Both the position numbers and the translations under genes were made by a program. From contig NZ_CP097263.1 in NCBI RefSeq assembly GCF_028622115.1, positions 4,898,001 to 4,962,000 on the forward strand: a stretch of 64,000 nt of DNA, written 5' to 3'. The DNA is from Kutzneria chonburiensis. GTDB lineage: Bacteria; Actinomycetota; Actinomycetes; Mycobacteriales; Pseudonocardiaceae. Shown piece after piece: positions 1-64,000 of the stretch (positions are counted from its first letter, which is position 1; every line of letters starts with the position of its first letter). The notes beneath the pieces are model-generated. The model saw only the letters and a list, made by a program, of their open reading frames with translations, did no database searches and was not told the DNA's origin.

Positions 1-436
1 TGGCCGTGCCGGGCGGCAGCACCAGGATGCCGGTGTGGTCGTCGCCGAGGCCGAGCTCCTTGACGGAGCAGATCATGCCCTCGCTGACCTTGCCGTACGT
101 CTTGCGCGCGGCGATCTCGAAGCCGCCGGGCAGCACCGCGCCGGGCAGCGCCACCACGACCAGGTCGCCCTCGACGAAGTTGCGGGCGCCGCAGACGATG
201 CCCTGGATCTGGTCCTCGTCCACCTCGACCCGGCAGTACCGGATCGGCTTCTTGAACTCGGTGAGCTCCTCGATCTCCACCACCAGGCCGACCACCAGCG
301 GGCCGTCCACGGTTTCGAGCCGCTCGACCGCCTCGACCTCGTGGCCGATCCGGATCAGGGCCTCGGCCACGTCCTCGGGCGTGGTCTCCTCGGGCAGCGG
401 CAGGTGCTCGGCGAGCCAGCTGACAGGAATGCGCAC
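1..436 (-). CDS. pheT: Phenylalanyl-tRNA synthetase beta subunit, N-terminal part (cut by window edge)
   Basis: Only the first 145 codons are present; the gene continues past the left edge. PheT forms the (alpha-beta)2 cytoplasmic enzyme with PheS and carries tRNA-binding and editing domains. The visible part begins [15 protein letters not shown], the typical PheT start, and runs through the N-terminal tRNA-binding (EMAP/OB-like) domain. I chose GTG at 436 because it opens exactly at this conserved beginning and lies five bases after the pheS stop, which implies translational coupling. Order and orientation match the actinobacterial pheS-pheT pair. Confidence 0.95.
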
Positions 437-441
437 GGGAC

Positions 442-1533
<1,092 letters not shown>

Positions 1534-1583
1534 TCATGCGGGTGGTGAACAGACCGATCCTAGAGGGTCGGACTGAAACGATT

Positions 1584-2396
1584 TCACGCGGAGCGCTGCA
1601 CCCGGGCCGAGGTGTAGAGACAGATGGCCGCGGCGGTGGCGAGGTTAAGGCTCTCGGCCTGTCCGTGGATCGGCACCCGCAGCGCGGTGTCGGTCTCGGC
1701 CAGCAGCTCGTCGGGCAGGCCGTGGGCCTCGCTGCCGAACACCCACGCGGTCGGCCCGGCCAGCTCGCCGGCCCGTTCCGCCTGGTCCAGGTCGTGCTCC
1801 GCGTAGCCGTCGGCCGCGACCAGCCGCAGTCCGGCGTCGCGACACGCCGCCAACACCGCGTTCGTGTCACGCGAGCGGGCGACCGGGAGGTGGAACAGGC
1901 TGCCGGTGGAGGCACGCACGCACTTGCCGTTGTGCGGGTCGACGGTGTCACCGGCCAGCAGCACCGCGTCCGCGCCGGCGGCGTCGGCCACCCGCAGCAC
2001 GGTGCCGGCGTTGCCCGGATCGGACACGCCGACCAGCACGGCCACCAGCACCGGGGCGGCGCTGAGGGCATCGGCCAGCGAGCGGTCGACGAGGTCGCAG
2101 ACGGCGACGAGGCCCTGCGGTGACACGGTCTCGGACAGTCCGTCGGCGGCCTTGTCGGTCACCTCGCTGACCGGGATGCGCTGGTCACGGGCCCGGTCGA
2201 GCAGTTCGGCGTTGCGCTGCGCGGCCACGGCGGTGGTGAACACCTCGTGCACGCGACCACGGCCGGCGTCGGCCCAGGCCAGCGCCTCACGCACGGCCTG
2301 CGCGCCCTCGGCCAGGAAGCGGCCGTCCCGGTCGCGGCCGGCACGCCTGGTCAGCTGCCGCGCCGCGGCGACCCGGGGAGTGCGTTCGGTGAACAC
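1584..2396 (-). CDS. tsnR: SpoU/TrmH-family 23S rRNA 2'-O-methyltransferase (TsnR-like)
   Basis: SAM-dependent SPOUT methyltransferase, 270 residues from GTG 2396. The three SpoU motifs are visible: motif 1 around LVGVSDPGNAGTVLR, motif 2 GSEAHGLP, and motif 3 VPIHGQAESLNLATAAA, which includes the knot loop. The N-terminal 90 residues form an L30e-like substrate-binding domain. The frame is open further upstream into rplT, but GTG 2396 (VFTERTPRVAAARQL) matches the usual start. The position between rplT and pheS is the conserved site of tsnR in actinobacteria. The target nucleotide cannot be told from sequence; thiostrepton resistance is not implied. Confidence 0.9.
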   Translation of the reverse strand: MFTERTPRVAAARQLTRRAGRDRDGRFLAEGAQAVREALAWADAGRGRVHEVFTTAVAAQRNAELLDRARDQRIPVSEVTDKAADGLSETVSPQGLVAVCDLVDRSLADALSAAPVLVAVLVGVSDPGNAGTVLRVADAAGADAVLLAGDTVDPHNGKCVRASTGSLFHLPVARSRDTNAVLAACRDAGLRLVAADGYAEHDLDQAERAGELAGPTAWVFGSEAHGLPDELLAETDTALRVPIHGQAESLNLATAAAICLYTSARVQRSA

Positions 2397-2428
2397 GTCG
2401 GCCCCGGGTCGCGCCTGGAACGTCTTGC

Positions 2429-2809
2429 TCAGCCCTGGCTCACCGGGGTCTGGGCCGGCACGTTCTTGCGGGCCAGCTCGACCAGCGCGGCGAACGCGTC
2501 GGCGTCGTTGACCGCGAGCTCGGCCAGGATCTTGCGGTCGACCTCGACACCCGCGACCTTGAGGCCCTGGATGAAGCGGTTGTAGGTCATGCCGTTCTGG
2601 CGCGCGGCCGCGTTGATACGCGTGATCCACAGCTGCCGGAAGTCACCCTTGCGGGCACGACGGTCCCGGTAGGCGTAGTTGAGCGAGTGGAGCACCTGCT
2701 CCTTGGCCTTGCGGTACAGCCGGGAGCGCTGGCCGCGGTAGCCGCTGGCGAGCTCCAGGGTCGTGCGGCGCTTCTTCTGGGCGTTGACCGCCCGCTTGAC
2801 GCGTGCCAC
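2429..2809 (-). CDS. rplT: Large ribosomal subunit protein bL20
   Basis: 50S protein that binds domain I of 23S rRNA early in assembly. Full length (126 residues) beginning [15 protein letters not shown], the invariant basic N-terminal extension. The start is GTG 2809. It follows rpmI with a 74-bp gap and precedes tsnR closely. In many bacteria L20 represses its own operon by binding the leader; no L20-leader fold of the Firmicutes type is recognisable here, but see the structured infC leader upstream. Confidence 0.98.
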
Positions 2810-2883
2810 TGGTTCATCCTGTCAATCTCAAGGGGGTGTTCGGGGCACCCCGGGGGTGTTCGTGGGGAGGCAGCGCTCGCGCG

Positions 2884-3078
2884 TCAGAGGCCGAGCATCT
2901 TCTTCATGCGCGACACGTCGCTCTTGGCGACCTGCTTGTCACCGGCGTAGCGGCGGGTCAGCTTGCTGGACTTCTTCTCCAGCAGGTGGCGCTTGCCGGT
3001 GCCCTCCCGCATGAGCTTGCCCTTGCCGGTCACCTTCACGCGCTTGGAGATGCCGCTGTGCGTCTTGTTCTTGGGCAT
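2884..3078 (-). CDS. rpmI: Large ribosomal subunit protein bL35
   Basis: Small basic 50S protein, 64 residues, beginning MPKNKTHSGISKRVK and ending in the usual RMKKMLGL. ATG 3078. It sits between infC (73 bp upstream) and rplT in the universal infC-rpmI-rplT order and is certainly part of that operon. Confidence 0.98.
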   Translation of the reverse strand: MPKNKTHSGISKRVKVTGKGKLMREGTGKRHLLEKKSSKLTRRYAGDKQVAKSDVSRMKKMLGL

Positions 3079-3151
3079 TGTCGTCCTCGTTGTCGTACCG
3101 CCGCCCGGATCGGGCGGCGGTGCGTCGTCGTACCTCGGGGGTTCCCGGGTA

Positions 3152-3757
3152 TCACTCCTGCTCGGAGCCGGTCTCCGGGGTGGCGGCCTTGATCGGCCGG
3201 GTCTTCGTGGTCTTGTGCGGCGCCAACACCATGATCATGTTGCGGCCGTCCTGCTTCGCGCTGGACTCGACGAAGCCGAGCTCGTTCACGTCCTCGGCCA
3301 GCCGCTGCAACAGCCGGAAGCCGAGCTCCGGCCGGGACTGCTCGCGGCCGCGGAACATGATCGTGACCTTGACCTTGTGCCCGTGCTCGAGGAAGCGAAC
3401 CACGTGGTTCTTCTTCGTCTCGTAGTCGTGCGGGTCGATCTTCGGCCGGAGCTTCTGCTCCTTGATCACGGTGAGCTGCTGGTTGCGCCGGGACTCGCGG
3501 GCCTTCTGCGCGCTCTCGTACTTGTACTTGCCGTAGTCCATGAGCTTGCAGACCGGCGGGCGGGCCTGCGGTGCGACCTCGACGAGGTCCAGATCCGCTT
3601 CCACGGCGAGCCGCAGGGCGTCCTCGATGCGGACGATCCCCACCTGTTCGCCGTTCGGTCCGACGAGCCGAACCTCGGGCACCCGGATGCGTTCGTTGAT
3701 CCGGGCCTCGGGAGCGGCGGTGGGGCCACCACGGTCTCGACTAGAGGGAGCTGTCAT
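3152..3757 (-). CDS. infC: Translation initiation factor IF-3
   Basis: IF-3 (201 residues) keeps 30S subunits free and checks start-codon pairing. The N-domain carries [15 protein letters not shown] and the C-domain contains [17 protein letters not shown] 3757 is preceded by GAAGGA about seven bases away. The short acidic, Gln/Glu-rich C-terminal tail is typical of actinobacteria. First gene of the translation operon; its leader contains a hairpin and a 13-codon ORF, listed separately. Confidence 0.97.
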
Positions 3758-3775
3758 GCACGTCCTTCACTGCCT

Positions 3776-3825
3776 TCATGCGCCAGGAACAGCAACGGCC
3801 CCACATGTCCGTGACATGCGGGGCC
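3776..3825 (-). promoter_or_regulatory. infC leader: hairpin with embedded 13-codon leader ORF
   Basis: On the infC strand a near-perfect inverted repeat (13-nt arms at 3797-3809 and 3813-3825, one mismatch) lies 40 bases upstream of infC. Inside it begins an ATG (3817) ORF of 13 codons, MSRTCGAVAVPGA, which stops at 3776, 18 bases before the infC start. GAAGGAAG about a dozen bases upstream could be its ribosome-binding site. A translating ribosome would melt the hairpin, so attenuation is possible. Structure and ORF are seen directly; the regulatory role is inference. Confidence 0.5.
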
Positions 3826-3980
3826 CGCTTCCTTCCGATCGCCCGGCGCTGGCGCCGAACTGCTCCAGCCAGGGCTGGAGGACCGGACCCGGCTGCCCGT
3901 AGGCGGCTCGGGTGGGAGCGGGGCTCCACTTGCCGCCCCCGCACATACGGGGGCTGGTCGCACGTGTAAGGGTAGCAGAC

Positions 3981-4331
3981 GTGACGGAACTGCCCGAAAT
4001 CGACGGCCCCCAGCTGCGGGAGCTGGCCGCCGTGCCCAGCGTGGAGATCATCAGCCGGGCCGCGGTGATGCTGCTGTCGGCCGCGGCCGAGCGGCTCGGC
4101 CTGGCCGACACCGAGCCCGAGTCCAGCCCGCACCGGGACCTGGACGAGGCCCGGCGGCTGATCACCGCGCTGGCCGGCCTGATCACCGCGTCCGCCGAGT
4201 ACCTCGGCCCGCACGCCGGCCCGTTGCGGGACGGCCTGCAAGCCGTGCAGCGAGCGTTCCGCGAGGGCTCCGCCGTGCCCGACGAGCCCGGCCAGGGCCC
4301 CGGCGAAAAGTACACCGGCCCGGTCTACTGA
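3981..4331 (+). CDS. DUF1844 family protein
   Basis: Small acidic helical protein (116 residues from GTG 3981; the frame is open further upstream but the conserved family start is VTELPEIDGPQLRELAAVPS). The DUF1844 core PSVEIISRAAVMLLSAAAERLGL is clear. Family function is unknown. It is divergent from infC, as in many actinobacteria, and shares the roughly 220-bp intergenic region with it. No good Shine-Dalgarno is seen, so a leaderless transcript is possible. Followed directly by a large inverted-repeat terminator. Confidence 0.85.
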   Translation: MTELPEIDGPQLRELAAVPSVEIISRAAVMLLSAAAERLGLADTEPESSPHRDLDEARRLITALAGLITASAEYLGPHAGPLRDGLQAVQRAFREGSAVPDEPGQGPGEKYTGPVY

Positions 4332-4342
4332 CCCCGAATCGA

Positions 4343-4396
4343 CGCTTGGAAGGGGCCTTCCTGCACTCCGAGTGCAGGAAGGCCCCCTTCCAAGCG
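4343..4396. terminator. Bidirectional terminator, copy 1 of a repeated palindrome family
   Basis: Long inverted repeat: the left arm CGCTTGGAAGGGGCCTTCC continues into TGCACTC, and the right arm begins GAGTGCAGG. The arms differ only by one G in a G-run. It lies between the convergent DUF1844 and amidase genes and has no U-tract. Related copies lie at 8102, 16279 and 20556, all between convergent genes. A strong intrinsic terminator acting in both directions is the natural reading. Confidence 0.85.
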
Positions 4397-4407
4397 TTAG
4401 AGGTTGC

Positions 4408-5823
4408 TCACAGGGCGGGGCGGCGGAGGTGCCAAGGGGTGGCCTGCTGGTAGGCGTGGGCGGCGGCCGCGAGGTGGGGTTCGGTGTGGGCGGGGCCTAG
4501 GAGCTGGACGCCGATGGGCATGCCGGAGTCGGTGACGCCGGCGGGGAAGGCGACGGCCGGCAGGCCGGTGACGCTGGCCAGCAAAGCGAACCTGGTGAGC
4601 ACGGGGATCAGCGGCAGGCCGTCGACCTCCTCGGTGCCGTGCGGCAGGTCGGGCACGGGCGAGGTCGGCATGAGCACCACGTCGACCGTGCCGAACAGGG
4701 CGTTGACCTGCGCGATCAGCCGTCGCCGGACGCGGCGGGCCTGCACGTAGTCCTCGACGGGCGCCTCAAGGCCGGCTTCGAGGAACGCCTGGATGCCGTG
4801 GCTGAACGGCTCGCCGGCCAGGTGCTCGCGGTAGGCTTCGGCGGCCTCGCGGAAGACCAGCAACGAGGACACCGAGCCGTACAGCTCGGCGGCGGGCAGC
4901 CGCACCGGGACCGTGGTGGCGCCGAGGTCGCAGAGCACGTCGGCGACGGCGTCCATGGCGGCGAGGACGTCGGGGCGGGCACCGGCAAGGAAGGCGTCGT
5001 CGGGAATTCCGACGCGAAGATCCTTCACGCCGGGCAGCCGGCCGACGGTCACGACGGGGTCGCCGAGCGACTGACCGGCGAGGACGCGGAGCAGGAGCAG
5101 CGCATCGCGGGCGTCACGGGCCATCGGGCCGACGACGTCGTGCGACCAGGCCAGCGGGCGGATGCCCTCGACCGGCAGCAGGCCGTGAGTGGGCTTGATC
5201 GCGGTGGTGCCGCAGAACGCCGACGGCAGGCGGAGCGAGCCGCCGGTGTCGGTGCCGAGCGCCGCGGCGACCTGGCCGGCCGCCAACGCGGCGGCCGAAC
5301 CGCCGGAGGAGCCGGACGTCATCTTGGTGGTGTCCCACGGGTTGTGGGACTGGGGCGTGGAGACGCCGTAAGCGATCTCGTGGGTTTGAGTCTTACCGAT
5401 GACGATGCCGCCGGCCTCGCGGATGCGGGTGACGACCGTGGCATCGGTGGCCGCCGGTTCGGTGAAGACGGTGGTGCCGGCGGCGGTGACCGTGCCGGCG
5501 ACGTCGATGAGGTCCTTGATCGCGACGGGAACGCCGTGCAGCACGGCCTGCGGACGCTCGACCGACAGCGCCGCGGCGTTGGCACGGACATCCTCGGCGA
5601 CGGAGACGAAGGCGTGCACCGCAGGGTCGGTCGCGGCGATCCGGCCCAGGCATGACTCGACCAGCTCTAACGGCGTCAGCGCACCGTCATGGATGGCGCA
5701 GGCGGCGTCGACCAGGCCCAGCTGCCACGGCTCGACGGCGTCCACTGCGGCGTCGGCGGCGCGAACGGCGTCAACCGCCGCGGTGACGAACGGCTGCGCC
5801 CATTCGAGGCGCGAATGGCTCAT
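4408..5823 (-). CDS. Amidase-signature family amidase (GatA/AtzF-like)
   Basis: Hydrolyses an amide to acid and ammonia; 471 residues from ATG 5823 (MSHSRLEWAQPF). An in-frame TTG at 5859 would overlap the upstream gene and is less likely. Catalytic Lys is in VAIKDLIDV and the Ser-cisSer-Lys signature in SGSSGGSAAALAAG with GTDTGGSLRLPSAFCGTTAIKP. It has no signal peptide. No gatB/gatC neighbour, so it is not a tRNA amidotransferase. It is last in an operon after an ArsR regulator and an AmiC-like sensor fusion, which suggests an aliphatic amide, urea derivative or similar substrate; the exact one cannot be told. Confidence 0.88.
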   Translation of the reverse strand: MSHSRLEWAQPFVTAAVDAVRAADAAVDAVEPWQLGLVDAACAIHDGALTPLELVESCLGRIAATDPAVHAFVSVAEDVRANAAALSVERPQAVLHGVPVAIKDLIDVAGTVTAAGTTVFTEPAATDATVVTRIREAGGIVIGKTQTHEIAYGVSTPQSHNPWDTTKMTSGSSGGSAAALAAGQVAAALGTDTGGSLRLPSAFCGTTAIKPTHGLLPVEGIRPLAWSHDVVGPMARDARDALLLLRVLAGQSLGDPVVTVGRLPGVKDLRVGIPDDAFLAGARPDVLAAMDAVADVLCDLGATTVPVRLPAAELYGSVSSLLVFREAAEAYREHLAGEPFSHGIQAFLEAGLEAPVEDYVQARRVRRRLIAQVNALFGTVDVVLMPTSPVPDLPHGTEEVDGLPLIPVLTRFALLASVTGLPAVAFPAGVTDSGMPIGVQLLGPAHTEPHLAAAAHAYQQATPWHLRRPAL

Positions 5824-5842
5824 GCCGTTGATCAAACTGGGC

Positions 5843-7285
5843 TCAGTCGATCCCGGCAAGCCCCTGCTGGGCCCGGATCCGGAAGCCGCCGGTCACCGCC
5901 TCGGCCAGGTACAGCGGCTGCCGCAGCCGGCCGGTCGGCGTGACGGTGACCTCGCCGCGCGGACCGGTGAAGCTGACCCCGGGCAGGGCCCCGACCAGCG
6001 ACGTCGGCTCGATCGTGCCGGCTGCCTCGGCCGCGCGGGCGTAGAGGTGGATACCTTCGTAGACGGATTCGGTGACGCTGGAGACCGGCGGCGCGGCCAG
6101 GCCGAAGCGGGCCCGGTAACGGCTGATGAAGTCCCGGTTCTCCGGCGTGGGCAGGTCCATGAAGTAGCCGAGCACGGACCACATGCCCTCGGCCGCTTCG
6201 TCGCCGATGTGGTCGCGGGTCGCCTCGTCCAGCAGCGCCCCGAAACTGCGGACGCGGCAACGCAGGCCAGCCGCGTGCAGTTGCCGTTCGAACGCCACGG
6301 CGTCACCGCCGACCAGACTGTTGACCACCAGCTCGGCGTCGGACTCCTCGATCGACTCCAGCACCTCGTCGAAGTCGGTGGTGCTGAGCGGCACGTAGCG
6401 CTCGCCGAGCAGCCGGCCGCCCTCGTCCTCGACGGTGCGGCGGGCGCAGGCGCCGACCGCGCGCGGCCACACGTAGTCGTTGCCGATCACGTACCAGCCC
6501 TTGCCGCCGTGCTCGCGCATCATCGCCGGCACGGCCTGGCCCAGCTGCTCCCCCGGCACCTCGCCCCAGCGGAACAGCCGTCCCGCCGGCTTTCCGCCCT
6601 CGTTCACCGGTGTGTAGAAGTACGGCAGGCCGACCCGTTTCGCGTACGGGCGAACGGCGTCCAGGGTCGCCGAGGTGTGCACGGCGATCACCATGTCCAC
6701 GTGGTGGCGCAGGTGCAGGCGTTTGAGCTCGGCCAGGCCGGTGGCCGGGCTGGTGGCGTCGTCGGCGGTGATCAGGCGCAGCGGCCGGCCGTGCACGCCG
6801 TTCTCCGCGTTGATCTCATCGACGGCCAGGCGTGCGCAGTTCTCCACCGCCGGGCCGAACACGCCGGCGCTGCCGCTGTAGCTGGTCAGCAGGCCGATGC
6901 GGACCACCGGCTCGTCGGGGTCCTCGGCCAGGTCGCTGCCGAGCAGCCGGGCCAGCGGGGCGATGCTGCCGTCCTCGACCGAAGTGACCAGACGGACCCG
7001 GGTGTTGGGGCCGTCCGGTTCGAAGTCGATGATCACGCGTCCGCGCCACGGGGATTCGTGGCGCAGCACGATGCGTTGGGCCGGCAGGACGCGGTGGACG
7101 CGGGCGATGCCGGCCAGCGGCGTGCCGCCGATCGGGAACGCGACCCGCACGGTACGGCCCGGGCGCAGGTCGTCGGTGCGGGCGTCGAAGGTCCAGTCGG
7201 CCCAGCGGCCGCCGCCGAACGACGCATAGGCCGCGTCGCGGGTCGCCGGCACTGTCACCTCGGCGGTGAACAGGATGTCGGCCAT
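5843..7285 (-). CDS. Fusion of an SRPBCC (START-like) domain with an AmiC/urea-type periplasmic-binding fold
   Basis: 480 residues from ATG 7285, preceded by GGGGAG five bases away. Residues about 1-115 form an SRPBCC lipid/ligand-binding domain (ILFTAEVTVPATRDAAYASF through IIDFEPDGPNTRVRLVTS). Residues about 125-480 are a type I periplasmic-binding fold of the amide/urea/branched-chain class (VRIGLLTSYSGSAGVFGPAV and DEINAENGVHGRPLRLI). There is no signal peptide or lipobox and no ABC transporter genes, so it should be cytoplasmic like Pseudomonas AmiC, the amide sensor. The adjacent amidase and ArsR gene support an amide-sensing role. The fusion is unusual; function is inferred. Confidence 0.75.
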   Translation of the reverse strand: MADILFTAEVTVPATRDAAYASFGGGRWADWTFDARTDDLRPGRTVRVAFPIGGTPLAGIARVHRVLPAQRIVLRHESPWRGRVIIDFEPDGPNTRVRLVTSVEDGSIAPLARLLGSDLAEDPDEPVVRIGLLTSYSGSAGVFGPAVENCARLAVDEINAENGVHGRPLRLITADDATSPATGLAELKRLHLRHHVDMVIAVHTSATLDAVRPYAKRVGLPYFYTPVNEGGKPAGRLFRWGEVPGEQLGQAVPAMMREHGGKGWYVIGNDYVWPRAVGACARRTVEDEGGRLLGERYVPLSTTDFDEVLESIEESDAELVVNSLVGGDAVAFERQLHAAGLRCRVRSFGALLDEATRDHIGDEAAEGMWSVLGYFMDLPTPENRDFISRYRARFGLAAPPVSSVTESVYEGIHLYARAAEAAGTIEPTSLVGALPGVSFTGPRGEVTVTPTGRLRQPLYLAEAVTGGFRIRAQQGLAGID

Positions 7286-7334
7286 CTGCGCTCCCCGGGA
7301 CAAGGGCCAGGTCGCGCGAGCGTACCGGCGATGA

Positions 7335-7670
7335 TCATCCGCCGGTCAGCCGCATCGGATGCTCCACCCGATGGTGTGTCTGATGACTGTGTGTAGCCAC
7401 CAACCGGGCCAGGACGTTGACCGCGTCCTGCACCGGGCGGGGCCGCAGCGAGTACAGCCGGAACCGGCCCTGGCGGCGTTCCTGCACCAGACCGGCCTCG
7501 CGCAGGATGCGCAGGTGGGTCGAGACGGCCGTCCGTCCGATGTGGTGGAAGGCGGCGGCGATCTGCGAGGCCGTTAACTCCGGGTGTTCGGACAGCAGGC
7601 GCAGCACCGCCCGCCGACTGGGGTCCGCCAGCGCGCCGAACGTCGCCGACTCGGTGTCCCTCTCGTGCAC
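7335..7670 (-). CDS. ArsR-family winged-helix transcriptional regulator
   Basis: 111 residues from GTG 7670, preceded by GGGAGGG at good spacing; the frame extends upstream but lacks a comparable ribosome site. The winged helix covers roughly residues 5-85 (ATFGALADPSRRAVLRLLSE, then the recognition helix GRTAVSTHLRILREAGLV). No metal-binding cysteines, so it belongs to the non-metal ArsR group that often neighbours SRPBCC proteins, as here. First gene of the operon with the SRPBCC/AmiC fusion and the amidase, and likely their regulator. Confidence 0.85.
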   Translation of the reverse strand: MHERDTESATFGALADPSRRAVLRLLSEHPELTASQIAAAFHHIGRTAVSTHLRILREAGLVQERRQGRFRLYSLRPRPVQDAVNVLARLVATHSHQTHHRVEHPMRLTGG

Positions 7671-7779
7671 GCGCCCTCCCCGATCCGTCCCGACCTTGGT
7701 CCTTACGGCTGCGAGCCATGGGGAGTTCATCGGTGACGTTCCGGGCAAGGTTTTCGCGAACCGCTTGCCGGAAAGCGCT

Positions 7780-7802
7780 TACCGTCTACATTCTAGACGG
7801 TA
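7780..7802. promoter_or_regulatory. Perfect inverted repeat, operator candidate
   Basis: TACCGTCTA-N5-TAGACGGTA, 9-bp perfect arms with a 5-bp spacer, in the 169-bp divergent region between the ArsR gene and the small Cys-rich gene at 7840. Its size and symmetry fit a homodimeric repressor site. Whether ArsR or another factor binds it is unknown. It is 38 bases from the start of the plus-strand gene, in core-promoter position. Confidence 0.6.
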
Positions 7803-7839
7803 ACGCCGCTTCCGAGTCCGCCGCCAGGGGAGGAAAGCG

Positions 7840-8097
7840 ATGCCCGAGATCTTCATGGCGCGCCTGCGCCCGGAGTTCGCGCGGGGCGAGCGGGAACGGT
7901 GCTGCCACCTGTTCCCCGTGCCCCTGCCCGACTCCGCGCCCAGGATGCTGCACGCTTACTGCGGCGCCACCATCACGCCCGGCCAGGCCGAGCTGCTCGA
8001 CCGTCCCAAGGGCATGCCCTGCGTCACCTGCATCCTGCTGTCCCCGGCCGGCGACCCGACCCCGATCGACGGGGTCGACCTGCTCGGCATCGCCTGA
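7840..8097 (+). CDS. Small cysteine-rich protein of unknown function
   Basis: 85 residues, ATG 7840 preceded by AGGGGAGGAAAG. I do not recognise a named family. It contains a CCH pair near residue 22, a central Cys (HAYCGATI) and a CVTC motif, so a structural zinc site is plausible. No signal peptide or membrane segment. It stands alone, downstream of a perfect palindrome and upstream of a terminator, so it is a monocistronic unit. Codon use matches the neighbours. Confidence 0.7.
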   Translation: MPEIFMARLRPEFARGERERCCHLFPVPLPDSAPRMLHAYCGATITPGQAELLDRPKGMPCVTCILLSPAGDPTPIDGVDLLGIA

Positions 8098-8101
8098 CGA
8101 C

Positions 8102-8146
8102 GTGAAGGGGCTTTCCCGCACTCGGAGTGCGGGAAAGCCCCTTCAC
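8102..8146. terminator. Bidirectional terminator, copy 2 of the palindrome family
   Basis: Perfect 22-bp inverted repeat with a single central base: the left arm begins GTGAAGGGGCTTTCCCG and the right arm ends CCCCTTCAC. It lies between the convergent small Cys-rich gene and ridA. It differs from copies 1, 3 and 4 at several positions, each compensated in the other arm, so the structure rather than the sequence is conserved. Confidence 0.85.
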
Positions 8147-8154
8147 GCACTGAC

Positions 8155-8532
8155 TCAGTCCACAACCGCCAGGGCGTCGATCTCGACGAGCAGACCCGCC
8201 GGAAGGCCGACGTAGACGGTGGTGCGGGCGGGGAAGGGCTCCTTCATGAACTCGCCGTAGGCCTCGTTCATCTCGCCGAAGTGGGCGGTGTCGGTGAGGT
8301 ACACGCGCAGCATGAGCACGTCATCCATGGACGCGCCGGCGGCGGCGAGCACGGCGTTGACGTTGCGCAGGGCCTGGCGGGTCTGGTCGGCGACGGTGGT
8401 GCCGACGATGTTGCTCTGGGCGTCGAAGGCGACCTGCCCGGCGACCTGAAGCACGTTGCCCTTGCGCACGCCCTGGGAGAAAGCCGCCACGGGGGTGGGC
8501 GCCTCGGACGTCCTGATCTCAACCTTGGCCAC
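8155..8532 (-). CDS. RidA/YjgF-family enamine/imine deaminase
   Basis: 125 residues from GTG 8532 with AAAGGA eight bases upstream. RidA trimers hydrolyse the reactive enamine/imine intermediates released by PLP dehydratases. The catalytic Arg and signature appear as MLRVYLTDTAHFGEMNEAY and PARTTVYVGLPAGLLVEIDA. The start overlaps the end of the IclR gene by 14 bases. Its partner is probably the divergent PLP enzyme at 10367, whose reaction would release such an intermediate. Confidence 0.9.
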   Translation of the reverse strand: MAKVEIRTSEAPTPVAAFSQGVRKGNVLQVAGQVAFDAQSNIVGTTVADQTRQALRNVNAVLAAAGASMDDVLMLRVYLTDTAHFGEMNEAYGEFMKEPFPARTTVYVGLPAGLLVEIDALAVVD

Positions 8533-9283
8533 CGGCCATCCTTTCGTCTCCGGTCCAACCGCACTCGGACGAGGCGGCGGCCGCGGTCGCGAGCAACCGC
8601 GGCACGAGGGCGATGAGCCCGTCGTAATCGAGGAAAACCTTGGGCACGGACAGCGACGCGGCGGCGATGACCTCGCCACGCTGGCCGCGAATGGGGGCGG
8701 CTACGCAGTGGATGAAGTCCTCGTGCTCGGAGTTGTCCACGGCGTACCCGCGCTGCCGCACGAGCGCCAACTCGGCGAGGTATTCGCCGGCGCTGGTGAT
8801 GGTGTTGGCGGTGAGCCGCGGATACTCCATGCGCGCGGCGATCTCCCGGGCCTCGGGGCGCTCGGCGAGCAGGACCTTGGCGACGGCGGTGCAGTGCAGA
8901 GGAGCCCGACGGCCGATGCGGGAGTACATCCGCACGGGATGCGTGCTGTCGTACTTGTCGATGTAGACGACCTCGCCGTCCTCGTAGCTGGCGAGGTGCA
9001 CGGTGTGCCCGGTCTCCAGGTTGAGCTGCCGCAGCGCGGACTCGGCGGCCCGCCGCACGTCGAGATCGTCCAGAGCCCGGTTGGACAGGTCGAACAGCGC
9101 GGTGCCGAGCCGGTAGTGCCGCACGCCCTCGCGCTGCACGAACCGGTGCTCCTCCAACGTCCGCAGCAGCCGCAGCACGGTCGACTTGTGCACGTCGATC
9201 ACGGCGGCCAGCTCGTCGAGCGTCTTGCGGCCGTCGGCCATGGCCCGCAACAGCGTGAGCGCGCGGTCCAAGCTCTGGCTCAC
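8519..9283 (-). CDS. IclR-family transcriptional regulator
   Basis: 254 residues from GTG 9283. N-terminal winged helix (VSQSLDRALTLLRAMADGRK with TLDELAAVIDVHKSTVLRLL) and a C-terminal GAF-like effector domain (about residues 75-245, ending with the IclR signature SEHEDFIHCVAAPIRGQRGE). GTGA overlap with the kinase upstream and a 14-base overlap with ridA make a three-gene operon. It probably controls the divergent operon through the inverted repeats at 10317-10346. KdgR, which senses 2-keto-3-deoxygluconate, belongs to this family. Confidence 0.9.
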   Translation of the reverse strand: MSQSLDRALTLLRAMADGRKTLDELAAVIDVHKSTVLRLLRTLEEHRFVQREGVRHYRLGTALFDLSNRALDDLDVRRAAESALRQLNLETGHTVHLASYEDGEVVYIDKYDSTHPVRMYSRIGRRAPLHCTAVAKVLLAERPEAREIAARMEYPRLTANTITSAGEYLAELALVRQRGYAVDNSEHEDFIHCVAAPIRGQRGEVIAAASLSVPKVFLDYDGLIALVPRLLATAAAASSECGWTGDERMAGGQG

Positions 9284-10245
9284 GGCAGGATCACTCCCCC
9301 GGCGGTGACGTGTGCGCCGGCCCAGGTGTCGGCGTCGGCGTCGAGCAGCTTGGTGACGACGTCCTCGGGCAGCGGATCGCCGAGGTCGTCGGTGGTGAGC
9401 AGCACGCCGGCGGCGGTGAGATGCCCACGCCGCAACCTTCTGCGCACGGATTCGCCGTTGAGGTCGGCGGCGAGGAAGCCCGCCGCGAAAGCGTCGCCGG
9501 CGCCGACGGGCTCGACCACATCGACCGTCAGGGCGGCCTCGAAGACTTCTTCGGAGCCGGCCGACAGGGTCGCGCCACGGGCGCCGTGCTTGATCACGAT
9601 CTCGGCCGGATTCGGCAGCAGGGCACGGATTTCCGCCGGCTGGTCGACGCCCCACACGGCCTGCGCCTCGTCATCGCCGACGAACACGATGTCGGCGGCG
9701 TCGGCCAGTTCCCGCAGCACGCCCCGGTCCAGCTCGGTCCACAGTTTGGGCCGCCAGTTGACGTCGAACGACACCCGGATCGGCAGCGCCAGCACGGCCC
9801 ACAGCAGGTCGAGACAGGTCGACGACAGGGCGGCGGTGATGCCGCTGATGTGGATCAGCGAGGTACCGGAAACGTCCAAAGTGGACAATAACTCGGGGCC
9901 CAGGCCGGACGCGGCCGAGCCGCGCCGGTAGTAGCGCACGGGACTGCCGTCGGCGCTGGCCTCCTTGACGTACAAACCGGTCGGCCGCACCGGATCGGTG
10001 CGCACATCGGTCACGTCGACGCCGACCCCGGCGATGCTGTTGCGCACCGACAGCCCGAGCGAGTCCTCGCCCAGCGCGCTGACCCAGCGGGCGTGGAACC
10101 CGGCCCGGGCGAGGTGGCTGGCCACGTTGGACTCGGCGCCGCCGACGCTGAGCGTCCAGTCCCGGGCCTCGTGCACCGGCCCCGGCTCCGCCGGCACGAA
10201 CAACGCCATGGACTCACCGAGGCAGACGACCTCAAGGCGCTCCAT
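9280..10245 (-). CDS. PfkB-family sugar kinase, 2-keto-3-deoxygluconate kinase-like
   Basis: 321 residues from ATG 10245 (GGAAGGGG just upstream; a GTG six bases earlier is also possible). PfkB signatures: N-terminal GGAESNVASHLARAG and C-terminal EPVGAGDAFAAGFLAADL with the catalytic Asp and anion hole. The substrate-side residues resemble the KDG kinase subgroup (KEASADGSPVRYYRRGSAAS). First gene of the kinase-iclR-ridA operon, divergent from a PLP enzyme, a deacylase and a GntP permease. A KDG kinase makes sense if the PLP enzyme is a D-glucosaminate dehydratase; otherwise its presence beside amino-acid genes is unexplained. Confidence 0.85.
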   Translation of the reverse strand: MERLEVVCLGESMALFVPAEPGPVHEARDWTLSVGGAESNVASHLARAGFHARWVSALGEDSLGLSVRNSIAGVGVDVTDVRTDPVRPTGLYVKEASADGSPVRYYRRGSAASGLGPELLSTLDVSGTSLIHISGITAALSSTCLDLLWAVLALPIRVSFDVNWRPKLWTELDRGVLRELADAADIVFVGDDEAQAVWGVDQPAEIRALLPNPAEIVIKHGARGATLSAGSEEVFEAALTVDVVEPVGAGDAFAAGFLAADLNGESVRRRLRRGHLTAAGVLLTTDDLGDPLPEDVVTKLLDADADTWAGAHVTAGGVILP

Positions 10246-10316
10246 CGGCACCCCTTCCCGGAGTTCAGGTTCGTTGACGGCGGCTGACGGGGAATGCTAC
10301 ACACCTCCGAAGCACA

Positions 10317-10346
10317 TTGCGCAACTACCGTTGCATATTTTGCAAC
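10317..10346. promoter_or_regulatory. IclR operator candidate in the divergent promoter
   Basis: Two related elements: TTGCGCAAC (8-bp palindrome, 10317-10324) and GTTGCA-N5-TGCAAC (perfect 6-bp arms, 10330-10346). Both carry TTGC/GCAA half-sites. They lie in the 121-bp gap between the kinase-iclR-ridA operon and the PLP enzyme-deacylase-permease operon, just upstream of the start at 10367. This AT-rich patch is conspicuous in GC-rich surroundings. Binding by the local IclR regulator is inferred. Confidence 0.6.
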
Positions 10347-10366
10347 ACTCGGGACGGGGTGGGGCA

Positions 10367-11641
10367 GTGATCAACTCTGACGCGGTTGCCGCGTTGCGCT
10401 CGGAGAAGATCGATTGGCGGTTCAAGGGCATGCCGGCCTGGGCCTACGGCACGACCGTCGGCGAGCTGGCCAAATCGGGCCTCGACCTGTTCGAGGGCGG
10501 CTTCGTCGGCCCGCTGGTCGTGCTGGACGAACCGGCCCTGGCGCACAACATCCGCGTGATGGCCGACTGGTGCGCGTCGGCCGGGCTGGCCCTGGCCCCG
10601 CACGGCAAGACGACCATGGCCCCGCAGCTGTTCCAACGCCAGTTCGAGGCCGGCGCGTGGGGCCTGACCACGGCCAACATCAGCCAGCTGCGGGTGTACC
10701 GGGCGTTCGGCGTGTCCCGGATCCTGATGGCCAACCAGCTGGTCGACCCGTACGCGCTGCGCTGGCTGGCCAACGAGCTGGCCACCGACCCCACGTTCGA
10801 GTTCACCTGCTGGGTCGACTCGGTCGAGGGCGTGGCCCGGATGACCGAGGTGCTCCAGCACCCGGTCGACGTGATCTTGGAGTTGGGCGGACCCGACGGG
10901 CGCACCGGTGTGCGGAGTCTGGAGCACGCGGTCGAGATCGCCGAGGCGGTGCGCAAGAGCCCGGTGCTGCGGCTGGTCGGGGCCGGCGGTTACGAGGGCG
11001 CACTGGCCCACGGCACCGAGGACGAGGAACTGGCCAAGATCGACACTTATATGTCGCGGCTGCGCGAGCTGATCACGCGTCTGGCTGGTCAAGGCCACTT
11101 CGACGGGGTGAAGCAGGTGATCGCCACCGCCGGCGGCAGCGCCTACTTCGACCAGGTCGCCGAGGGGCTGACCCAGCCGTGGCCGGACGGGCTGCCGGTG
11201 CTGGGCGTGCTGCGCAGCGGCTCGTACCTGATCCACGACGACGGCCTGTACCGGCGGATGTCGCCGTTCTCCCGCAAGCACCGGCTGCCCGGCGGCGAGC
11301 CGTTCCGGCCGGCCATGCACGCGTGGTCTCAGGTCACCTCGCACCCCGAGCCGGAGCTGGCATTGCTGACCATGGGTCGCCGTGACGTGTCGTACGACCA
11401 GGAAATGCCGGAGCCGCAACAGGTTCGCCGTCTCGACGGGTCCATTGTGGACTTCAAGGGCGCGTCGGTGAGCGCATTGAACGACCAGCACGCCTTCCTC
11501 CGGCTGGGCGAGCAGCCGGTCGAGGTCGGCGAGTGGGTGCGGAGCGGGCTTTCCCATCCCTGCACGGTGTTCGACAAGTGGCAGCTGCTGCCGGTGGTCG
11601 ACGGGACGCGGGTGGTCGACCTGGTCAGGACGTTCTTCTGA
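10367..11641 (+). CDS. PLP-dependent alanine-racemase-fold deaminase/aldolase (D-threonine aldolase / D-serine or D-glucosaminate dehydratase type)
   Basis: 424 residues from GTG 10367. N-terminal alanine-racemase-like TIM barrel: the PLP lysine is Lys81 in LAPHGKTTMAPQLF. A C-terminal beta domain follows, with the metal-site region SHPCTVFDKW. Members cleave D-3-hydroxy amino acids, dehydrate D-serine, or convert D-glucosaminate to 2-keto-3-deoxygluconate and ammonia. The KDG-kinase-like gene, GntP permease, N-acyl-D deacylase and RidA around it favour D-glucosaminate. First gene of the plus-strand operon, overlapping the next by one base (TGATG). Confidence 0.85.
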   Translation: MINSDAVAALRSEKIDWRFKGMPAWAYGTTVGELAKSGLDLFEGGFVGPLVVLDEPALAHNIRVMADWCASAGLALAPHGKTTMAPQLFQRQFEAGAWGLTTANISQLRVYRAFGVSRILMANQLVDPYALRWLANELATDPTFEFTCWVDSVEGVARMTEVLQHPVDVILELGGPDGRTGVRSLEHAVEIAEAVRKSPVLRLVGAGGYEGALAHGTEDEELAKIDTYMSRLRELITRLAGQGHFDGVKQVIATAGGSAYFDQVAEGLTQPWPDGLPVLGVLRSGSYLIHDDGLYRRMSPFSRKHRLPGGEPFRPAMHAWSQVTSHPEPELALLTMGRRDVSYDQEMPEPQQVRRLDGSIVDFKGASVSALNDQHAFLRLGEQPVEVGEWVRSGLSHPCTVFDKWQLLPVVDGTRVVDLVRTFF

Positions 11642-13224
11642 TGGACATCGTCTTTCGTGGGGCCAAGGTCGTCGACGGCACGGGGGTCGAAGGCCGGATC
11701 GCCGACGTCGGCATCGCCGACGGCCGGATCGCGGAGATCGGCTCGGGCGTCACCGGCGCGCGGGTGATCGACGCCACGGGATTGGTGCTGTGCCCGGGTT
11801 TCATCGACATGCACTCGCACTCCGACCTCCGAGTCCTGGCCGAGCCCGATCACCTGGCCAAGGTGTCGCAGGGCGTGACGACCGAAGTCCTCGGCCAGGA
11901 CGGGCTGTCGTACGCACCGGTGAACGACGAGGTGCTGGCGGCGATGCGGGCCCAGCTGGCCGGCTGGAACGACGACCCGCCCGGCTTCGACTGGAACTGG
12001 CGGTCGGTCGGCGAATACCTGGACCGGCTGGACCAAGGCATCGCCGTCAACGCCGCCTACCTGGTGCCGCAGGGAACCGTGCGGATGATGCACGTCGGCT
12101 GGGACGACCGGCCGGCCACCGAGTCCGAGATGGCCGCGATGAAGTCCACTGTGGACAAGTCGCTCGACGAAGGCGCTTTCGGCCTGTCGTCCGGGCTCAC
12201 CTATACCCCCGGGATGTATGCCGACACGGCGGAGCTGGTCGAGCTGTGCCGGGTCGTCGGCGCGCGCGGCGGCTACTACAGCCCCCATCACCGCAGCTAC
12301 GGGGCCGGCGCGCTGGAGGCGTACGCGGAGATGGTCGACGTGTCGCGGCGCGCCGACTGCCCGCTGCACCTGGCCCACGCCACCATGAACTTCCCGGTCA
12401 ACAAGGGGAAAGCCGGCGACCTGCTGACCCTGCTGGACGCGGCCATCGACGACGGCGCGGACATCACCCTGGACACCTATCCGTACCTGCCGGGCGCGAC
12501 CTACCTGTCGGCGCTGCTGCCGAGCTGGGTGAGCGCGGGCGGGCCGGACGCGGCCGTGGCACGATTGTCCGATGTGGACACCCGGGAGCGTATCCGGGCC
12601 GAGCTGGAGGAGATCGGCTCGGACGGCAACCACGGCGTGGTGATGGACTGGCGCACCATCGAGATCAACGGCGTGCGGCACGAGCGCAACGCCGCGCTGG
12701 TCGGGCACACCGTCGCGGAATCCGCCGCGGCGCGGGGAATCGCGCCGGCCGAGCTGTACTTCGACGTGCTGGTCGACGAGCGGCTGGGCACCTCGTGCCT
12801 GATGCACATCGGCCACGAGGACAACGTGCGGGCGATCATGCGGCACCGCACGCACACCGGCGGCAGCGACGGCCTGCTGGTCGGCGACCGGCCGCACCCG
12901 AGGGCGTGGGGCACCTTCCCCCGCTACCTCGGCCGGTACGTGCGTGAGCTGGGGGTACTGGGGTTGGAGGAATGCGTGGCGCACCTGACCGGACGTCCGG
13001 CGCGCCGCCTGGGGTTGACCGGCCGTGGCCTGGTCCGCGAGGGATTCGCGGCCGACCTCGTGCTGTTCGACCCCGAGACCGTCGCCGACACGGCCACGTT
13101 CGACCAGCCCCGGCAGCGCGCCCTGGGCCTGCCCTACGTGCTGGTCAACGGGGTTGCGGTGATCGACGACGACCGGCCCACCGGCGCCGCGCCCGGGGGC
13201 TCCCTGCGGAGAGGAAACCGATGA
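11641..13224 (+). CDS. N-acyl-D-amino-acid deacylase-type amidohydrolase
   Basis: 527 residues from ATG 11641, within the family's usual range. Amidohydrolase/dihydroorotase-like fold: metal motif GFIDMHSHSD (His58, His60), further histidines in GGYYSPHHRSYG and PLHLAHATMN, and a C-terminal small beta domain ending in the family's VLVNGVAVID. It removes acyl groups from N-acyl-D-amino acids; in this context N-acetyl-D-glucosaminate is an attractive substrate. Start and stop overlap both neighbours (TGATG, ATGA), so all three plus-strand genes are coupled. Confidence 0.87.
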   Translation: MDIVFRGAKVVDGTGVEGRIADVGIADGRIAEIGSGVTGARVIDATGLVLCPGFIDMHSHSDLRVLAEPDHLAKVSQGVTTEVLGQDGLSYAPVNDEVLAAMRAQLAGWNDDPPGFDWNWRSVGEYLDRLDQGIAVNAAYLVPQGTVRMMHVGWDDRPATESEMAAMKSTVDKSLDEGAFGLSSGLTYTPGMYADTAELVELCRVVGARGGYYSPHHRSYGAGALEAYAEMVDVSRRADCPLHLAHATMNFPVNKGKAGDLLTLLDAAIDDGADITLDTYPYLPGATYLSALLPSWVSAGGPDAAVARLSDVDTRERIRAELEEIGSDGNHGVVMDWRTIEINGVRHERNAALVGHTVAESAAARGIAPAELYFDVLVDERLGTSCLMHIGHEDNVRAIMRHRTHTGGSDGLLVGDRPHPRAWGTFPRYLGRYVRELGVLGLEECVAHLTGRPARRLGLTGRGLVREGFAADLVLFDPETVADTATFDQPRQRALGLPYVLVNGVAVIDDDRPTGAAPGGSLRRGNR

Positions 13225-14621
13225 ACTGGCTGCAACATTCGACCGGCGGGCTGCTGCTGCTCGCCGCGGTCGGCATCGCCGTGCTGCTGTTGTTGATCAT
13301 CCGGTTCAAGACCGAGCCGTTCATCGCGCTGGTCGTGGCCGGCCTGCTGGTGGCGCTGGGCGCCGGGCTGCCGGTGTCGGCCATCGTCGGCTCGGCCCAG
13401 TCCAGCTCGAAGTCGCTGCTGGAGACCGGGTTCGGCGGCATCCTCGGGCACATCGCGCTGATCATCGGCCTCGGCACGCTGCTCGGCTCGATCCTGGAGG
13501 CCTCGGGCGGCGCGCAGGTGCTGACCACCGGCCTGCTGCGGGCGTTCGGCGAGAAGCGGGCGCCGCTGGCGATGGGCCTGTCCGGCCTGATCTTCGGCAT
13601 CCCGGTCTTCTTCGACATCGGCATCTTCGTGCTGGCCCCGCTGGTCTACGTGGCGGCCAAGCGTGGCGGCCGGTCGATCGTGCTGTACGCGCTGCCGCTG
13701 CTGGCCGGCCTGTCGATCACGCACGCCTTCCTGCCGCCGCACCCCGGTCCCGTCGCGATCGCCGGCCTGCTGCACATCGACCTGGGCTGGATGATCCTGA
13801 TGGGCCTGGCCTGCGGCCTGCCCGCCTGGTTCGTCGGCGGCATCCTGTACTCGACCTGGATCGGCAAGCGGATCAACCTGCCGGTGCCGGAGGAGATGCT
13901 GGCCGCCGCGGAGAAGGCCGCCGCGGACACCGGCTCGGCCGACCGCAAGCCGGTGTCGCTGGGCCTGGTCGGCTCGATCATCGCGGTGCCGCTGGTGCTC
14001 ATCCTGTGCGGCACCTTCGGCAGCATCCTGCTGCCCAAGGATTCCATTGCGCTGAACGTCTTCGCCTTCCTCGGCACGCCCGGTATCGCGCTGACCATCG
14101 CCGTGCTGCTGGCGTTCTGGCTGCTGGGCTACCGCCGCGGCATGAGCAAGGAGCAGGCGGCGCAGCTGTCCGCGGCCTCGCTGCGGCCGGTGGCGATGAT
14201 CCTGCTCGTGGTCGGCGCCGGCGGCTTCTTCGGCGCGGTGCTGTCCGCGACCGGCGTCGGCACCGCGCTGTCCGGCTCGCTGCGCGCGGCCGGGCTGCCG
14301 GTGATCGTGCTGGTGTACGTGATCAGCTGCGGCCTGCGGCTGGCCCAGGGCTCGGCCACGGTGGCCATCGTGACCACCGGCGGCATCATCGCGCCGCTGC
14401 TGCCCGACCTGCACTACTCGCAGCCGCACACCGCCCTGATCGCCATGGCCATCGCATCCGGCTCGATCATCGCCTCCCACGTCAACGACGGCGGGTTCTG
14501 GATCGTCTCCCGGTACTTCGGCATCCCGGTCAAGGAAACCCTGGCCAGCTGGACCGTGCTGGAGACGGTGCTGTCGGTCGTCGGCTTCGCCATGGCCGCG
14601 CTGATCAGCGTGTTCGTGTAG
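13221..14621 (+). CDS. GntP-family gluconate/sugar-acid permease
   Basis: 466 residues from ATG 13221, with GGAGAGGAAA before it and an ATGA overlap with the deacylase. About a dozen hydrophobic helices are visible. GntP signatures: GILGHIALIIGLGTLLGSIL, LPPHPGPVAIAGLLHID and RLAQGSATVAIVTTGGIIAP. The family imports gluconate, ketogluconates, D-serine or D-glycerate with protons through the cytoplasmic membrane. Here it presumably brings in the substrate of the two upstream enzymes. Ends at a perfect hairpin terminator. Confidence 0.92.
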   Translation: MNWLQHSTGGLLLLAAVGIAVLLLLIIRFKTEPFIALVVAGLLVALGAGLPVSAIVGSAQSSSKSLLETGFGGILGHIALIIGLGTLLGSILEASGGAQVLTTGLLRAFGEKRAPLAMGLSGLIFGIPVFFDIGIFVLAPLVYVAAKRGGRSIVLYALPLLAGLSITHAFLPPHPGPVAIAGLLHIDLGWMILMGLACGLPAWFVGGILYSTWIGKRINLPVPEEMLAAAEKAAADTGSADRKPVSLGLVGSIIAVPLVLILCGTFGSILLPKDSIALNVFAFLGTPGIALTIAVLLAFWLLGYRRGMSKEQAAQLSAASLRPVAMILLVVGAGGFFGAVLSATGVGTALSGSLRAAGLPVIVLVYVISCGLRLAQGSATVAIVTTGGIIAPLLPDLHYSQPHTALIAMAIASGSIIASHVNDGGFWIVSRYFGIPVKETLASWTVLETVLSVVGFAMAALISVFV

Positions 14622-14638
14622 TTCGCCCGTGACCGAAG

Positions 14639-14663
14639 GCCCGGGAGGTCGAACCTCCCGGGC
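14639..14663 (+). terminator. Hairpin terminator after the GntP permease gene
   Basis: Perfect 11-bp stem GCCCGGGAGGT / ACCTCCCGGGC with a 3-base loop, 17 bases after the permease stop codon and 24 bases before the next gene. It has no U-tract, as is usual for actinobacterial terminators. Confidence 0.8.
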
Positions 14664-14686
14664 TGCCGCGGCGTTAACTGTTCTAT

Positions 14687-16267
14687 ATGAGCGGGGTGCG
14701 GGACGTCAGGGTGCTGGCCAGGGCCGGCATGATCAGTCCGGGGCACGCGCTGCGCAGTCGGCGCGCGCTGTCGGACGTGCGCCACTGGGGCGCCGTGGTG
14801 GGGGCGGCCAAGCTGGCCGCGCGCCGACGACCCGAGGTCGCCGGCATCGTCGACGACCGCGGCGAGGTCACCTTCGCCGAACTCGAGCAGCGGTCGACCG
14901 CGCTGGCGAAGTCGTTGCGGGCCAAGGAGGTCGGGCCGGACAGCGTGGTCGCGGTGCTGTGCCGTGACCATCGCGGGCCGATCGAGACGCTGCTGGCCTG
15001 CGGCAAGCTCGGCGCCACCACGATCCTGCTCGGTACCGGCCTGGCCGCCCCGCAGCTGGCCGGACTGATCCGCCGCGAGCGCGTGAACGTTCTCGTGCAC
15101 GACCAGGAGTTCGCGTCGGTGCTGACCGAGCTGGATCCGTCGGTGCAGCGGTTCGTGGCCTGGCGGGACGAGGCCGGCGCGGGCGTGCCGACGCTGGACG
15201 AGCTCATCGCCGACGCGCCCAAGGGCCGGCTGCGGCGGCCGCCGGACGTGTCCCGGGTGGTGCTGCTGACCAGCGGCACCACCGGCGCGCCGAAGGCGGC
15301 CCCGCGCAAGATCCGCTCCGGGCTGGCCGCCGCCGACTTCCTCGACCGGATTCCCCTGCACGCCGGGGAATCCACCTTCATCGCGGCGCCGATCTTCCAC
15401 GGCATCGGCTTCCTGCACGTGGTGCTGGCGCTCGGGCTCGGCTCGACCATGATCGTGCGGCGGCGGTTCGACGCCCGGCAGACCATGGCCGCCGTCGACC
15501 GCTACGGGTGCAGCACGCTCGTGGTCGTGCCGACCATGCTGCAACGGATCATGGAGCTGGGCGAGCGGGAGCTGTCCGGCTACGACCTGGCGCGGTTACG
15601 GGTGCTGTTCTGCTCCGGCTCCGCGCTGTCGCCGTCGCTGGCTCGGCTGGCCATGGAGCGGCTCGGCGATGTGCTCTACAACTTCTACGGCACGACCGAG
15701 GTCGCCGTGGCCACCGTCGCCACGCCGGAGGACCTGCGGGCCGCGCCCGGCACCGTCGGCTTCAGCCCGCACAACTGCACGGTTCGGCTCTACGACGTGG
15801 ACAACAACGAGGTGACCGGGTCCAACCGGGTCGGCCGGATCCACGTCGGCGGCACGCTGCGGGCCGGCGGCCGGGCCGTGCGGGACGGCGTGGACGGCCT
15901 GGCCGACACCGGCGATCTCGGGCACTTCGACGAGGCCGGCCGGCTGTTCATCGACGGCCGCGAGGACGACATGATCATCTCCGGCGGCGAGAACGTGTTC
16001 CCCGGCGAGGTCGAGAACCTGCTCATGACCCACTACCAGGTGCGCGACGCGGCCGTGATCGGCGTGCCCGACCACGAGTTCGGGCAGCGGCTGCGGGCCT
16101 TCGTCGTGCCGACGCCCGGGGCCACGCTGGATCCGGTCGAGCTGCGGGAGTTCGTCCGGGTCAGCCTGGCCCGGCACAAGGTGCCCCGTGACGTCGTCCT
16201 CGTGCCCCGGCTCCCCCGCACCGCCACCGGCAAGGTCATCCGCACCCAGCTCGAGTCAACCCCTTGA
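14687..16267 (+). CDS. AMP-dependent acyl-CoA synthetase (fatty-acid/medium-chain CoA ligase type)
   Basis: 526 residues from ATG 14687. ANL superfamily: P-loop-like motif VVLLTSGTTGAPKAAPRK, YGTTE (FYGTTEVAV), GLADTGDLG and DGREDDMIISGGENVFP, and the catalytic Lys near the end in LPRTATGKVIRTQL. It makes acyl-CoA through an acyl-adenylate. No Shine-Dalgarno is visible; the start lies only 23 bases after a terminator hairpin, so a leaderless transcript is likely. Alone between two terminators, so its acid substrate is not shown by context. Confidence 0.88.
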   Translation: MSGVRDVRVLARAGMISPGHALRSRRALSDVRHWGAVVGAAKLAARRRPEVAGIVDDRGEVTFAELEQRSTALAKSLRAKEVGPDSVVAVLCRDHRGPIETLLACGKLGATTILLGTGLAAPQLAGLIRRERVNVLVHDQEFASVLTELDPSVQRFVAWRDEAGAGVPTLDELIADAPKGRLRRPPDVSRVVLLTSGTTGAPKAAPRKIRSGLAAADFLDRIPLHAGESTFIAAPIFHGIGFLHVVLALGLGSTMIVRRRFDARQTMAAVDRYGCSTLVVVPTMLQRIMELGERELSGYDLARLRVLFCSGSALSPSLARLAMERLGDVLYNFYGTTEVAVATVATPEDLRAAPGTVGFSPHNCTVRLYDVDNNEVTGSNRVGRIHVGGTLRAGGRAVRDGVDGLADTGDLGHFDEAGRLFIDGREDDMIISGGENVFPGEVENLLMTHYQVRDAAVIGVPDHEFGQRLRAFVVPTPGATLDPVELREFVRVSLARHKVPRDVVLVPRLPRTATGKVIRTQLESTP

Positions 16268-16278
16268 CCGACGTGAAC

Positions 16279-16331
16279 GCTTGGAAGGGGGCCTTCCTGC
16301 ACTCGGAGTGTAGGAAGGCCCCCTTCCAAGC
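16279..16331. terminator. Bidirectional terminator, copy 3 of the palindrome family
   Basis: Inverted repeat with arms of 26 bp starting GCTTGGAAGGGGGCCTTCC and a single central base; one C/T mismatch in the right arm. It lies between the convergent acyl-CoA ligase and anti-sigma factor genes. Confidence 0.85.
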
Positions 16332-16343
16332 CTGAGGGCTTGC

Positions 16344-17051
16344 TCAGACGGGGGTGTTGACGAGGGTTTGGCCCTGGTCGTTGACGACCGAGACCGAGGC
16401 GACGTCGTTGATGGACATCAGGGCGGTGCCGTCGAGGGTGATCGACTTGCCGGGCGTGGCGTTCGGGCCGACCAGCCAGCCGCCGAACTGCTCCTGCTTG
16501 CCCGCCTTGGACGTGACGAACAGCTTGCAGCGTTGACCCGGCGCGATGTCGCTTGCCTGCACCTGGAGCTTGACCCAGCCGTTGCTAGCCGGGATCACGG
16601 TGGCGGCCAGGTGTGCCCCGGTGACCGGGTCGACGTTGGCCGAGTGCTTGGTGCCGGACGGCAGCGGGCTCGCGGTCGGCGCGGCGATGCCGCCATTGCC
16701 GGTGGCGCTCTGGTTGCCGACGAGCACGCCGGCGCCGACGCTGAGCGCCACCACGGCGACGAGACCGGCGGCGGCCAGCGAGCCGCCCCACACGCGCTGG
16801 CGGGACGTGATCCCGCGGACCTCACGCAGCGTGCGCTGCAACAGCAGATCGCCGCCCTCGGGCGGACCGTCGAGGAACGCCTCCGGCGGCACCTCGCCGA
16901 GCTCGTCGTGCAGCAGCCGCAGCTCTTCCAGCTCACGGCGGCACTCCGGGCAGCTCTCCAGATGCGCCTCGGTCGCGGTGTTCTCCTCGGGCGTCAGAAC
17001 GCCAAGGACGTACGCGCCGACGAGCGCCTTGTCGTGCTCGGGAGCGGTCAT
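16344..17051 (-). CDS. Membrane anti-sigma factor with zinc-binding domain (RskA/RslA-like)
   Basis: 235 residues from ATG 17051. The cytoplasmic N-terminus carries the ZAS motif His-x3-Cys-x2-Cys (AHLESCPECRRE, about residues 29-40). One transmembrane helix spans about residues 89-112 (GGSLAAAGLVAVVALSVGAG). The extracytoplasmic part (about 115-235) has the RskA C-terminal beta domain seen in GWVKLQVQASDIAPGQRCKL. It overlaps the sigma-factor stop by ATGA and should hold that sigma factor inactive until a surface signal triggers its release or proteolysis. Confidence 0.92.
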   Translation of the reverse strand: MTAPEHDKALVGAYVLGVLTPEENTATEAHLESCPECRRELEELRLLHDELGEVPPEAFLDGPPEGGDLLLQRTLREVRGITSRQRVWGGSLAAAGLVAVVALSVGAGVLVGNQSATGNGGIAAPTASPLPSGTKHSANVDPVTGAHLAATVIPASNGWVKLQVQASDIAPGQRCKLFVTSKAGKQEQFGGWLVGPNATPGKSITLDGTALMSINDVASVSVVNDQGQTLVNTPV

Positions 17052-17599
17052 CGGGTCACCTCCGCCGGCTGCTCGGCCATCGCCGTGCGCAGTGCTTTCA
17101 ACGCGTAGTGCGATCGGGACTTCACGGTGCCCGGCGGCAGCCCCAAGGTGGACGCCGCTTCGGTCACCGACCTACCACGGTAGTAGATCTCGACCAGCAC
17201 GTCGCGGTGCTCGGCCGAAAGGGTGTTCAGCGCCGACAGCACGGCCATCGAGTCCACCACGCCCTGGGCGTGGTCGCGCTGGATCGGCGGCGTGGTCGGC
17301 GTCTCCGCGACCTCGGTCGGCCGGACCGCGCGGGCCCGGGCCCGGTCGGTGATGATGTTGCGGGCCACCGTGAGCAGCCAGCCGCGCACCGAACCCTTGT
17401 TGTTGACCATGTCGTCGGCGTGCTTCCACGCCCGCACCAGGGTCTCCTGCACGACGTCCTCGGCCGCGGCGCGGTCGCCGGTCAGTCGCGTCGCGTAGGC
17501 GAGCAGACTCCGTCCGTGCTCCTCGTACAGGGATCGGATCAGTGCCTCGTCGCCGGCAGACCTCCCTCCCCTGCGCGACCACCGTTCTGCGATCCCCAC
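17048..17599 (-). CDS. ECF RNA polymerase sigma factor (SigK/SigL-type)
   Basis: 183 residues from GTG 17599, supported by GGAGG seven bases upstream; the frame is open for another 70 codons but without such a site. Region 2 (SLYEEHGRSLLAYATRLTGD with AAAEDVVQETLVRAWKHAD) binds the -10 element, and region 4 (LNTLSAEHRDVLVEIYYRGR with LPPGTVKSRSHYALKALR) the -35. It is coupled to the anti-sigma gene by ATGA. The lipoprotein gene 148 bp upstream on the same strand may be cotranscribed or in the regulon. Confidence 0.93.
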   Translation of the reverse strand: MGIAERWSRRGGRSAGDEALIRSLYEEHGRSLLAYATRLTGDRAAAEDVVQETLVRAWKHADDMVNNKGSVRGWLLTVARNIITDRARARAVRPTEVAETPTTPPIQRDHAQGVVDSMAVLSALNTLSAEHRDVLVEIYYRGRSVTEAASTLGLPPGTVKSRSHYALKALRTAMAEQPAEVTR

Positions 17600-17747
17600 C
17601 CGCGTACCTCCACGTTGCTGCCGTCGATTCGCGGTATTGGGTATCAGATCGGCCGGACGGTCGACAGCTCGGGTCGGGCCGGCGAACCAGCCTGGCGTCG
17701 ACGAGACTGCGAGCAGCTGCATCTCATTGCACTTTCGGACGGGAGTC

Positions 17748-18341
17748 TCAGTAGCCGTAGCCGCCGGCACCGGGATCGATGCTGGTGGTCGGCGCGACCT
17801 TGGTGGCACTGCTGCCCTGGGTGTTGGCGCCGCCGGTCGCCGGGGCGCCCGCGGCCTTCTTGCCCTGCGGCGTGATCGCGTACCACTTCTGCATCAGGCC
17901 CTGGCCCTTGGCGTCGCCCGGGGCCTTGTCCTGCTTGTAGCGGTAGACGGCCCAGCCGTTGATGGTGATCTGCTTCTGGCCGTCCTTGCGCAGGATCACG
18001 CCGACCGCCGACTGGTCGATGCCGTCCAGCGTCGCCGTGCTGGACGTGGCCAGCTCCGGCGGCCAGGTGTCGGCGCACTTGTCGTAGCAGTTGGACACCG
18101 GCGGGTTGGCCGAGTCGCTGTCGAAGCGGTACAGGGTCATGCCGGCGGCGTCGGTGACGACCTGGCCGAGCTGGCCGACCGTGGTGGCGATCAGCTTGAC
18201 CTGGTTGGGGTCCGGCGGCTGCTGGTTCGTCTGCTGCTGGGCGGGCGGGGCTGCGGTCTGCTGCCCGCCGCCGCAGGCGGCCACAGTCGTCAGACCTAGG
18301 GCCGCCGACGTCGCCAGCACAAGAATGCGGGTCCGGTTCAT
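17748..18341 (-). CDS. Secreted lipoprotein with YX4D-type repeats (Lipoprotein_15/COG4315, SCO0930-like)
   Basis: 197 residues from ATG 18341. Signal peptide ends in a lipobox, TTVAAC, with Cys23 as the lipidated residue. A Gln/Pro-rich linker follows, then two related repeats, one around GMTLYRFDSDSANPPVSNC and one around GWAVYRYKQDKAPGD. The first is followed by the family's C..WPP segment (CYDKCADTWPP). Function unknown; membership of an ECF sigma locus suggests a cell-surface role or sensor partner. Upstream of the sigma gene on the same strand. Confidence 0.88.
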   Translation of the reverse strand: MNRTRILVLATSAALGLTTVAACGGGQQTAAPPAQQQTNQQPPDPNQVKLIATTVGQLGQVVTDAAGMTLYRFDSDSANPPVSNCYDKCADTWPPELATSSTATLDGIDQSAVGVILRKDGQKQITINGWAVYRYKQDKAPGDAKGQGLMQKWYAITPQGKKAAGAPATGGANTQGSSATKVAPTTSIDPGAGGYGY

Positions 18342-18448
18342 GGGCAGGGCTCCTCGGGGTCGACGTGGACACCCCAGAACACGGCAGCCATGGCTGACTG
18401 GTTCAGGTAACGGGGGAAGTTTTTGGCCGACCCCCTACGGTGCACCCC

Positions 18449-19609
18449 GTGACGAGGCGAAACCTGCTCCCGGCCGTCGTGCTCCTGCTGGCCACCGCCG
18501 GCGCCGCGGCCGACGGGGGCCAGCAGAGCGAGCTGGTCGTGTACGCCGGCGGTCGATTAGGGGCCGGCGTGGCCTGGCTGGACGCCCTGCTCGTGCTGGT
18601 CGCCGTGGTCGGCGCCACCGGAGCCGGGCTCGGATTCGGCCGCCGCTGGCCGGATGTGCTGGTCGTCACCGCGCCGGTGGACATCGCCCTGTTCGTCGCG
18701 GCCCTCGATCCGCCGGCTGATCTCCGGCTGGCGCTGGTGGTCGCGGCCACGGCCGTACGGATCCTGACGTTGTTGGCCGTGCTGGCCGGGGCGCAGGACG
18801 TGGGACTGCCGGCGTTGGCCGGCTTCGCCGTTGGCGGCTACGTGCTGGGCGGCTATCTGCCGGGGGCGCACTGGTTGCTGAGCGTGGGCGCGGTCGGCGG
18901 ATTGCTGGCCGCTGCTGTGCGACGGCCTGCCGCTTCTCGTCCGACGCCTACCCCACGCGGGAATTCCGAGTTCTCCGAGGCCTCCGGGTCCACTTCGGTC
19001 CGGTCCACTGTGGATCTGCGCGCGCTGGTCATCGGCGTGATCGCGGCCCTGCTTTCCCTTTTGTCCCTTCTCCTCCAGGGCATCTCGGCCCAGGAGACCC
19101 TGGGCGTGACCGGGTTCGCCTTCGCCGCAGCGGCCCTGGTGCTCGGCTCGCTGTTCGGCTGGCGATCACTGGCTTGGCTGGTGGCAACGACGCTGGTCGT
19201 GCTGGGCATCGGCCTGCCGACCGGCGTCGTGTGGCCGTTGGCGATCCTGGGCGTGGTCGCGGGCTGTGCACTGTCGTTCTTGCCGTTCCGAGCATTCATC
19301 GCCGCAGGACTGTGCGTGATTGCCGCCTTTGTCGGCGGTTTCGTCGTGTTTGCCGCATTGGCCGCCGTCGCCGCGTCGGCATTGCCGGCGCTTCGTGACC
19401 GCCGGTCGACACCGGTTGTGTTCGGACCGTTGCTCGCTGTCGCGGTGACGGCCGGCGCGGAATTGATTCTCTGGGCGACCGTCACGTTTGGCGGCCAGGA
19501 GGGCGGGGTACTTTTCGGCGACGGCCACGTGACGATTCCTCTGTTGTGCACGGCCGCCGTGCTGGCCGGGACACTTGCGGTCGTTGACCGGCGAACGATT
19601 AACAGTTAA
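18449..19609 (+). CDS. Polytopic membrane protein of unknown function
   Basis: 386 residues from GTG 18449 (a GTG nine bases earlier is in frame). Many hydrophobic helices (about nine or ten), separated by one hydrophilic stretch around residues 165-190 (PTPTPRGNSEFSEASGSTS). I recognise no family signature and no catalytic motif. TACGGT at 18436-18441 lies seven bases before GTG 18449, the right distance for a -10 element of a leaderless mRNA, which is why I prefer this start. Divergent from the lipoprotein gene. Confidence 0.7.
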   Translation: MTRRNLLPAVVLLLATAGAAADGGQQSELVVYAGGRLGAGVAWLDALLVLVAVVGATGAGLGFGRRWPDVLVVTAPVDIALFVAALDPPADLRLALVVAATAVRILTLLAVLAGAQDVGLPALAGFAVGGYVLGGYLPGAHWLLSVGAVGGLLAAAVRRPAASRPTPTPRGNSEFSEASGSTSVRSTVDLRALVIGVIAALLSLLSLLLQGISAQETLGVTGFAFAAAALVLGSLFGWRSLAWLVATTLVVLGIGLPTGVVWPLAILGVVAGCALSFLPFRAFIAAGLCVIAAFVGGFVVFAALAAVAASALPALRDRRSTPVVFGPLLAVAVTAGAELILWATVTFGGQEGGVLFGDGHVTIPLLCTAAVLAGTLAVVDRRTINS

Positions 19610-19702
19610 CCCCACCAGACCAAAGTAGCTACATCACGAGCGTTGCTCACACTTAGTTTTGCCTTTCCAGATCCCCTGCACCTGATCTGAAAAGGACAGT
19701 CC

Positions 19703-20542
19703 ATGAGCAACACGCTCTCACGCGTGGCAATCGCGCTCGCCGTGGCGGGCGCCGTCGGCGCCATGGTGACGCCGATCGCCACCGCGGCCCCGGCCCATCC
19801 CCTGCACCGGGCCAACGGCGCGCTGCCCTCCCAGCACCGCGTCCAGCACCGTGACGCCCTGGCGTTCCGGTCGGTCCCGAACACCCCGACCAGCGCCTCG
19901 CTGGCCCAGTACGCGGTCACCCCGGGCGACCAGGGCCAGGTCGGCTCCTGCGTGTCCTGGGCCATCGACTACTCGGCGATGAGCATCCTGGAGAACGAGC
20001 AGGGCATCACCGGCCACCCGCAGGCCCCGATGTACACCTACGCCCAGCTGGCCCGGGGCAACGACCAGGGCAGCACGCCCTCGGACACGTTCGACATCCT
20101 CACCTCGCAGGGCGTCGACACGATGGACGACTACTGGCAGGGCAACTTCGACTACACCACCCAGCCCGACAGCAACGAGCGGGCCAACGCCGCGAACTGG
20201 AAGCTCTCCGGCTACACGCCGATCAGCACCGGCAGCGGCATCAAGGCCGGCGTGCAGCAGGCCATCGCCAGCGGCCTGCCGGTGGCCATCTCCATCCCGG
20301 TGTACCAGAGCTTCGAGCGGATCTCCCGCTCGCAGGCCACCGACTACAGCTACTACCCGACCTCGGGCGACCAGTACATGGGCGGCCACGAGATCACCAT
20401 CATCGGCTACAACAGCAGCGGTGTCCGCGTGCAGAACTCGTGGGGCACCAACTGGGGTGACGGCGGCTTCATCAACCTGTCCTGGAACTACCTGGCCAAC
20501 CAGGTCGAGGAGGCCAACGCGGTCGGCAAGCTCGTCCAGTAA
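19703..20542 (+). CDS. Secreted C1 (papain-like) cysteine protease
   Basis: 279 residues from ATG 19703 with AAAGGA nine bases upstream. Signal peptide of about 29 residues ending ATA-AP, a short propeptide, then the papain core. Catalytic residues are in place: Gln77 and Cys83 in DQGQVGSCVSWA, His229 in GGHEITIIGYN, Asn245 in VQNSWGTNWGDGGF. Exported, probably matured by removal of the propeptide. Monocistronic: it has its own 93-bp promoter region and a terminator downstream. Confidence 0.93.
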   Translation: MSNTLSRVAIALAVAGAVGAMVTPIATAAPAHPLHRANGALPSQHRVQHRDALAFRSVPNTPTSASLAQYAVTPGDQGQVGSCVSWAIDYSAMSILENEQGITGHPQAPMYTYAQLARGNDQGSTPSDTFDILTSQGVDTMDDYWQGNFDYTTQPDSNERANAANWKLSGYTPISTGSGIKAGVQQAIASGLPVAISIPVYQSFERISRSQATDYSYYPTSGDQYMGGHEITIIGYNSSGVRVQNSWGTNWGDGGFINLSWNYLANQVEEANAVGKLVQ

Positions 20543-20555
20543 TCGCATAGTTCGT

Positions 20556-20607
20556 GCTTGGAAGGGGCTTTCCTGCACTCCGAGTGCAGGAAAGCCCCCT
20601 TCCAAGC
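20556..20607. terminator. Bidirectional terminator, copy 4 of the palindrome family
   Basis: Inverted repeat starting GCTTGGAAGGGGCTTTCC, with right arm GAGTGCAGGAAAGC onward. Arms differ only by one base in the G/C run. It carries the CTTTCC/GGAAAG variant of copy 2 in an otherwise copy-1-like arm. Lies between the convergent protease and uvrA genes. Confidence 0.85.
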
Positions 20608-20613
20608 GTCATG

Positions 20614-23475
<2,862 letters not shown>

Positions 23476-23666
23476 TGGTTCCCCTCTTCACGCAAGGACT
23501 GGCGGACGGAAAGATCGAAAGTGTGGTCGAGCCCCCATGTTATGCCGCGGGTCCGACAATTTGCGTCGAGGGTGGAGATCCGCAGGTCCAGGGCACTACC
23601 GGTCTGTGGTGGGTGGCCGTACGCTGGGTTAGGTATCTGATCACGCCGCGACGTCGGGATGAGCTG

Positions 23667-24446
23667 ATGGTCAGTAATACCTCCGCCACGCACACGTCCG
23701 AAGCCACTGGGGTCACCGTGCCGCCGCAACGGGTCCAGCAGTCCGACGCGGTCCGCGAGGCCGCCGCCGGCCTGGCCGCGGTGGAACAGGCGACCGGCAG
23801 ACTTCTCCAGGTCGTCGCGGACATGGACGACGCCGCGGCGCGGGGCGCCAGCGCCCTGCCCGGGTGGACGCGGGGACATGTGCTGACCCATCTGGCGCGC
23901 AACGCCGACGGGCTGGTCAACCTGCTGACCTGGGCCCGTACCGGCGTCGAGCACCCGATGTATGCCAGCAATGCCGACCGGGACATCGACATCGAGGAGG
24001 GCGCGCCGCGGTCGTTGTGGCTCCTCGAGCAGGACGTCGTGGCCGCCTGTGGGCGGTTCGCCGCCGCTGCCACCGGACTGGGTGACACCGCCTGGCAGGC
24101 CGAGGTGATGCTGCGCGGCAACCGGGCCGTACGGGCCCATCAGGTGCCGTGGAAGCGGGTCAGCGAGCTGTGGATCCACCTGGTCGACCTCGACGCCGGC
24201 GTCTCGTTCGACGACGTGCCGGTTGACGTGGCCGAACGCATCATCGGCGATTCACTGGCCCACTACCGTTCGCTGCCCGCTCGGCCGTCCTTCCGCCTCA
24301 CCGTCGGCAGCCGCAGCTGGGACGTGGCCGGTGATGGCGACGTGCACACCGTCACCGGCAGTAGCGGCGCCGCACTCTCCTGGGTGACCGGCCGCGGGGC
24401 TGCCGGCCTCTCCGGCGACGTCCCCGCGCTGCCACCCTGGCTGTGA
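23667..24446 (+). CDS. Mycothiol-dependent maleylpyruvate isomerase family protein (DinB/MDMPI fold)
   Basis: 259 residues from ATG 23667 (MVSNTSATHTSEATG); the frame is open 48 codons further upstream but the sequence there looks non-coding. N-terminal MDMPI metal-binding domain (about 25-170) with His in PGWTRGHVLTHLARNADGLV and HQVPWKRVSELWIHLVDLDA, the three-His zinc/thiol site pattern. Small C-terminal domain. The family uses mycothiol, the actinobacterial thiol. Divergent from uvrA and followed by an MBL gene, an arrangement common next to uvrA in actinobacteria. The substrate is not known. Confidence 0.87.
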   Translation: MVSNTSATHTSEATGVTVPPQRVQQSDAVREAAAGLAAVEQATGRLLQVVADMDDAAARGASALPGWTRGHVLTHLARNADGLVNLLTWARTGVEHPMYASNADRDIDIEEGAPRSLWLLEQDVVAACGRFAAAATGLGDTAWQAEVMLRGNRAVRAHQVPWKRVSELWIHLVDLDAGVSFDDVPVDVAERIIGDSLAHYRSLPARPSFRLTVGSRSWDVAGDGDVHTVTGSSGAALSWVTGRGAAGLSGDVPALPPWL

Positions 24447-24515
24447 GATCCACCCCATCGTGTGAACGCTCGGCCGCCATGGAGGGACGGTGGCCGAGCG
24501 ACTAAGTTCGGTGGT

Positions 24516-25193
24516 GTGGACGTTGTCGAGGAGTACACGGGACATGTCGAGCCCAACGGGCCGGCCGCGCGGCGCACGCTCGAGGCCCTGACCATCACCA
24601 AGATTTCCGTCGGGCCGATGGACAACAACGCGTATCTGCTGGTGTGCCGCCGTACCGGCGATGCCCTGCTGATCGACGCCGCCAACGACCCCGAGCGCTT
24701 GGCCGACCTGCTCGGCCACGACCCCGAGCGGCCGCGGTTGAAGACCATCGTCACCACCCACCAGCACGCCGACCACTGGCAGGCCCTCGGCGCCGTGGCC
24801 GGGGCCAACGGCTCCAACACCGCCGCCCACCCCCTCGACGCCGCTCCGCTGCCCGTCCCCCCCGACTTCCTCGTCGAGCACGGCTCCACCCTCGAGGTCG
24901 GCGAATCCGTCCTCGAGATCATCCACCTCCGCGGCCATACCCCCGGCTCCGTCGCCGTCCTCTACCGCGACCCCGCCGGCCACCCCCACCTCTTCACCGG
25001 CGACTCCCTCTTTCCAGGTGGCGTGGGCAAAACGTCGTCGCCGGAGAACTTCACGTCGCTGCTGAACGACGTGAAGTCGCGGTTGTTCGACGTCCTGCCG
25101 GACGACACGTGGTTCTACCCGGGGCATGGCGACGACTCGACGCTCGGCGAGCAGAAGCCCCACCTCGACGAATGGCGTTCACGCGGCTGGTGA
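24516..25193 (+). CDS. MBL-fold metallo-hydrolase (glyoxalase II-like)
   Basis: 225 residues from GTG 24516 (VDVVEEYTGHVEPNG). Metallo-beta-lactamase core: TTHQHADHWQALGA (the HxHxDH site), HLRGHTPGSVAVLY (His), LFTGDSLFPGGVGKT (Asp) and FYPGHGDDSTLGEQ (His). Dizinc hydrolase, related to the Rv1637c protein beside mycobacterial uvrA; substrate probably a thioester, possibly of mycothiol. Its last 156 bp recur, diverged, at 30756-30911 on the other side of the RHS region. A weak hairpin (24469-24498) precedes it. Confidence 0.9.
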   Translation: MDVVEEYTGHVEPNGPAARRTLEALTITKISVGPMDNNAYLLVCRRTGDALLIDAANDPERLADLLGHDPERPRLKTIVTTHQHADHWQALGAVAGANGSNTAAHPLDAAPLPVPPDFLVEHGSTLEVGESVLEIIHLRGHTPGSVAVLYRDPAGHPHLFTGDSLFPGGVGKTSSPENFTSLLNDVKSRLFDVLPDDTWFYPGHGDDSTLGEQKPHLDEWRSRGW

Positions 25194-25203
25194 GCAGGAC
25201 ACG

Positions 25204-25232
25204 GGGGCCGCCGACAGTCATGCGGCGGCCCC
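25204..25232. terminator. Hairpin terminator after the MBL gene
   Basis: Perfect 10-bp stem GGGGCCGCCG / CGGCGGCCCC with a 9-base loop, 10 bases after the MBL stop and just before the convergent gene at 25241. It differs from the hairpin that follows the second MBL 3' copy (30918-30953). Confidence 0.8.
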
Positions 25233-25240
25233 ACGTGGGT

Positions 25241-25675
25241 TCAGTCTTCGTATCGTTTCGTCACAACGAAGGCAGTGCCCGCGAGTGGCTCCCCAACGGG
25301 GGTCTTCGCCCAGCTGGCCAAGACTTCAGATTGCCCATCACTACGGTTCAGCAGTTCGACTATCTCCTCGAGAGCCGGCGGATCAGCCCTCACACAATCG
25401 AGCACCGGCTCACCCGTGGCGCTGCCGTATTCCTCCTCCGGCTCGTCAGGCACCCATTGGCAGATCTCGACTTTCCAGCCGTTGCGTTGCCACCGGCAGC
25501 CGGGGATCGGCGCCAGGACATTGAGGAAGTACCAGCCCGCTTCCTCGTCGTACGGATCGTCAGTGATCCCTAGATGCTCGATGAGCAACCGCGCTTCACT
25601 GTTGGCGCACTGCCGACTCGCCGCGAGAAGCAGCCGCAGGTCCGCAGCGGCGGGTTCAAGACGGGACTTGACCAC
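25241..25675 (-). CDS. Hypothetical protein
   Basis: 144 residues, acidic, soluble, no signal peptide; I recognise no family. GTG 25675 has GGAG six bases upstream. Oddly the frame stays open for about 49 codons further upstream with protein-like sequence (CWEFQFPFVAFGESAPGL) but without any usable start codon, ending at a stop inside the upstream gene. So the gene may be 5'-truncated, or a frameshift may separate it from the ORF at 25797. Its location beside an RHS toxin would suit an orphan immunity protein, but nothing proves this. Confidence 0.55.
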   Translation of the reverse strand: MVKSRLEPAAADLRLLLAASRQCANSEARLLIEHLGITDDPYDEEAGWYFLNVLAPIPGCRWQRNGWKVEICQWVPDEPEEEYGSATGEPVLDCVRADPPALEEIVELLNRSDGQSEVLASWAKTPVGEPLAGTAFVVTKRYED

Positions 25676-25796
25676 GCCCCACTCCAGGTCATTTAGGTTG
25701 TCACGATCCTCCTGAGCAAGCCCCGGTGCCGACTCGCCGAAGGCAACGAAGGGGAACTGGAATTCCCAGCAGCGACGCTTGTCCGATTCCGGAGGC

Positions 25797-26057
25797 TCAA
25801 CTCCCTCGCGCGTTTCGATCGGTCAACGCAGCCAGATGTGTGGTCGGATAGTGCGCGAGCCGCTCGCCTCGCTCGTCATACATGCTGACCGGCACCGTGG
25901 CGTAGGAGGAAATCCGATTCAGTGCATCAACGATCGGCGCAGCTAGCGCCATATTGTCCACGCTCGTGACCGTAGACGACACGACTCCGCCCGGCCCACG
26001 GTAGGTGGCCAGGATCTGCACTTTGCCACGGCTGGCATGGCGTGAATAGATTGTCAT
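25797..26057 (-). CDS. Hypothetical protein
   Basis: 86 residues from ATG 26057, chosen because GAAGGGG lies about seven bases upstream; another ATG six bases earlier is too close to that site. The sequence (SRHASRGKVQILATYRGPGG, later SSYATVPVSMYDERGERLAHY) has no domain I recognise and no membrane segment. It precedes the gene at 25241 on the same strand with a 121-bp gap that is open in the downstream gene's frame. Divergent from the RHS gene across a 279-bp region in which I see no other gene or clear palindrome. Confidence 0.5.
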   Translation of the reverse strand: MTIYSRHASRGKVQILATYRGPGGVVSSTVTSVDNMALAAPIVDALNRISSYATVPVSMYDERGERLAHYPTTHLAALTDRNARGS

Positions 26058-26336
26058 GGGCATGCCCCTTCAGCCGGCGCCACGACAGTGAGCTGGCAAG
26101 TAACAAGGAAGTTCAGTGGCGAGGCGGTGGCGCAAGCGCGATCCAACGCTCCATGCCTCGAAAGAAGTCAGCGGTGGCTCAGGTCCGATCCCGCGCTCCT
26201 TGCATCACCGCAACGGCACCCATGACCCGACCGGGACGGCAACAACTGACACGCGTGCCCATCAGCATCATCCGATCCGGTCGCACCGGTTCGGGCGATA
26301 TGCCAGGATCGACGAAGGTCGAAGGCAGGGGGCGAC

Positions 26337-29300
26337 TTGAGCGGATTTCATGTCGATCCGGATCACCTGGACAGGTCCGGCGGCAAGCTGGGGGACTTCG
26401 CGGAGAAGGTCTCGAGCGGCGGCGAGCGCCTACAGCAGGCGGGGCAGAACCTGCTGTCGCACGCCAGCGGCGACCGGTCGGGTGTGGGCGCGGTGGTGTC
26501 CAAGGTGTTCGGCCGCGGCCTTGAGATCACCGGCAAGGTGTTCAGCGAGGGCGGCCGGGTGGTGGGGGCCGCGGGCGGCCGGCTCAAGCAGAGTGGGCGG
26601 CTGTACCGGGAGTCGGACGAACACGCGCACAGCCTGCTTAATCGGCACAACCCGAAGGGTGCGCCGACGGGGCGGCGACCAGGCGGCGGCAACAAGCAAC
26701 CGAGGTCGGTTGGTGGTCGAGGCCAGGGCCGGAGGAACCGGTCGGCGCGGCGAACGGCGGGCGGCGACGCGCGTCGCGCTGGCCAGAGCGAACGGTCCGG
26801 GTGCACCAACGGCGACCCGATCAACATGCGGACTGGAGAGGTCGTCCTCCCCCAGACCGACGTGGGGCTGCCGGCAATTCTGCCGCTGGTGCTGACCCGC
26901 CGTCACCTGAGCGGTTACCGCCTCGGTCAGAGTTTCGGCCCGACCTGGGCATCCACCGTGGATCAGCGACTGGAGGTGGACGAGGAGGGCGTCTGCTTCG
27001 TCGCCGACGACGGCCGGGTGCTGATTTATCCACCCGTGACGGGCGACGGTGTGCTGCCGGTGGAGGGCGAACGCTGGCCACTGCACCGCGACGAGCACGG
27101 CGATTACGTGCTGAGCCAGCCGGACATGGACCGCACCCTCCACTTCGGACACGGCGACGATGTGTTGCCAATCGACGCGGTGGTGTCCTTGTACGGGCAG
27201 CGGATCGATTTCCGCTACGACGACAGTGGAACGCTGGTCGGCATCGACCACTCTGGCGGGTACCGGCTGACCGTGCTGACAGAGCACGAACGGGTGACCG
27301 GGCTCCGGCTCGGTGAAACGGTGCTGGTGGACTTCGGCTACGACGAGGACGGCCGGCTCACCGAGGTGATCAACTCGTCCCACCGGCCACAGGTCTTCGA
27401 ATACGACGACGCCGGCCGAATGGCGCGATGGGTGGATCGCAACGGCGAGTGGTATCGGTTCCACTACGACGGCCGGGGTCGCTGCCACCGCGCCGAGGGT
27501 TCGGGCGACGCGCTCGCCGGCCTGCTGGAGATCGACGACGACCGGCGGATCTCGGTGTGGACGAACTCGCTGGGCCACCGCACGACGTTCGAGTTCAACG
27601 AGCTGGACCAGATCGTCCGGCAGGTCGACCCGCTGGGCAACGCGACGCTGTCGGAGTGGGACCGCTACGATCGGCTGCTGGCGCGAACCGATCCACTGGG
27701 CCGCACGACCCGCTACACCTACGACGACCGGGGCAACCTGACCGCGGTGACCCGTCCCGACGGCACTCAGGACCGCACGGAGTACGACGACCGGGACCGA
27801 CCGGTCGTGCTGGTGGATCCGGACGGCGCGGTGTGGCGTCGATGGTACGACGACCGCGGCAACCTGGCGGAGGTCGTCGACCCGGCGGGTGCGACCACCC
27901 GCTACGGCTACGACGAGCGCAACCATCTGTCGTCGATCACGGATCCGCTCGGCGGCGTGTACCGCGTGACGACCGACGACGCCGGCCTGCCGACGGAGAC
28001 GGTCGACCCGCTCACCGTCACCGTGAGATACGAACGGGACGCCTTCGGCCGGATCAGCGCGATCACCAACCCGCTCGGGGACGTGACCCACTACGGCTGG
28101 TCGATCGAGGGCAAGCTGCTGTGGCGCACGACGGCGGACGGCTCGACGGAGCGCTGGGGATACGACGGTGAGGGCAACCAGATCGACGAGGTCGACGTGC
28201 TCGGCCGGTCGGTCCTGGTCGAAAGCACGCACTTCGACCTGCCGAGCGCGATCACCGAAGTCGACGGGACCCGCGTGGAGTACCGCTACGACAGCGAACT
28301 GCGGCTGACCGCCGTGGTGAACCAGCAGCGCCGGACCTGGCGCTATGACTACGACCCAGCTGGCCGGCTGATCAGGGAGACCGACTTCGACGGGCGCGAG
28401 ACCGGCTACGGCTACGACGCCGCCGGCCAGTTGGTGTCGAAGGTCGATGCCATGGGGCAGACCACCGAGTTCCGCCACGACAGCCTGGGCAATCTGGTGG
28501 AGCGGCGGTCGTCGGACGGCATGGTCGCGCGGTTCGAGTACGACGAGGTCGGCCGACTCTCCCGGGCTGTCAACGCGGACGCGGACGTCCGGTTCGAGCG
28601 GGACGCGCTCGGTCGGGTCGTCGCGGAGACCAGCAACGGCAACACGGTGTCCTGCCGGTACGACGCGCTCGGTCGCATGATTCAGCGGCGCACGCCGTCG
28701 GGGGCCGAGAGTGCGTGGAGCTACGACGCGGTGGGCCGACCGGCGGCGCTGCGCGCGGCCGGGCACGTGCTGGCGTTCGGCTACGACGTCGCCGGCCGTG
28801 AGGTACTGCGTTCCGTCGACGGCGGCCGACTACTGGCGCAGGCGTGGGACAGCAATCACCGACTGGTCGGCCAGTCCGTGGCGGGACTGCCGCAGCCGCG
28901 CCGGTTCCACTACCGGCGCGACGACTTCGTGACCACAGTGGACGATCCGTTGCGCGGGACTCGGCAGTACTCCCTTGACCCGCTGGGACGGGTCACCGCC
29001 GTGACCGGGCAGGGCTGGCAGGAGAGCTACCGCTACGACCAGACCGGCAGTCTGGTCCCGGCCGGCAACACCAGGCACTCCTTCGACCGGCTGGGCCGAT
29101 TGGTGTTGCGGCAGCGCAAACTTCCCTCGTCGAAGCCACAGAACTGGCACTACGCCTGGAATGCCGACAACCAGCTGGTCGAGGTGGTCACGCCGGACGG
29201 CAGCCGCTGGCGCTACCGTTACGACGCGTTGGGACGCCGCGTCAGCAAGCAGCGGCTGACTCCCAACGGCTCCGCGGTGGCGGAGCAGGTCGAGTTCACC

Positions 29301-30167
29301 TGGGACGACACGGTGCTGGTCGAGCAGGTACATTCCGGCGGCCGGGCCACGACGTGGGACTGGACGCCGGACGGCGAGCGCCCGGTCGGCCAGACCGAGC
29401 GGACCCGCGACCCGCAGGGCTGGGTCGACGAGCAGTTCTACGGCATCGTCACGGACATCGTCGGCACGCCGACGGAACTCGTTGATGTGCAAGGGAATCT
29501 CGCTTGGGAGTCGACGCAGACGCTATGGGGTGAACCACTCGCCCCGCACCCCGGCCGCGCGTACACGCCGCTGCGTTTCCCTGGGCAGTACCACGACACG
29601 GAGAGCGGTCTCAACTACAACCATCATCGCTACTACGTGCCGGAGTTGGCCTCGTACGCCAGCGCTGACCCGCTCGGCCTGATGCCGTCGCCGAATCCTC
29701 GCGCGTATGTGCCGAACCCGCTGACCTGGTCGGACCCGCTCGGCCTCGCGGCCTGCAAGGACTGCGGCAAGAAGCCGGAGGAGCTGCCCAAGGGCGACAA
29801 CCGCTGGTTCAACAACCGGAAGGAGGCGTTCAACGCCGCCCGGGACCGAGCCGGCATCCCGCGTACCCAGCAGCCGACACGGCAGTGGACCGTCGGCGAC
29901 GATCCGACGCAGAAAGGCCGAGCCAACTACCACCACGATCCGGCGCCGGGCTCGCACGGCCGATACTACGAGTACCAGACACCGAATGGGCCTCGCGTCA
30001 TCGCCGAGCACACCAACGACCCAACCGCGCCGCACGGACACTTCCATGCGTATCAACCGAAGAAGGACCACACCGGCATCACCGTCGGTGAGAAGTACGA
30101 TCGGGTGGACGGCCCACACCACTACTACTACGGACGGCACGATCCGAAATGGCCGAAGAAGCACTGA
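26337..30167 (+). CDS. RHS/YD-repeat polymorphic toxin with T7SS-like N-terminus and HNH/endonuclease VII-like C-terminal tip
   Basis: 1276 residues from TTG 26337, preceded by AGGGGG. Residues 1-105 resemble ESX/type VII secretion substrates (FHVDPDHLDRSGGKLGDFAE, helical). A basic Gly/Arg linker follows. From residue 156 there is a DUF6531-type segment (CTNGDPINMRTGEVVLPQTD), then more than thirty YD repeats that build the RHS cocoon, and the conserved core end (GQYHDTESGLNYNHHRYYVP, then SADPLGL at 1109). Residues 1138-1276 are the variable tip: His-rich, with NNRKEAFNAARDRAGIP and HGRYYEYQTPNGPRVIAEHT, resembling HNH/endonuclease VII-type nuclease toxins. The partner immunity gene overlaps the 3' end. 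Export by T7SS is inferred. Confidence 0.88.
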   Translation: MSGFHVDPDHLDRSGGKLGDFAEKVSSGGERLQQAGQNLLSHASGDRSGVGAVVSKVFGRGLEITGKVFSEGGRVVGAAGGRLKQSGRLYRESDEHAHSLLNRHNPKGAPTGRRPGGGNKQPRSVGGRGQGRRNRSARRTAGGDARRAGQSERSGCTNGDPINMRTGEVVLPQTDVGLPAILPLVLTRRHLSGYRLGQSFGPTWASTVDQRLEVDEEGVCFVADDGRVLIYPPVTGDGVLPVEGERWPLHRDEHGDYVLSQPDMDRTLHFGHGDDVLPIDAVVSLYGQRIDFRYDDSGTLVGIDHSGGYRLTVLTEHERVTGLRLGETVLVDFGYDEDGRLTEVINSSHRPQVFEYDDAGRMARWVDRNGEWYRFHYDGRGRCHRAEGSGDALAGLLEIDDDRRISVWTNSLGHRTTFEFNELDQIVRQVDPLGNATLSEWDRYDRLLARTDPLGRTTRYTYDDRGNLTAVTRPDGTQDRTEYDDRDRPVVLVDPDGAVWRRWYDDRGNLAEVVDPAGATTRYGYDERNHLSSITDPLGGVYRVTTDDAGLPTETVDPLTVTVRYERDAFGRISAITNPLGDVTHYGWSIEGKLLWRTTADGSTERWGYDGEGNQIDEVDVLGRSVLVESTHFDLPSAITEVDGTRVEYRYDSELRLTAVVNQQRRTWRYDYDPAGRLIRETDFDGRETGYGYDAAGQLVSKVDAMGQTTEFRHDSLGNLVERRSSDGMVARFEYDEVGRLSRAVNADADVRFERDALGRVVAETSNGNTVSCRYDALGRMIQRRTPSGAESAWSYDAVGRPAALRAAGHVLAFGYDVAGREVLRSVDGGRLLAQAWDSNHRLVGQSVAGLPQPRRFHYRRDDFVTTVDDPLRGTRQYSLDPLGRVTAVTGQGWQESYRYDQTGSLVPAGNTRHSFDRLGRLVLRQRKLPSSKPQNWHYAWNADNQLVEVVTPDGSRWRYRYDALGRRVSKQRLTPNGSAVAEQVEFTWDDTVLVEQVHSGGRATTWDWTPDGERPVGQTERTRDPQGWVDEQFYGIVTDIVGTPTELVDVQGNLAWESTQTLWGEPLAPHPGRAYTPLRFPGQYHDTESGLNYNHHRYYVPELASYASADPLGLMPSPNPRAYVPNPLTWSDPLGLAACKDCGKKPEELPKGDNRWFNNRKEAFNAARDRAGIPRTQQPTRQWTVGDDPTQKGRANYHHDPAPGSHGRYYEYQTPNGPRVIAEHTNDPTAPHGHFHAYQPKKDHTGITVGEKYDRVDGPHHYYYGRHDPKWPKKH

Positions 30168-30622
30168 GCCCGCGAGAGCGTCGACTGGCGCTGGTGCATC
30201 GCAAGGAGGCGGAACAGCTGCGAGGGCGCCTGCCGTCGTTGGAGACCTACGACTTCGCGGACAGAGACGCGTTGCCGGCCTGGGCGCTGGAGGAGTTGCC
30301 AAAGATTGCGCGCACGACGGCCGAGCCGGACGCGAGGCTGCCTGAGAAGGCACCGGACGTTCGTGGCTGGATAAGGGACTTCGTGGTGACCTCCGGCATC
30401 GGTGACCGATTCCTGGTGGCAACCGGCATCGAAGGCTACCGGTGGCTGGAGGTGCGCATCCGCGGCGTGTCGTGGCTGGACGAACTGGTGGACGCGCTCG
30501 GCGAAGACCTACGGCTGGTGTCGCCGGACGTGCTGGTGGCGATCTATGCCGAGGAGTACGAGTATCAGGCATTCCTGGCGACCCCTACCCATCGCCGCGA
30601 CGCGGACGGCGCGATCGTCTAG
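30149..30622 (+). CDS. Probable cognate immunity protein of the RHS toxin
   Basis: 157 residues from ATG 30149, overlapping the last 19 bases of the toxin gene in another frame. Acidic, soluble, with no signal peptide, as expected for a cytoplasmic antidote to a basic His-rich nuclease tip. I recognise no named immunity family. The argument rests on position: in polymorphic toxin loci the gene directly after the variable tip is nearly always the immunity gene, and the overlap implies coupled translation. Confidence 0.72.
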   Translation: MAEEALSPRERRLALVHRKEAEQLRGRLPSLETYDFADRDALPAWALEELPKIARTTAEPDARLPEKAPDVRGWIRDFVVTSGIGDRFLVATGIEGYRWLEVRIRGVSWLDELVDALGEDLRLVSPDVLVAIYAEEYEYQAFLATPTHRRDADGAIV

Positions 30623-30755
30623 GCCGTGTTCCGTCAGCGAGATCCTGTGTTCGCGACCAGTCCGTCATCGCGGTCGTGAACCGTAGGACCTCGAATCACG
30701 GGCATGGCCTGATCGTCAGTTATCTTCACCGCTGCGGTGATGCGCTGTTTCCGGG

Positions 30756-30911
30756 TCGCCGGAGAACTTCACGTCGCTATTGGACGACGTCTCATCGCGG
30801 CTGTTCGACGCCCTGCCGGACGACACCTGGTTCTATCCCGGCCACGGCGACGACTCGACGTTGGGCGAGCAGAAGCCCCACCTCGAAGAATGGCGCGCCC
30901 GGGGCTGGTGA
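30756..30911 (+). pseudogene. Remnant: second, diverged copy of the 3' end of the MBL hydrolase gene
   Basis: This stretch encodes FTSLLDDVSSRLFDALPDDT and continues in frame to EEWRARGW-stop, matching the C-terminus of the MBL protein at 24516. By hand count about 20 of 156 bases differ from 25038-25193 (roughly 87% identity), many at third positions. Weaker similarity with a short deletion extends upstream to about 30720. There is no start or active site, so it is a dead fragment. Together with the intact gene it brackets the RHS-immunity region, a footprint of insertion or recombination with foreign DNA. The interval 30623-30755 holds nothing else I can identify. Confidence 0.85.
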
Positions 30912-30917
30912 GCATGC

Positions 30918-30953
30918 ACGGTAGGGCCGCCACAGAAGCGGTGGCCCTACCGT
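30918..30953. terminator. Hairpin terminator between the MBL remnant and vapC
   Basis: Stem ACGGTAGGGCC / GGCCCTACCGT with one internal G/A mismatch then two more pairs, 6-base loop. It directly follows the remnant's stop codon and precedes the convergent toxin gene, so it can end transcription from both sides. Confidence 0.75.
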
Positions 30954-30956
30954 TGA

Positions 30957-31418
30957 TCACCCCTCGTGGGGCAGTACGGGACGGTTGACCGGCACGATCG
31001 TCAGCAGCGAGTCGACGCCGACGAAATCCTTGGGATTCGTGGTGAACAACGGTAGTCCCTCGGCAATAGCGGTCGACGCGATCATCAGATCGGCGAATCG
31101 ACCGCGTGGCTTACGTCCCGCTCCGATCACGGCCGCGGCAACACGGCCGTAGATCCGCGCAGCTTCGGCGTCGAACGGGATCGGGTCGAACTCATTCTCC
31201 ACTCGTTGGAGAATCTCCAGCCGACGTGCCCGTTCCGCGTGCTCCTCGTACGCGCTCTGCTCGCTGTTGCCCCGAACCTCGTGCGGCCCGGCCGACAGTT
31301 CGGCCAGTGTGACCGCGCTGATCGCCATCTCGTCGGGCAGCTCGTTCGGGTCGATCCACCTGCGCAGGATCACGATGGTCGTGTCGAGCAGTCCCTGCGA
31401 GTGTCGCTCACCGGTCAT
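30957..31418 (-). CDS. PIN-domain toxin, VapC family
   Basis: 153 residues from ATG 31418. PIN RNase core: Asp in GLLDTTIVILRR near the N-terminus, Glu in AVTLAELSAGPHEVR, and Asp in RGRFADLMIASTAIA with TTNPKDF near the end, giving the acidic Mg site. VapC toxins cleave tRNA or rRNA when freed from antitoxin. The start overlaps the antitoxin stop by 11 bases, the standard antitoxin-first coupled order. Intact, so probably functional. Confidence 0.92.
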   Translation of the reverse strand: MTGERHSQGLLDTTIVILRRWIDPNELPDEMAISAVTLAELSAGPHEVRGNSEQSAYEEHAERARRLEILQRVENEFDPIPFDAEAARIYGRVAAAVIGAGRKPRGRFADLMIASTAIAEGLPLFTTNPKDFVGVDSLLTIVPVNRPVLPHEG

Positions 31419-31677
31419 ACGGGCTGTCCGCCTCGTGGTCGACCACGGCTTCCTGGTCCGCCCGGAAGGTCTCGATGTCGATGCTGGGCGCGTTGCGCGA
31501 CATGGCGGCGAACTCCTGCCGCGGGACGAACCGCCGCCGGCGACGCAACGGGATCAACTCCCCGATCCGGTGGCCGTCGCGAGTGACCGTGAACGACTGC
31601 CCGTGCTCGACCGCGTCCATGATCTCCTTGGACCGGTTACGCAGGTCGCGCTGGGTGATCTCGGGTTGGATCGACAT
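31408..31677 (-). CDS. Antitoxin of the Phd/YefM (VapB-like) type
   Basis: 89 residues from ATG 31677; ATG 31686 is an equally possible start and neither has a clear ribosome site. The N-terminal DNA-binding fold shows EITQRDLRNRSKEIMDAVEH and SFTVTRDGHRIGELIPL; the acidic C-terminus (PSIDIETFRADQEAVVDHEA) would wrap the PIN toxin. It should neutralise VapC and repress its own promoter, which lies in 31678-31806. Confidence 0.9.
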   Translation of the reverse strand: MSIQPEITQRDLRNRSKEIMDAVEHGQSFTVTRDGHRIGELIPLRRRRRFVPRQEFAAMSRNAPSIDIETFRADQEAVVDHEADSPYDR

Positions 31678-31806
31678 GGCACTCATCGTAGGCAGGTGTG
31701 CCACCAGGTGCTACCCGGTGCCGCTGGTGTGGCGGCCGCGGTGCCGACGAGGTAACGCCCATGTGCGCCGGGTCGACCATCCGCGTGGCGACGACGGAGG
31801 GCACCG

Positions 31807-32035
31807 ATGGTCAGCAGCGAAGACATCAACGCACTGGACCGCACGGCCCGCGTCGAGTTGACCATCACGTCGCGCGGACGGCGTCATTGACACAGTGAAG
31901 GAACAGCGGCTCGACGCCTTCATCCACGACGTCCGGACGGCGGGCGTCGAGCGCTTCGCCGCCAACGTCATCGGCAACCGGCAACGCACGAGCACCCGGG
32001 GCGGTGTCCTCAAGGCCGAGGCGGCGTTGTCGTAG
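31807..32035 (+). pseudogene. Possible frameshifted small gene
   Basis: ATG 31807 opens a 27-codon frame (SSEDINALDRTARVELTITS) that ends at TGA by 31890. One base off, a frame reads on without a break (IDTVKEQRLDAFIHDVRTAG) to TAG at 32033. Joined, the two halves give a protein-like 75-residue sequence, so a single-base insertion near 31887 would explain both. I do not recognise the family. The reading is uncertain because the ORFs are short. Confidence 0.3.
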
Positions 32036-32437
32036 GCGGACTTGGCGGCCATGGGACTTGGATCCGCGATCTGGCGGGCGGAGTCTCCGCGCGGGAGTGC
32101 GAAGCGGTAGGCCACCGCCGATCGACGGATCGGGGCAGCCGATGTCCGTTGTGGACGTCGCGCCAGCCGGCAGCCCGGCCCATTCGACGGCGCAAACCCT
32201 GGTATGCCAAGCACTTCAGGCATGTGAACCGCTGGACACAGTGAACTGAACGAGCGCGTTCCGGTTGCGGCGGTTACTCGACCGCCTGCCGGACAGGACA
32301 TGCGGCCGATCGTCGCAGCCGGAAGGTAAGGCGTACGGGCGTACTGACGTCAAAGTGCTGGTCGAGGCCGGTTACCGGCAGGTTGAATTCTGGGAAAGAT
32401 GATCACGTGACAAGGGTCTCCCTTGGTGCTTCAATAT
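32036..32437. other. 400-bp stretch without a supportable gene
   Basis: No convincing ORF on either strand. Near its end, in frame to TGA at about 32402, the translation DVKVLVEAGYRQVEFWER looks protein-like and may be the tail of a decayed gene. The whole of 31.7-32.4 kb, next to the RHS-associated remnant and the VapBC pair, has the look of a gene graveyard. Confidence 0.4.
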
Positions 32438-32456
32438 GTTAGGAAAGGTTCCTAAC
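32438..32456. promoter_or_regulatory. CsnR-box-like palindrome upstream of the chitosanase
   Basis: GTTAGGAAAGGTTCCTAAC: perfect 8-bp arms with a 3-bp spacer, ending 20 bases before the chitosanase ATG. Chitosanase genes in Streptomyces are repressed by the ROK-family regulator CsnR through a palindrome that, from memory, has a closely similar TTAGGAAA/TTTCCTAA core. The site is seen directly; the regulator is inferred and no ROK gene lies in this window. Confidence 0.65.
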
Positions 32457-32476
32457 TAAATGGAGGCCCTGCACTC

Positions 32477-33259
32477 ATGTCCATCCCCCGTACGCGCTTA
32501 GCCGTGGCAGCCGTTGCGGCTATCGCGCTCGCCACGCCGCTCGTCACCCAGTCCGTCGCGACCGCGGCCCCGAACACCGCGGCGACCGACGGCGCGTCGG
32601 CGGCCCAGACGTACACGGCCGCCCAGGTGCTGGCCGGCGTCAAGAAGAACAGCACGTCCGCGAACCAGGTCAACTCCAAGCCGCACATCAACACGATGAC
32701 GCGGGCCAAGAACGTGAACGTGTACCAGGTGACGTCCGGCGTCTACGCCTACAGCTCCAGCCTGGCGGTCGACGACGACGGCAGCGACCCCGACTCCGAC
32801 CCGGACCACCAGGACTCGACGACCTTCCAGGACAGCAACGGCAAGCAGCTGGCCGCGCACCACGTGCCGTTCTACGTGCTGGGCGACGACTGCTACGACC
32901 GCAAGTCCCCGTGCCCGCACTTCTTCTACAAGGAGCACGGCATCAAGGGGCGGCAGTTCGCGCTCATGTTCTACAAGAGCAAGGTCATCGGCGCGATCTT
33001 CGGCGACACCCAGACCGGCAACGACCAGACCACGTCGGACAACGACTCCCGTGAGCTGGGCGAGGCGTCGGTGAAGGCGGCCGCGTCGCTGGGCATCCCG
33101 AGCAGCGGCACCTCCGGCGGCGTCGACAACGGCGTCACCGTGGTGATCCTCTCCGGCTCGCAGTGGGTCGTGAACGGCAGCAACGCCAACCTGAACGCCA
33201 ACGCCCAGGCGATGGTTCAGAAGGCGCTGGACACCCTCGGCGCGAGCATGCACCTGTAG
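32477..33259 (+). CDS. Secreted glycoside hydrolase family 75 chitosanase
   Basis: 260 residues from ATG 32477 with TGGAGG ten bases upstream. Sec signal peptide of about 31 residues (ending VATAA). The mature protein matches GH75: SGVYAYSSSLAVDDDGSDPD, HHVPFYVLGDDCYD and VIGAIFGDTQTGNDQTTSDN followed by SRELGEAS, where the catalytic Asp/Glu should lie. It would cut chitosan (deacetylated chitin) outside the cell. Monocistronic, with the operator-like palindrome in its promoter and two hairpins downstream. Confidence 0.9.
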   Translation: MSIPRTRLAVAAVAAIALATPLVTQSVATAAPNTAATDGASAAQTYTAAQVLAGVKKNSTSANQVNSKPHINTMTRAKNVNVYQVTSGVYAYSSSLAVDDDGSDPDSDPDHQDSTTFQDSNGKQLAAHHVPFYVLGDDCYDRKSPCPHFFYKEHGIKGRQFALMFYKSKVIGAIFGDTQTGNDQTTSDNDSRELGEASVKAAASLGIPSSGTSGGVDNGVTVVILSGSQWVVNGSNANLNANAQAMVQKALDTLGASMHL

Positions 33260-33266
33260 TTCCCGC

Positions 33267-33358
33267 GATCTGATCACCGCCATTCCCGCCGATGGCGGGT
33301 ATCAGATCCGATGAAACACCACAAAGGGACCGTCCGCACACGCGGGCGGTCCCTTTGT
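33267..33358. terminator. Two successive hairpins after the chitosanase gene
   Basis: First hairpin 33267-33308: outer arms GATCTGAT / ATCAGATC and an inner CCCGCC / GGCGGG stem. Second hairpin 33321-33358: ACAAAGGGACCG with its complement CGGTCCCTTTGT, extended inward by four more pairs and one G-U; its right arm ends in a short T-run. The pair should insulate the lanthipeptide genes from the chitosanase. From 33359 to 33527 there is only the presumed promoter of the precursor genes, with a TTGGGG/CCCCAA palindrome at 33500-33513. Confidence 0.8.
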
Positions 33359-33527
33359 CATGCCATAACCCCGCAAAGGACGTATTACGGACAATGGTCG
33401 TATCCCGGATCGCCGGACAAAGTCCTGGATCAGCTGGGTGATCGTCCCGGTCGGGTAGGGAATCGCGCTCTTCACCCCGGGAAGGCCGGCCGATCAGGCT
33501 TGGGGGTCCCCAACCAGGAGGAGACCC

Positions 33528-33698
33528 ATGACCACGCGGCTCGACGACTTCGACCTCGACATCCGCATCGGCGACCGGCCGGCGGCGGGGGTGACCACAC
33601 CGGCGACGGTGACCTTTCCCACCGACCCCAGGGCCTGCGACCCGTTCACCCAGGAGTGTCCGGACACCGATTCCTGCCACCGGACCGTCTGCTGCTGA
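33528..33698 (+). CDS. FxLD-family class I lanthipeptide precursor 1
   Basis: 56 residues from ATG 33528 with AGGAGGAG just upstream. The leader contains the FxLD signature LDDFDLDIRIGD, which recruits LanB/LanC. The core is rich in Thr/Ser (dehydration sites) and has Cys37, 44, 50, 55 and 56, ending SCHRTVCC. Processing should give several lanthionine rings. Leader length is about 16-20 residues; no Gly-Gly cleavage motif is seen, so the cut site is uncertain. It and precursor 2 are separated from the other four by a 211-bp gap. Confidence 0.9.
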   Translation: MTTRLDDFDLDIRIGDRPAAGVTTPATVTFPTDPRACDPFTQECPDTDSCHRTVCC

Positions 33699-33710
33699 AA
33701 GGCCACGATC

Positions 33711-33893
33711 ATGACTGCGCTGCTCGACGACTTCGACCTCGACATCCGCATCGGCGACCGGCTGGCCACGACCACGCCGGACGCGAGCCCCGACACCAGC
33801 AAGTGCCCCACGGAGGCCAGCGGGTGCAGCTTCTGCGGCACGACCGAGATCACCTGCACGACCGGCTCGGGCAATCGGACCGTCTGCTGCTAA
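33711..33893 (+). CDS. FxLD-family class I lanthipeptide precursor 2
   Basis: 60 residues from ATG 33711, 12 bases after precursor 1. Leader LLDDFDLDIRIGD is almost identical to the others; the core is the most divergent of the six, with Cys32, 39, 42, 49, 59 and 60 and the ending GSGNRTVCC instead of SCHxTxCC. Thr-rich segments (GTTEITCTTG) offer many dehydration sites. Followed by stem-loops that may end or attenuate transcription. Confidence 0.9.
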   Translation: MTALLDDFDLDIRIGDRLATTTPDASPDTSKCPTEASGCSFCGTTEITCTTGSGNRTVCC

Positions 33894-34104
33894 GGGGAAG
33901 GACCAGGCCCGGGCCGGCCGCCGAAATGGCCGGCGCCGACCGAAAATCCGTTCGACAACCGGACCTGACGTTGTGGTTGTCCCGTTCGCCCGGGAAATCG
34001 TCCCAGGTCGTCTGGGGCCGGTCACCCTTCTGACCGGGAACGGTCCCGAAGCAGGGTTGAGGGCCCGGCGCACGCCGGATTCTTCCGATGAGAGGGGGCC
34101 GCGA
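33894..34104 (+). other. Gap between precursors 2 and 3 with two stem-loops
   Basis: 211 bp without a gene. Two perfect 7-bp stems on the sense strand: GCCGGCC / GGCCGGC (33913-33934, 8-base loop) and CCGGTCA / TGACCGG (34018-34037, 6-base loop). The first, 20 bases after the precursor 2 stop, resembles a terminator or processing site. A second promoter for precursors 3-6 and the enzymes may lie between. This would let precursor peptides be made in excess over the enzymes; the function is inferred. Confidence 0.45.
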
Positions 34105-34305
34105 ATGACCGCGGTGCTCGACGATTTCGACCTCGACATCCGCATCGGCGACGCGCTCGGCCGGCTGGCCGTGATGCAGCGCGAGACCGAGGACTGCTCG
34201 ACCGAGATCGCCTGTGAGACCGACAGCGGCCTTGGCTGCGGCCCGGTCCGCAGCCAGGACATCTGCCCGACCGAGTCCTGTCACCCCCAGACCCGCTGCT
34301 GCTGA
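34105..34305 (+). CDS. FxLD-family class I lanthipeptide precursor 3
   Basis: 66 residues from ATG 34105 with AGAGGGGG upstream. Leader VLDDFDLDIRIGD. Core with seven Cys (31, 37, 45, 54, 59, 65, 66) and the ending SCHPQTRCC. It shares CETDSG-GCGPVRSQDICPTE with precursor 4, so the two are recent duplicates, and precursor 3 has one extra ring-forming Cys/Thr region in front. Twelve bases separate it from precursor 4. Confidence 0.9.
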   Translation: MTAVLDDFDLDIRIGDALGRLAVMQRETEDCSTEIACETDSGLGCGPVRSQDICPTESCHPQTRCC

Positions 34306-34317
34306 GGAGGACCGGCC

Positions 34318-34503
34318 ATGACCACCGTGCTCGACGACTTCGACCTCGACATCCGCATCGGCGACGTGCCGGGCCGGCTGCTGGAGATGCAGCCGCCGTC
34401 CACGCAAATCGGCTGCGAGACCGACAGCGGCATCGGCTGTGGCCCGGTCCGCAGCCAGGACATCTGCCCGACCGAGTCGTGCCACAAGACCGGCTGCTGC
34501 TGA
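34318..34503 (+). CDS. FxLD-family class I lanthipeptide precursor 4
   Basis: 61 residues from ATG 34318, preceded by GAGGAGGACC. Leader VLDDFDLDIRIGDV; core with six Cys ending SCHKTGCC. The central core GCGPVRSQDICPTESCH is identical to that of precursor 3, which points to tandem duplication and suggests one ring pattern with small end variations. Twelve bases before precursor 5. Confidence 0.9.
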   Translation: MTTVLDDFDLDIRIGDVPGRLLEMQPPSTQIGCETDSGIGCGPVRSQDICPTESCHKTGCC

Positions 34504-34515
34504 AAGGGATCCACC

Positions 34516-34695
34516 ATGACTGCCGTACTCGACGATTTCGAGCTGGACATCCGCGTCGGCGACGCATTCGACCGCCCGCTGGAGATGGCCACGACGTCGG
34601 ACCAGGGCTGCGACACCAACATCGCCTGCGGGACGCAGCGCAGCGACTGCGTCTGCCCGACCGACGGCTCCTGTCACAAGACCAACTGCTGCTGA
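34516..34695 (+). CDS. FxLD-family class I lanthipeptide precursor 5
   Basis: 59 residues from ATG 34516 with AAAGGGA upstream. The leader is the most diverged, VLDDFELDIRVGD, but keeps FxLD. Core with Cys32, 38, 45, 47, 53, 58 and 59; ends SCHKTNCC. Too short to stand out without comparison to its neighbours; the conserved leader and the terminal CC make it certain as a family member. Confidence 0.9.
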   Translation: MTAVLDDFELDIRVGDAFDRPLEMATTSDQGCDTNIACGTQRSDCVCPTDGSCHKTNCC

Positions 34696-34706
34696 AGGAA
34701 GCGACC

Positions 34707-34901
34707 ATGACCGCGATGCTCGACGACTTCGACCTCGACATTCGCATCGGCGACCTGAAGGTCCAGCCGCTGGCGATGCAGACGACCAGCGACAACGGCG
34801 GCTGCACGGAGAACACCGAGGGCGGCATCACCTGCACCACGGGCAACACCGCCCGCGTCTGCCTCACCGACGCCTCCTGCCACAAGACCGTCTGCTGCTG
34901 A
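34707..34901 (+). CDS. FxLD-family class I lanthipeptide precursor 6
   Basis: 64 residues from ATG 34707 with GAAGGAAG upstream. Leader MLDDFDLDIRIGD; Thr-rich core with six Cys, including GITCTTGNTARVC, ending SCHKTVCC. It is the last precursor; LanC follows almost directly, and the LanC frame is the same frame as this gene after its stop codon. Confidence 0.9.
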   Translation: MTAMLDDFDLDIRIGDLKVQPLAMQTTSDNGGCTENTEGGITCTTGNTARVCLTDASCHKTVCC

Positions 34902-34988
34902 GCCGATGACGACAACCGTGCGACCACCGGTCGAGCACTGGAATCCCCGCTGTCGCCCGCCCTCGCCGACCGGGCGCTGTCGGTCGCG

Positions 34989-36170
34989 ATGGACGTGGCG
35001 GAACGGGTGCGCGGGGCGGCAAGAGAGGATCGTCCCGACTCTCCGCTCGCCGGCGGTGGCGCGGGCATCGCGCTGCTGTACGGCCAACTGGACCGGCACC
35101 AACCGGACCAGGGCTGGGACGTCACCGCGCACGACTTCCTGCGCTGGGGCGTCCGGCAGACCGAGCAGGCCGGGCGAACCGGGCCCGGCCTGCTCGTCGG
35201 CTTCGGCGGCGTGGCCTACGCGGCGCGGCTGCTGTCCAAGGGCGGCACCAGGTACGGCAGCCTGCTGTCCACATTGGACGCTCAGGTCAGCCGCTGGGTG
35301 CTGGCCAGCACGCCGCCAGGCCACGGGGTCCGGGTCGGTTCCTTCGACGTGATCGCCGGCGCCTCGGGCACCGTGCCGTACCTGCTGGACAGCGGGATGG
35401 AGCCGGAGCTGCGGCATCTGCTGGCCAATCTGGTGGACGTCTGCGGCCAACGCGATGGTCTCCAGAACTGGCACACGCCCCACGACCTGATCGTGAATCC
35501 GTTGACCGCCACGCACTATCCGGACGGAAACCTGAATTGCGGGCTGTCCCACGGCAGCCCCGGCATCCTGGCCGCGATGTCGTTGGCCGCCACGGCCGGG
35601 TACACGGTGCCCGGCCAGGTCGACGCCATGCGTGAGCTCGTGAACTGGGTGCTGGGCAACCGGATCGACGACGAGCACGGCCCGAACTGGCCGGCCATGG
35701 TCGCACTGCCGCTCGGCTCCGAAGAGCCCAGCCCGGCCCGTACGACCTGGTGCTACGGCGCGCCGGGCGTGGCCAGGACGCTGTGGCTGGCCGGTGCCGC
35801 GCTGGGCGATCCCGGCCTGCGGGAGTTCGCGGTGGCGGCGATGGTCGCGGCGTGCGAGCGGCTGCCGAACGACCATCAGGTCAACGGGGCCTGCCTGTGC
35901 CACGGTTTTTCCGGCGTGCTCCAGATCGTGCTGCGGTTCGGCCACGATTCCGGCGACCCGCGCTTCGCCGCGGCCGCCGAGATGATCACCGAGCGGCTGC
36001 TGGCCTGCTACCAACCCGATTCCCGGCTCGGCTTCCGCAGCCTCGAGCCGGACGGCTCGGCCGGGGACCAGCCCGGTCTGCTCGAAGGCGCGGCCGGGGT
36101 CGCGCTGGCGCTGCTGGCCGCGACCGTGCCGGTGACGCCGACCTGGGATCGCGCGCTCGCCCTGTCCTGA
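34989..36170 (+). CDS. LanC-family lanthionine cyclase
   Basis: Adds Cys thiols to dehydrated Ser/Thr to form (methyl)lanthionine. 393 residues from ATG 34989. Zinc ligands present: Cys255 in TWCYGAPGV, Cys304 and His305 in CLCHGFSG; alpha-toroid repeats include GLSHGSPGILAAM and GLLEGAAGVALALL. The start is doubtful: no ribosome site is seen, and in-frame sequence upstream (SPLSPALADRALSVA) reads like the missing first helix. An ATG at 34906 (MTTTVRPPVEHWN) in another frame would join it if one base were added in the C4 run at 34945-34948. It may be a frameshift, a sequencing error, or a genuinely shorter protein. Confidence 0.88.
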   Translation: MDVAERVRGAAREDRPDSPLAGGGAGIALLYGQLDRHQPDQGWDVTAHDFLRWGVRQTEQAGRTGPGLLVGFGGVAYAARLLSKGGTRYGSLLSTLDAQVSRWVLASTPPGHGVRVGSFDVIAGASGTVPYLLDSGMEPELRHLLANLVDVCGQRDGLQNWHTPHDLIVNPLTATHYPDGNLNCGLSHGSPGILAAMSLAATAGYTVPGQVDAMRELVNWVLGNRIDDEHGPNWPAMVALPLGSEEPSPARTTWCYGAPGVARTLWLAGAALGDPGLREFAVAAMVAACERLPNDHQVNGACLCHGFSGVLQIVLRFGHDSGDPRFAAAAEMITERLLACYQPDSRLGFRSLEPDGSAGDQPGLLEGAAGVALALLAATVPVTPTWDRALALS

Positions 36171-36183
36171 CGAGGAGAAGTCC

Positions 36184-39054
36184 GTGGCCAACCCGATGTA
36201 CCGTGCGCTGGACTGGGCGATGGTCCGCACCCCGCTGCTGCCGGCCCGCGGCCACCAGGAGCTGGACGCCGAGGATCCCGTTGTGCGCCAAGCGCTCGCG
36301 GTTGGCGCCGGCGATCTCGTGCCGGCGCTGGAGAAGTCGTCGGCCGATCCGAAGGCGCGGGACAAGGTGGCGGCCAAGCTGGCCCGCTACCTGATCCGGA
36401 TGTCGACCCGGTCGACGCCGTACGGCATGTTCGCCGGGGTCGGGCTGACCGGCTGGGGCGACCGCACCGACCTTGCCCTGACCGACGAGCGGCCGCGCAC
36501 CCGAACCCGGCCGGACATGGGCTGGCTACTGGAACTCGTGGCCGAGCAGGAGGCCCGTCCTGAGGTGCGGCAGAGCCTGCGCTGGTGGGCCAACCCGACC
36601 GCGATCGTGCACGCGGACCGGGTTTTCCTGGCCGAGCGGGCAAGTCCGGGTGAGAGCGCCAAACTGGCCCCGGTGACGCTGCGGGCCACCGGCGCGGTGA
36701 AAAAGGCACTGGCCGCGGCGCGCACGCCGATTCCGTACGGGGACTTGGTCGACGAACTCGTTGCCAGCACAGGGGCTCCGACAGACAAGGTCGAGTGGCT
36801 GCTCACCACACTGTGGGAGCAGTCGGTACTGATCACCGATCTCCGTCCCGGGCCGACCTGCGTCGAACCGACTCAGCACGTGGCCGATCGGCTCGACCTC
36901 GACACCGGCACGGCCCTGCGCGACCTGTTGGCAGAACTGCACAAGTGGGACGAGCTGTCGGCCGAGGAGGCTGCGGCGGCCTATCCGAAGCTGTTGGCGG
37001 CAGCTCGATCCTTGCACGAAGGCACGTCGAAGAGTCCACTTCAGACGGACATGGCCTCGCCTTTCGGTGAGGGCACGCTGAACCGGTCGGTGGCCGCCGA
37101 TGCGGCCAAGGCGGCCGAGTTGTTGCTGCGCATGTCACCTGCGCCGCTGGGGCCGCGCACCATGCACGAGTTCCGGGAGCGGTTCGTCTACCGGTACGGC
37201 ACCGATCGCGATGTGCCGCTGCTGGAGCTGATCCATCCGGAGATCGGCATCGGTTTGCCGAAATCGCCCGGGCAGCGGCCGCCGAACGAGCGCCGGGACA
37301 ACCTGCTGCGCAAGCTCGCGGTCGAGGCGATCCGGAATCGCAGGATGATCGTCGAGCTGGACGACACGATGATCGCCACGCTGGAGACGTGGGACCCGGC
37401 GAACGCGCCCGATTCCGTTGACGTCACCGTGTTCGTGGTGGCCGAGTCCACCGCGGCCATCGACCGGGGCGACTTCCAGGTCGTCGTCGGGCCGAACGTG
37501 GGCGCCCAGGCGGCGGGCCGGACCCTGGGCCGGTTCACCGACCTGCTGGGCGAGCCGGCGCGGGAGGCGCTGCTGGCCGTGGACGAGGCCGAGCGCCGCC
37601 CCGATGTGTGTCGGGCCGAGGTGACCTACCTGCCGCTGCGTGACCGGCTGATCAACGTGACGATCCGGCCGCAGCTGCGGGAACGCGAGTTGCCGGTGAA
37701 CGTGGTTCCCGGCACCGCGCACGTGCCGCTGGACGAGCTCGTGGTCGGCGTGCGCAAGGACCGGATCGTGCTGTGGTGGCCGGCGCGGGACGTCGAGGTC
37801 GTGCCGAGCACGTGGCACATGCTGAACACCGCCAACGGCAACGGGTTGGTGCGGTTCCTCGAAGAGCTCGCCCGCAGCGGGACGGCGCAGATGAGCTCGT
37901 TCGACTGGGGTCCGGCCACGCAGTTCCCCTTCCTGCCCCGAGTCCAGTGTGGACGGATCGTGCTCGCGCCGGCCAGCTGGCGGCTGTCCTCGGTCGACGA
38001 GCTGGCCGACTGGGATCTCCCCCGGCACGTCTACCTGGCCCAAGGGGACAACCGGCTGCTGATCGACCTGCACGACCCGGAGCAGGTGAAACAGTTGAGC
38101 GGCAAGCAGATCGTGCTGGAAGAGGCGCTGCCGGCGCTCGAACACGCCTGGCTGGACGGTCCGACCGGCGGCCATCTCGCCGAGATCGTGGTACCGCTGG
38201 TGCTCGCCCGTCCCGAACGACCGACGTTGGAACGCAAGCGGCACAGCGTCTCCGACGCCGACCGGATGCGGATGCCTGGCGACGACTGGTTCTTCCTCAA
38301 GCTGTACCACCTTCCGTCCTATGAGGACGATCTGCTGGCCTGGCCGCTGCGGGAACTCCGGGACCGGCTCGGCGGGCTGGCCGACAACTGGTTCTTCATG
38401 CGGTACGTCGATCCAGACCCGCATCTGCGCATCCGCTGGCACGGCGACCCCGACCGGCTGCTCGGCGAACTCGCGCCCGAGGTGATGCGCTGGGCGGCCG
38501 GTCTGGTCCGTGACGGCTACTGCCACCGGTTCATGATCGACACGTACGAGCGTGAGGTGGAGCGGTACGGCGGCGTCACGCAGATGCCGCTGGCCGAGGG
38601 CGTGTTCGGCGCCGACAGCGATGCCGTCGTCGACCTGCTGCACCTGGTCAAGACCGACCAGCTGACCATGGACCGGAGTCTGCTCGCGGCCAACACCGTC
38701 GATGATCTGCTGTCCTGTCTGGGTTTCGAGCCCGGCGACCGGGCCGAGCTGTACCGGACCGGGACGGTGGACCGCAACGCCACCGGCAAGGCGTACCGGG
38801 AGCTCAAGGGCGACTTGATCACCGCGCTCACCGATCCCACGTGGCTTGACCCACGTGCGGTCGAGATCCTGGCCCGACGGCGGGCGCGAATCGCCGCGCT
38901 GGGCGGGGAATTCGACCTCAAGCTGGCGCGCAGCTACGTACACATGCACTGCAACCGGCTGCTGGCGTGCGGCCATCCGCCGGAGCAGAACGTGCTCGGC
39001 CTGCTCGCTCGAACCCGGGAAACGTTGGCGCACATCAAGAAGGCCAAGCCATGA
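36184..39054 (+). CDS. LanB-type lanthipeptide dehydratase (full length)
   Basis: 956 residues from GTG 36184 with GAGGAG eight bases upstream, 13 bases after lanC. Uses glutamyl-tRNA to glutamylate Ser/Thr and then eliminates glutamate. The large N-terminal glutamylation domain (about residues 40-660) shows KLARYLIRMSTRSTPYGMFA and FRERFVYRYGTDRDVPLLEL. The C-terminal SpaB_C-type elimination domain (about 695-945) starts at DDWFFLKLYHLPSYEDDLLA and contains NWFFMRYVDPDPHLRIRWHG. One polypeptide, not the split form of thiopeptide clusters. Overlaps the exporter gene by ATGA. Confidence 0.95.
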   Translation: MANPMYRALDWAMVRTPLLPARGHQELDAEDPVVRQALAVGAGDLVPALEKSSADPKARDKVAAKLARYLIRMSTRSTPYGMFAGVGLTGWGDRTDLALTDERPRTRTRPDMGWLLELVAEQEARPEVRQSLRWWANPTAIVHADRVFLAERASPGESAKLAPVTLRATGAVKKALAAARTPIPYGDLVDELVASTGAPTDKVEWLLTTLWEQSVLITDLRPGPTCVEPTQHVADRLDLDTGTALRDLLAELHKWDELSAEEAAAAYPKLLAAARSLHEGTSKSPLQTDMASPFGEGTLNRSVAADAAKAAELLLRMSPAPLGPRTMHEFRERFVYRYGTDRDVPLLELIHPEIGIGLPKSPGQRPPNERRDNLLRKLAVEAIRNRRMIVELDDTMIATLETWDPANAPDSVDVTVFVVAESTAAIDRGDFQVVVGPNVGAQAAGRTLGRFTDLLGEPAREALLAVDEAERRPDVCRAEVTYLPLRDRLINVTIRPQLRERELPVNVVPGTAHVPLDELVVGVRKDRIVLWWPARDVEVVPSTWHMLNTANGNGLVRFLEELARSGTAQMSSFDWGPATQFPFLPRVQCGRIVLAPASWRLSSVDELADWDLPRHVYLAQGDNRLLIDLHDPEQVKQLSGKQIVLEEALPALEHAWLDGPTGGHLAEIVVPLVLARPERPTLERKRHSVSDADRMRMPGDDWFFLKLYHLPSYEDDLLAWPLRELRDRLGGLADNWFFMRYVDPDPHLRIRWHGDPDRLLGELAPEVMRWAAGLVRDGYCHRFMIDTYEREVERYGGVTQMPLAEGVFGADSDAVVDLLHLVKTDQLTMDRSLLAANTVDDLLSCLGFEPGDRAELYRTGTVDRNATGKAYRELKGDLITALTDPTWLDPRAVEILARRRARIAALGGEFDLKLARSYVHMHCNRLLACGHPPEQNVLGLLARTRETLAHIKKAKP

Positions 39055-40937
39055 GCGAGCCATTGGTCGGCGTGGACGCCATGGTCGAGCCCAACTGGAC
39101 TCGACAGGATCGCCAGGTCGCCGAGTCCGGCTTGTGGCGCACGCTGTTGGCGCTCCCGTCCGCGCTCCGCATGGTGATCAGCCTGTCGTGGCAGGCTTCT
39201 CGGCCGCACACTGTGCTCGCGGCCGTGCTGACCGTAGCCAGCGGCGGCGCGACCGCGTTCGGGCTGATCGCCACCACCACCGTCTTCACCTCGCTGCTGG
39301 AGTCCGGTCCGACGGCCGACCGCGTGCTGGCAGCCCTGCCGGCCGCGGTGTCCATGGTCGTCGCGTTCATCCTGCGGGCACTGCTGGACTCGGCTGCCAC
39401 GGCCGAGCAGAGCATCTTACGGCCGTTGGTGGAGAAGGCGGCCAACGAGCGGGTGCACCGCGCTGTGTCTACTGTGGACCTGATCACGTTCGAGGACGCC
39501 GAGTACGTCGAGCTGCTGCGTCAATGCCTACAGATGGGCGTGCGCAACATCGGCACAAGCGTGCAGTCGATCTCCGGACTCCTCAGCTCGATGTTCAACC
39601 TCGCGGCTGCCGTGGTGACTTCGGGACTGCTGCATCCCGTGTTGCCCATACTGGTGCTGGTCTCCGTACTGCCGCAGGTGTGGGCCTCGACACGGGCCGC
39701 GCGGCTCGGCTTCGCCTCGTATCTGAGGACGTTGTCGCGCATGCGGCGGTTGAGCGTGGCCAGCCAGCTGCTCACCGACCGCACCACCGCCGCCGAGATG
39801 CGGGCCTGCACCGCCGGTCCCGCGCTGCTGGCCGAGTACCGGCGGATCAACACGCAGATCGCCGACGAGGCTCGGCGGGTCGACCTGCACAAGACCGGCA
39901 TCCGGCTGATCGGCCGTGGCGCGACCGGCGTTGGCACCGGCGCGTGCTACCTGGCCCTGGGTTTCTTGCTGTACAACGGTTCCCTGCCGCTCGGACTGGC
40001 CAGCGGCGCGGTCGTGGCGCTGCGGCTGGCGTCGTCCGCGCTGGGCGGCACCATGTCCAACATCAACGCGCTGTACGAGAGCTCCCTCTACCTCGACCTG
40101 TACACGACCTTGCTGGACAAGACCGCCGCCGCTACCCGTCCCCCGCTCGCCGCGCAGGCGCCGGCCAATCCGGCCGTGATCAGCCTGGATCACGTTGCCT
40201 TCAGCTATCCCGGCCAGAGCGATGAGGCGTTGCGGGACATCAGCCTCACCATCCTGCGCGGCCAGACCGTCGCGCTGGTCGGGGAGAACGGTTCCGGTAA
40301 GTCCACGTTGGCCAAGCTGATCACCGGCTTGTACCGCCCGGCCGACGGTTCCGTGTCGTGGGACGGCGTCGATCTGTCCGATGTGGACGACGGTTCCGTA
40401 CGGCAGCGCATCGGTCTCGTCATGCAGGAGCCCGCGCGGTGGCCGATGACCGCTCGGGACAACATCCGCATCGGCCGGCTCGACCGCCCCGACCCTCACG
40501 GCGAGCTCCTAGCCTGGGCCGCCGCCGAGTCCGGCGCCGCCGACGTCGTCGCCGGTCTCGACCTCGGCCTGGACACCGTCCTCTCGCGCCAGTTCGAGGG
40601 CGGCCGCGACCTTTCCGGCGGTCAGTGGCAGCGCATCGGCGTCGCCCGTGGGCTCTACCGCGACGCCCCCGTGCTCGTCGCCGATGAGCCCACCGCCGCC
40701 ATGGACGCCCGCGCCGAGCAGGCCGTCTTCGAGTCCCTCCGCCGGCTCGGCGACGACCGCACCACCATCCTCATCACCCACCGCCTGGCCAACGTCCGCC
40801 ACGCCGACCAGATCATCGTCCTGAGCGCCGGCCGCATCGTCGAGTCCGGCCGCCACGACGACCTCGTCGCCGCCGGCGGCGAGTACGCCCAGATGCTGGC
40901 CATCCAAGCCGCCGCCTTCACCGACTCGGTGGTCTGA
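39051..40937 (+). CDS. ABC transporter, fused permease-ATPase (lanthipeptide exporter)
   Basis: 628 residues from ATG 39051 (ATGA overlap with lanB). The N-terminal half (to about residue 345) is an ABC exporter membrane domain with about six helices. The ATPase domain has Walker A GENGSGKST at 411-419, signature LSGGQWQR at 521, Walker B VLVADEPTA and a His switch ITHRLA. No N-terminal C39 peptidase, so leader removal must be done elsewhere. Last gene of the cluster; likely exports the modified peptides. Confidence 0.93.
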   Translation: MSEPLVGVDAMVEPNWTRQDRQVAESGLWRTLLALPSALRMVISLSWQASRPHTVLAAVLTVASGGATAFGLIATTTVFTSLLESGPTADRVLAALPAAVSMVVAFILRALLDSAATAEQSILRPLVEKAANERVHRAVSTVDLITFEDAEYVELLRQCLQMGVRNIGTSVQSISGLLSSMFNLAAAVVTSGLLHPVLPILVLVSVLPQVWASTRAARLGFASYLRTLSRMRRLSVASQLLTDRTTAAEMRACTAGPALLAEYRRINTQIADEARRVDLHKTGIRLIGRGATGVGTGACYLALGFLLYNGSLPLGLASGAVVALRLASSALGGTMSNINALYESSLYLDLYTTLLDKTAAATRPPLAAQAPANPAVISLDHVAFSYPGQSDEALRDISLTILRGQTVALVGENGSGKSTLAKLITGLYRPADGSVSWDGVDLSDVDDGSVRQRIGLVMQEPARWPMTARDNIRIGRLDRPDPHGELLAWAAAESGAADVVAGLDLGLDTVLSRQFEGGRDLSGGQWQRIGVARGLYRDAPVLVADEPTAAMDARAEQAVFESLRRLGDDRTTILITHRLANVRHADQIIVLSAGRIVESGRHDDLVAAGGEYAQMLAIQAAAFTDSVV

Positions 40938-41021
40938 GGAACTCCCCGGACAGCCGGATTTCCGGGAGACATCCCGGCCCCGGCCAATACCCTCGGTGAT
41001 CACTCATCGGGAGGTCGGGGC

Positions 41022-41207
41022 GTGGCTGCACGACGAATCGGCGGGGCCGGCGGCGGATCGGACAAGGGAAAGCGGAAATCAACCACGGCGGGCACGATCG
41101 TCACCGCCGCTGTCGTCGCCGCACTTGTCGGGTCCGCGCTGCCACCACTGTGCGGCAGCGGGTCGGTCGGGCTGCCCGCACCGGTTCCCTGCGTACCCGG
41201 GATCTGA
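41022..41207 (+). CDS. Small hydrophobic peptide of unknown function
   Basis: 61 residues from GTG 41022 with GGGAGGTCGGGG upstream. A basic N-terminus (ARRIGGAGGGSDKGKRKS) is followed by one hydrophobic helix (TIVTAAVVAALVGSALPPLC) and a Pro/Gly-rich tail with two Cys. It may be a small membrane protein. 84 bases after the lanthipeptide exporter; no FxLD leader, so not a precursor. Modest support as a real gene. Confidence 0.45.
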   Translation: MAARRIGGAGGGSDKGKRKSTTAGTIVTAAVVAALVGSALPPLCGSGSVGLPAPVPCVPGI

Positions 41208-41209
41208 AC

Positions 41210-41779
41210 TCAGCGGGCGTCCAGCAGGTCGAGGTAGCCGTCGGTGGCGCGCCAGAGGGAGTCGGCGAAAGGCTCGAGCTTGCCGGGGGCCCAGCGCTTG
41301 TCGTCGTACGTGCGGTGCTGGCGGCGCAAGGCGCGGAGGGAGGTGGCGAGCTCGGCGTCGAGCTGGGAGCGGAGGTCGGAGGGGGTGGGGGCGTCGGTAC
41401 GGACGGTGGAGCCGAGGCCGTCGTGGAGGGCGGCGAGGGTGGACTCGCGAACACCGTCGGCGTCCCAGATGAGGGCGGGCCGGGAGATGCGGTGGTTCCA
41501 CACGGGACGGGCGGCGGAGCGGTAGCAGGCGAAAAGGGGCTCACGGAGGCGAACGGCCTGGGCCCAGTGCGAAGCGCCGCGAGGGAGGTCGAGCCAGGCA
41601 ACGTCGTCGGCGGGCAGGTCGACGACGACGGCGACGTCGACGCGGGTCAGGTCCTGGGGCTCGCCGAGGAGGTCGCCGAAGACCCAGAGCGCCGTCACGG
41701 GCAGCATGGGCACGGGCGAAGGGGTGTCGCACCGCCGGGCGAGTTCCTCTAGGTGGTGCACACCGCGGCTCCATTTCAC
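41210..41779 (-). CDS. DUF7711-like conserved hypothetical protein
   Basis: 189 residues from ATG 41779 (MKWSRGVHHLEELARRCDTP). Soluble, no signal peptide. Conserved features such as ALWVFGDLLGEPQDLTRVDV and DLPADDVAWLDLPRGASHWA match, as far as I can recall, an actinobacterial family of unknown function (DUF7711). Divergent from rnhA by 32 bp and ends two bases from the gene at 41022. I see no catalytic motif. Confidence 0.72.
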   Translation of the reverse strand: MKWSRGVHHLEELARRCDTPSPVPMLPVTALWVFGDLLGEPQDLTRVDVAVVVDLPADDVAWLDLPRGASHWAQAVRLREPLFACYRSAARPVWNHRISRPALIWDADGVRESTLAALHDGLGSTVRTDAPTPSDLRSQLDAELATSLRALRRQHRTYDDKRWAPGKLEPFADSLWRATDGYLDLLDAR

Positions 41780-41811
41780 GGCGGCGATCCTCGCACAAGT
41801 AAGGTCACGGG

Positions 41812-42261
41812 GTGGACCAGGCGGTGGAGATCTACACGGACGGCGCGTGCAGCGGAAACCCGGGCCCGGGCGGCTGGGGAGCGGTGCTGCGCTACGGCCG
41901 CCACGAACGGGACCTGTACGGCGGCGACAAAGGCCCGACGACGAACAACCGCATGGAGCTGATGGCGCCGATCCGCGCGCTGGAGACGCTGACCAGGCCG
42001 TCGACGGTGCAGGTGTACACGGACAGCACCTACGTGCGAAACGGCGTGCTGAGCTGGATGCCGCGCTGGAAGGTCAACGGCTGGCGGACGAGCACCCGCG
42101 AGCCGGTGAAGAACGCGGACCTGTGGCAGCGGCTGGACGCCGCGATGGCCCCTCACCAGGTGGAATGGCACTGGGTGAAGGGCCACGCGGGCCATCCGGA
42201 GAACGAACGGGCGGACCGGCTGGCGGTCAAAGGCGCGCAGGAAGCGCAGGCTGAGCGCTAG
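41812..42261 (+). CDS. rnhA: Ribonuclease HI
   Basis: 149 residues from GTG 41812. Degrades RNA in RNA-DNA hybrids. Catalytic DEDD residues are all present: Asp10 in [17 protein letters not shown], Glu49 in NNRMELMA, Asp71 in YTDSTYV and Asp135 in NERADRLA, with His125 in [11 protein letters not shown]. Length is that of the E. coli enzyme without fused domains. Its 3' end overlaps the convergent hydrolase gene by 35 bases. Confidence 0.96.
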
Positions 42262-43042
42262 CGTCGAGGAAGCCGGCGATGCGGGTGATGAAGCCCTCGG
42301 GGTCCTCGGCGGGTGCGCCGTGGCCGGCGTCGATCTCGGCGTAACGGGCATTGGCGATGCCGTCTAGCAGGGCCTGCTGTTGGTCGGCCTCGATGATCCG
42401 GTCGTACGTGCTGGCGAGCACAAGTGTCGGCGCGGCAATGGATTCCAGCACGGACGTGAGGTCCACGGCGAGGTCGACGTCGACCTGCCTGACCGTGCCG
42501 GGGGCGATCATGGCGGTGAGTTCCCGCACGACGGCTTCGTTGTCGGGATCGGCGGCCCAGTAACGCGGGCCGAAGGCCATCAGCGGCAACGACCGTGCAA
42601 AGAGGGCGACGTCGGCGGCCAGGAGTTCCTTCCAGTACTGGAGTTCGGCGGCCATACGCGGACCGGTCCGCACCCAACCGGCATGCAGGGCAAGGGAAAG
42701 CACGCGCTCCGGATGCGTGCCCGCGAGGTGGGTGGCGATGGCGGCGCCGAGGGAATGGCCGACGAGGTGAAAGGACTCGAGCCCGGCATGGTCGGCGGCG
42801 GCCAGCATCTCCGCGGAGAGGTCGGCGAGGGTGACCGGGCCGCCGTGGTCGACGGTCCCGCCGGAGCCGGAATAGTCCGGCGCTACAACGGTGAACCGGT
42901 CGGCCAGCGCGGAAGTCAAGCCCTCCCACTGCAAACGGCTGGCGGCGGTGCCGTGCACGAGCACAACGCCGGGGCCCGAGCCACTGATGTCGTACTGGAC
43001 GACGGCGTCGCCACCGCTGAGGCGAACGGGTGCGTGAGGCAT
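42227..43042 (-). CDS. Alpha/beta hydrolase
   Basis: 271 residues from ATG 43042 with AAAGGAAG upstream. Hydrolase fold: oxyanion region [16 protein letters not shown], nucleophile elbow VGHSLGAA (Ser), acid near [17 protein letters not shown], and His in [14 protein letters not shown]. Substrate unknown. Second of two hydrolase genes transcribed together (11 bp apart) away from a LysR regulator. Its 3' end overlaps rnhA by 35 bases tail to tail. Confidence 0.87.
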
Positions 43043-43053
43043 GGAACTTCCTT

Positions 43054-43815
43054 TCAGGACAAGAGCTTGCGCAGGGCGAGGTTGAACGACTCGGGGTCTT
43101 CCTGGTGGGGCAGGTGTCCGACGCCGGGGATAACGGTGACCGACGCGCCGGGCGTCAGGGCGGCGCATTCCTCTGCGACGGCAACGGGAATCTCGGTGTC
43201 GAGCTCGCCGTGGAGGTAGTGGATCGGCACCATCAGGCCGGGCAGCACGGGACGGGGATCGTACGTGAGGAAACCGTCGAAGTGCTCGTCGATGTACACG
43301 CCGGAGTCGAGCACCTGCCGGACGGTCCAGTCGACCAGCGCCGGCTCGGCGCCGCGGGCGAACCACTGCGGCACCCAGCCGGCGATGACGCCGGCCCGGT
43401 CCTGGCGCAGATCGCGGCGCAGCTGCTCCAGCGGCATGCCCATGGACGGCCAGAACCCGGGCCCGTCAACGGAAATCGCGGCAGAGATCAGTTCGGGATG
43501 GCAGACGGCGAGCTCGGTGGCGAAGGTACCGCCGATGGACGAGCCGACGACGGTCGGCCGGTCCAGCTCGAGCCGCTCGATGATCGCGGCGAGGTCGGTC
43601 AGCACGCAGTCCATGGTGTTGCCGTGGGCCGGCCGGTCGGAGCGTCCGCAGCCCCGCCAGTCGAGCGTGACGACGCGGTGGGTCCGCACGAACTCGGGCA
43701 GCTGAGCGCCCCAGACCCGGCCGCTGGTCGCCCAGCCGTGCAGGAACAGCAGCGCCGGGCCGGTCCCCTCGTCCTCGTAGTAGATCTTGGTGTCGTTGAC
43801 GTCGATGATCGGCAT
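43054..43815 (-). CDS. Alpha/beta hydrolase
   Basis: 253 residues from ATG 43815 (MPIIDVNDTKIYYED); a TTG 12 bases earlier is possible. Fold signatures LLFLHGWATSGRVWGAQLPE, WRGCGRSDRP, nucleophile elbow VVGSSIGGTFATEL with Ser, acid in LHGELDTEIPVA, and His in VGHLPHQEDPESF. Looks like an esterase or C-C hydrolase; the substrate cannot be told. Divergent from the LysR gene at 43901, which probably controls both hydrolase genes. Confidence 0.87.
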   Translation of the reverse strand: MPIIDVNDTKIYYEDEGTGPALLFLHGWATSGRVWGAQLPEFVRTHRVVTLDWRGCGRSDRPAHGNTMDCVLTDLAAIIERLELDRPTVVGSSIGGTFATELAVCHPELISAAISVDGPGFWPSMGMPLEQLRRDLRQDRAGVIAGWVPQWFARGAEPALVDWTVRQVLDSGVYIDEHFDGFLTYDPRPVLPGLMVPIHYLHGELDTEIPVAVAEECAALTPGASVTVIPGVGHLPHQEDPESFNLALRKLLS

Positions 43816-43900
43816 GCGCTCAGCCAACCTCGGCGAAGGTCCGCGACCAACGAGCGATCAGCGCTTACACTCATCACGAAAACTGATCAATCGGAGGGTC

Positions 43901-44821
43901 ATGGAGATCCGGCAGCTGCACTACTTCCTCACGGTCGCCGAGGAGCTGCACTTCGGCCGGGCCGCCGAGCGGCTGCACATCGTGCAGTCGGCGGTGAGCC
44001 AGCAGATCCGGCGGCTGGAACGGGATCTCGGCATGGACCTGTTCGACCGCACCACGCGGACCGTGCGGCTGACCGAGGCCGGCAAGACGCTGCTCCCCCA
44101 CGCCCGGCAGATGCTGGCCACCGCGGCCAAGGCCCGCACCGCCATCGACGAGCTGCGAACCGAGCAGGCCGCCACCGTCCGACTCGGCACCAGTGTCGGC
44201 CTCGGCTCCCGGCTGGAGATCATCCTGGCCGAATTCGCCCGGTTGAGCGGAAATGCCACGCTCGAACTGGTCACCGCCGACACCGACGAGCGCCTGCGGC
44301 GGGTGCTCTCCGGCGAGCTCGACGCCACCCTGCTGCGCGGCGAGCGACCGGTGCCCGGGCTGGAACTGCTGCCGCTGTGGGCCGACCCGCTCATGGTCGC
44401 GCTGCCCGCCCGACACGACCTCGCCGTACGCGCCGTGATCGACCTCGCCGACCTGGCCGGACTGCCGCTCCGATTGGCTTCACGGCAGCGAAATCCGACC
44501 TTGCACGATCTCGTCACCCGCTGCTGCCGCGAAGCCGGCTTCGAGCCCGAGTTCGGCCCGGAGTTCACCACCGACCAGGACACCCTGGCCGCCATCGGCT
44601 TCGGCCGGCCGTCCTGGACCGTCTTCTACGCGCCCAAGGCCGAGCAGCTCCCCGGACCCGGCGTCGTGTTCCGCCCGCTGCGCAACCCCACCCCGATCAT
44701 GCGGGCCTTCCTCGCCGTCCGCCCGGACCCGCCCGGCGCCGGACTCCGGGCACTGATCGACGCCTGCAATGCCGTGCTACGCCACGGCGATGGCGGCGAT
44801 GCCGGCCAACACGACCAGTGA
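43901..44821 (+). CDS. LysR-family transcriptional regulator
   Basis: 306 residues from ATG 43901 with GGAGGG upstream. Winged helix at 1-60 (MEIRQLHYFLTVAEELHFGR with HIVQSAVSQQIRRLERDLGM) and a type 2 periplasmic-binding effector domain (about 92-300). The 85-bp gap to the divergent hydrolase operon is where LysR sites (T-N11-A) would lie; a TGATCA is visible there. Its last 45 bases overlap the 3' end of the EamA transporter gene on the other strand. Confidence 0.92.
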   Translation: MEIRQLHYFLTVAEELHFGRAAERLHIVQSAVSQQIRRLERDLGMDLFDRTTRTVRLTEAGKTLLPHARQMLATAAKARTAIDELRTEQAATVRLGTSVGLGSRLEIILAEFARLSGNATLELVTADTDERLRRVLSGELDATLLRGERPVPGLELLPLWADPLMVALPARHDLAVRAVIDLADLAGLPLRLASRQRNPTLHDLVTRCCREAGFEPEFGPEFTTDQDTLAAIGFGRPSWTVFYAPKAEQLPGPGVVFRPLRNPTPIMRAFLAVRPDPPGAGLRALIDACNAVLRHGDGGDAGQHDQ

Positions 44822-45649
44822 GCCGATGAGTCGGCGGGCGGCCTGGGCTTCGCCGAGGAGGCGCCAGGCGGCGAGGCCGCCAAGGACGATGGACAGCTCG
44901 CGGGCGGGGGCGACGAGGCTGACGGGGGCCAGCCGCAAGGCGTAGAGGACGAACAGGTAGCCGACGGGTGAAAGCAGGCCGACGGTGAGGATCTGGCGGC
45001 GGTGGCGGCGCCACAGCGAGGCGACGGAAGCCCGGTCGCGGAGGACCGAAGGGGCCATGAGCAGGCTCTGGAAGACGGAGCCTGCGCCGAAGTAGGCGAT
45101 GGGCGGAATGCCCAGAGCGGTGACGGAATGGGCGTCCCACAAGGTGTACGCGGCGATGAAGGCACCGGTGAGCAAGCCGTAGAAGACGCCGGCGCGGCGG
45201 CGGGTGGGATCGGCGTGGGTGGGTTTGCCGGAGCTGATGACGAGCACGCCGGAGATGACGAGGAAGGCGCCGAGCAGGCCGGACCAGCCGGGATGCTCGT
45301 GCAGGAACAGCACGGCGACGAGCACGGACAGCAGCGGGCCGGTGCCACGGGCCAGCGGATACACGACGGAGAGATCGCCGACGGCGTAGCCGCGTTGCAG
45401 GACGATGCCGTAGCCCACGTGAAGGACTGCGGTGCCGACGGCGGCCAGCAGCCAGATCGCCAGCACGGTCCACTGTGGACCAGTTAAGCACAGTTGGACC
45501 ACAGCGATGGGGCCGAAGATGACGGCGGAAACGGTGTAGTACAAGAAGACGAACCGGGCACCGCCGTCGCCGACCTGCTTGGCGGCGAGGTTCCAGATGG
45601 CGTGCACGACAGCGGCGATCAGCACGAGCGTGAGGGCAACGCCGTTCAC
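44777..45649 (-). CDS. EamA/DMT-family transporter
   Basis: 290 residues from GTG 45649, with GTGA overlap to the TetR stop. Ten hydrophobic helices in two EamA halves (GVALTLVLIAAVVHAIWNLA at the start; HEHPGWSGLLGAFLVISGVL at the end of the first half; LGEAQAARRLIGSLVVLAGI at the end). The family exports or imports small metabolites. Coupled to the TetR gene, so likely under the same repressor as the divergent SDR genes. Confidence 0.88.
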   Translation of the reverse strand: MNGVALTLVLIAAVVHAIWNLAAKQVGDGGARFVFLYYTVSAVIFGPIAVVQLCLTGPQWTVLAIWLLAAVGTAVLHVGYGIVLQRGYAVGDLSVVYPLARGTGPLLSVLVAVLFLHEHPGWSGLLGAFLVISGVLVISSGKPTHADPTRRRAGVFYGLLTGAFIAAYTLWDAHSVTALGIPPIAYFGAGSVFQSLLMAPSVLRDRASVASLWRRHRRQILTVGLLSPVGYLFVLYALRLAPVSLVAPARELSIVLGGLAAWRLLGEAQAARRLIGSLVVLAGIAAIAVA

Positions 45650-46272
45650 GAGGCCGCGCCGTTCAAGATCGCGGTGAGGATGTCGGTCAGCTGCGGTTCG
45701 ACGTCGACGACGGCATGGCCGAGATCGGGATGGGACTGGTAGAACTCGCGCAAGCGCGTGCCGGGCGCCGCCATCTGCCACAGCGCGCCGGCCATGCTCG
45801 ACCCGGTGGTGGTGAGCAGCGCCGCGCCGCGCTCGCTGATCCCCAGTTGTCGCAACGATTTCCGTACGGTGGCGATCTCGCCGAGCACGATGGTCTTGAA
45901 CTGGTGGACGGCGTCGAGGGACACGTTGCGTTCCAGGTTCATCGGGGCCTGACCGAGCAGGTCGCAGAACAGCGGCCGGGACACGAACGAGCGCGCCAAG
46001 ATCGCCGGGACGTCGTCACGGTCGGCAACGGCCAATGTCTCACGGACAGCAGCCGCCCACTCCTGCCAGGCCTCGGCGGTGATCAGCAGGAAGATCTGCT
46101 CGCGCGTCTCGAAGTAGCGAAGCATGGCCGATTTGTGCAGGCCGACAGCGGCGGCGATGTCGGTGAGGGTCACCTCGCGCACGCTGCGCTCGGCGGCGAG
46201 AACACGGGCGGCATCCAGGATGGCCCGCTCGCGCCCCTGCTTCGCCGTCACGCTTCGTGCACGCTGTGTCAT
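45646..46272 (-). CDS. TetR-family transcriptional regulator
   Basis: 208 residues from ATG 46272 (MTQRARSVTAKQGRERAIL). N-terminal HTH (VREVTLTDIAAAVGLHKSAM with LRYFETREQIFLLI) and a C-terminal ligand/dimer domain of the TetR_C type. No ribosome site is seen, so a leaderless start is possible. A perfect palindrome lies 23 bases upstream, between it and the divergent SDR genes. Together with the coupled transporter this is a classic efflux/detoxification arrangement. Confidence 0.9.
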   Translation of the reverse strand: MTQRARSVTAKQGRERAILDAARVLAAERSVREVTLTDIAAAVGLHKSAMLRYFETREQIFLLITAEAWQEWAAAVRETLAVADRDDVPAILARSFVSRPLFCDLLGQAPMNLERNVSLDAVHQFKTIVLGEIATVRKSLRQLGISERGAALLTTTGSSMAGALWQMAAPGTRLREFYQSHPDLGHAVVDVEPQLTDILTAILNGAAS

Positions 46273-46295
46273 ACGGCACATCATAGCAAAACAGG

Positions 46296-46314
46296 GTTGC
46301 GTTATTAACGCAAC
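46296..46314. promoter_or_regulatory. Perfect palindrome, TetR operator candidate
   Basis: GTTGCGTTATTAACGCAAC: 9-bp perfect arms around one base, in the 59-bp gap between the tetR start (46272) and the SDR start (46332). Position, size and symmetry are those of an autoregulatory TetR site that would control both directions. Confidence 0.8.
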
Positions 46315-46331
46315 GGCGTTGTACTAACTAC

Positions 46332-47198
46332 ATGACACAGACATGGTTCATCACCGGATCGTCCCGGGGCTTCGGCCGCCAGCTCGTGATCGCCGCACTG
46401 GAGGCCGGCGACCAGGTCGCCGCCACCGCGCGGCGGCCGGAACAGCTCGACGATCTCGTGCAGAAGTACGGGGACCGCGTCCTGCCGCTGGCCCTGGACG
46501 TGACCGACCGGGCCGCGGCGGTGGCCGCCCTCGATGCGACGGTCGCCCGGTTCGGCCGGGTCGACGTCGTGGTCAACAACGCCGGCTACGCGAACATCGC
46601 GCCGGTGGAGACGGCGTCCGAAGAGGACTTCCGGCGGCAGTTCGACACCAACTTCTGGGGCGTGTACAACGTTTCCACCGCGGCGATCCCGGTGCTGAAG
46701 ACCCAGGGCGCGGGCACGATCGTGCAGTTCTCGTCGATCGGCGGCCGGGTCGGCGGGACGCCGGGGCTCGGGTCGTACCAGGCGGCGAAGTTCGCGGTGG
46801 ACGGTTTCACCCGGGTGCTGGCCACTGAGCTTGCGCCCCTTGGGGTTCGCTTTCTCGTGGTGGAGCCGGCCGGGTTCGCCACCGACTGGGCCGGCGCGTC
46901 CATGGCGGTTCACGACATCGCCCCCGAGTACGCGGCGACCGTCGGCGCGATGGCCGGCGGCCTCGACCGGCCCGAGCTGTCGGCCGGGGATCCCCGCCGG
47001 GCCGGGGAAATCCTGGTGCGGGTGGTGAAGAACCCGGAGCTGCCATCGCATCTGCTGCTCGGGGCCGGGGCCGTGACGAGCGCGCAGGCGTATTCACGTG
47101 GGCAGCTCGCGGAGGCCGAGGCGTGGGCGGCGGTGAGCCGGTCGGCCGACTTCGACCAGGAGCACCCGGTGGAACTCCCGTTTGGAGCACAGCAATGA
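46332..47198 (+). CDS. Short-chain dehydrogenase/reductase
   Basis: 288 residues from ATG 46332. Classical SDR: NAD(P) motif TGSSRGFG at about 8-15, NNAG in VDVVVNNAGYANI, catalytic Ser in VQFSSIGG and Tyr-x3-Lys in GSYQAAKFAVDG. Arg after TGSS favours NADP. Substrate unknown. Starts right after the TetR palindrome with no ribosome site, so possibly leaderless. Overlaps the next SDR gene by ATGA. Confidence 0.9.
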   Translation: MTQTWFITGSSRGFGRQLVIAALEAGDQVAATARRPEQLDDLVQKYGDRVLPLALDVTDRAAAVAALDATVARFGRVDVVVNNAGYANIAPVETASEEDFRRQFDTNFWGVYNVSTAAIPVLKTQGAGTIVQFSSIGGRVGGTPGLGSYQAAKFAVDGFTRVLATELAPLGVRFLVVEPAGFATDWAGASMAVHDIAPEYAATVGAMAGGLDRPELSAGDPRRAGEILVRVVKNPELPSHLLLGAGAVTSAQAYSRGQLAEAEAWAAVSRSADFDQEHPVELPFGAQQ

Positions 47199-47926
47199 GC
47201 ACAGTGGCCTTGGTGACCGGTGCGGGCAGCGGCATGGGCCGCGCGACCGCGATTCTGTTGGCCCAGCGCGGGGCCGCGGTCGCCGTTGTCGGACGGCGAG
47301 CAGGCAAACTCGACGAAGTCGTTGCGGAGATTGAGAAGTCGGGCGGCCGCGCGCTGGCCGTGCCGGCCGATGTCGGACGGCCCGAGGAGATGGAACGGGC
47401 CGTCGCGCAGACCGTCGATCGCTTCGGCGGGTTGGACTGGGCGGTCAACAATGCCGGCGTGGCCGGGAAACAGGTCCCGACCGGCGAGCTGCCCGTCGAC
47501 GAGTGGCGGCGGGTACTCGACATCAACCTCGACGGCCTGTTCTACGGGATGCGGTACCAGATTCCGGCAATGCTGGCCCGCGGCGGCGGGTCGATCGTCA
47601 ACATCTCCAGCGTGTTCGCCGACCTCGGCGGCCCGGCCGTCCAGTATTCGACGGCCAAGCACGGGATTCGCGGCCTGACCCGGTCCGCCGCGAAGGAGTA
47701 CGCGGCGCAGGGCATCCGGGTCAACGAATTGCAGCCCGGGATCATCGAGTCGGAGATGACCGCCGCCGACCCCGAGGGCGCGCAGCGAGTGGCCGACCGT
47801 GGCGTCCCCATCGGGCGAATCGGGACCGGCACGGAGATCGCCGCAGCAGTGGCATTCCTTTTGTCGGACGAGGCGTCGTACATCACCGGCGCGCACTTGG
47901 CCGTCGATGGCGGCTTTCTCGCCTAG
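47195..47926 (+). CDS. Short-chain dehydrogenase/reductase
   Basis: 243 residues from ATG 47195. Motifs TGAGSGMG, NNAG (WAVNNAGVAG), Ser in NISSVFADLGGPAV, Tyr-x3-Lys in QYSTAKHGIRG, and the C-terminal YITGAHLAVDGGF typical of FabG-like members. Coupled to the first SDR gene (ATGA), so both are probably derepressed together by whatever ligand the TetR protein senses. Two consecutive oxidoreductions on one compound are a reasonable guess. Confidence 0.9.
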   Translation: MSTVALVTGAGSGMGRATAILLAQRGAAVAVVGRRAGKLDEVVAEIEKSGGRALAVPADVGRPEEMERAVAQTVDRFGGLDWAVNNAGVAGKQVPTGELPVDEWRRVLDINLDGLFYGMRYQIPAMLARGGGSIVNISSVFADLGGPAVQYSTAKHGIRGLTRSAAKEYAAQGIRVNELQPGIIESEMTAADPEGAQRVADRGVPIGRIGTGTEIAAAVAFLLSDEASYITGAHLAVDGGFLA

Positions 47927-48037
47927 GGGTCACCCGTCCGGCCGAGCAACTCGCCTCCACCCCCACCGCTTTCCTCGCTACCGTTGACTGGTCACTTACG
48001 GCCGTCCGCTCTTCGCGCGAGGTAAGGGGAAAGCACG

Positions 48038-48946
48038 GTGCTGCGCAGTTTCATCGACTGGCTCGACGATTACCTCGCCGGCGAGGGACCGTCCGGCCTC
48101 GCCAGGGCCGTCGTCGGATTACTTTCGTTCGCGGCACTCTGCGGCGCGATCCTCGGAGATATCGCAATCAGGGCCGGCGCGATCGTCGCGATCATGCTTC
48201 TGGTGCTGGGCGGTGGGCTCGTACTGCTGGCCGACCGACGTTCGCTCCAGCGCCGGATCCGGGCCGACCAGCGACTCATCTTCGACTATGCCCACGCGTT
48301 GCACGGCAGGACTCCGGGCTACCACATCACCTCGTGGGACAAGACGATCGTCGTCGCCGCCAATGGCGATGCGGTCGACACCATGAAGGTGCGGGCGAGA
48401 GCGGAGAGGACCGGCGTCCAGGCTTTCTACCTGTGGTTCGGCTGTGGTTGGCCGCAGCCGGCCAAGTACCAGCGCAAGGTGCACGTGGAGGTGCGGACCC
48501 TGCTAGTGGACGACGTCCCGGGCACCAGGCTGGACCGGACGGTCGTCTGGTTCCCCAACGGCCGCTTCGTGGTCATCGTCCAGTTTCCGTCGACACTGGA
48601 AGCGGGCAACGACATATACCTCCAGCTCGAGGTGGCGTGGCCCGGAAAGTGCCGACCCTTGATTCGCGGTGAATGCGATCGGTACACGCTGACTCTGAGT
48701 CACCTGCTCACACAGGCTCGGTACAAGATCGTGCTGCCCAAGGGAGCCGACACCTACAGCGATCCGATCGGCTTCCAGGAGGGCGTCACACTGAAGTCGG
48801 GAACGGATGTCGAGGGGCGCCCGACCCATGTGATCGAGGCCCACGACGTGCCGCCCAATCACGCGATCGGTCTGCAGCTGGAACTGAAGAAAGGGGCCTA
48901 CCCCGCGACACGCCAGGGAAGGCCCTTTCAGACCGCGGACCAGTGA
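48038..48946 (+). CDS. Membrane-anchored protein of unknown function
   Basis: 302 residues from GTG 48038 with AAGGGGAAAG upstream. Two hydrophobic helices close together (about residues 22-66: ARAVVGLLSFAALCGAILGD, then AIVAIMLLVLGGGLVLLADR), then a soluble region of about 230 residues that looks beta-rich and resembles no family I recognise. The hydrophilic part probably faces the cytoplasm. Alone between the SDR genes and the propeller gene. Confidence 0.65.
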   Translation: MLRSFIDWLDDYLAGEGPSGLARAVVGLLSFAALCGAILGDIAIRAGAIVAIMLLVLGGGLVLLADRRSLQRRIRADQRLIFDYAHALHGRTPGYHITSWDKTIVVAANGDAVDTMKVRARAERTGVQAFYLWFGCGWPQPAKYQRKVHVEVRTLLVDDVPGTRLDRTVVWFPNGRFVVIVQFPSTLEAGNDIYLQLEVAWPGKCRPLIRGECDRYTLTLSHLLTQARYKIVLPKGADTYSDPIGFQEGVTLKSGTDVEGRPTHVIEAHDVPPNHAIGLQLELKKGAYPATRQGRPFQTADQ

Positions 48947-49296
48947 ATCAGCCGCCGTTTTCGTCGCCGAGGTCGGCCATTGCGTTCCCACTTCCTCTCT
49001 GTCCGAGGGTCACCAAAGCCGGACGCCCCCGAAGGCCGCGACCGGAAGCGTAATTGATCGATTTCTTCGGCCGATACCGACCCTCCCGCGCATTCACACA
49101 TACCCACCGGGTAGAATTCGCCATCTACGCCGAAACTTCGCGGTGAATGATCCTCGCATTGGTCATGAGGTTTCCTCGCTCAGGGCCGCCTGGAAGGTCA
49201 CTCGGGGGACCGTGACTGCCTTGCTCGAGAGCCTCTGTGGCGCGGATGTCGGTGCTAGCCTGCGCACGGGTGGGATCGACGAGGGGGAGTCGGCGG
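48947..49296. other. 350-bp intergenic region
   Basis: No supportable ORF. It must carry the terminator of the preceding gene and the promoter of the propeller-rraA pair; TAGAAT (about 49112) and TAGCCT (about 49259) are possible -10 hexamers. A GAGGGGGAG ribosome site lies at its right end. I see no strong palindrome. Confidence 0.4.
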
Positions 49297-51891
49297 ATGA
49301 TGTGCAGCATTGCCCCGCGCAGCGTGAACCTGCAAGGCGTGGCGCTGGTGAACGACCGGTGCGGCTGGGCGGTGGGCGACGGCGGCATGATCCTCATGAC
49401 GACCGATGCGGGAGGGACGTGGCTGCCGCAGGGAGAGACCGAGAAGGACCTGCGCGCGGTGAGCTTCGTGGACACGGAGCGGGGCTGGGTGGCGGGTCGG
49501 GACGGGACGATCCTGCGGACCGAGGACGGTGGCAGCACCTGGGAAATCTGCGCATCGGGGACGGATCGGAACCTGTACGGCATCGCGGTCGCACCGGAGG
49601 GCCGGACGGGCTGGGCGGTGGGCGACAGCGGCACGATCCTGGTCACGACGGACGGCGGCCGGACCTGGGGCCGGCAGGACGGGATCGACGACACGCACCT
49701 GTCCCGATGCTACGCGCTGGACGACGACACGGCCTGGGTGGTGGGCATGCGGGGCCGGATCCTCGCGACCACGGACGGCGGCGAGACCTGGCGGATCCAG
49801 CCGACGGGCGTGGAGAACGACGTCAGGGGCATCTACGCGATCTCCAAGGACGAGGTCTGGGCCAGCGGCCGCAAAGGCACGCTGCTGCACACCGAGGACG
49901 GCGGGGCGACCTGGACGAAGGTCGACGCCGACACGGAACTGGACATCTACGGCCTGTGGGTGTCGCCGGACGGCGGCAAGATCAGGGCCTCCGGTGACGA
50001 CGGCTACATCTTCGCCTCGGACGACGGCGGCAGGACCTGGGCCCCGCAGAACAGCGGCACGGGCAAGGATGTCGTGTCGCTGTCCTTCGACCGCAACGCC
50101 GAGAACGGCTGGGCGGCCGGCGATGACGGCCTGATCCTGGGCACGCCGGACGGCGGCGAGACGTGGCGGCCGCAGCTGGACGGCACGTACATGGATCTTG
50201 TCGGCATCCACGGCACGGGCGAGAACCGCTGGGTGGTCGGACAAAGCGGCACGGTCGTACTCAGCACGGACGGCGGCACGACCTGGCGTGGCGGGCACAT
50301 CGGCGTCGACGAGCTGCTGTGGGCCGTGCACCAGGACAACGCGGTCGGTGCGAACGGCACGATCGTCGTCACCGAAGACGGCGGCCAGACCTGGCGGCGC
50401 GAAGACAGCGGCACCACCGAACACCTCTACAGCATCCACTCGGGACGGGCCGTAGGTGCCAACGGCACGATCCTGGTCAAGGACGGCGGCACGTGGACGC
50501 GGCAGGACAGCGGCACCGACCGTCACCTGTGGGCGGTCACGTTCGTCCACAAGAAGGGCTGGGCGGTCGGGGCCGACGGCACGATTCTCGTCACCGAGGA
50601 CGGAAACACCTGGCACAGCCAGGAATCACCGGTCGATGTAAACCTGACCAACGTATGCGCCCTGGACGACAATACGGCCTACATCGTCGGCCGAAACGGC
50701 ACGATCCTGGCCACGCAAGACGGCGGAACCACCTGGCAGCAACAGAAGAGCGGCACTGAAAACGCCCTTTGGGGAATTGCATTCGACGGCCGGAACGGCT
50801 GGGCGGTCGGCGACGGCGGCACGATCCTGGCCACCCGGGACGGCGAGCTCTGGCAGCCCCAGGACAGCACGGTTTCCGGTGCCCTCAAAGACGTCTGGGC
50901 CGGTGCCGGCAAGGCCACGGCGGTCGGTGACGGCGGCCAGATCATCGCTACGACCGACGGCGAGAACTGGGCCGCACGGGTGGAAAGCACCGGCAAGAAC
51001 CTCTACGGCGTGCTGATCGACCCGGCCACGAACAACGGCTGGGTGGTCGGCGACGGCGGCACGGTCCTGGCCTCGCGCCGCGGCGGCCGCTGGCATCACC
51101 AGCGCAGCAACACCACCCGCAACCAGTACCGCATCGCGATGCCCAACGGCCGCAAGGGATGGACCATCGGCCGCGGCGGCACGATCATGACCACCGAGGA
51201 CGCCGGCCGGACCTGGCAGCCGCAGCAGAGCGGCTCCACCAGGGATCTGCTGTCGGTGCACGCCCGTCCCGACGCGCGCCGAGCGTGGGCGGTCGGCGAC
51301 TGCGGCACGATCGTGCACACCGGCGACGGCGGCAACACCTGGGTCCATCAACCGACCACCGGCATGGCCGACATCCCGTTGTGGGAGATCGGTTTCGCCG
51401 ATGACACGACCGGGTGGACGACCGGTGAGCGGGGCAAGATCCTGGCCACCACGGACGGCGGCCGGACCTGGACCCACCAGCACAGCGGCACCGTGGACGA
51501 CCTGCTCGGCGTGCATGTCATGGACAGCAACAAGGTCTGGGCCGTGGGCGACGGCGGCACGATCGTCAGCACCACCGACGGCGGCCGGACCTGGCGCGGC
51601 CACGAGAGCGGCACCACGCAGAACTTCGTCACCGTGCACTTCTCGGCCGACGGCCGCACCGGCTGCGCGGTCGGCCGCAGCGACGTCGTGGCCATCACCC
51701 GCGACGGTGGCGACACCTGGCAGGTCGGCGTGACAGGATCGGGCATGTCGTTGTGGGATGTCGCCGTGCTGTCGCCGGACCGGTTGTGGATCGTCGGCGA
51801 CGAGGGCACCGTGCTGTCCACCGACGACGGCGGCGCCAGTTGGAACCAGCATTTCTACAGCCCGGAGAAGGACCTGAAAGGAACGGTATGA
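49297..51891 (+). CDS. Giant YCF48/BNR-type beta-propeller protein with 21 repeats
   Basis: 864 residues from ATG 49297 (GAGGGGGAG eight bases upstream). The whole protein is built of a roughly 41-residue repeat with consensus GWAVGDGGTILATTDGGRTW followed by a short linker. By eye I count 21 repeats. YCF48/HCF136-like proteins form seven-bladed propellers, so 21 blades would make three propellers in a row. No signal peptide, membrane helix, catalytic domain or C-terminal anchor is seen, so it should be a cytoplasmic scaffold. Coupled by ATGA to the rraA-like gene. Function unknown. Confidence 0.85.
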   Translation: MMCSIAPRSVNLQGVALVNDRCGWAVGDGGMILMTTDAGGTWLPQGETEKDLRAVSFVDTERGWVAGRDGTILRTEDGGSTWEICASGTDRNLYGIAVAPEGRTGWAVGDSGTILVTTDGGRTWGRQDGIDDTHLSRCYALDDDTAWVVGMRGRILATTDGGETWRIQPTGVENDVRGIYAISKDEVWASGRKGTLLHTEDGGATWTKVDADTELDIYGLWVSPDGGKIRASGDDGYIFASDDGGRTWAPQNSGTGKDVVSLSFDRNAENGWAAGDDGLILGTPDGGETWRPQLDGTYMDLVGIHGTGENRWVVGQSGTVVLSTDGGTTWRGGHIGVDELLWAVHQDNAVGANGTIVVTEDGGQTWRREDSGTTEHLYSIHSGRAVGANGTILVKDGGTWTRQDSGTDRHLWAVTFVHKKGWAVGADGTILVTEDGNTWHSQESPVDVNLTNVCALDDNTAYIVGRNGTILATQDGGTTWQQQKSGTENALWGIAFDGRNGWAVGDGGTILATRDGELWQPQDSTVSGALKDVWAGAGKATAVGDGGQIIATTDGENWAARVESTGKNLYGVLIDPATNNGWVVGDGGTVLASRRGGRWHHQRSNTTRNQYRIAMPNGRKGWTIGRGGTIMTTEDAGRTWQPQQSGSTRDLLSVHARPDARRAWAVGDCGTIVHTGDGGNTWVHQPTTGMADIPLWEIGFADDTTGWTTGERGKILATTDGGRTWTHQHSGTVDDLLGVHVMDSNKVWAVGDGGTIVSTTDGGRTWRGHESGTTQNFVTVHFSADGRTGCAVGRSDVVAITRDGGDTWQVGVTGSGMSLWDVAVLSPDRLWIVGDEGTVLSTDDGGASWNQHFYSPEKDLKGTV

Positions 51892-52499
51892 GCTTCAAGG
51901 ACGTCCCGCCGACCACCCTGGCCGACATCCTCGGTCGCCAGCAGGTGATGGACATCGGCATCCGTCCACTGTGGACGGGTGCGCCGCGGGTGGCCGGTCC
52001 GGCGTTCACGGTGAAGTGCGCGCCCGGCGACAACCTCATGCTGCACGCCGCGATCTACCGCGCCGAGCCGGGTTCGGTGATCGTGGTGGAGTCCGGCGAC
52101 CTGGACTACGCGCTGGCCGGCGGCAACGTGTGCGCGGTCGCGCACCGCCGCGGCGTCGCCGCGTTCGTGGTCGACGGCCTGATCCGCGACCTCGGCGAGG
52201 TCCGCGAGGACGGCTTCCCGGTGTTCGGCCGGGGCGTCATCCCGATTCCGGGCACCAAGAAGGAGGTCCGGCCGCTGGGCGGCCAGGTCACCGTCGGCGG
52301 CGTGCGGATCAACCCCGGCGACATCGTGGTGGCCGACGAGGAAGGTGTCGTCGTGGTGCCGGGCGACCGGCAGGACGAGGTCCTCGCGCAGGCGCAGGCC
52401 AAGCTGGCCAAGGAAGCCGCCGAGACCCTGGACGACTGGGAGCAGGCGCACCGGGCCCGCATCGACAAAACGTTGGCGGACAACGGCTTCGTGGGCTGA
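51888..52499 (+). CDS. RraA-family protein (HMG/CHA aldolase-like)
   Basis: 203 residues from ATG 51888 with AAAGGAA upstream and ATGA overlap with the propeller gene. RraA fold: APGDNLMLHAAIYRAEPGSV, GGNVCAVAHRRGVAAFVVDG, LIRDLGEV with the Arg-Asp metal site, and NPGDIVVADEEGVVVVP. Members are either class II aldolases for 4-hydroxy-4-methyl-2-oxoglutarate or oxaloacetate, or RNase E regulators. The Arg-Asp pair favours enzyme activity. The translational tie to a large scaffold protein is unusual. Confidence 0.88.
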   Translation: MSFKDVPPTTLADILGRQQVMDIGIRPLWTGAPRVAGPAFTVKCAPGDNLMLHAAIYRAEPGSVIVVESGDLDYALAGGNVCAVAHRRGVAAFVVDGLIRDLGEVREDGFPVFGRGVIPIPGTKKEVRPLGGQVTVGGVRINPGDIVVADEEGVVVVPGDRQDEVLAQAQAKLAKEAAETLDDWEQAHRARIDKTLADNGFVG

Positions 52500-52506
52500 A
52501 GAGAGG

Positions 52507-52537
52507 CGGCCGGCCTGGCGAACGACCAGGCCGGCCG
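52507..52537 (+). terminator. Hairpin terminator after the rraA-like gene
   Basis: Perfect 12-bp stem CGGCCGGCCTGG / CCAGGCCGGCCG with a 7-base loop, eight bases after the stop codon. Lies between convergent genes, so it may act in both directions. Confidence 0.8.
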
Positions 52538-52539
52538 AA

Positions 52540-52630
52540 CAGCCGGGCCGAGCGGCCGGGGAGGCCCCGGCAGGCAGGCCGAGCAACCGGGCCTGACAGC
52601 CGGGCTGAGCGGCCGGGAGGCCCGGCAGGC
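52540..52630. repeat. Direct repeat, two GC-rich units
   Basis: A unit beginning CAGCCGGGC and containing GAGCGGCCGGG, then AGGC and CCGGCAGGC, occurs at 52540-52575 and, with small changes, at 52597-52630. The units are 57 bp apart start to start. They are noncoding and lie between the rraA hairpin and the MFS gene end. Each unit can fold on itself. Origin unclear; it may be a slippage-derived extension of the terminator region. Confidence 0.6.
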
Positions 52631-52656
52631 GAAGTGCCGGGCCGCTGCCGAGCCGG

Positions 52657-53877
52657 CTAAGCCGGAGCCGCGACTGCCTCCGAACCGCGTTTGCGGGTGG
52701 CCAGCGCGACGATCGGGGGCATGGCCGCACCCAGCGCGACGAAAGCCGCGGCCAACACGAACCATCCGGGCACGCCCAAGACCAGGGTCAACGAGGTGAA
52801 GATGGCCGGGGCGATCATCTGGCCGATGTCCTGGCCCATGGCATGGGTGCCCTGGTACTGCCCCATGGCGTGATCGGGGGCCAGCTCGAAGGCGATGCCC
52901 CAACTGCCGGCGGCCTGCCGGACCTCGCCCAAGGCATGGGCGACACCGCCGGCGACGAGCAGCAGACAGGCCAGCCAGACGTCGGCGCCGCTGCTGAAGG
53001 CGAAGATGACGCAGGCGGCGGCGACGCAACCGGCGCCCTGGAGGCTGGCGCGGGCGGACCTGGCCGGGGTGTCGGTGCCGCGGGCGGCGCGAGTCTGCAC
53101 CAGCACAACGAGAATCGTGTTGGTCAAGAGGATCACGGCGCTCATCCACTTGGGGGCGTTGGTGTGGTTCAACACCCACAGCGGCAGCACCACGTCCAGC
53201 AGCACGGAGTGCGTGGACAGCAAGCCGTCGAAGACGGTGAAGCTCAGGAACGGCAGATCGCGCAGCACGCCGAAGGTCGGCCCAGGCTTGGGCGGCACCG
53301 GCGGCACCTTGGGCTCCTTGGCCGTCAACAAGCCCGTGACCAGGAAGCACGCGGCGGTCAGCAGGACAGCTCCGTGATAGGCCGGCAAAGACTGCGAGGC
53401 CAGGACAAGGCCGGCGATCATGGCGCCGATCGACACGCCGACATTGCACGCCGAACGGATGTAGGCCAACACCTTCACGCGTTCGCCGGACGGGACGAGA
53501 CCGGCGATCATGGCCTTCCGCGCGCTGCGACCGGCCCGGTACGCGATGCCCTGCACGGACACCACCACCAGGTAGCTCCAGAACCCGGTGACGAACAACA
53601 AGCCGGCGGTCAGCGGGGCCAACAGGAGGAAAGACCACATCTGCACGCCCCGTGGACCCAGCCGGTCGGCCAGGTGCCCCAACGGAATGCTGAACAGCAG
53701 CACGATCCCGGCGGCCACGGTGGCGCTGATGCCGAGCTGGGCCGGGCTGAGGTGCACGACGGTCACCGCGTAGATCGCGTTGAGCGCCATCCACAGCCCC
53801 TGCCCCAGCGTCATGATCCCACTGAGGATGCTGAACAGCCGGACCGGGCCCGGCGGCAGCAGAAAACGGCTCAACAC
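52657..53877 (-). CDS. Major facilitator superfamily transporter
   Basis: 406 residues from GTG 53877 with AGGGGGAG upstream. Twelve hydrophobic helices; the loop 2-3 MFS motif appears as GHLADRLGPRG. Last gene of the long minus-strand operon, 14 bases after an ATP-grasp gene. In a biosynthetic operon it most likely exports the product and may give self-resistance. Substrate unknown. Confidence 0.88.
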   Translation of the reverse strand: MLSRFLLPPGPVRLFSILSGIMTLGQGLWMALNAIYAVTVVHLSPAQLGISATVAAGIVLLFSIPLGHLADRLGPRGVQMWSFLLLAPLTAGLLFVTGFWSYLVVVSVQGIAYRAGRSARKAMIAGLVPSGERVKVLAYIRSACNVGVSIGAMIAGLVLASQSLPAYHGAVLLTAACFLVTGLLTAKEPKVPPVPPKPGPTFGVLRDLPFLSFTVFDGLLSTHSVLLDVVLPLWVLNHTNAPKWMSAVILLTNTILVVLVQTRAARGTDTPARSARASLQGAGCVAAACVIFAFSSGADVWLACLLLVAGGVAHALGEVRQAAGSWGIAFELAPDHAMGQYQGTHAMGQDIGQMIAPAIFTSLTLVLGVPGWFVLAAAFVALGAAMPPIVALATRKRGSEAVAAPA

Positions 53878-53891
53878 GAAAGTCTCCCCCT

Positions 53892-55130
53892 TCAGACGGT
53901 CGCGCCGTCGTGGGCCTTGGCCCGCACCAGGAATCCCAGCCGCCGCACGCCTTCCCGCGCCGCCGCAACGGCATCAGCTGGCCTATCCGCGACGGCTCGC
54001 ACCTGCGCGACCCGGGACTCCGACGACGCCAGCCCGTCCAACACAGCGCCGGGCTTGGCCAGCAGCTGCACAGAGGTCACGCCCTCGACCGCCGAAGCCT
54101 CGTCCTGCCCGGAAACGCTCTCCAGGACACCGGATCCGGCCAACGCGGCGAACCAGATCGCCGAACTGCCCTGCCCGGACGAAGAACGGATCGACGGCAG
54201 CACCTTCTCGCCGAGTGTCTGCCGCACAACACAATCCGCCAGGTCGACGCCGGTGACATCCAGGGTCAGCGAGGGAATGTCGTCCCCGCCGAAGCGAACG
54301 TGGGTCTCGATCAGTCGAGGACCGTCAGCGCCCAGCACGATTTCCGTGTGCGTGGGACCGAATTCGACGCCGAGGGCGGCCAGCACACGGTTCGTGTACT
54401 CCTCGATAGCCGAGCGCTCCGCAGCCGTCAGCGGCGCCGGGGCGACGTGTCCGAGCTCGACGAAGGTCAACGGATCGGAATACTTCCGCGTCACCGACAC
54501 GGTCACGTGCTCGCCGGCCTCGGCGAACCCCTCGACGCTGTACTGGTCCCCGTCATGGAACTGCTCGACGATCACGCCGGCCGCCGGAATGCCCTCGTGC
54601 GAACCGCTGGCCCGCACCCACGCCGCCGGAACGTCCTCGGCAGCACGAACCAGCGCCACCCCGGCACTGCCGGCGCCCTCGATCGGCTTCACCACACAGG
54701 GTCCATTAGCCCGGAAGAAGGCCAGCACGTCACTTTCGGCGTCAGCAAAGACAAAAGCCGTCGAGTCGACGCCAAGATCGGCCAACTTCTCGCGCATGCG
54801 CAGCTTGTCGTGCACCAACGCCACGGTCTCCACACTGTGCGTGTATAACTCCAGCGCCGCCCCGATCGCCGCGCAGCGGTCCTGCTCCCGCTCACCCACG
54901 GTCGCGATGCGAGTGAACGGATGCACGGCGTGCGCCGCCGCGGCCAGGGCCACCCACTCCTCATCGGGTGCATCCGCCCGCACGCCGATGACTCGCCGAT
55001 TCAAGGCCGGCTCGCGCACCTTGTGCAGCGACTCGACCCGCACGATCACCGAGGTCTCGGCACCGGTTTCGCGGAAGCGGGCCGGGAACTCCCGGCCCGT
55101 GCCGACGACGAGAACATGCTCCGTTGTCAC
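53892..55130 (-). CDS. ATP-grasp ligase
   Basis: 412 residues from GTG 55130 (GGGGGAG upstream; GTGA overlap with the preceding ATP-grasp gene). ATP-grasp fold: GPCVVKPIEGAGSAGVALVR (ATP loop), FHDGDQYSVEGFAEAGE, and the metal site TEIVLGADGPRLIETHVRFG. It joins a carboxylate, through an acyl phosphate, to an amine, often an amino acid. Related to dipeptide ligases of the BacD/L-amino-acid-ligase and carnosine-synthase group. One of two side by side, which suggests two amide bonds in the product. Confidence 0.88.
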   Translation of the reverse strand: MTTEHVLVVGTGREFPARFRETGAETSVIVRVESLHKVREPALNRRVIGVRADAPDEEWVALAAAAHAVHPFTRIATVGEREQDRCAAIGAALELYTHSVETVALVHDKLRMREKLADLGVDSTAFVFADAESDVLAFFRANGPCVVKPIEGAGSAGVALVRAAEDVPAAWVRASGSHEGIPAAGVIVEQFHDGDQYSVEGFAEAGEHVTVSVTRKYSDPLTFVELGHVAPAPLTAAERSAIEEYTNRVLAALGVEFGPTHTEIVLGADGPRLIETHVRFGGDDIPSLTLDVTGVDLADCVVRQTLGEKVLPSIRSSSGQGSSAIWFAALAGSGVLESVSGQDEASAVEGVTSVQLLAKPGAVLDGLASSESRVAQVRAVADRPADAVAAAREGVRRLGFLVRAKAHDGATV

Positions 55131-56359
55131 GACTCCCCCACCCAGCTCGTGTTCAGCCGCCACCAGTCCACCAACTGGGTCATCCGCTTGTCCACCTGAT
55201 CGGGCGTGTCGCCGAAGACAGTCGCGCCGAGGGCGGCGTCGGTGGCATGGGCCAGGCCGTCACGCTCCGTGCCGGCGGCCAGCTGCGTGACGATCTCCAC
55301 GCCCGGAATCGGGCAGGATTCCGAAGGCCCGACCAGCTTGCCGTGACCGGGCGGCACCAGAATCCAGCCGTAGGCCGATCGCGGCGCGGCCGGCTGCTCC
55401 GTCAGGGTGAGGTCGTCGCCACACTGCACGCGCAACCCCTCCTTGGCCAGGTGCACACCGAAGGCCCGCTCGTACGTCTCCGCGACCAGCGCCCCGCCGG
55501 AACGGCTGGCGATCTCGCAGAACACCGGCTGGCCGTCGGCCCGGATCCACGCCTCCAGGTGAAACACCAACGGTTCCTCGCAGCGGGGCAGCGCCGCGAT
55601 GACGTCCGCGGTCAACCCCATGAGCAGCGTATTTCGCGGGTCCTCGGGAGCCAGTAGAACACTGCTCAAGCACGTCGAGTCGCGGACCCGCTCGGCCACG
55701 CCACCGTTGTACTGCGACGGCCAGCCATGCAGGATCCGGCCGTCGACCATGACCCCGTCCACGTGGAAGAAGTCCCCGCGCACGAAGGACTCCGCCATCC
55801 ACTGCCCGGGCAGGTGCGGCACATCCCCTTGCCGGCCAAGGAACTCGTCAAGATCATCGTCGCAAGACAGCACGCTCACGCCCGAGGCGCCGGCACCGTC
55901 GCGCGGCTTGACCACTACGGGAAAGCCATGCGCTTCAACGAAATCGAGCAGATCGAGCGGGTCATCGATGGCGACGAAGGCCGGCACCGGCACCCCGGCC
56001 TCGACCGCGAACCGCTTCATCACGACCTTGTCCCGATGGGCCAACGCGGACGCGACGCCCTGCCCGGGCACGCCCAGCCGCTCCCGCAGCCGGGCCGCCC
56101 GCAGCACGTCGTGCTCACTGGTGCTGGCCACCAGCTCCACGCCGTGCGCGCGGGCGGCCGACTCGGCGGCCCGCAGCGCCGACCAGCCGTGGTAGTCCTC
56201 GACCAGCCGGTGCCGCGGGAAGTGCTCGGCCAGCTCGGCCTCCGACCCGGCCACCGCCTTGGGCGTGGTGAACAGGACGACCGACGACGTGTCGTCCAGC
56301 CAGTCCTGCAGCGGCCGCTTGGACAGCGGCTGCCGGGACAGCAGAAGCACCTTGGGCAT
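55127..56359 (-). CDS. ATP-grasp ligase
   Basis: 410 residues from ATG 56359 (MPKVLLLSRQPLSKRPLQDW). ATP-grasp core: FPVVVKPRDGAGASGVSVLS, FVRGDFFHVDGVMVDG and VFHLEAWIRADGQPVFCEIA, where the Glu residues bind metal. It is only distantly like its neighbour, so it is not a recent duplicate, and probably has another amino-acid or acid substrate. Two bases after the flavin reductase gene and overlapping the next gene by GTGA. Confidence 0.88.
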   Translation of the reverse strand: MPKVLLLSRQPLSKRPLQDWLDDTSSVVLFTTPKAVAGSEAELAEHFPRHRLVEDYHGWSALRAAESAARAHGVELVASTSEHDVLRAARLRERLGVPGQGVASALAHRDKVVMKRFAVEAGVPVPAFVAIDDPLDLLDFVEAHGFPVVVKPRDGAGASGVSVLSCDDDLDEFLGRQGDVPHLPGQWMAESFVRGDFFHVDGVMVDGRILHGWPSQYNGGVAERVRDSTCLSSVLLAPEDPRNTLLMGLTADVIAALPRCEEPLVFHLEAWIRADGQPVFCEIASRSGGALVAETYERAFGVHLAKEGLRVQCGDDLTLTEQPAAPRSAYGWILVPPGHGKLVGPSESCPIPGVEIVTQLAAGTERDGLAHATDAALGATVFGDTPDQVDKRMTQLVDWWRLNTSWVGES

Positions 56360-56361
56360 GA

Positions 56362-56838
56362 TCAGATCCTTGCGTGGGAGGGGCGCACGGTGCCGTGCAC
56401 GTGGACCAGGCCGTCGCCGGGCTCGCCGGACTCCGCGTGCTCGACCGCGCCGACCACCAGGTGGTGGTCGCCGAGCCGGAACACGCCGTGCCGGGAGCAG
56501 ACGAGCCAGGCCAGGCAGCCGTCCAGCAGCGGAACGCCGTGCGGGCCGGGCCGCCAGCGGGTCGGCGGCCCGAACCGGTCGACGCCCTTGGCGGCGAACC
56601 GCTCGGCCACCTCGACCTGGTCCGCGGCCAGCACCTGGATGCCGAACCACTCGGCGTCGGCCACCCGGCCCCAGGTGGACGAGGTCTCGGCCAGCGCGAA
56701 CGACACCAGCGGCGGGTCGGCGCTGAGCGAGGTGAACGACGTGACGGTGACCCCGACCGGCCCGGGCGCGGTCAGCACCGCGACCCCGGAGGCGTGCGAG
56801 CGCAGGACGCGGCGCAGGGTGTGGCCGTCGACGGTCAT
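56362..56838 (-). CDS. Flavin reductase domain protein
   Basis: 158 residues from ATG 56838 (ATGA overlap with the monooxygenase gene). Split-barrel flavin reductase: SHASGVAVLTAPGPVGVTVT, SFTSLSADPPLVSFALAETS and a C-terminal GDHHLVVGAVEHAE. It gives reduced FMN to a partner, clearly the luciferase-like enzyme encoded just before it; the two-component pair is complete. Confidence 0.92.
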   Translation of the reverse strand: MTVDGHTLRRVLRSHASGVAVLTAPGPVGVTVTSFTSLSADPPLVSFALAETSSTWGRVADAEWFGIQVLAADQVEVAERFAAKGVDRFGPPTRWRPGPHGVPLLDGCLAWLVCSRHGVFRLGDHHLVVGAVEHAESGEPGDGLVHVHGTVRPSHARI

Positions 56839-58160
56839 CGCGCGAAGGCCGGCCGCGGCAGGCCCAGGTTGTCCCGCAGCGTCCGGCCGTCGTACTCGGT
56901 GCGGACCAGGCCACGGCGCTGCAACTCGGGCACCAGCAGCTCGACGATGTCGTCGAGGCCGTCGGGCAGGTAGTCGGGCATGATGTTGAAGCCGTCGGCG
57001 GCCTCGTTGAGGAACCACTCCTCCAGGTCGTCGGCGATGGTCTCGGCGGTGCCGATCAGCCGGCGGTGGCCGCGGCCGGCCGACACGGACTTGTACAGCT
57101 CGCGCAGGGTCAGGCCCTCCCGCTTGGCCTGCTGGTAGATCATCTGCTGCTTGCTGGTGCTGCCCTCGGTCGGCGGCAGCTCGGGCAGCGGCTCGTCCAG
57201 CGGGTAGCCGGACAGGTCGATGTCGCCGAGCTGCGCGGTGAGCAGGCTCAGGCCCAACACCGGATCCACCAGGTCTTGCAGCGTCTCGTACTTGTCCTCG
57301 GCCTCGGCCTGGGTGCGCCCGATGACGATGAACGCGCCGGGCAGGATCTTGACGTGCTCGGGGTCGCGGCCGGCGTCGGCGATCTGCTTGCGCATGCCGC
57401 GGTAGTAGTCCTGGGCCTGCTCCAGCGTCTGCTGCACGGTGAAGACGACTTCCGCCCACTGCGCGGCGAAGGCCTGCCCGTCCGGCGATGACCCGGCCTG
57501 CACGATCACCGGGTGGCCCTGCGGCGGGCGGGCCACGTTGAGCGGGCCGCGCACCGAGAAGTGCTCTCCCTTGTGCCCCAGGATGTGCAGCTTGTCCGGG
57601 TCGAAGAAACGGCCGCTCTCCTTGTCGTACGTGAAGGCGTCGTCCTCCCAGCTGTCCCAGAGACCGGCGACGACCTCGATGAACTCGCGCGAGCGGCGGT
57701 AGCGGTCGGCGTGCGCGGCCTGCTGCTCCAGGTTGAAGTTGCGGGCCTCGGCGTCGGTCGCGGAGGTGACGACGTTCCAGCCGGCGCGGCCATGCGACAG
57801 GTGGTCCAGCGAGGCGAACTTCCGCGCCACGTTGAACGGCTCGTTGTAGCTGGTGGAGGCGGTGGCGGCGAGGCCGATGTTGGTGGTGTGCACGGCCAGC
57901 GCGGACAGCAGGGTCAGCGGCTCGAAGTGGACCATGCGGCCCTGCCGGCTGAGCTCCTCGGCGTTGCGGTAGTGCGTGCGCACGCCGGCCCCGTCGGACA
58001 GGAAGATCATGTCGAACTTGCCGCGCTCGGCGGTCTGCGCCAGCCTGCGGTAGTAGTCGAAGTCCAGGCAGCCCTGCGGGTAGGCGTTGGGGTGGCGCCA
58101 GGCGGCGACGTGGTGTCCGGGCGCCGGCAGGAAGGCCCCGAGCTTCATCATGCGGTCCAC
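56835..58160 (-). CDS. Luciferase-like FMN-dependent monooxygenase (NtaA/SnaA/DszA family)
   Basis: 441 residues from GTG 58160 (GGAGAG seven bases upstream). TIM-barrel flavin monooxygenase of the nitrilotriacetate/pristinamycin IIA/dibenzothiophene-sulfone group: KLGAFLPAPGHHVAAWRHPN at the start, GRAGWNVVTSATDAEARNF, and PVIVQAGSSPDGQAFAAQWA. Such enzymes hydroxylate or oxidise C-N or S centres. In this operon it could oxidise an amino-acid-derived intermediate; the substrate is unknown. Confidence 0.9.
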   Translation of the reverse strand: MDRMMKLGAFLPAPGHHVAAWRHPNAYPQGCLDFDYYRRLAQTAERGKFDMIFLSDGAGVRTHYRNAEELSRQGRMVHFEPLTLLSALAVHTTNIGLAATASTSYNEPFNVARKFASLDHLSHGRAGWNVVTSATDAEARNFNLEQQAAHADRYRRSREFIEVVAGLWDSWEDDAFTYDKESGRFFDPDKLHILGHKGEHFSVRGPLNVARPPQGHPVIVQAGSSPDGQAFAAQWAEVVFTVQQTLEQAQDYYRGMRKQIADAGRDPEHVKILPGAFIVIGRTQAEAEDKYETLQDLVDPVLGLSLLTAQLGDIDLSGYPLDEPLPELPPTEGSTSKQQMIYQQAKREGLTLRELYKSVSAGRGHRRLIGTAETIADDLEEWFLNEAADGFNIMPDYLPDGLDDIVELLVPELQRRGLVRTEYDGRTLRDNLGLPRPAFAR

Positions 58161-58181
58161 TGCTGTGCTCTCCTTTGTTGG

Positions 58182-59129
58182 TCAGGGCAGACGGCGAACG
58201 GGGGATCCGGCGAGGAAAGCCTGGATGTCCTCGACGGCTTCGCCGTAGTAGCGCCGGTAGTTGTCTTGTGACACGTAGCCGAGGTGCGGCGTGGCCAGCA
58301 GGTTGCTCGCCGTGCGCATCGGGTGGTCGGCCGGCAGCGGCTCGACGTCGAAGACGTCGACGCCGGCCCCGGCGATTCGGTTGTCGTTCAAGGCATTGAC
58401 GAGCGCGTCCTGGTCGACGATGGCCGCACGGGAGGTGTTGACCAGGTACGCGGTCGGCTTCATCGCGGCTAGTTCGCCGGCACCGATGAGGTTTCGCGAG
58501 CGGTCGCCCAGTGCCAGGTGGATGGAGACGAAGTCGCTGTCGGCCAACAGGTCTGCCTTGGCGACGAGTTCGACGCCGTGCTCGGCGGCGCGCTCCTTGG
58601 TCAGGTTCGGGCTCCAGGCCACGACTTTCATGCCGAAGGCCAGACCGACCGCGGCGACGCGGCTGCCGATCTTGCCGAGGCCGAGCAGGCCGAGGGTCTT
58701 GCCGTGCAGGTCGGCCCCGACCGTCTGCTGCCAGGGACCGTTGCCGCGCAAGGCATTGCTCTCCGTGACGAGGCCACGGGCCAGGCCGAGCAGCAGCGCC
58801 CAGGTCAGCTCGACCGGCGGGGTCGAGGAGCTGGCCGTGCCGCAGACCGTGATCCCCTGCTCCTCGGCGGCCGCGTAGTCGATCACCGAGTTGCGCATGC
58901 CGGAGGCGATCAGCAGCTTGAGCTTAGGCAACTTTTGGATGAGCGCTTTCGAAAACGGGACGCGTTCGCGCAGCGTGACGACGATGTCGAAGTCGGCCAA
59001 CGCCTCGGCCAGCTCCGGGTCACTGAGGTGCTGGTCGAAGATGGTCACGTCGACGCGGTCGGCGATCGGCGACCAGTCGGCCGCGGTGGTCGCCACCCGC
59101 TGGAAGTCGTCGAGGACGGCACAGCGCAT
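58182..59129 (-). CDS. D-isomer-specific 2-hydroxyacid dehydrogenase
   Basis: 315 residues from ATG 59129. Rossmann motif LGLLGLGKIGSRVAAVGLAF; the catalytic triad is visible as Arg in VNTSRAAIVD, Glu in FDVEPLPADHP and His in ATPHLGYVS. Interconverts a 2-keto acid and a 2-hydroxy acid with NAD(P). One base after the epimerase gene and 21 before the monooxygenase gene. In combination with the aconitase homologue it could form a keto-acid-building route similar to chain elongation. Confidence 0.92.
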   Translation of the reverse strand: MRCAVLDDFQRVATTAADWSPIADRVDVTIFDQHLSDPELAEALADFDIVVTLRERVPFSKALIQKLPKLKLLIASGMRNSVIDYAAAEEQGITVCGTASSSTPPVELTWALLLGLARGLVTESNALRGNGPWQQTVGADLHGKTLGLLGLGKIGSRVAAVGLAFGMKVVAWSPNLTKERAAEHGVELVAKADLLADSDFVSIHLALGDRSRNLIGAGELAAMKPTAYLVNTSRAAIVDQDALVNALNDNRIAGAGVDVFDVEPLPADHPMRTASNLLATPHLGYVSQDNYRRYYGEAVEDIQAFLAGSPVRRLP

Positions 59130-59130
59130 G

Positions 59131-60114
59131 TCAGTGTTCTCCGATGTCGTAGGTGCTGACGCCCAGGCCGGGGGCCGCCGGCAGGGTGAGCACGCCCTGA
59201 TCGATGGCCAGGCCGGTGAACGGGTCGTCGACCAGGAGCAGCGGCCCGTCCAGGTCGAGGTAGTCGGCCAGCCCGGCCAGCTGGGCCATCGCGGTCACGC
59301 CGAGCGTGCTCTCGTTCTTGCAGCCCAACATGATCCGCAGTCCGGCGGCCCGGGCCAGCGTGATCATGTCGAGCGCGGCCAGCAGGCCGCCGCACTTGGT
59401 GAGCTTGATGTTCACGCCGGCGACGTGGCCGCGCAGCTTGAGGATGTCGTCGCGGCCGACGCAGTCCTCGTCGGCCAGCACCGGAATCGGCGAATTCTCG
59501 TGCACGTAACGGAGTTCGGTGAGCTGGCCGGCCGGGACGGGCTGTTCGAGCAGCTCGACGCCGTGTTTGGCCAGCTCGCGAGAGACCTCGACGGCGCGTT
59601 CGGCCGTCCAGGAGCAGTTGCCGTCGACCCAGATCCGCCCGTCGTAGACCTCGCGCAGCACACCGGCCCGCCGCCCGTCGTCGGCCGGGGTCATCTTGAG
59701 CTTGAGGATGGGCCAGTCGGCAAGTTCCCTGCCCCGACGGGCCAATTCGTCGTCCGGGCAGGCGCCGATCGACACCGCCGTCGGGGTCAGCGGCAAGTCG
59801 GCCGCGCCGATGACGTGGCTGAGCGGAAGGTTTGCGGCCTTGCCCAGCAGGTCGTGCAGCGCCATGTCCATCGCCGCCAGCACGTTCGGGCGGACGTTGA
59901 GCCGGGCCAGCGTGGACCTGATGGCAAACGGGGTGGTGTCGCCGAGGGCGAGTCCGTCCAATTCGGACGGATCGGCGGCCAGGGCGGTGCCGTAGCCGGT
60001 CAGGCCCTGCCAGTCCAGGCGGACAACCTGTTGGCGCACTTCGCTGACGACACCGCGGCTGCTGGCGAACGGTTCCTTGAAGGCGATGGCGATGTCGCGG
60101 TGCGTGAGTCTCAT
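59131..60114 (-). CDS. Enolase-superfamily dipeptide epimerase-like enzyme (muconate-lactonising subgroup)
   Basis: 327 residues from ATG 60114 (MRLTHRDIAIAFKEPFASSR), ATGA overlap with the upstream gene. Catalytic layout: Lys in LKLKMT, metal ligands Asp in WVDGNCSW, Glu in LLEQPV, Asp in LADEDC, and Lys in VNIKLTKCGG. The DxD motif in LDLDGPLLL near the C-terminus is the mark of L-Ala-D/L-Glu-type dipeptide epimerases. Beside two ATP-grasp ligases it may invert one residue of a peptide product. Alternatively a racemase of another acid. Confidence 0.88.
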   Translation of the reverse strand: MRLTHRDIAIAFKEPFASSRGVVSEVRQQVVRLDWQGLTGYGTALAADPSELDGLALGDTTPFAIRSTLARLNVRPNVLAAMDMALHDLLGKAANLPLSHVIGAADLPLTPTAVSIGACPDDELARRGRELADWPILKLKMTPADDGRRAGVLREVYDGRIWVDGNCSWTAERAVEVSRELAKHGVELLEQPVPAGQLTELRYVHENSPIPVLADEDCVGRDDILKLRGHVAGVNIKLTKCGGLLAALDMITLARAAGLRIMLGCKNESTLGVTAMAQLAGLADYLDLDGPLLLVDDPFTGLAIDQGVLTLPAAPGLGVSTYDIGEH

Positions 60115-61493
60115 CGCTCGTACACCTCCTCGAACGCCGCCACGATCGCCGACGCCTGCTTGAACGTCAGGTCGCGGAAGCCTTCCGGCTCGGTCGGAAC
60201 CGCCGGCTCGCGAAGCTCGCCGCCACGCGGCACGCCGCTGTTGGCGGCGAACCGGCCGCGCATGTACGCCGACAGCTCGTCGCCGCGTGAACCCAATTCG
60301 GCCAATGCCGTGTCGTAGGCCGTGTCCGGCTCGGCCAGCACCGACTTGATCAGGGCGCCCACGAGATCGACGTCCCGGGGCTCGGTGCTGGGCGGGCACA
60401 GCATGAACACCTGGGCCGGCAGCAGCACGAAGCAGATCGGGCTCACCTCGGGGAAGTGCTCGACCAGCGGCGCGATGATGTCCTTCATCGGCCGCACCCG
60501 TGACCGACGCCCGAAGTAGCCGTTGCGGCGCGGCGGGCAGCCGGCCATCGCGCGAGCGCCCCAGTGCAGGTGGGTGATGAACGGGCCTTCGTCGGGCACA
60601 CCGGTCTCGTCCGGGCGGTGATCACCGAACACCGCGAACAGCACGTTGGTCAGCAGCAGCGACGGCACCGGCAACACCGTTGGGAAGTCGGCGATGCGCG
60701 CGAAGAACCACTGCGGATCGGTGAGTGCCTTGAGCGGCAACAGAACCGCTTCGGCCAGCTCACGGGCCGAGCCGTAGCGGTAGTCGTCCAGCAGGTAGCC
60801 GGTGCCGTCGTGGCGGAGGTCGCAGCGCTCGACACCGCCGTCCAGCGTGGCGGCGTGGCTGATCAGCTCGATCAGCGTGCGGTCGGGATACCTGCCCTTG
60901 CCGGCCTCGGTGATCAGCGCGGTCAGCATGTCCAGCAGCAGCGGCTCGTTGTCGACCAGCGAGTGCGCCCAGTTCTTGAACCGGTAGCCGGGAATGTCGG
61001 CCAGCCGCCGCCATTGCACGTCGATGAGCCCGGTCAGCTCACCGTCCACTTCGGTCTGGACGACCGGACAGAACAGGGGCTTGCCGCGGTCCCGTTCGGT
61101 GAAGGCGTGACCGTCCCATGTGTACAGTGGCAGCGGTTTGCGCTCCCCTGCCTCGATGATCGCGCCGGGCTGGTAGACCTCGTCGCCGCCCTCGGTCTCG
61201 GCCTCGGTGCGATTCATCCCGTATACCAACGGATAGCCGTGGCCGGCCCCGCAGATGGCCGTGTTGAAGTCCATCGCGCCGGCCCGGCCCTGGGCGATGT
61301 CGGTCCAGTTGCCGAGATGCCCGGTGCGGGGCGGCAGCAGGCCGTCGCGCTGGTGCACGGCGTCGAGCAGGTCGCCGATTCGCACGTCGTGCAGGCCAAG
61401 GTGCACCGGGGAGAACGTGCGCTTTCGGCTGGTCAACGCATCGACGTCGGCCGCCTTGACCAGCCCGAGCTCCTCGAGGATGTGCTGGCTCAC
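60111..61493 (-). CDS. Uncharacterised 460-residue protein in the biosynthetic operon
   Basis: 460 residues from GTG 61493 (AGGAGGAAAG upstream), overlapping the aconitase stop by GTGA. I recognise no family. No signal peptide or long hydrophobic helix; conserved-looking stretches are FNTAICGAGHGYPLVYGMN, YTWDGHAFTERDRGKPLF and ITHLHWGARAMAGCPPRRNG. The last, with its His/Cys pairs, might bind metal. Fully coupled on both sides, so it is integral to the pathway; a new enzyme is possible. Confidence 0.8.
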   Translation of the reverse strand: MSQHILEELGLVKAADVDALTSRKRTFSPVHLGLHDVRIGDLLDAVHQRDGLLPPRTGHLGNWTDIAQGRAGAMDFNTAICGAGHGYPLVYGMNRTEAETEGGDEVYQPGAIIEAGERKPLPLYTWDGHAFTERDRGKPLFCPVVQTEVDGELTGLIDVQWRRLADIPGYRFKNWAHSLVDNEPLLLDMLTALITEAGKGRYPDRTLIELISHAATLDGGVERCDLRHDGTGYLLDDYRYGSARELAEAVLLPLKALTDPQWFFARIADFPTVLPVPSLLLTNVLFAVFGDHRPDETGVPDEGPFITHLHWGARAMAGCPPRRNGYFGRRSRVRPMKDIIAPLVEHFPEVSPICFVLLPAQVFMLCPPSTEPRDVDLVGALIKSVLAEPDTAYDTALAELGSRGDELSAYMRGRFAANSGVPRGGELREPAVPTEPEGFRDLTFKQASAIVAAFEEVYER

Positions 61494-63943
61494 CTTTCCT
61501 CCTCGGCCAGCCGCTGGGCCAGGTACGGCAGCGTGCCGCCGGACCGCAACAGAGCCCACTCGGCCGCGTGCACCTCGGCCCGGGCCGTGAAGCTGATGTC
61601 ACCGGCCGTGACCTCGACTTGCCCGGTGCGCTCGTCCAGGGACAGGTCGAATTCCTCGCGTCCGGTCAGCCCGAGGGCGGCCCAGGCCTTGGGCAGCAGC
61701 AGCGGCAGGATGCCCATGGCGCACAGGTTGGCGCGGTGGATGCGTTCGAAGCTCTCGGCCAGCACCGCCCGCACGCCCAGCAGCCACGGCCCCTTGGCCG
61801 CCCAGTCGCGTGACGACCCCATGCCGTAGTTGTGGCCGGCCAGCACGATCAGCGGCGTGCCGGCATAGCGTTGCGCCGCTTCGAACACCGGCACCGTGTC
61901 GCCCGTCGGGACGTGCAGCGTCAGGCCACGGCCGTCGCCGTCGCCGACCAGCCGGTTGCGCAGTCTGGGGTTGCTGAACGTGCCCCGGGCCATCACTTCG
62001 TGATTACCCCTGCGGGAACCGTAAGAGTTGAACTCCGGTATGCCTCTTACAGTCAGGTAGCGACCGGCCGGGGAGTCGGCCGGGATGCCGCCGACCGGCG
62101 AGATGTGGTCCGTGCTGACGTCGTCGCCCAGCGCCACCAGTACGCGGGCGTTGCGGAGTTCGGCCGTCAGGGGCTTGCCGTCGACGTAGGCCGGCGGCCG
62201 GATGTAGGTGGAATCGGGGTCCCAGGCGAAGACTTCGCCGGTCTGGGCCGGGATGCTCGCCCAGCCGTCGGGCGCGGCGATCGGCACCGTGAAGACCTCG
62301 GGCTTGAGGCACTCCTCGGCCAGCGCCGCCAGCTCTTGCGAGCTCGGCCAGATGTCGCGCAGGAACACCGGCTCGCCGTCGCTGCCGATGCCCAGCGGCT
62401 CCGCCTCCAGGTCGATCCGCACGTGACCGACCAGCGCCAACGCCACGACCAGGGCCGGCGAGGCGAGGTAGCCCGCGCGGACCTGCGGATGCACCCGGCC
62501 TTCGAAGTTCCGGTTCCCGCTGAGCACCGCCGCCGCGACCAGCCCGTCGCGATCGACCGCCTCCGCGATCTCCGGGTGCAGGGCCCCGCTGCCGCCGTTG
62601 CAGGTCATGCAGCCGTAGCCCGCGATGTGGAAGCCGAGCGTCTCCAGGTCGTCGAGCAGACCGGTGTCCTTGAGGTAGCGGGTCACGGCCAGTGATCCCG
62701 GCGACAGGCTGGTCTTGACGTGCTTCGGCACCGTCAGTCCGCGCTCGACCGCCCGCCGGGCCAGCAACCCCGCAGCCAGCATGGCCTGCGGATTGGACGT
62801 GCTGGTGCACGAGGTGATCGACGCGATGGCCAGGTCGCCGTCACGCGAACCGGGTTCGCGGTCGAGCCGGGCGGCGAAGGAATCCGGCAGGTCGGACAGG
62901 TCGATGCGCTGGTCGGGGCGGCTGGGGCCGGCCAGGCTGGGGCGCACTGTGCCGAGGTCGAACTCGATGAGCCGGCCGAAGCGGGGTTCCGCGCCGGTCC
63001 GCAGCAGACCCTGCTCGCGACAGTAGCGCTCGACGCGCTGCACCTCGTCCGAGGGGCGGCCGGTCTCGCGGAGATAGCGAAGGGTCTCCTCGTCGACCGG
63101 GAAGAAGCCGGTCATGGCACCGTATTCCGGGGCCATGTTGGCGATGGTGCAGCGGTCCTGGGCGGAGAGCTGGGCCAGGCCGGGGCCGGTGAACTCGACC
63201 AGCAGGCCGCGTACGTTCTCCTTGCGCAGCAACTGGGTCAGGGTCAACACCACGTCGGTAGGGCCGACACCGGGTTTGATGGCGCCGGTCAGCCGGACGC
63301 CGACGACCGGCGGGATCTTGATCGGGTGGGCCAGGCCCACCAGGAGCGCCTCGGCCTCCAGGCCGCCGACGCCCCAACCCAGGACGCCGAGGCCGTTGAC
63401 CATGGTGGTGTGGCTGTCGGTGCCGATCACGCTGTCGGGGAAGGATTCCCCGTCCTCGGTGGCGACGACGGTGGCCAACCGCTCCAGGTTGACCTGGTGC
63501 ACGATGCCCTGGCCGGGCGGGATGACCCGCAACCGGTCGAACGCCCGCTCGGCCCACTTGAGGAAGGCGTAGCGCTCCCCGTTCCGGGAAAGCTCCAGGG
63601 ATTCGTTGCGGGACAAGGCATCTGGCCGGCCAGCGAAGTCGGTCTGGACGGAGTGGTCGACAACGACGTCCACCGGCAGGGCCGGGTTGACCCGTGCCGG
63701 CTGGTCGACGCGGTCACGGAGTGCCGCCAGGTCGACGAGCAGCGGAATACCGGTGTAGTCCTGCACGAGGATCCGCGCCGGCCGGAACTCCATCTCCAGG
63801 TCCGGGTCCTCGCCGGCGGCCAGCCGCTTGACCAGCAGAGCCGCCTTGTCGGTGTCACCGTTGCGCAGCAACGACTCGGCGAGCACCCGTCCGCAATACG
63901 GGACAGAACTCAAGTCAGAAGTGAACTCCGGCAGACTGATCAT
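61490..63943 (-). CDS. Aconitase-family hydratase/isomerase (Fe-S)
   Basis: 817 residues from ATG 63943, a little shorter than AcnA (about 890). The [4Fe-4S] cysteines are intact: Cys379 in SITSCTSTSNP, Cys445 and Cys448 in GYGCMTCNGGSG. Active-site features include VIGTDSHTTMVNGLGVLGWG and YGMGSSRDWAAKG near the end. The usual GYGCTTCIGNSG is altered to MTCNGGSG, which hints at another substrate. Pathway-specific aconitase homologues (for example in phosphinothricin and FR-900098 biosynthesis) isomerise malate-type intermediates. Not likely the TCA enzyme given its operon. Confidence 0.9.
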   Translation of the reverse strand: MISLPEFTSDLSSVPYCGRVLAESLLRNGDTDKAALLVKRLAAGEDPDLEMEFRPARILVQDYTGIPLLVDLAALRDRVDQPARVNPALPVDVVVDHSVQTDFAGRPDALSRNESLELSRNGERYAFLKWAERAFDRLRVIPPGQGIVHQVNLERLATVVATEDGESFPDSVIGTDSHTTMVNGLGVLGWGVGGLEAEALLVGLAHPIKIPPVVGVRLTGAIKPGVGPTDVVLTLTQLLRKENVRGLLVEFTGPGLAQLSAQDRCTIANMAPEYGAMTGFFPVDEETLRYLRETGRPSDEVQRVERYCREQGLLRTGAEPRFGRLIEFDLGTVRPSLAGPSRPDQRIDLSDLPDSFAARLDREPGSRDGDLAIASITSCTSTSNPQAMLAAGLLARRAVERGLTVPKHVKTSLSPGSLAVTRYLKDTGLLDDLETLGFHIAGYGCMTCNGGSGALHPEIAEAVDRDGLVAAAVLSGNRNFEGRVHPQVRAGYLASPALVVALALVGHVRIDLEAEPLGIGSDGEPVFLRDIWPSSQELAALAEECLKPEVFTVPIAAPDGWASIPAQTGEVFAWDPDSTYIRPPAYVDGKPLTAELRNARVLVALGDDVSTDHISPVGGIPADSPAGRYLTVRGIPEFNSYGSRRGNHEVMARGTFSNPRLRNRLVGDGDGRGLTLHVPTGDTVPVFEAAQRYAGTPLIVLAGHNYGMGSSRDWAAKGPWLLGVRAVLAESFERIHRANLCAMGILPLLLPKAWAALGLTGREEFDLSLDERTGQVEVTAGDISFTARAEVHAAEWALLRSGGTLPYLAQRLAEEER

Positions 63944-64000
63944 TCCGCGGCCCCGGGGTACACCCGGGCGCGCGGGCCCGTGTAGTCCAGCAGCGGGCGG
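63940..64000 (-). CDS. 3' end of another operon gene (cut by window edge)
   Basis: Only the last 19 codons are visible, ending LLDYTGPRARVYPGAAE-stop with an ATGA overlap onto the aconitase-like gene. Too short to identify. It shows that the operon continues beyond the right edge, so the cluster's first genes are missing here. Confidence 0.7.
   Translation of the reverse strand, partial: RPLLDYTGPRARVYPGAAE

Follow-up and report, generated by a model that had tools for sequence, protein, structure and literature searches.

We put at about an even chance that a densely packed operon in the 64,000-nucleotide stretch of Kutzneria chonburiensis DNA analysed here (the window) turns a non-standard citrate, one that would be primed by a glycyl carrier, into a small peptide-like product. 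The gene set, its conservation, the fusion of a carrier domain to a citrate synthase and the active-site residues are observed directly. A broader version, in which the cluster is a carrier-primed copy of the entry into the citric acid cycle (aminocitrate, aminoaconitate, aminoisocitrate and an oxidised glutamate analogue) that serves peptide antimetabolites in actinomycetes and on Vibrio plasmids, with DUF6025 possibly a new fold, is more tentative, and we hold it at somewhat less than even. If true, an aminoacyl carrier acting as the citrate synthase nucleophile would be a new C–C bond-forming use of such carriers, and would open direct access to beta-branched glutamate analogues, which are likely to act as antimetabolites of amino acids or tricarboxylates. 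Literature searches found no published description of this gene set, in keeping with the first-pass annotation, which had recognised no known cluster in it.

Our own gene-calling script, together with a Pfam/NCBIfam check, gave nine complete minus-strand genes and the 3′ end of a tenth. From the tenth gene to the MFS gene the intergenic gaps are −4, −4, −4, +1, +21, −4, +2, −37 and +14 bp, so that the earlier claim of at least ten tightly coupled genes (gaps of −37 to +21 bp) holds. The cluster reaches past the operon as first drawn at both ends. Next upstream of the tenth gene is an amino-acid adenylation gene (ORF 65153–66859 in window coordinates; AMP-binding, 249 bits; here and below, genes are on the minus strand unless marked plus), and on the opposite strand (49297–52499) lie two accessory genes that are also cluster members: one for a YCF48/BNR-type beta-propeller protein of 864 aa (49297–51891, plus; Pfam PSII_BNR, 262.5 bits), the other for an RraA-like protein of the aldolase/oxaloacetate-decarboxylase superfamily (51888–52499, plus; Pfam RraA-like, 144 bits). 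Pfam scans of the window operon proteins showed no condensation or thioesterase domains of a modular NRPS.

The gene set was found again in nine other actinomycete loci (ten with the window), and two Vibrio tubiashii plasmids carry the same core in a changed gene order; this recurrence argues for a real functional unit, beyond chance. That a marine, shellfish-associated Vibrio carries the set on plasmids suggests a transfer of the pathway from one phylum to another. The cluster sequences aligned below are mutually related, those of L023 and L024 being nearly identical. As for the accessory genes, RraA-like copies with 73–80% identity adjoin the operon in L021, L022 (via L028), L025, L051, L052 and L054, with no match in the L023 and L024 genomes and none seen in the 20 kb of L053, and a beta-propeller homologue (query, its last ~290 residues) adjoins it in 7 of the 10 actinomycete loci, the window counted.

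In the first step of the proposed pathway, the adenylation protein would activate glycine and load it onto the fused carrier domain. All ten sequences spanning its code, the Vibrio protein at 39% identity among them, share DLFFLCLIA+K exactly, and the incomplete L024 sequence agrees where present. Residues D219, L220 and C288 are spaced (+1, +69) like D247, L248 and C316 of AlmE, which activates glycine and in which mutagenesis confirmed that L248 and C316 select glycine as had been proposed, according to the part of PMC11253843 available to us. Judged by this pocket, the substrate is probably a small amino acid, with glycine the likeliest. Ordinary citrate-synthase chemistry requires an enolisable CH2 or CH3, and glycine has one. 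AlmE, IdnL7, VinM and DltA are also free-standing adenylation enzymes, each supplying a small amino acid to a carrier on another protein; they feed lipopolysaccharide, lipoteichoic acid or polyketide chemistry, whereas the cluster enzyme, which has the Asp-Leu...Cys pocket in common with AlmE, would feed a citrate synthase.

The same carrier-based citrate chemistry could instead use another acid, either D- or L-alanine, leading to a quaternary amino acid, or a VinM-type acylation of a carrier-bound amine. Among PDB entries the window adenylation protein is matched best by 8k4r, which we take to be VinM, and IdnL7; these are enzymes that also acylate amines. Gly, L-Ala and L-Ser are substrates of both IdnL7 and VinM, in so far as the source excerpts go, and the D-alanine enzyme DltA carries the same Leu/Cys pair (PMC11253843, in the part available), so the cluster code is compatible with D-Ala too. 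However, where VinM-type enzymes have conserved pocket residues (C217, A285 and T318 in IdnL7, from the excerpts at hand) the ten covering cluster proteins carry Leu, Cys and Ala, no alternative carrier-loading enzyme was seen in the operon, and glycine satisfies the need for an enolisable carbon. We consider another acid unlikely, at perhaps one chance in five.

Glycine loading would lead to the second step, in which the citrate synthase domain would condense the glycyl thioester, in place of acetyl-CoA, with oxaloacetate and release 2-aminocitrate. The fusion (63940–65310 in window coordinates, of which 63940–64000 lie inside the window; PP-binding, 22.5 bits; Citrate_synt, 365 bits) is kept in 11 of 11 sequences from two phyla, although its carrier domain barely exceeds the Pfam cut-off (22.5 against 20.8 bits). 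All 11 retain H267, H302, H341, D394, R350, R419 and R438, the catalytic His/His/Asp and the oxaloacetate-binding Arg residues. Against 33 control rows (one of them a duplicate), position 335 is Pro in 11/11 cluster proteins and Arg/Lys in 31/33 controls, position 220 is Ala/Leu in 11/11 and Lys/Arg in 29/33, and position 206 is non-basic in 10/11 and Arg/Lys in 32/33. These three positions, which we assume to be CoA contacts, were chosen by eye from the column list after inspection, and a stricter, pre-set column filter gave others (263, 281 and 297).

The aconitase (61490–63943; TIGR01341, 994 bits) is AcnA-type with an altered active-site loop, CxTCNGGSG, and in the third step would dehydrate 2-aminocitrate, perhaps with rehydration to aminoisocitrate. 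Asn449 and Gly451 occupy this loop in all 11 cluster enzymes, as against Ile and Asn in 28 of 28 control AcnA sequences, and the housekeeping CxxCIGN loop is found in none of the former and all of the latter. The equivalent of position 449 is also Asn in the seven AcnD-type sequences read (7/7), and the AcnD substrate, 2-methylcitrate, is citrate substituted at the same carbon as the proposed aminocitrate. In the 2-methylcitrate cycle, the citrate that PrpC makes likewise bears its substituent on the carbon contributed by the acyl group, as we propose for the cluster; that cycle is, however, catabolic and CoA-dependent. The window aconitase is itself no AcnD (719 bits against a TIGR02333 cut-off of 1420), and AcnD forms a separate clade in the tree. 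In other AcnA-like enzymes carried on plasmids position 449 can also be Gly, Ala or Val, so Asn alone is not diagnostic. The window enzyme exceeds the TIGR01341 equivalog cut-off of 945 bits, whereas the Vibrio aconitase scores 845, and in a first tree that included one wrong row the Vibrio enzyme lay apart from the other cluster enzymes.

A somewhat less probable alternative than another acid, and again an unlikely one, is that the citrate synthase uses acetyl-CoA after all to give citrate or isocitrate, with the carrier serving another step, for example tethering an amino acid for the ligases or the monooxygenase. It would account for the intact catalytic residues and for an aconitase above the AcnA cut-off, but not readily for the invariable carrier fusion, the lost basic positions of ordinary citrate synthases or the changed aconitase active site, and the host genome already has four further citrate-synthase-family matches and an ordinary AcnA.

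For the aminocitrate route we infer all of the reactions, the order of the fourth to sixth steps and the identities of the amino acid and oxaloacetate from sequence. In the fourth step, the D-2-hydroxyacid dehydrogenase (58182–59129; 2-Hacid_dh_C, 185 bits) would oxidise the new hydroxyl, and an NtaA/DmoA-family FMN-dependent (LLM) monooxygenase (56835–58160; TIGR03860, 603 bits, above cut-off) with its partner flavin reductase (56362–56838; Flavin_Reduct, 118 bits) would carry the oxidation further to a glutamate analogue. R234, E263 and H282 of the dehydrogenase are invariant in ten of ten sequences, window and Vibrio included; L020 lacks this gene and has a 3-hydroxyisobutyrate-dehydrogenase-family gene in its place. 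Monooxygenase homologues are 80–83% identical in the actinomycetes and 67% in Vibrio, and the flavin reductase is present in 10/10 actinomycete loci; the annotation of the two Vibrio plasmid stretches shows none.

In the fifth step, two ATP-grasp ligases would attach one or two amino acids to the glutamate analogue, and the glutamate-like residue would be epimerised inside the dipeptide by the enolase-superfamily enzyme. Ligase A (53892–55163; ATP-grasp_4, 66 bits) has an L-amino-acid-ligase C-terminal domain (LAL_C2, 52 bits), and ligase B (55127–56359) matches NCBIfam PRK02186 at 66.9 bits, below cut-off like its Pfam match. The two had been called unrelated, but they are 27–28% identical over 321–339 aa (E 1e-10 to 1e-9). 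Apart from the 20 kb of L053, every other actinomycete locus has a ligase A homologue of 53–68% identity (the copy of L020 sits in L054), and ligase A is 32% identical to Vibrio AG1; ligase B has 57–66% homologues in all nine, and in Vibrio only a weak counterpart, AG2 (26% over 152 aa). In the epimerase-like enzyme (59131–60114; MR_MLE_C, 116 bits), K138, K140, D164, E190, D215, K237 and D287-x-D289 are invariant in 11/11, which gives the KxK, D/E/D metal ligands, second Lys and DxD expected of a dipeptide epimerase. The PDB entries that match it best bear the names muconate cycloisomerase and dipeptide epimerase, and it shares the catalytic Lys, metal ligands and DxD with the L-Ala-D/L-Glu epimerase family, although it scores below the NCBIfam equivalog cut-offs.

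Finally, the DUF6025 protein (60111–61493; PF19490, 572 bits), one of the core set, would perform a required step, and the MFS transporter (52657–53877; Pfam MFS_1, 99.9 bits), a probable exporter, would release the product. The first-pass annotation had left the DUF6025 gene unnamed. Across 12 sequences 72 of its residues are invariant, H308, H310 and W311 among them, and its AlphaFold2 model (pLDDT 77.5, pTM 0.82) had no fold match in the PDB at E ⩽ 0.001, so that the predicted structure is possibly a new fold; the cluster provides a defined chemical setting for this uncharacterised family. MFS homologues (62–69%) are found in L021–L023, L025, L051–L053 and L054, with none visible in L024, and the Vibrio operon has an MFS gene of its own, which gave no BLAST match to that of the window at E 1e-3.

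The earlier description of a biosynthetic operon is supported, and the ligase, epimerase and transporter genes point to a small modified peptide, as had also been suggested. Dapdiamide, bacilysin and the phosphonopeptides are ATP-grasp dipeptide antimetabolites, and their systems, like the cluster, set a LAL_C2 ATP-grasp ligase beside an MFS transporter and the enzymes of an unusual amino acid. Their amino-acid pathway is, however, different from that of the cluster, and with the dapdiamide A synthase profile the cluster scores 52 bits against a cut-off of 840.

It is very improbable that the operon serves to break down or detoxify an amino-tricarboxylate, or that it is a siderophore system of the citrate type. 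In favour of such a reading, nitrilotriacetate is degraded by enzymes of the NtaA family, some RraA-like proteins act as aldolases or decarboxylases, and sulfur-metabolism genes surround two close relatives of the monooxygenase that are found on plasmids; but the ATP-consuming adenylation, carrier and ligase genes fit synthesis rather than breakdown, the rare, patchy occurrence is typical of specialised metabolism, and no siderophore synthetase or TonB receptor appeared in Pfam scans of the operon proteins or in the Vibrio annotation.

The known pathways that copy the citric acid cycle for biosynthesis, such as those for phosphinothricin and FR900098, start from CoA- or phosphonate-derived units. 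Another copy, the pantaphos pathway of Pantoea ananatis (hvr/HiVir), starts from a phosphonate unit and is itself a proposal with the same logic as ours, a condensation to a citrate-like acid and then dehydration; hvr and the cluster both encode an aconitase-superfamily dehydratase, an NtaA-type monooxygenase, a flavin reductase, ATP-grasp proteins and an MFS protein (PMC7858074, as far as its available text goes). For all this likeness, the phosphonate or phosphinate route raised in the first pass is the least probable of all, also as a pathway of the pantaphos, FR900098 or phosphinothricin type whose PEP mutase gene lies outside the cluster. A search for the PEP-mutase motif EDK-x5-NS found none in 17 stretches in all (the window, the 39 kb that follow it upstream and 14 other stretches, related or neighbouring, with L026, L027 and L050 left out), nor in the six PF13714 matches of the host genome (five above cut-off), which are at least ~0.9 Mb away from the operon. 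The annotation of the two Vibrio plasmid stretches shows no PEP mutase either, and the operon brings its own amino-acid starter enzyme and carrier. The proposal to read upstream for a PEP mutase or a citrate-synthase-like starter thus yielded the latter, as the carrier fusion at 63940–65310, and not the former within 39 kb. Pantaphos begins with a PEP mutase and an isopropylmalate-synthase-type enzyme (PMC7858074, in the same text), whereas the starter enzymes of the cluster are the adenylation protein and the PF00285 citrate synthase/carrier fusion, and DUF6025, the dipeptide-epimerase-like enzyme and the 2-hydroxyacid dehydrogenase are additional to it. In its other enzymes the cluster resembles the pantaphos operon, which made the original analogy a useful one.

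From the adjoining stretch L006, it is clear that the minus-strand operon continues past the end of the window into two further genes, a carrier-protein/citrate-synthase fusion at 63940-65310 and an adenylation protein at 65153-66859 (both minus strand, window coordinates). The first-pass annotation had named a citrate-synthase-like enzyme among the starters that might lie upstream, and the fusion is found directly there, together with the adenylation gene. Its N-terminus is a phosphopantetheine-attachment domain (PF00550, 22.5 bits; cut-off 20.8) and its C-terminus a citrate synthase (PF00285, 365 bits). The adenylation reading frame runs 158 bases into the fusion gene in a different frame; in relatives these genes either stand apart or share 4 bases, so what is seen here is either an overlap or a sequence error, not evidence for a three-part fusion. 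Our own gene calls and profile searches recovered all the operon genes listed earlier, closely spaced, the intergenic distances between fusion and MFS genes running from -37 to +21 bp. The transcript order is adenylation protein, fusion, aconitase, DUF6025, enolase-superfamily enzyme, 2-hydroxyacid dehydrogenase, FMN monooxygenase, flavin reductase, ATP-grasp B, ATP-grasp A and MFS.

The first-pass annotation left out a beta-propeller and an RraA-like gene (49297-52499), which adjoin the operon in seven of ten actinomycete loci, window included, and are therefore part of the cluster. No RraA match was found anywhere in the genomes of two Streptomyces loci (L023, L024), and in Kitasatospora indigofera the two genes form, in our gene calls, a single 1099-aa reading frame (L021:822-4121). 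A tRNA-Arg (tcg) called by ARAGORN at 52589-52666 is probably a false positive, as it falls within GC-rich sequence separating convergent genes and shares bases with the end of the MFS gene. Divergently upstream of the operon lie a SARP/BTAD regulator and a weak ornithine-cyclodeaminase-family gene (L006:4183-8091, window 67183-71091), neither with a BLAST match beside the operon in the relatives examined.

DUF6025 (PF19490), the rarest operon member, served as the probe for relatives. With the host counted each time, matches above the family cut-off came from 1 of 396 phylum-sample genomes (two more were weak and below it), 2 of 297 family genomes and 1 of 397 order genomes; in Streptomyces, the genus of L022, they came from 4 of 343, the L022 genome among them. 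Two peptide patterns run against an 84,980-species genome collection matched 40 stretches, of which eight were confirmed DUF6025 loci. Six of these carry the operon (L020-L025: Streptantibioticus, Kitasatospora and four Streptomyces), and three more (L051-L053) bring the actinomycete total, with the window, to ten. All ten encode the fusion (70-76% identity), aconitase (70-73%), DUF6025 (59-70%), enolase-type enzyme (59-69%), FMN monooxygenase (80-83%), flavin reductase, ATP-grasp B and the adenylation protein, the L024 copy of the last being truncated by a contig end. The 2-hydroxyacid dehydrogenase is present in nine, L020 carrying a 3-hydroxyisobutyrate-dehydrogenase-family gene instead. 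ATP-grasp A is also present in nine; the copy of the L020 genome lies upstream, in its further stretch L054, and none was seen in the 20 kb of L053.

Some loci carry additional genes. In Streptantibioticus silvisoli the operon is preceded (L020:3-4280) by AurF-type N-oxygenase, MFS, 3-hydroxyisobutyrate-dehydrogenase-type and further LAL_C2 ATP-grasp genes, a set that suggests an N-oxidised variant of the product. A ketopantoate-reductase-like gene paired with a further ATP-grasp gene beside the cluster (L054:16321-18650; L022:19423-21366, the L022 reductase assigned by eye) is perhaps a variant tailoring pair. In four loci, a response regulator and a short histidine-kinase-like ATPase gene adjoin the cluster (L022:17869-19196, L023:1553-2820 and, judged by eye, L053:597-1939 and L054:19034-19998). 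The L022 and L023 regulators best match DcuR and DpiA, below cut-off, and the L022 partner has HATPase_c; regulators of this type sense C4-dicarboxylates or citrate.

Used as a tblastn query, the fusion protein hit full-length fusions on two plasmids of Vibrio tubiashii, p251 (NZ_CP009356.1) and pFP31 (NZ_CP117031.1), and among 72,556 plasmids only these two records matched DUF6025 at E 1e-5. The order there is 2-hydroxyacid dehydrogenase, adenylation protein, ATP-grasp, MFS, fusion, aconitase, monooxygenase, DUF6025, ATP-grasp and enolase-type enzyme. Identities between p251 and the window are 34% for the dehydrogenase, 39% for the adenylation protein, 40% for the fusion, 42% for the aconitase, 67% for the monooxygenase, 32% for DUF6025 and 36% for the enolase-type enzyme. 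The first p251 ATP-grasp is 32% identical to window ATP-grasp A, and the second is 30% identical to A and 26% to B over 152 aa; BLAST did not match the p251 MFS protein to that of the window. Flavin reductase, RraA-like and propeller genes are not annotated in the Vibrio stretches around the fusion. Because the set is kept across two phyla while its order is shuffled, it defines a working unit. That the operon is a conserved carrier-primed biosynthetic unit is much surer than the full mechanism that we propose, in which a glycyl carrier would condense with oxaloacetate to 2-aminocitrate, to be isomerised, oxidised, ligated to amino acids, epimerised and exported; this mechanism has, in our judgement, about an even chance of being right.

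The fused citrate synthases keep all catalytic and oxaloacetate-binding residues (11/11). The comparison set was 33 ordinary citrate-synthase rows: four were other host-genome matches, with one reading frame entered twice (L041 and L043), and 29 were the best-scoring from the phylum sample. The phylum-sample controls, for this enzyme as for the aconitase, are the best-scoring loci of 60 genomes and not a random draw. Position 335, which we take to precede the loop holding the CoA adenine in pig citrate synthase, is Pro in 11/11 fused enzymes and Arg/Lys in 31/33 controls. Position 220 is Ala/Leu in 11/11 against Lys/Arg in 29/33, and position 206 is non-basic in 10/11 against Arg/Lys in 32/33. 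These three positions were picked by inspection, a stricter filter giving 263, 281 and 297. The loss of basic residues fits an enzyme that its own carrier domain supplies.

For the adenylation protein, nine pocket residues were assigned by eye, with GrsA numbering, from alignments to 8k4r (which we take to be VinM) and 6akd (IdnL7); they read DLFFLCLIA plus the usual Lys. The code is identical in the ten proteins covering the pocket, Vibrio included, and the truncated L024 protein agrees with it where present. The residues given as conserved in VinM-type enzymes are absent from the cluster proteins. The L020 and Vibrio proteins also match AlmE (4oxi) in the PDB. According to a review, in this glycine-activating enzyme Asp247 binds the amine, and Leu248 and Cys316, near the glycine C-alpha, disfavour larger or D-amino acids, roles verified by mutagenesis (PMC11253843). 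The cluster proteins have Leu220 adjacent to Asp219 and Cys288 69 residues after it, the spacing of AlmE as described there. The glycine reading is not exclusive, since the D-Ala enzyme DltA carries the same Leu/Cys pair in that account (PMC11253843).

The cluster aconitases keep the cysteines, the Ser-Ser-Arg motif and the other signature motifs. Their loop reads CxTC-N-G-G-SG in 11/11, as compared with CxxC-I-G-N in 28/28 control AcnA (two of 30 control loci were dropped, the gene being missed by the motif filter). Eight positions passed the filter (63, 195, 265, 277, 449, 451, 610 and 617), the two altered loop residues (449 and 451) among them; at 277, Met replaces Thr. The Asn recurs at the same loop position in seven of seven AcnD-type proteins, four of them annotated (beside prpF, three also beside prpC) and three from unannotated loci of the same clade. 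The AcnD substrate 2-methylcitrate is citrate substituted on the acyl-derived carbon, the same carbon on which a glycine-derived aminocitrate would bear its amino group. The Asn change seems to have arisen twice, as the cluster enzymes and AcnD lie in different parts of the tree. In a later tree (seven of the 11 cluster enzymes, six of the 28 actinobacterial controls and 13 plasmid-borne relatives), a branch with support 99.7/100 has all sequences from outside the cluster on one side, and actinomycete and Vibrio cluster enzymes group together. The Asn should not be over-read, however, because at that site Gly, Ala or Val occurs in other AcnA-like enzymes from plasmids, and the first tree lacked this grouping. 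In that tree, which contained one wrong row (a Burkholderia arboris frame), the 11 cluster enzymes were not one group and two changes were needed; one change sufficed in 24% of the 200 bootstrap trees. The analysis also flagged the meeting of long branches in it.

For the later steps, the 2-hydroxyacid dehydrogenase, or its beta-hydroxyacid-type replacement in L020, would act on an isocitrate-like alcohol; both types suit it, because such an alcohol counts as both an alpha- and a beta-hydroxyacid. The enolase-superfamily enzyme keeps its lysines, metal ligands and DxD motif in 11/11. In L-Ala-D/L-Glu epimerase this DxD motif holds the dipeptide by its free amino group, so the expected substrate is a dipeptide with a glutamate-like residue at its end, a place that acids derived from aminocitrate would fill. 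Members of the monooxygenase family named in the pantaphos paper are NtaA, ScmK and HvrB (PMC7858074); by our own generalisation, the family oxidises a carbon adjoining nitrogen, sulfur or phosphorus. Two other close plasmid monooxygenases (Nostoc, Burkholderia) were set aside, their neighbourhoods looking like sulfur metabolism and not this pathway.

DUF6025 keeps an HxHWGA motif in 12/12. Its AlphaFold2 model (pTM 0.82) matched nothing in the PDB at E<=0.001 (best E 3.6), so its function is not readable from the fold. No DUF6025 was found in phages, and a text search of openly licensed PMC literature found no mention of it. The other two of the eight confirmed loci, in Lentzea terrae (L026; also L018-L019) and Yinghuangia (L027), hold DUF6025 of about 30% identity in a different cluster, mutually similar between them. 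In Yinghuangia its neighbours are haem-oxygenase-like, tryptophan-halogenase-like, TauD-like and Asp/Glu racemase genes, DUF6025 again adjoining a racemase gene.

One product considered was alahopcin, a dipeptide antibiotic containing a cyclic hydroxamic acid, because its carbon skeleton could derive from aminocitrate. It is only a lead: the one openly licensed PMC paper found to name it deals with a different topic, and the aconitase and dehydrogenase would be left without a clear role. One search of openly licensed PMC papers for a similar cluster matched only the pantaphos work. The proposed pantaphos pathway likewise condenses, dehydrates, oxidises, ligates and exports, but the operon lacks its PEP mutase and isopropylmalate-synthase-type enzyme and is therefore not of that type. 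The phosphonate/phosphinate route raised by the first-pass annotation is rejected: a PEP-mutase motif is absent from 17 stretches, and a PF13714 search of the host genome also speaks against it. Profile searches of the operon proteins show that it is not a modular NRPS. Within openly licensed PMC literature, we found no description of a cluster with citrate synthase, carrier, aconitase and adenylation domain, and nothing relevant on aminocitrate and its relatives. We name the operon a citric-acid-cycle-mimic type of pathway, its starter step not having been found described in the literature searched.

Elsewhere in the window, which spans 4898001-4962000 of the single 10.41-Mb contig of the host genome, lies a class I lanthipeptide-type cluster (33528-40937). 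Six short co-directional precursor-like ORFs share a common leader (~DDFDLDIRIGD) and have Cys-containing ends, and are followed by LanC-like, LanB-type dehydratase (N and C domains) and ABC transporter genes.
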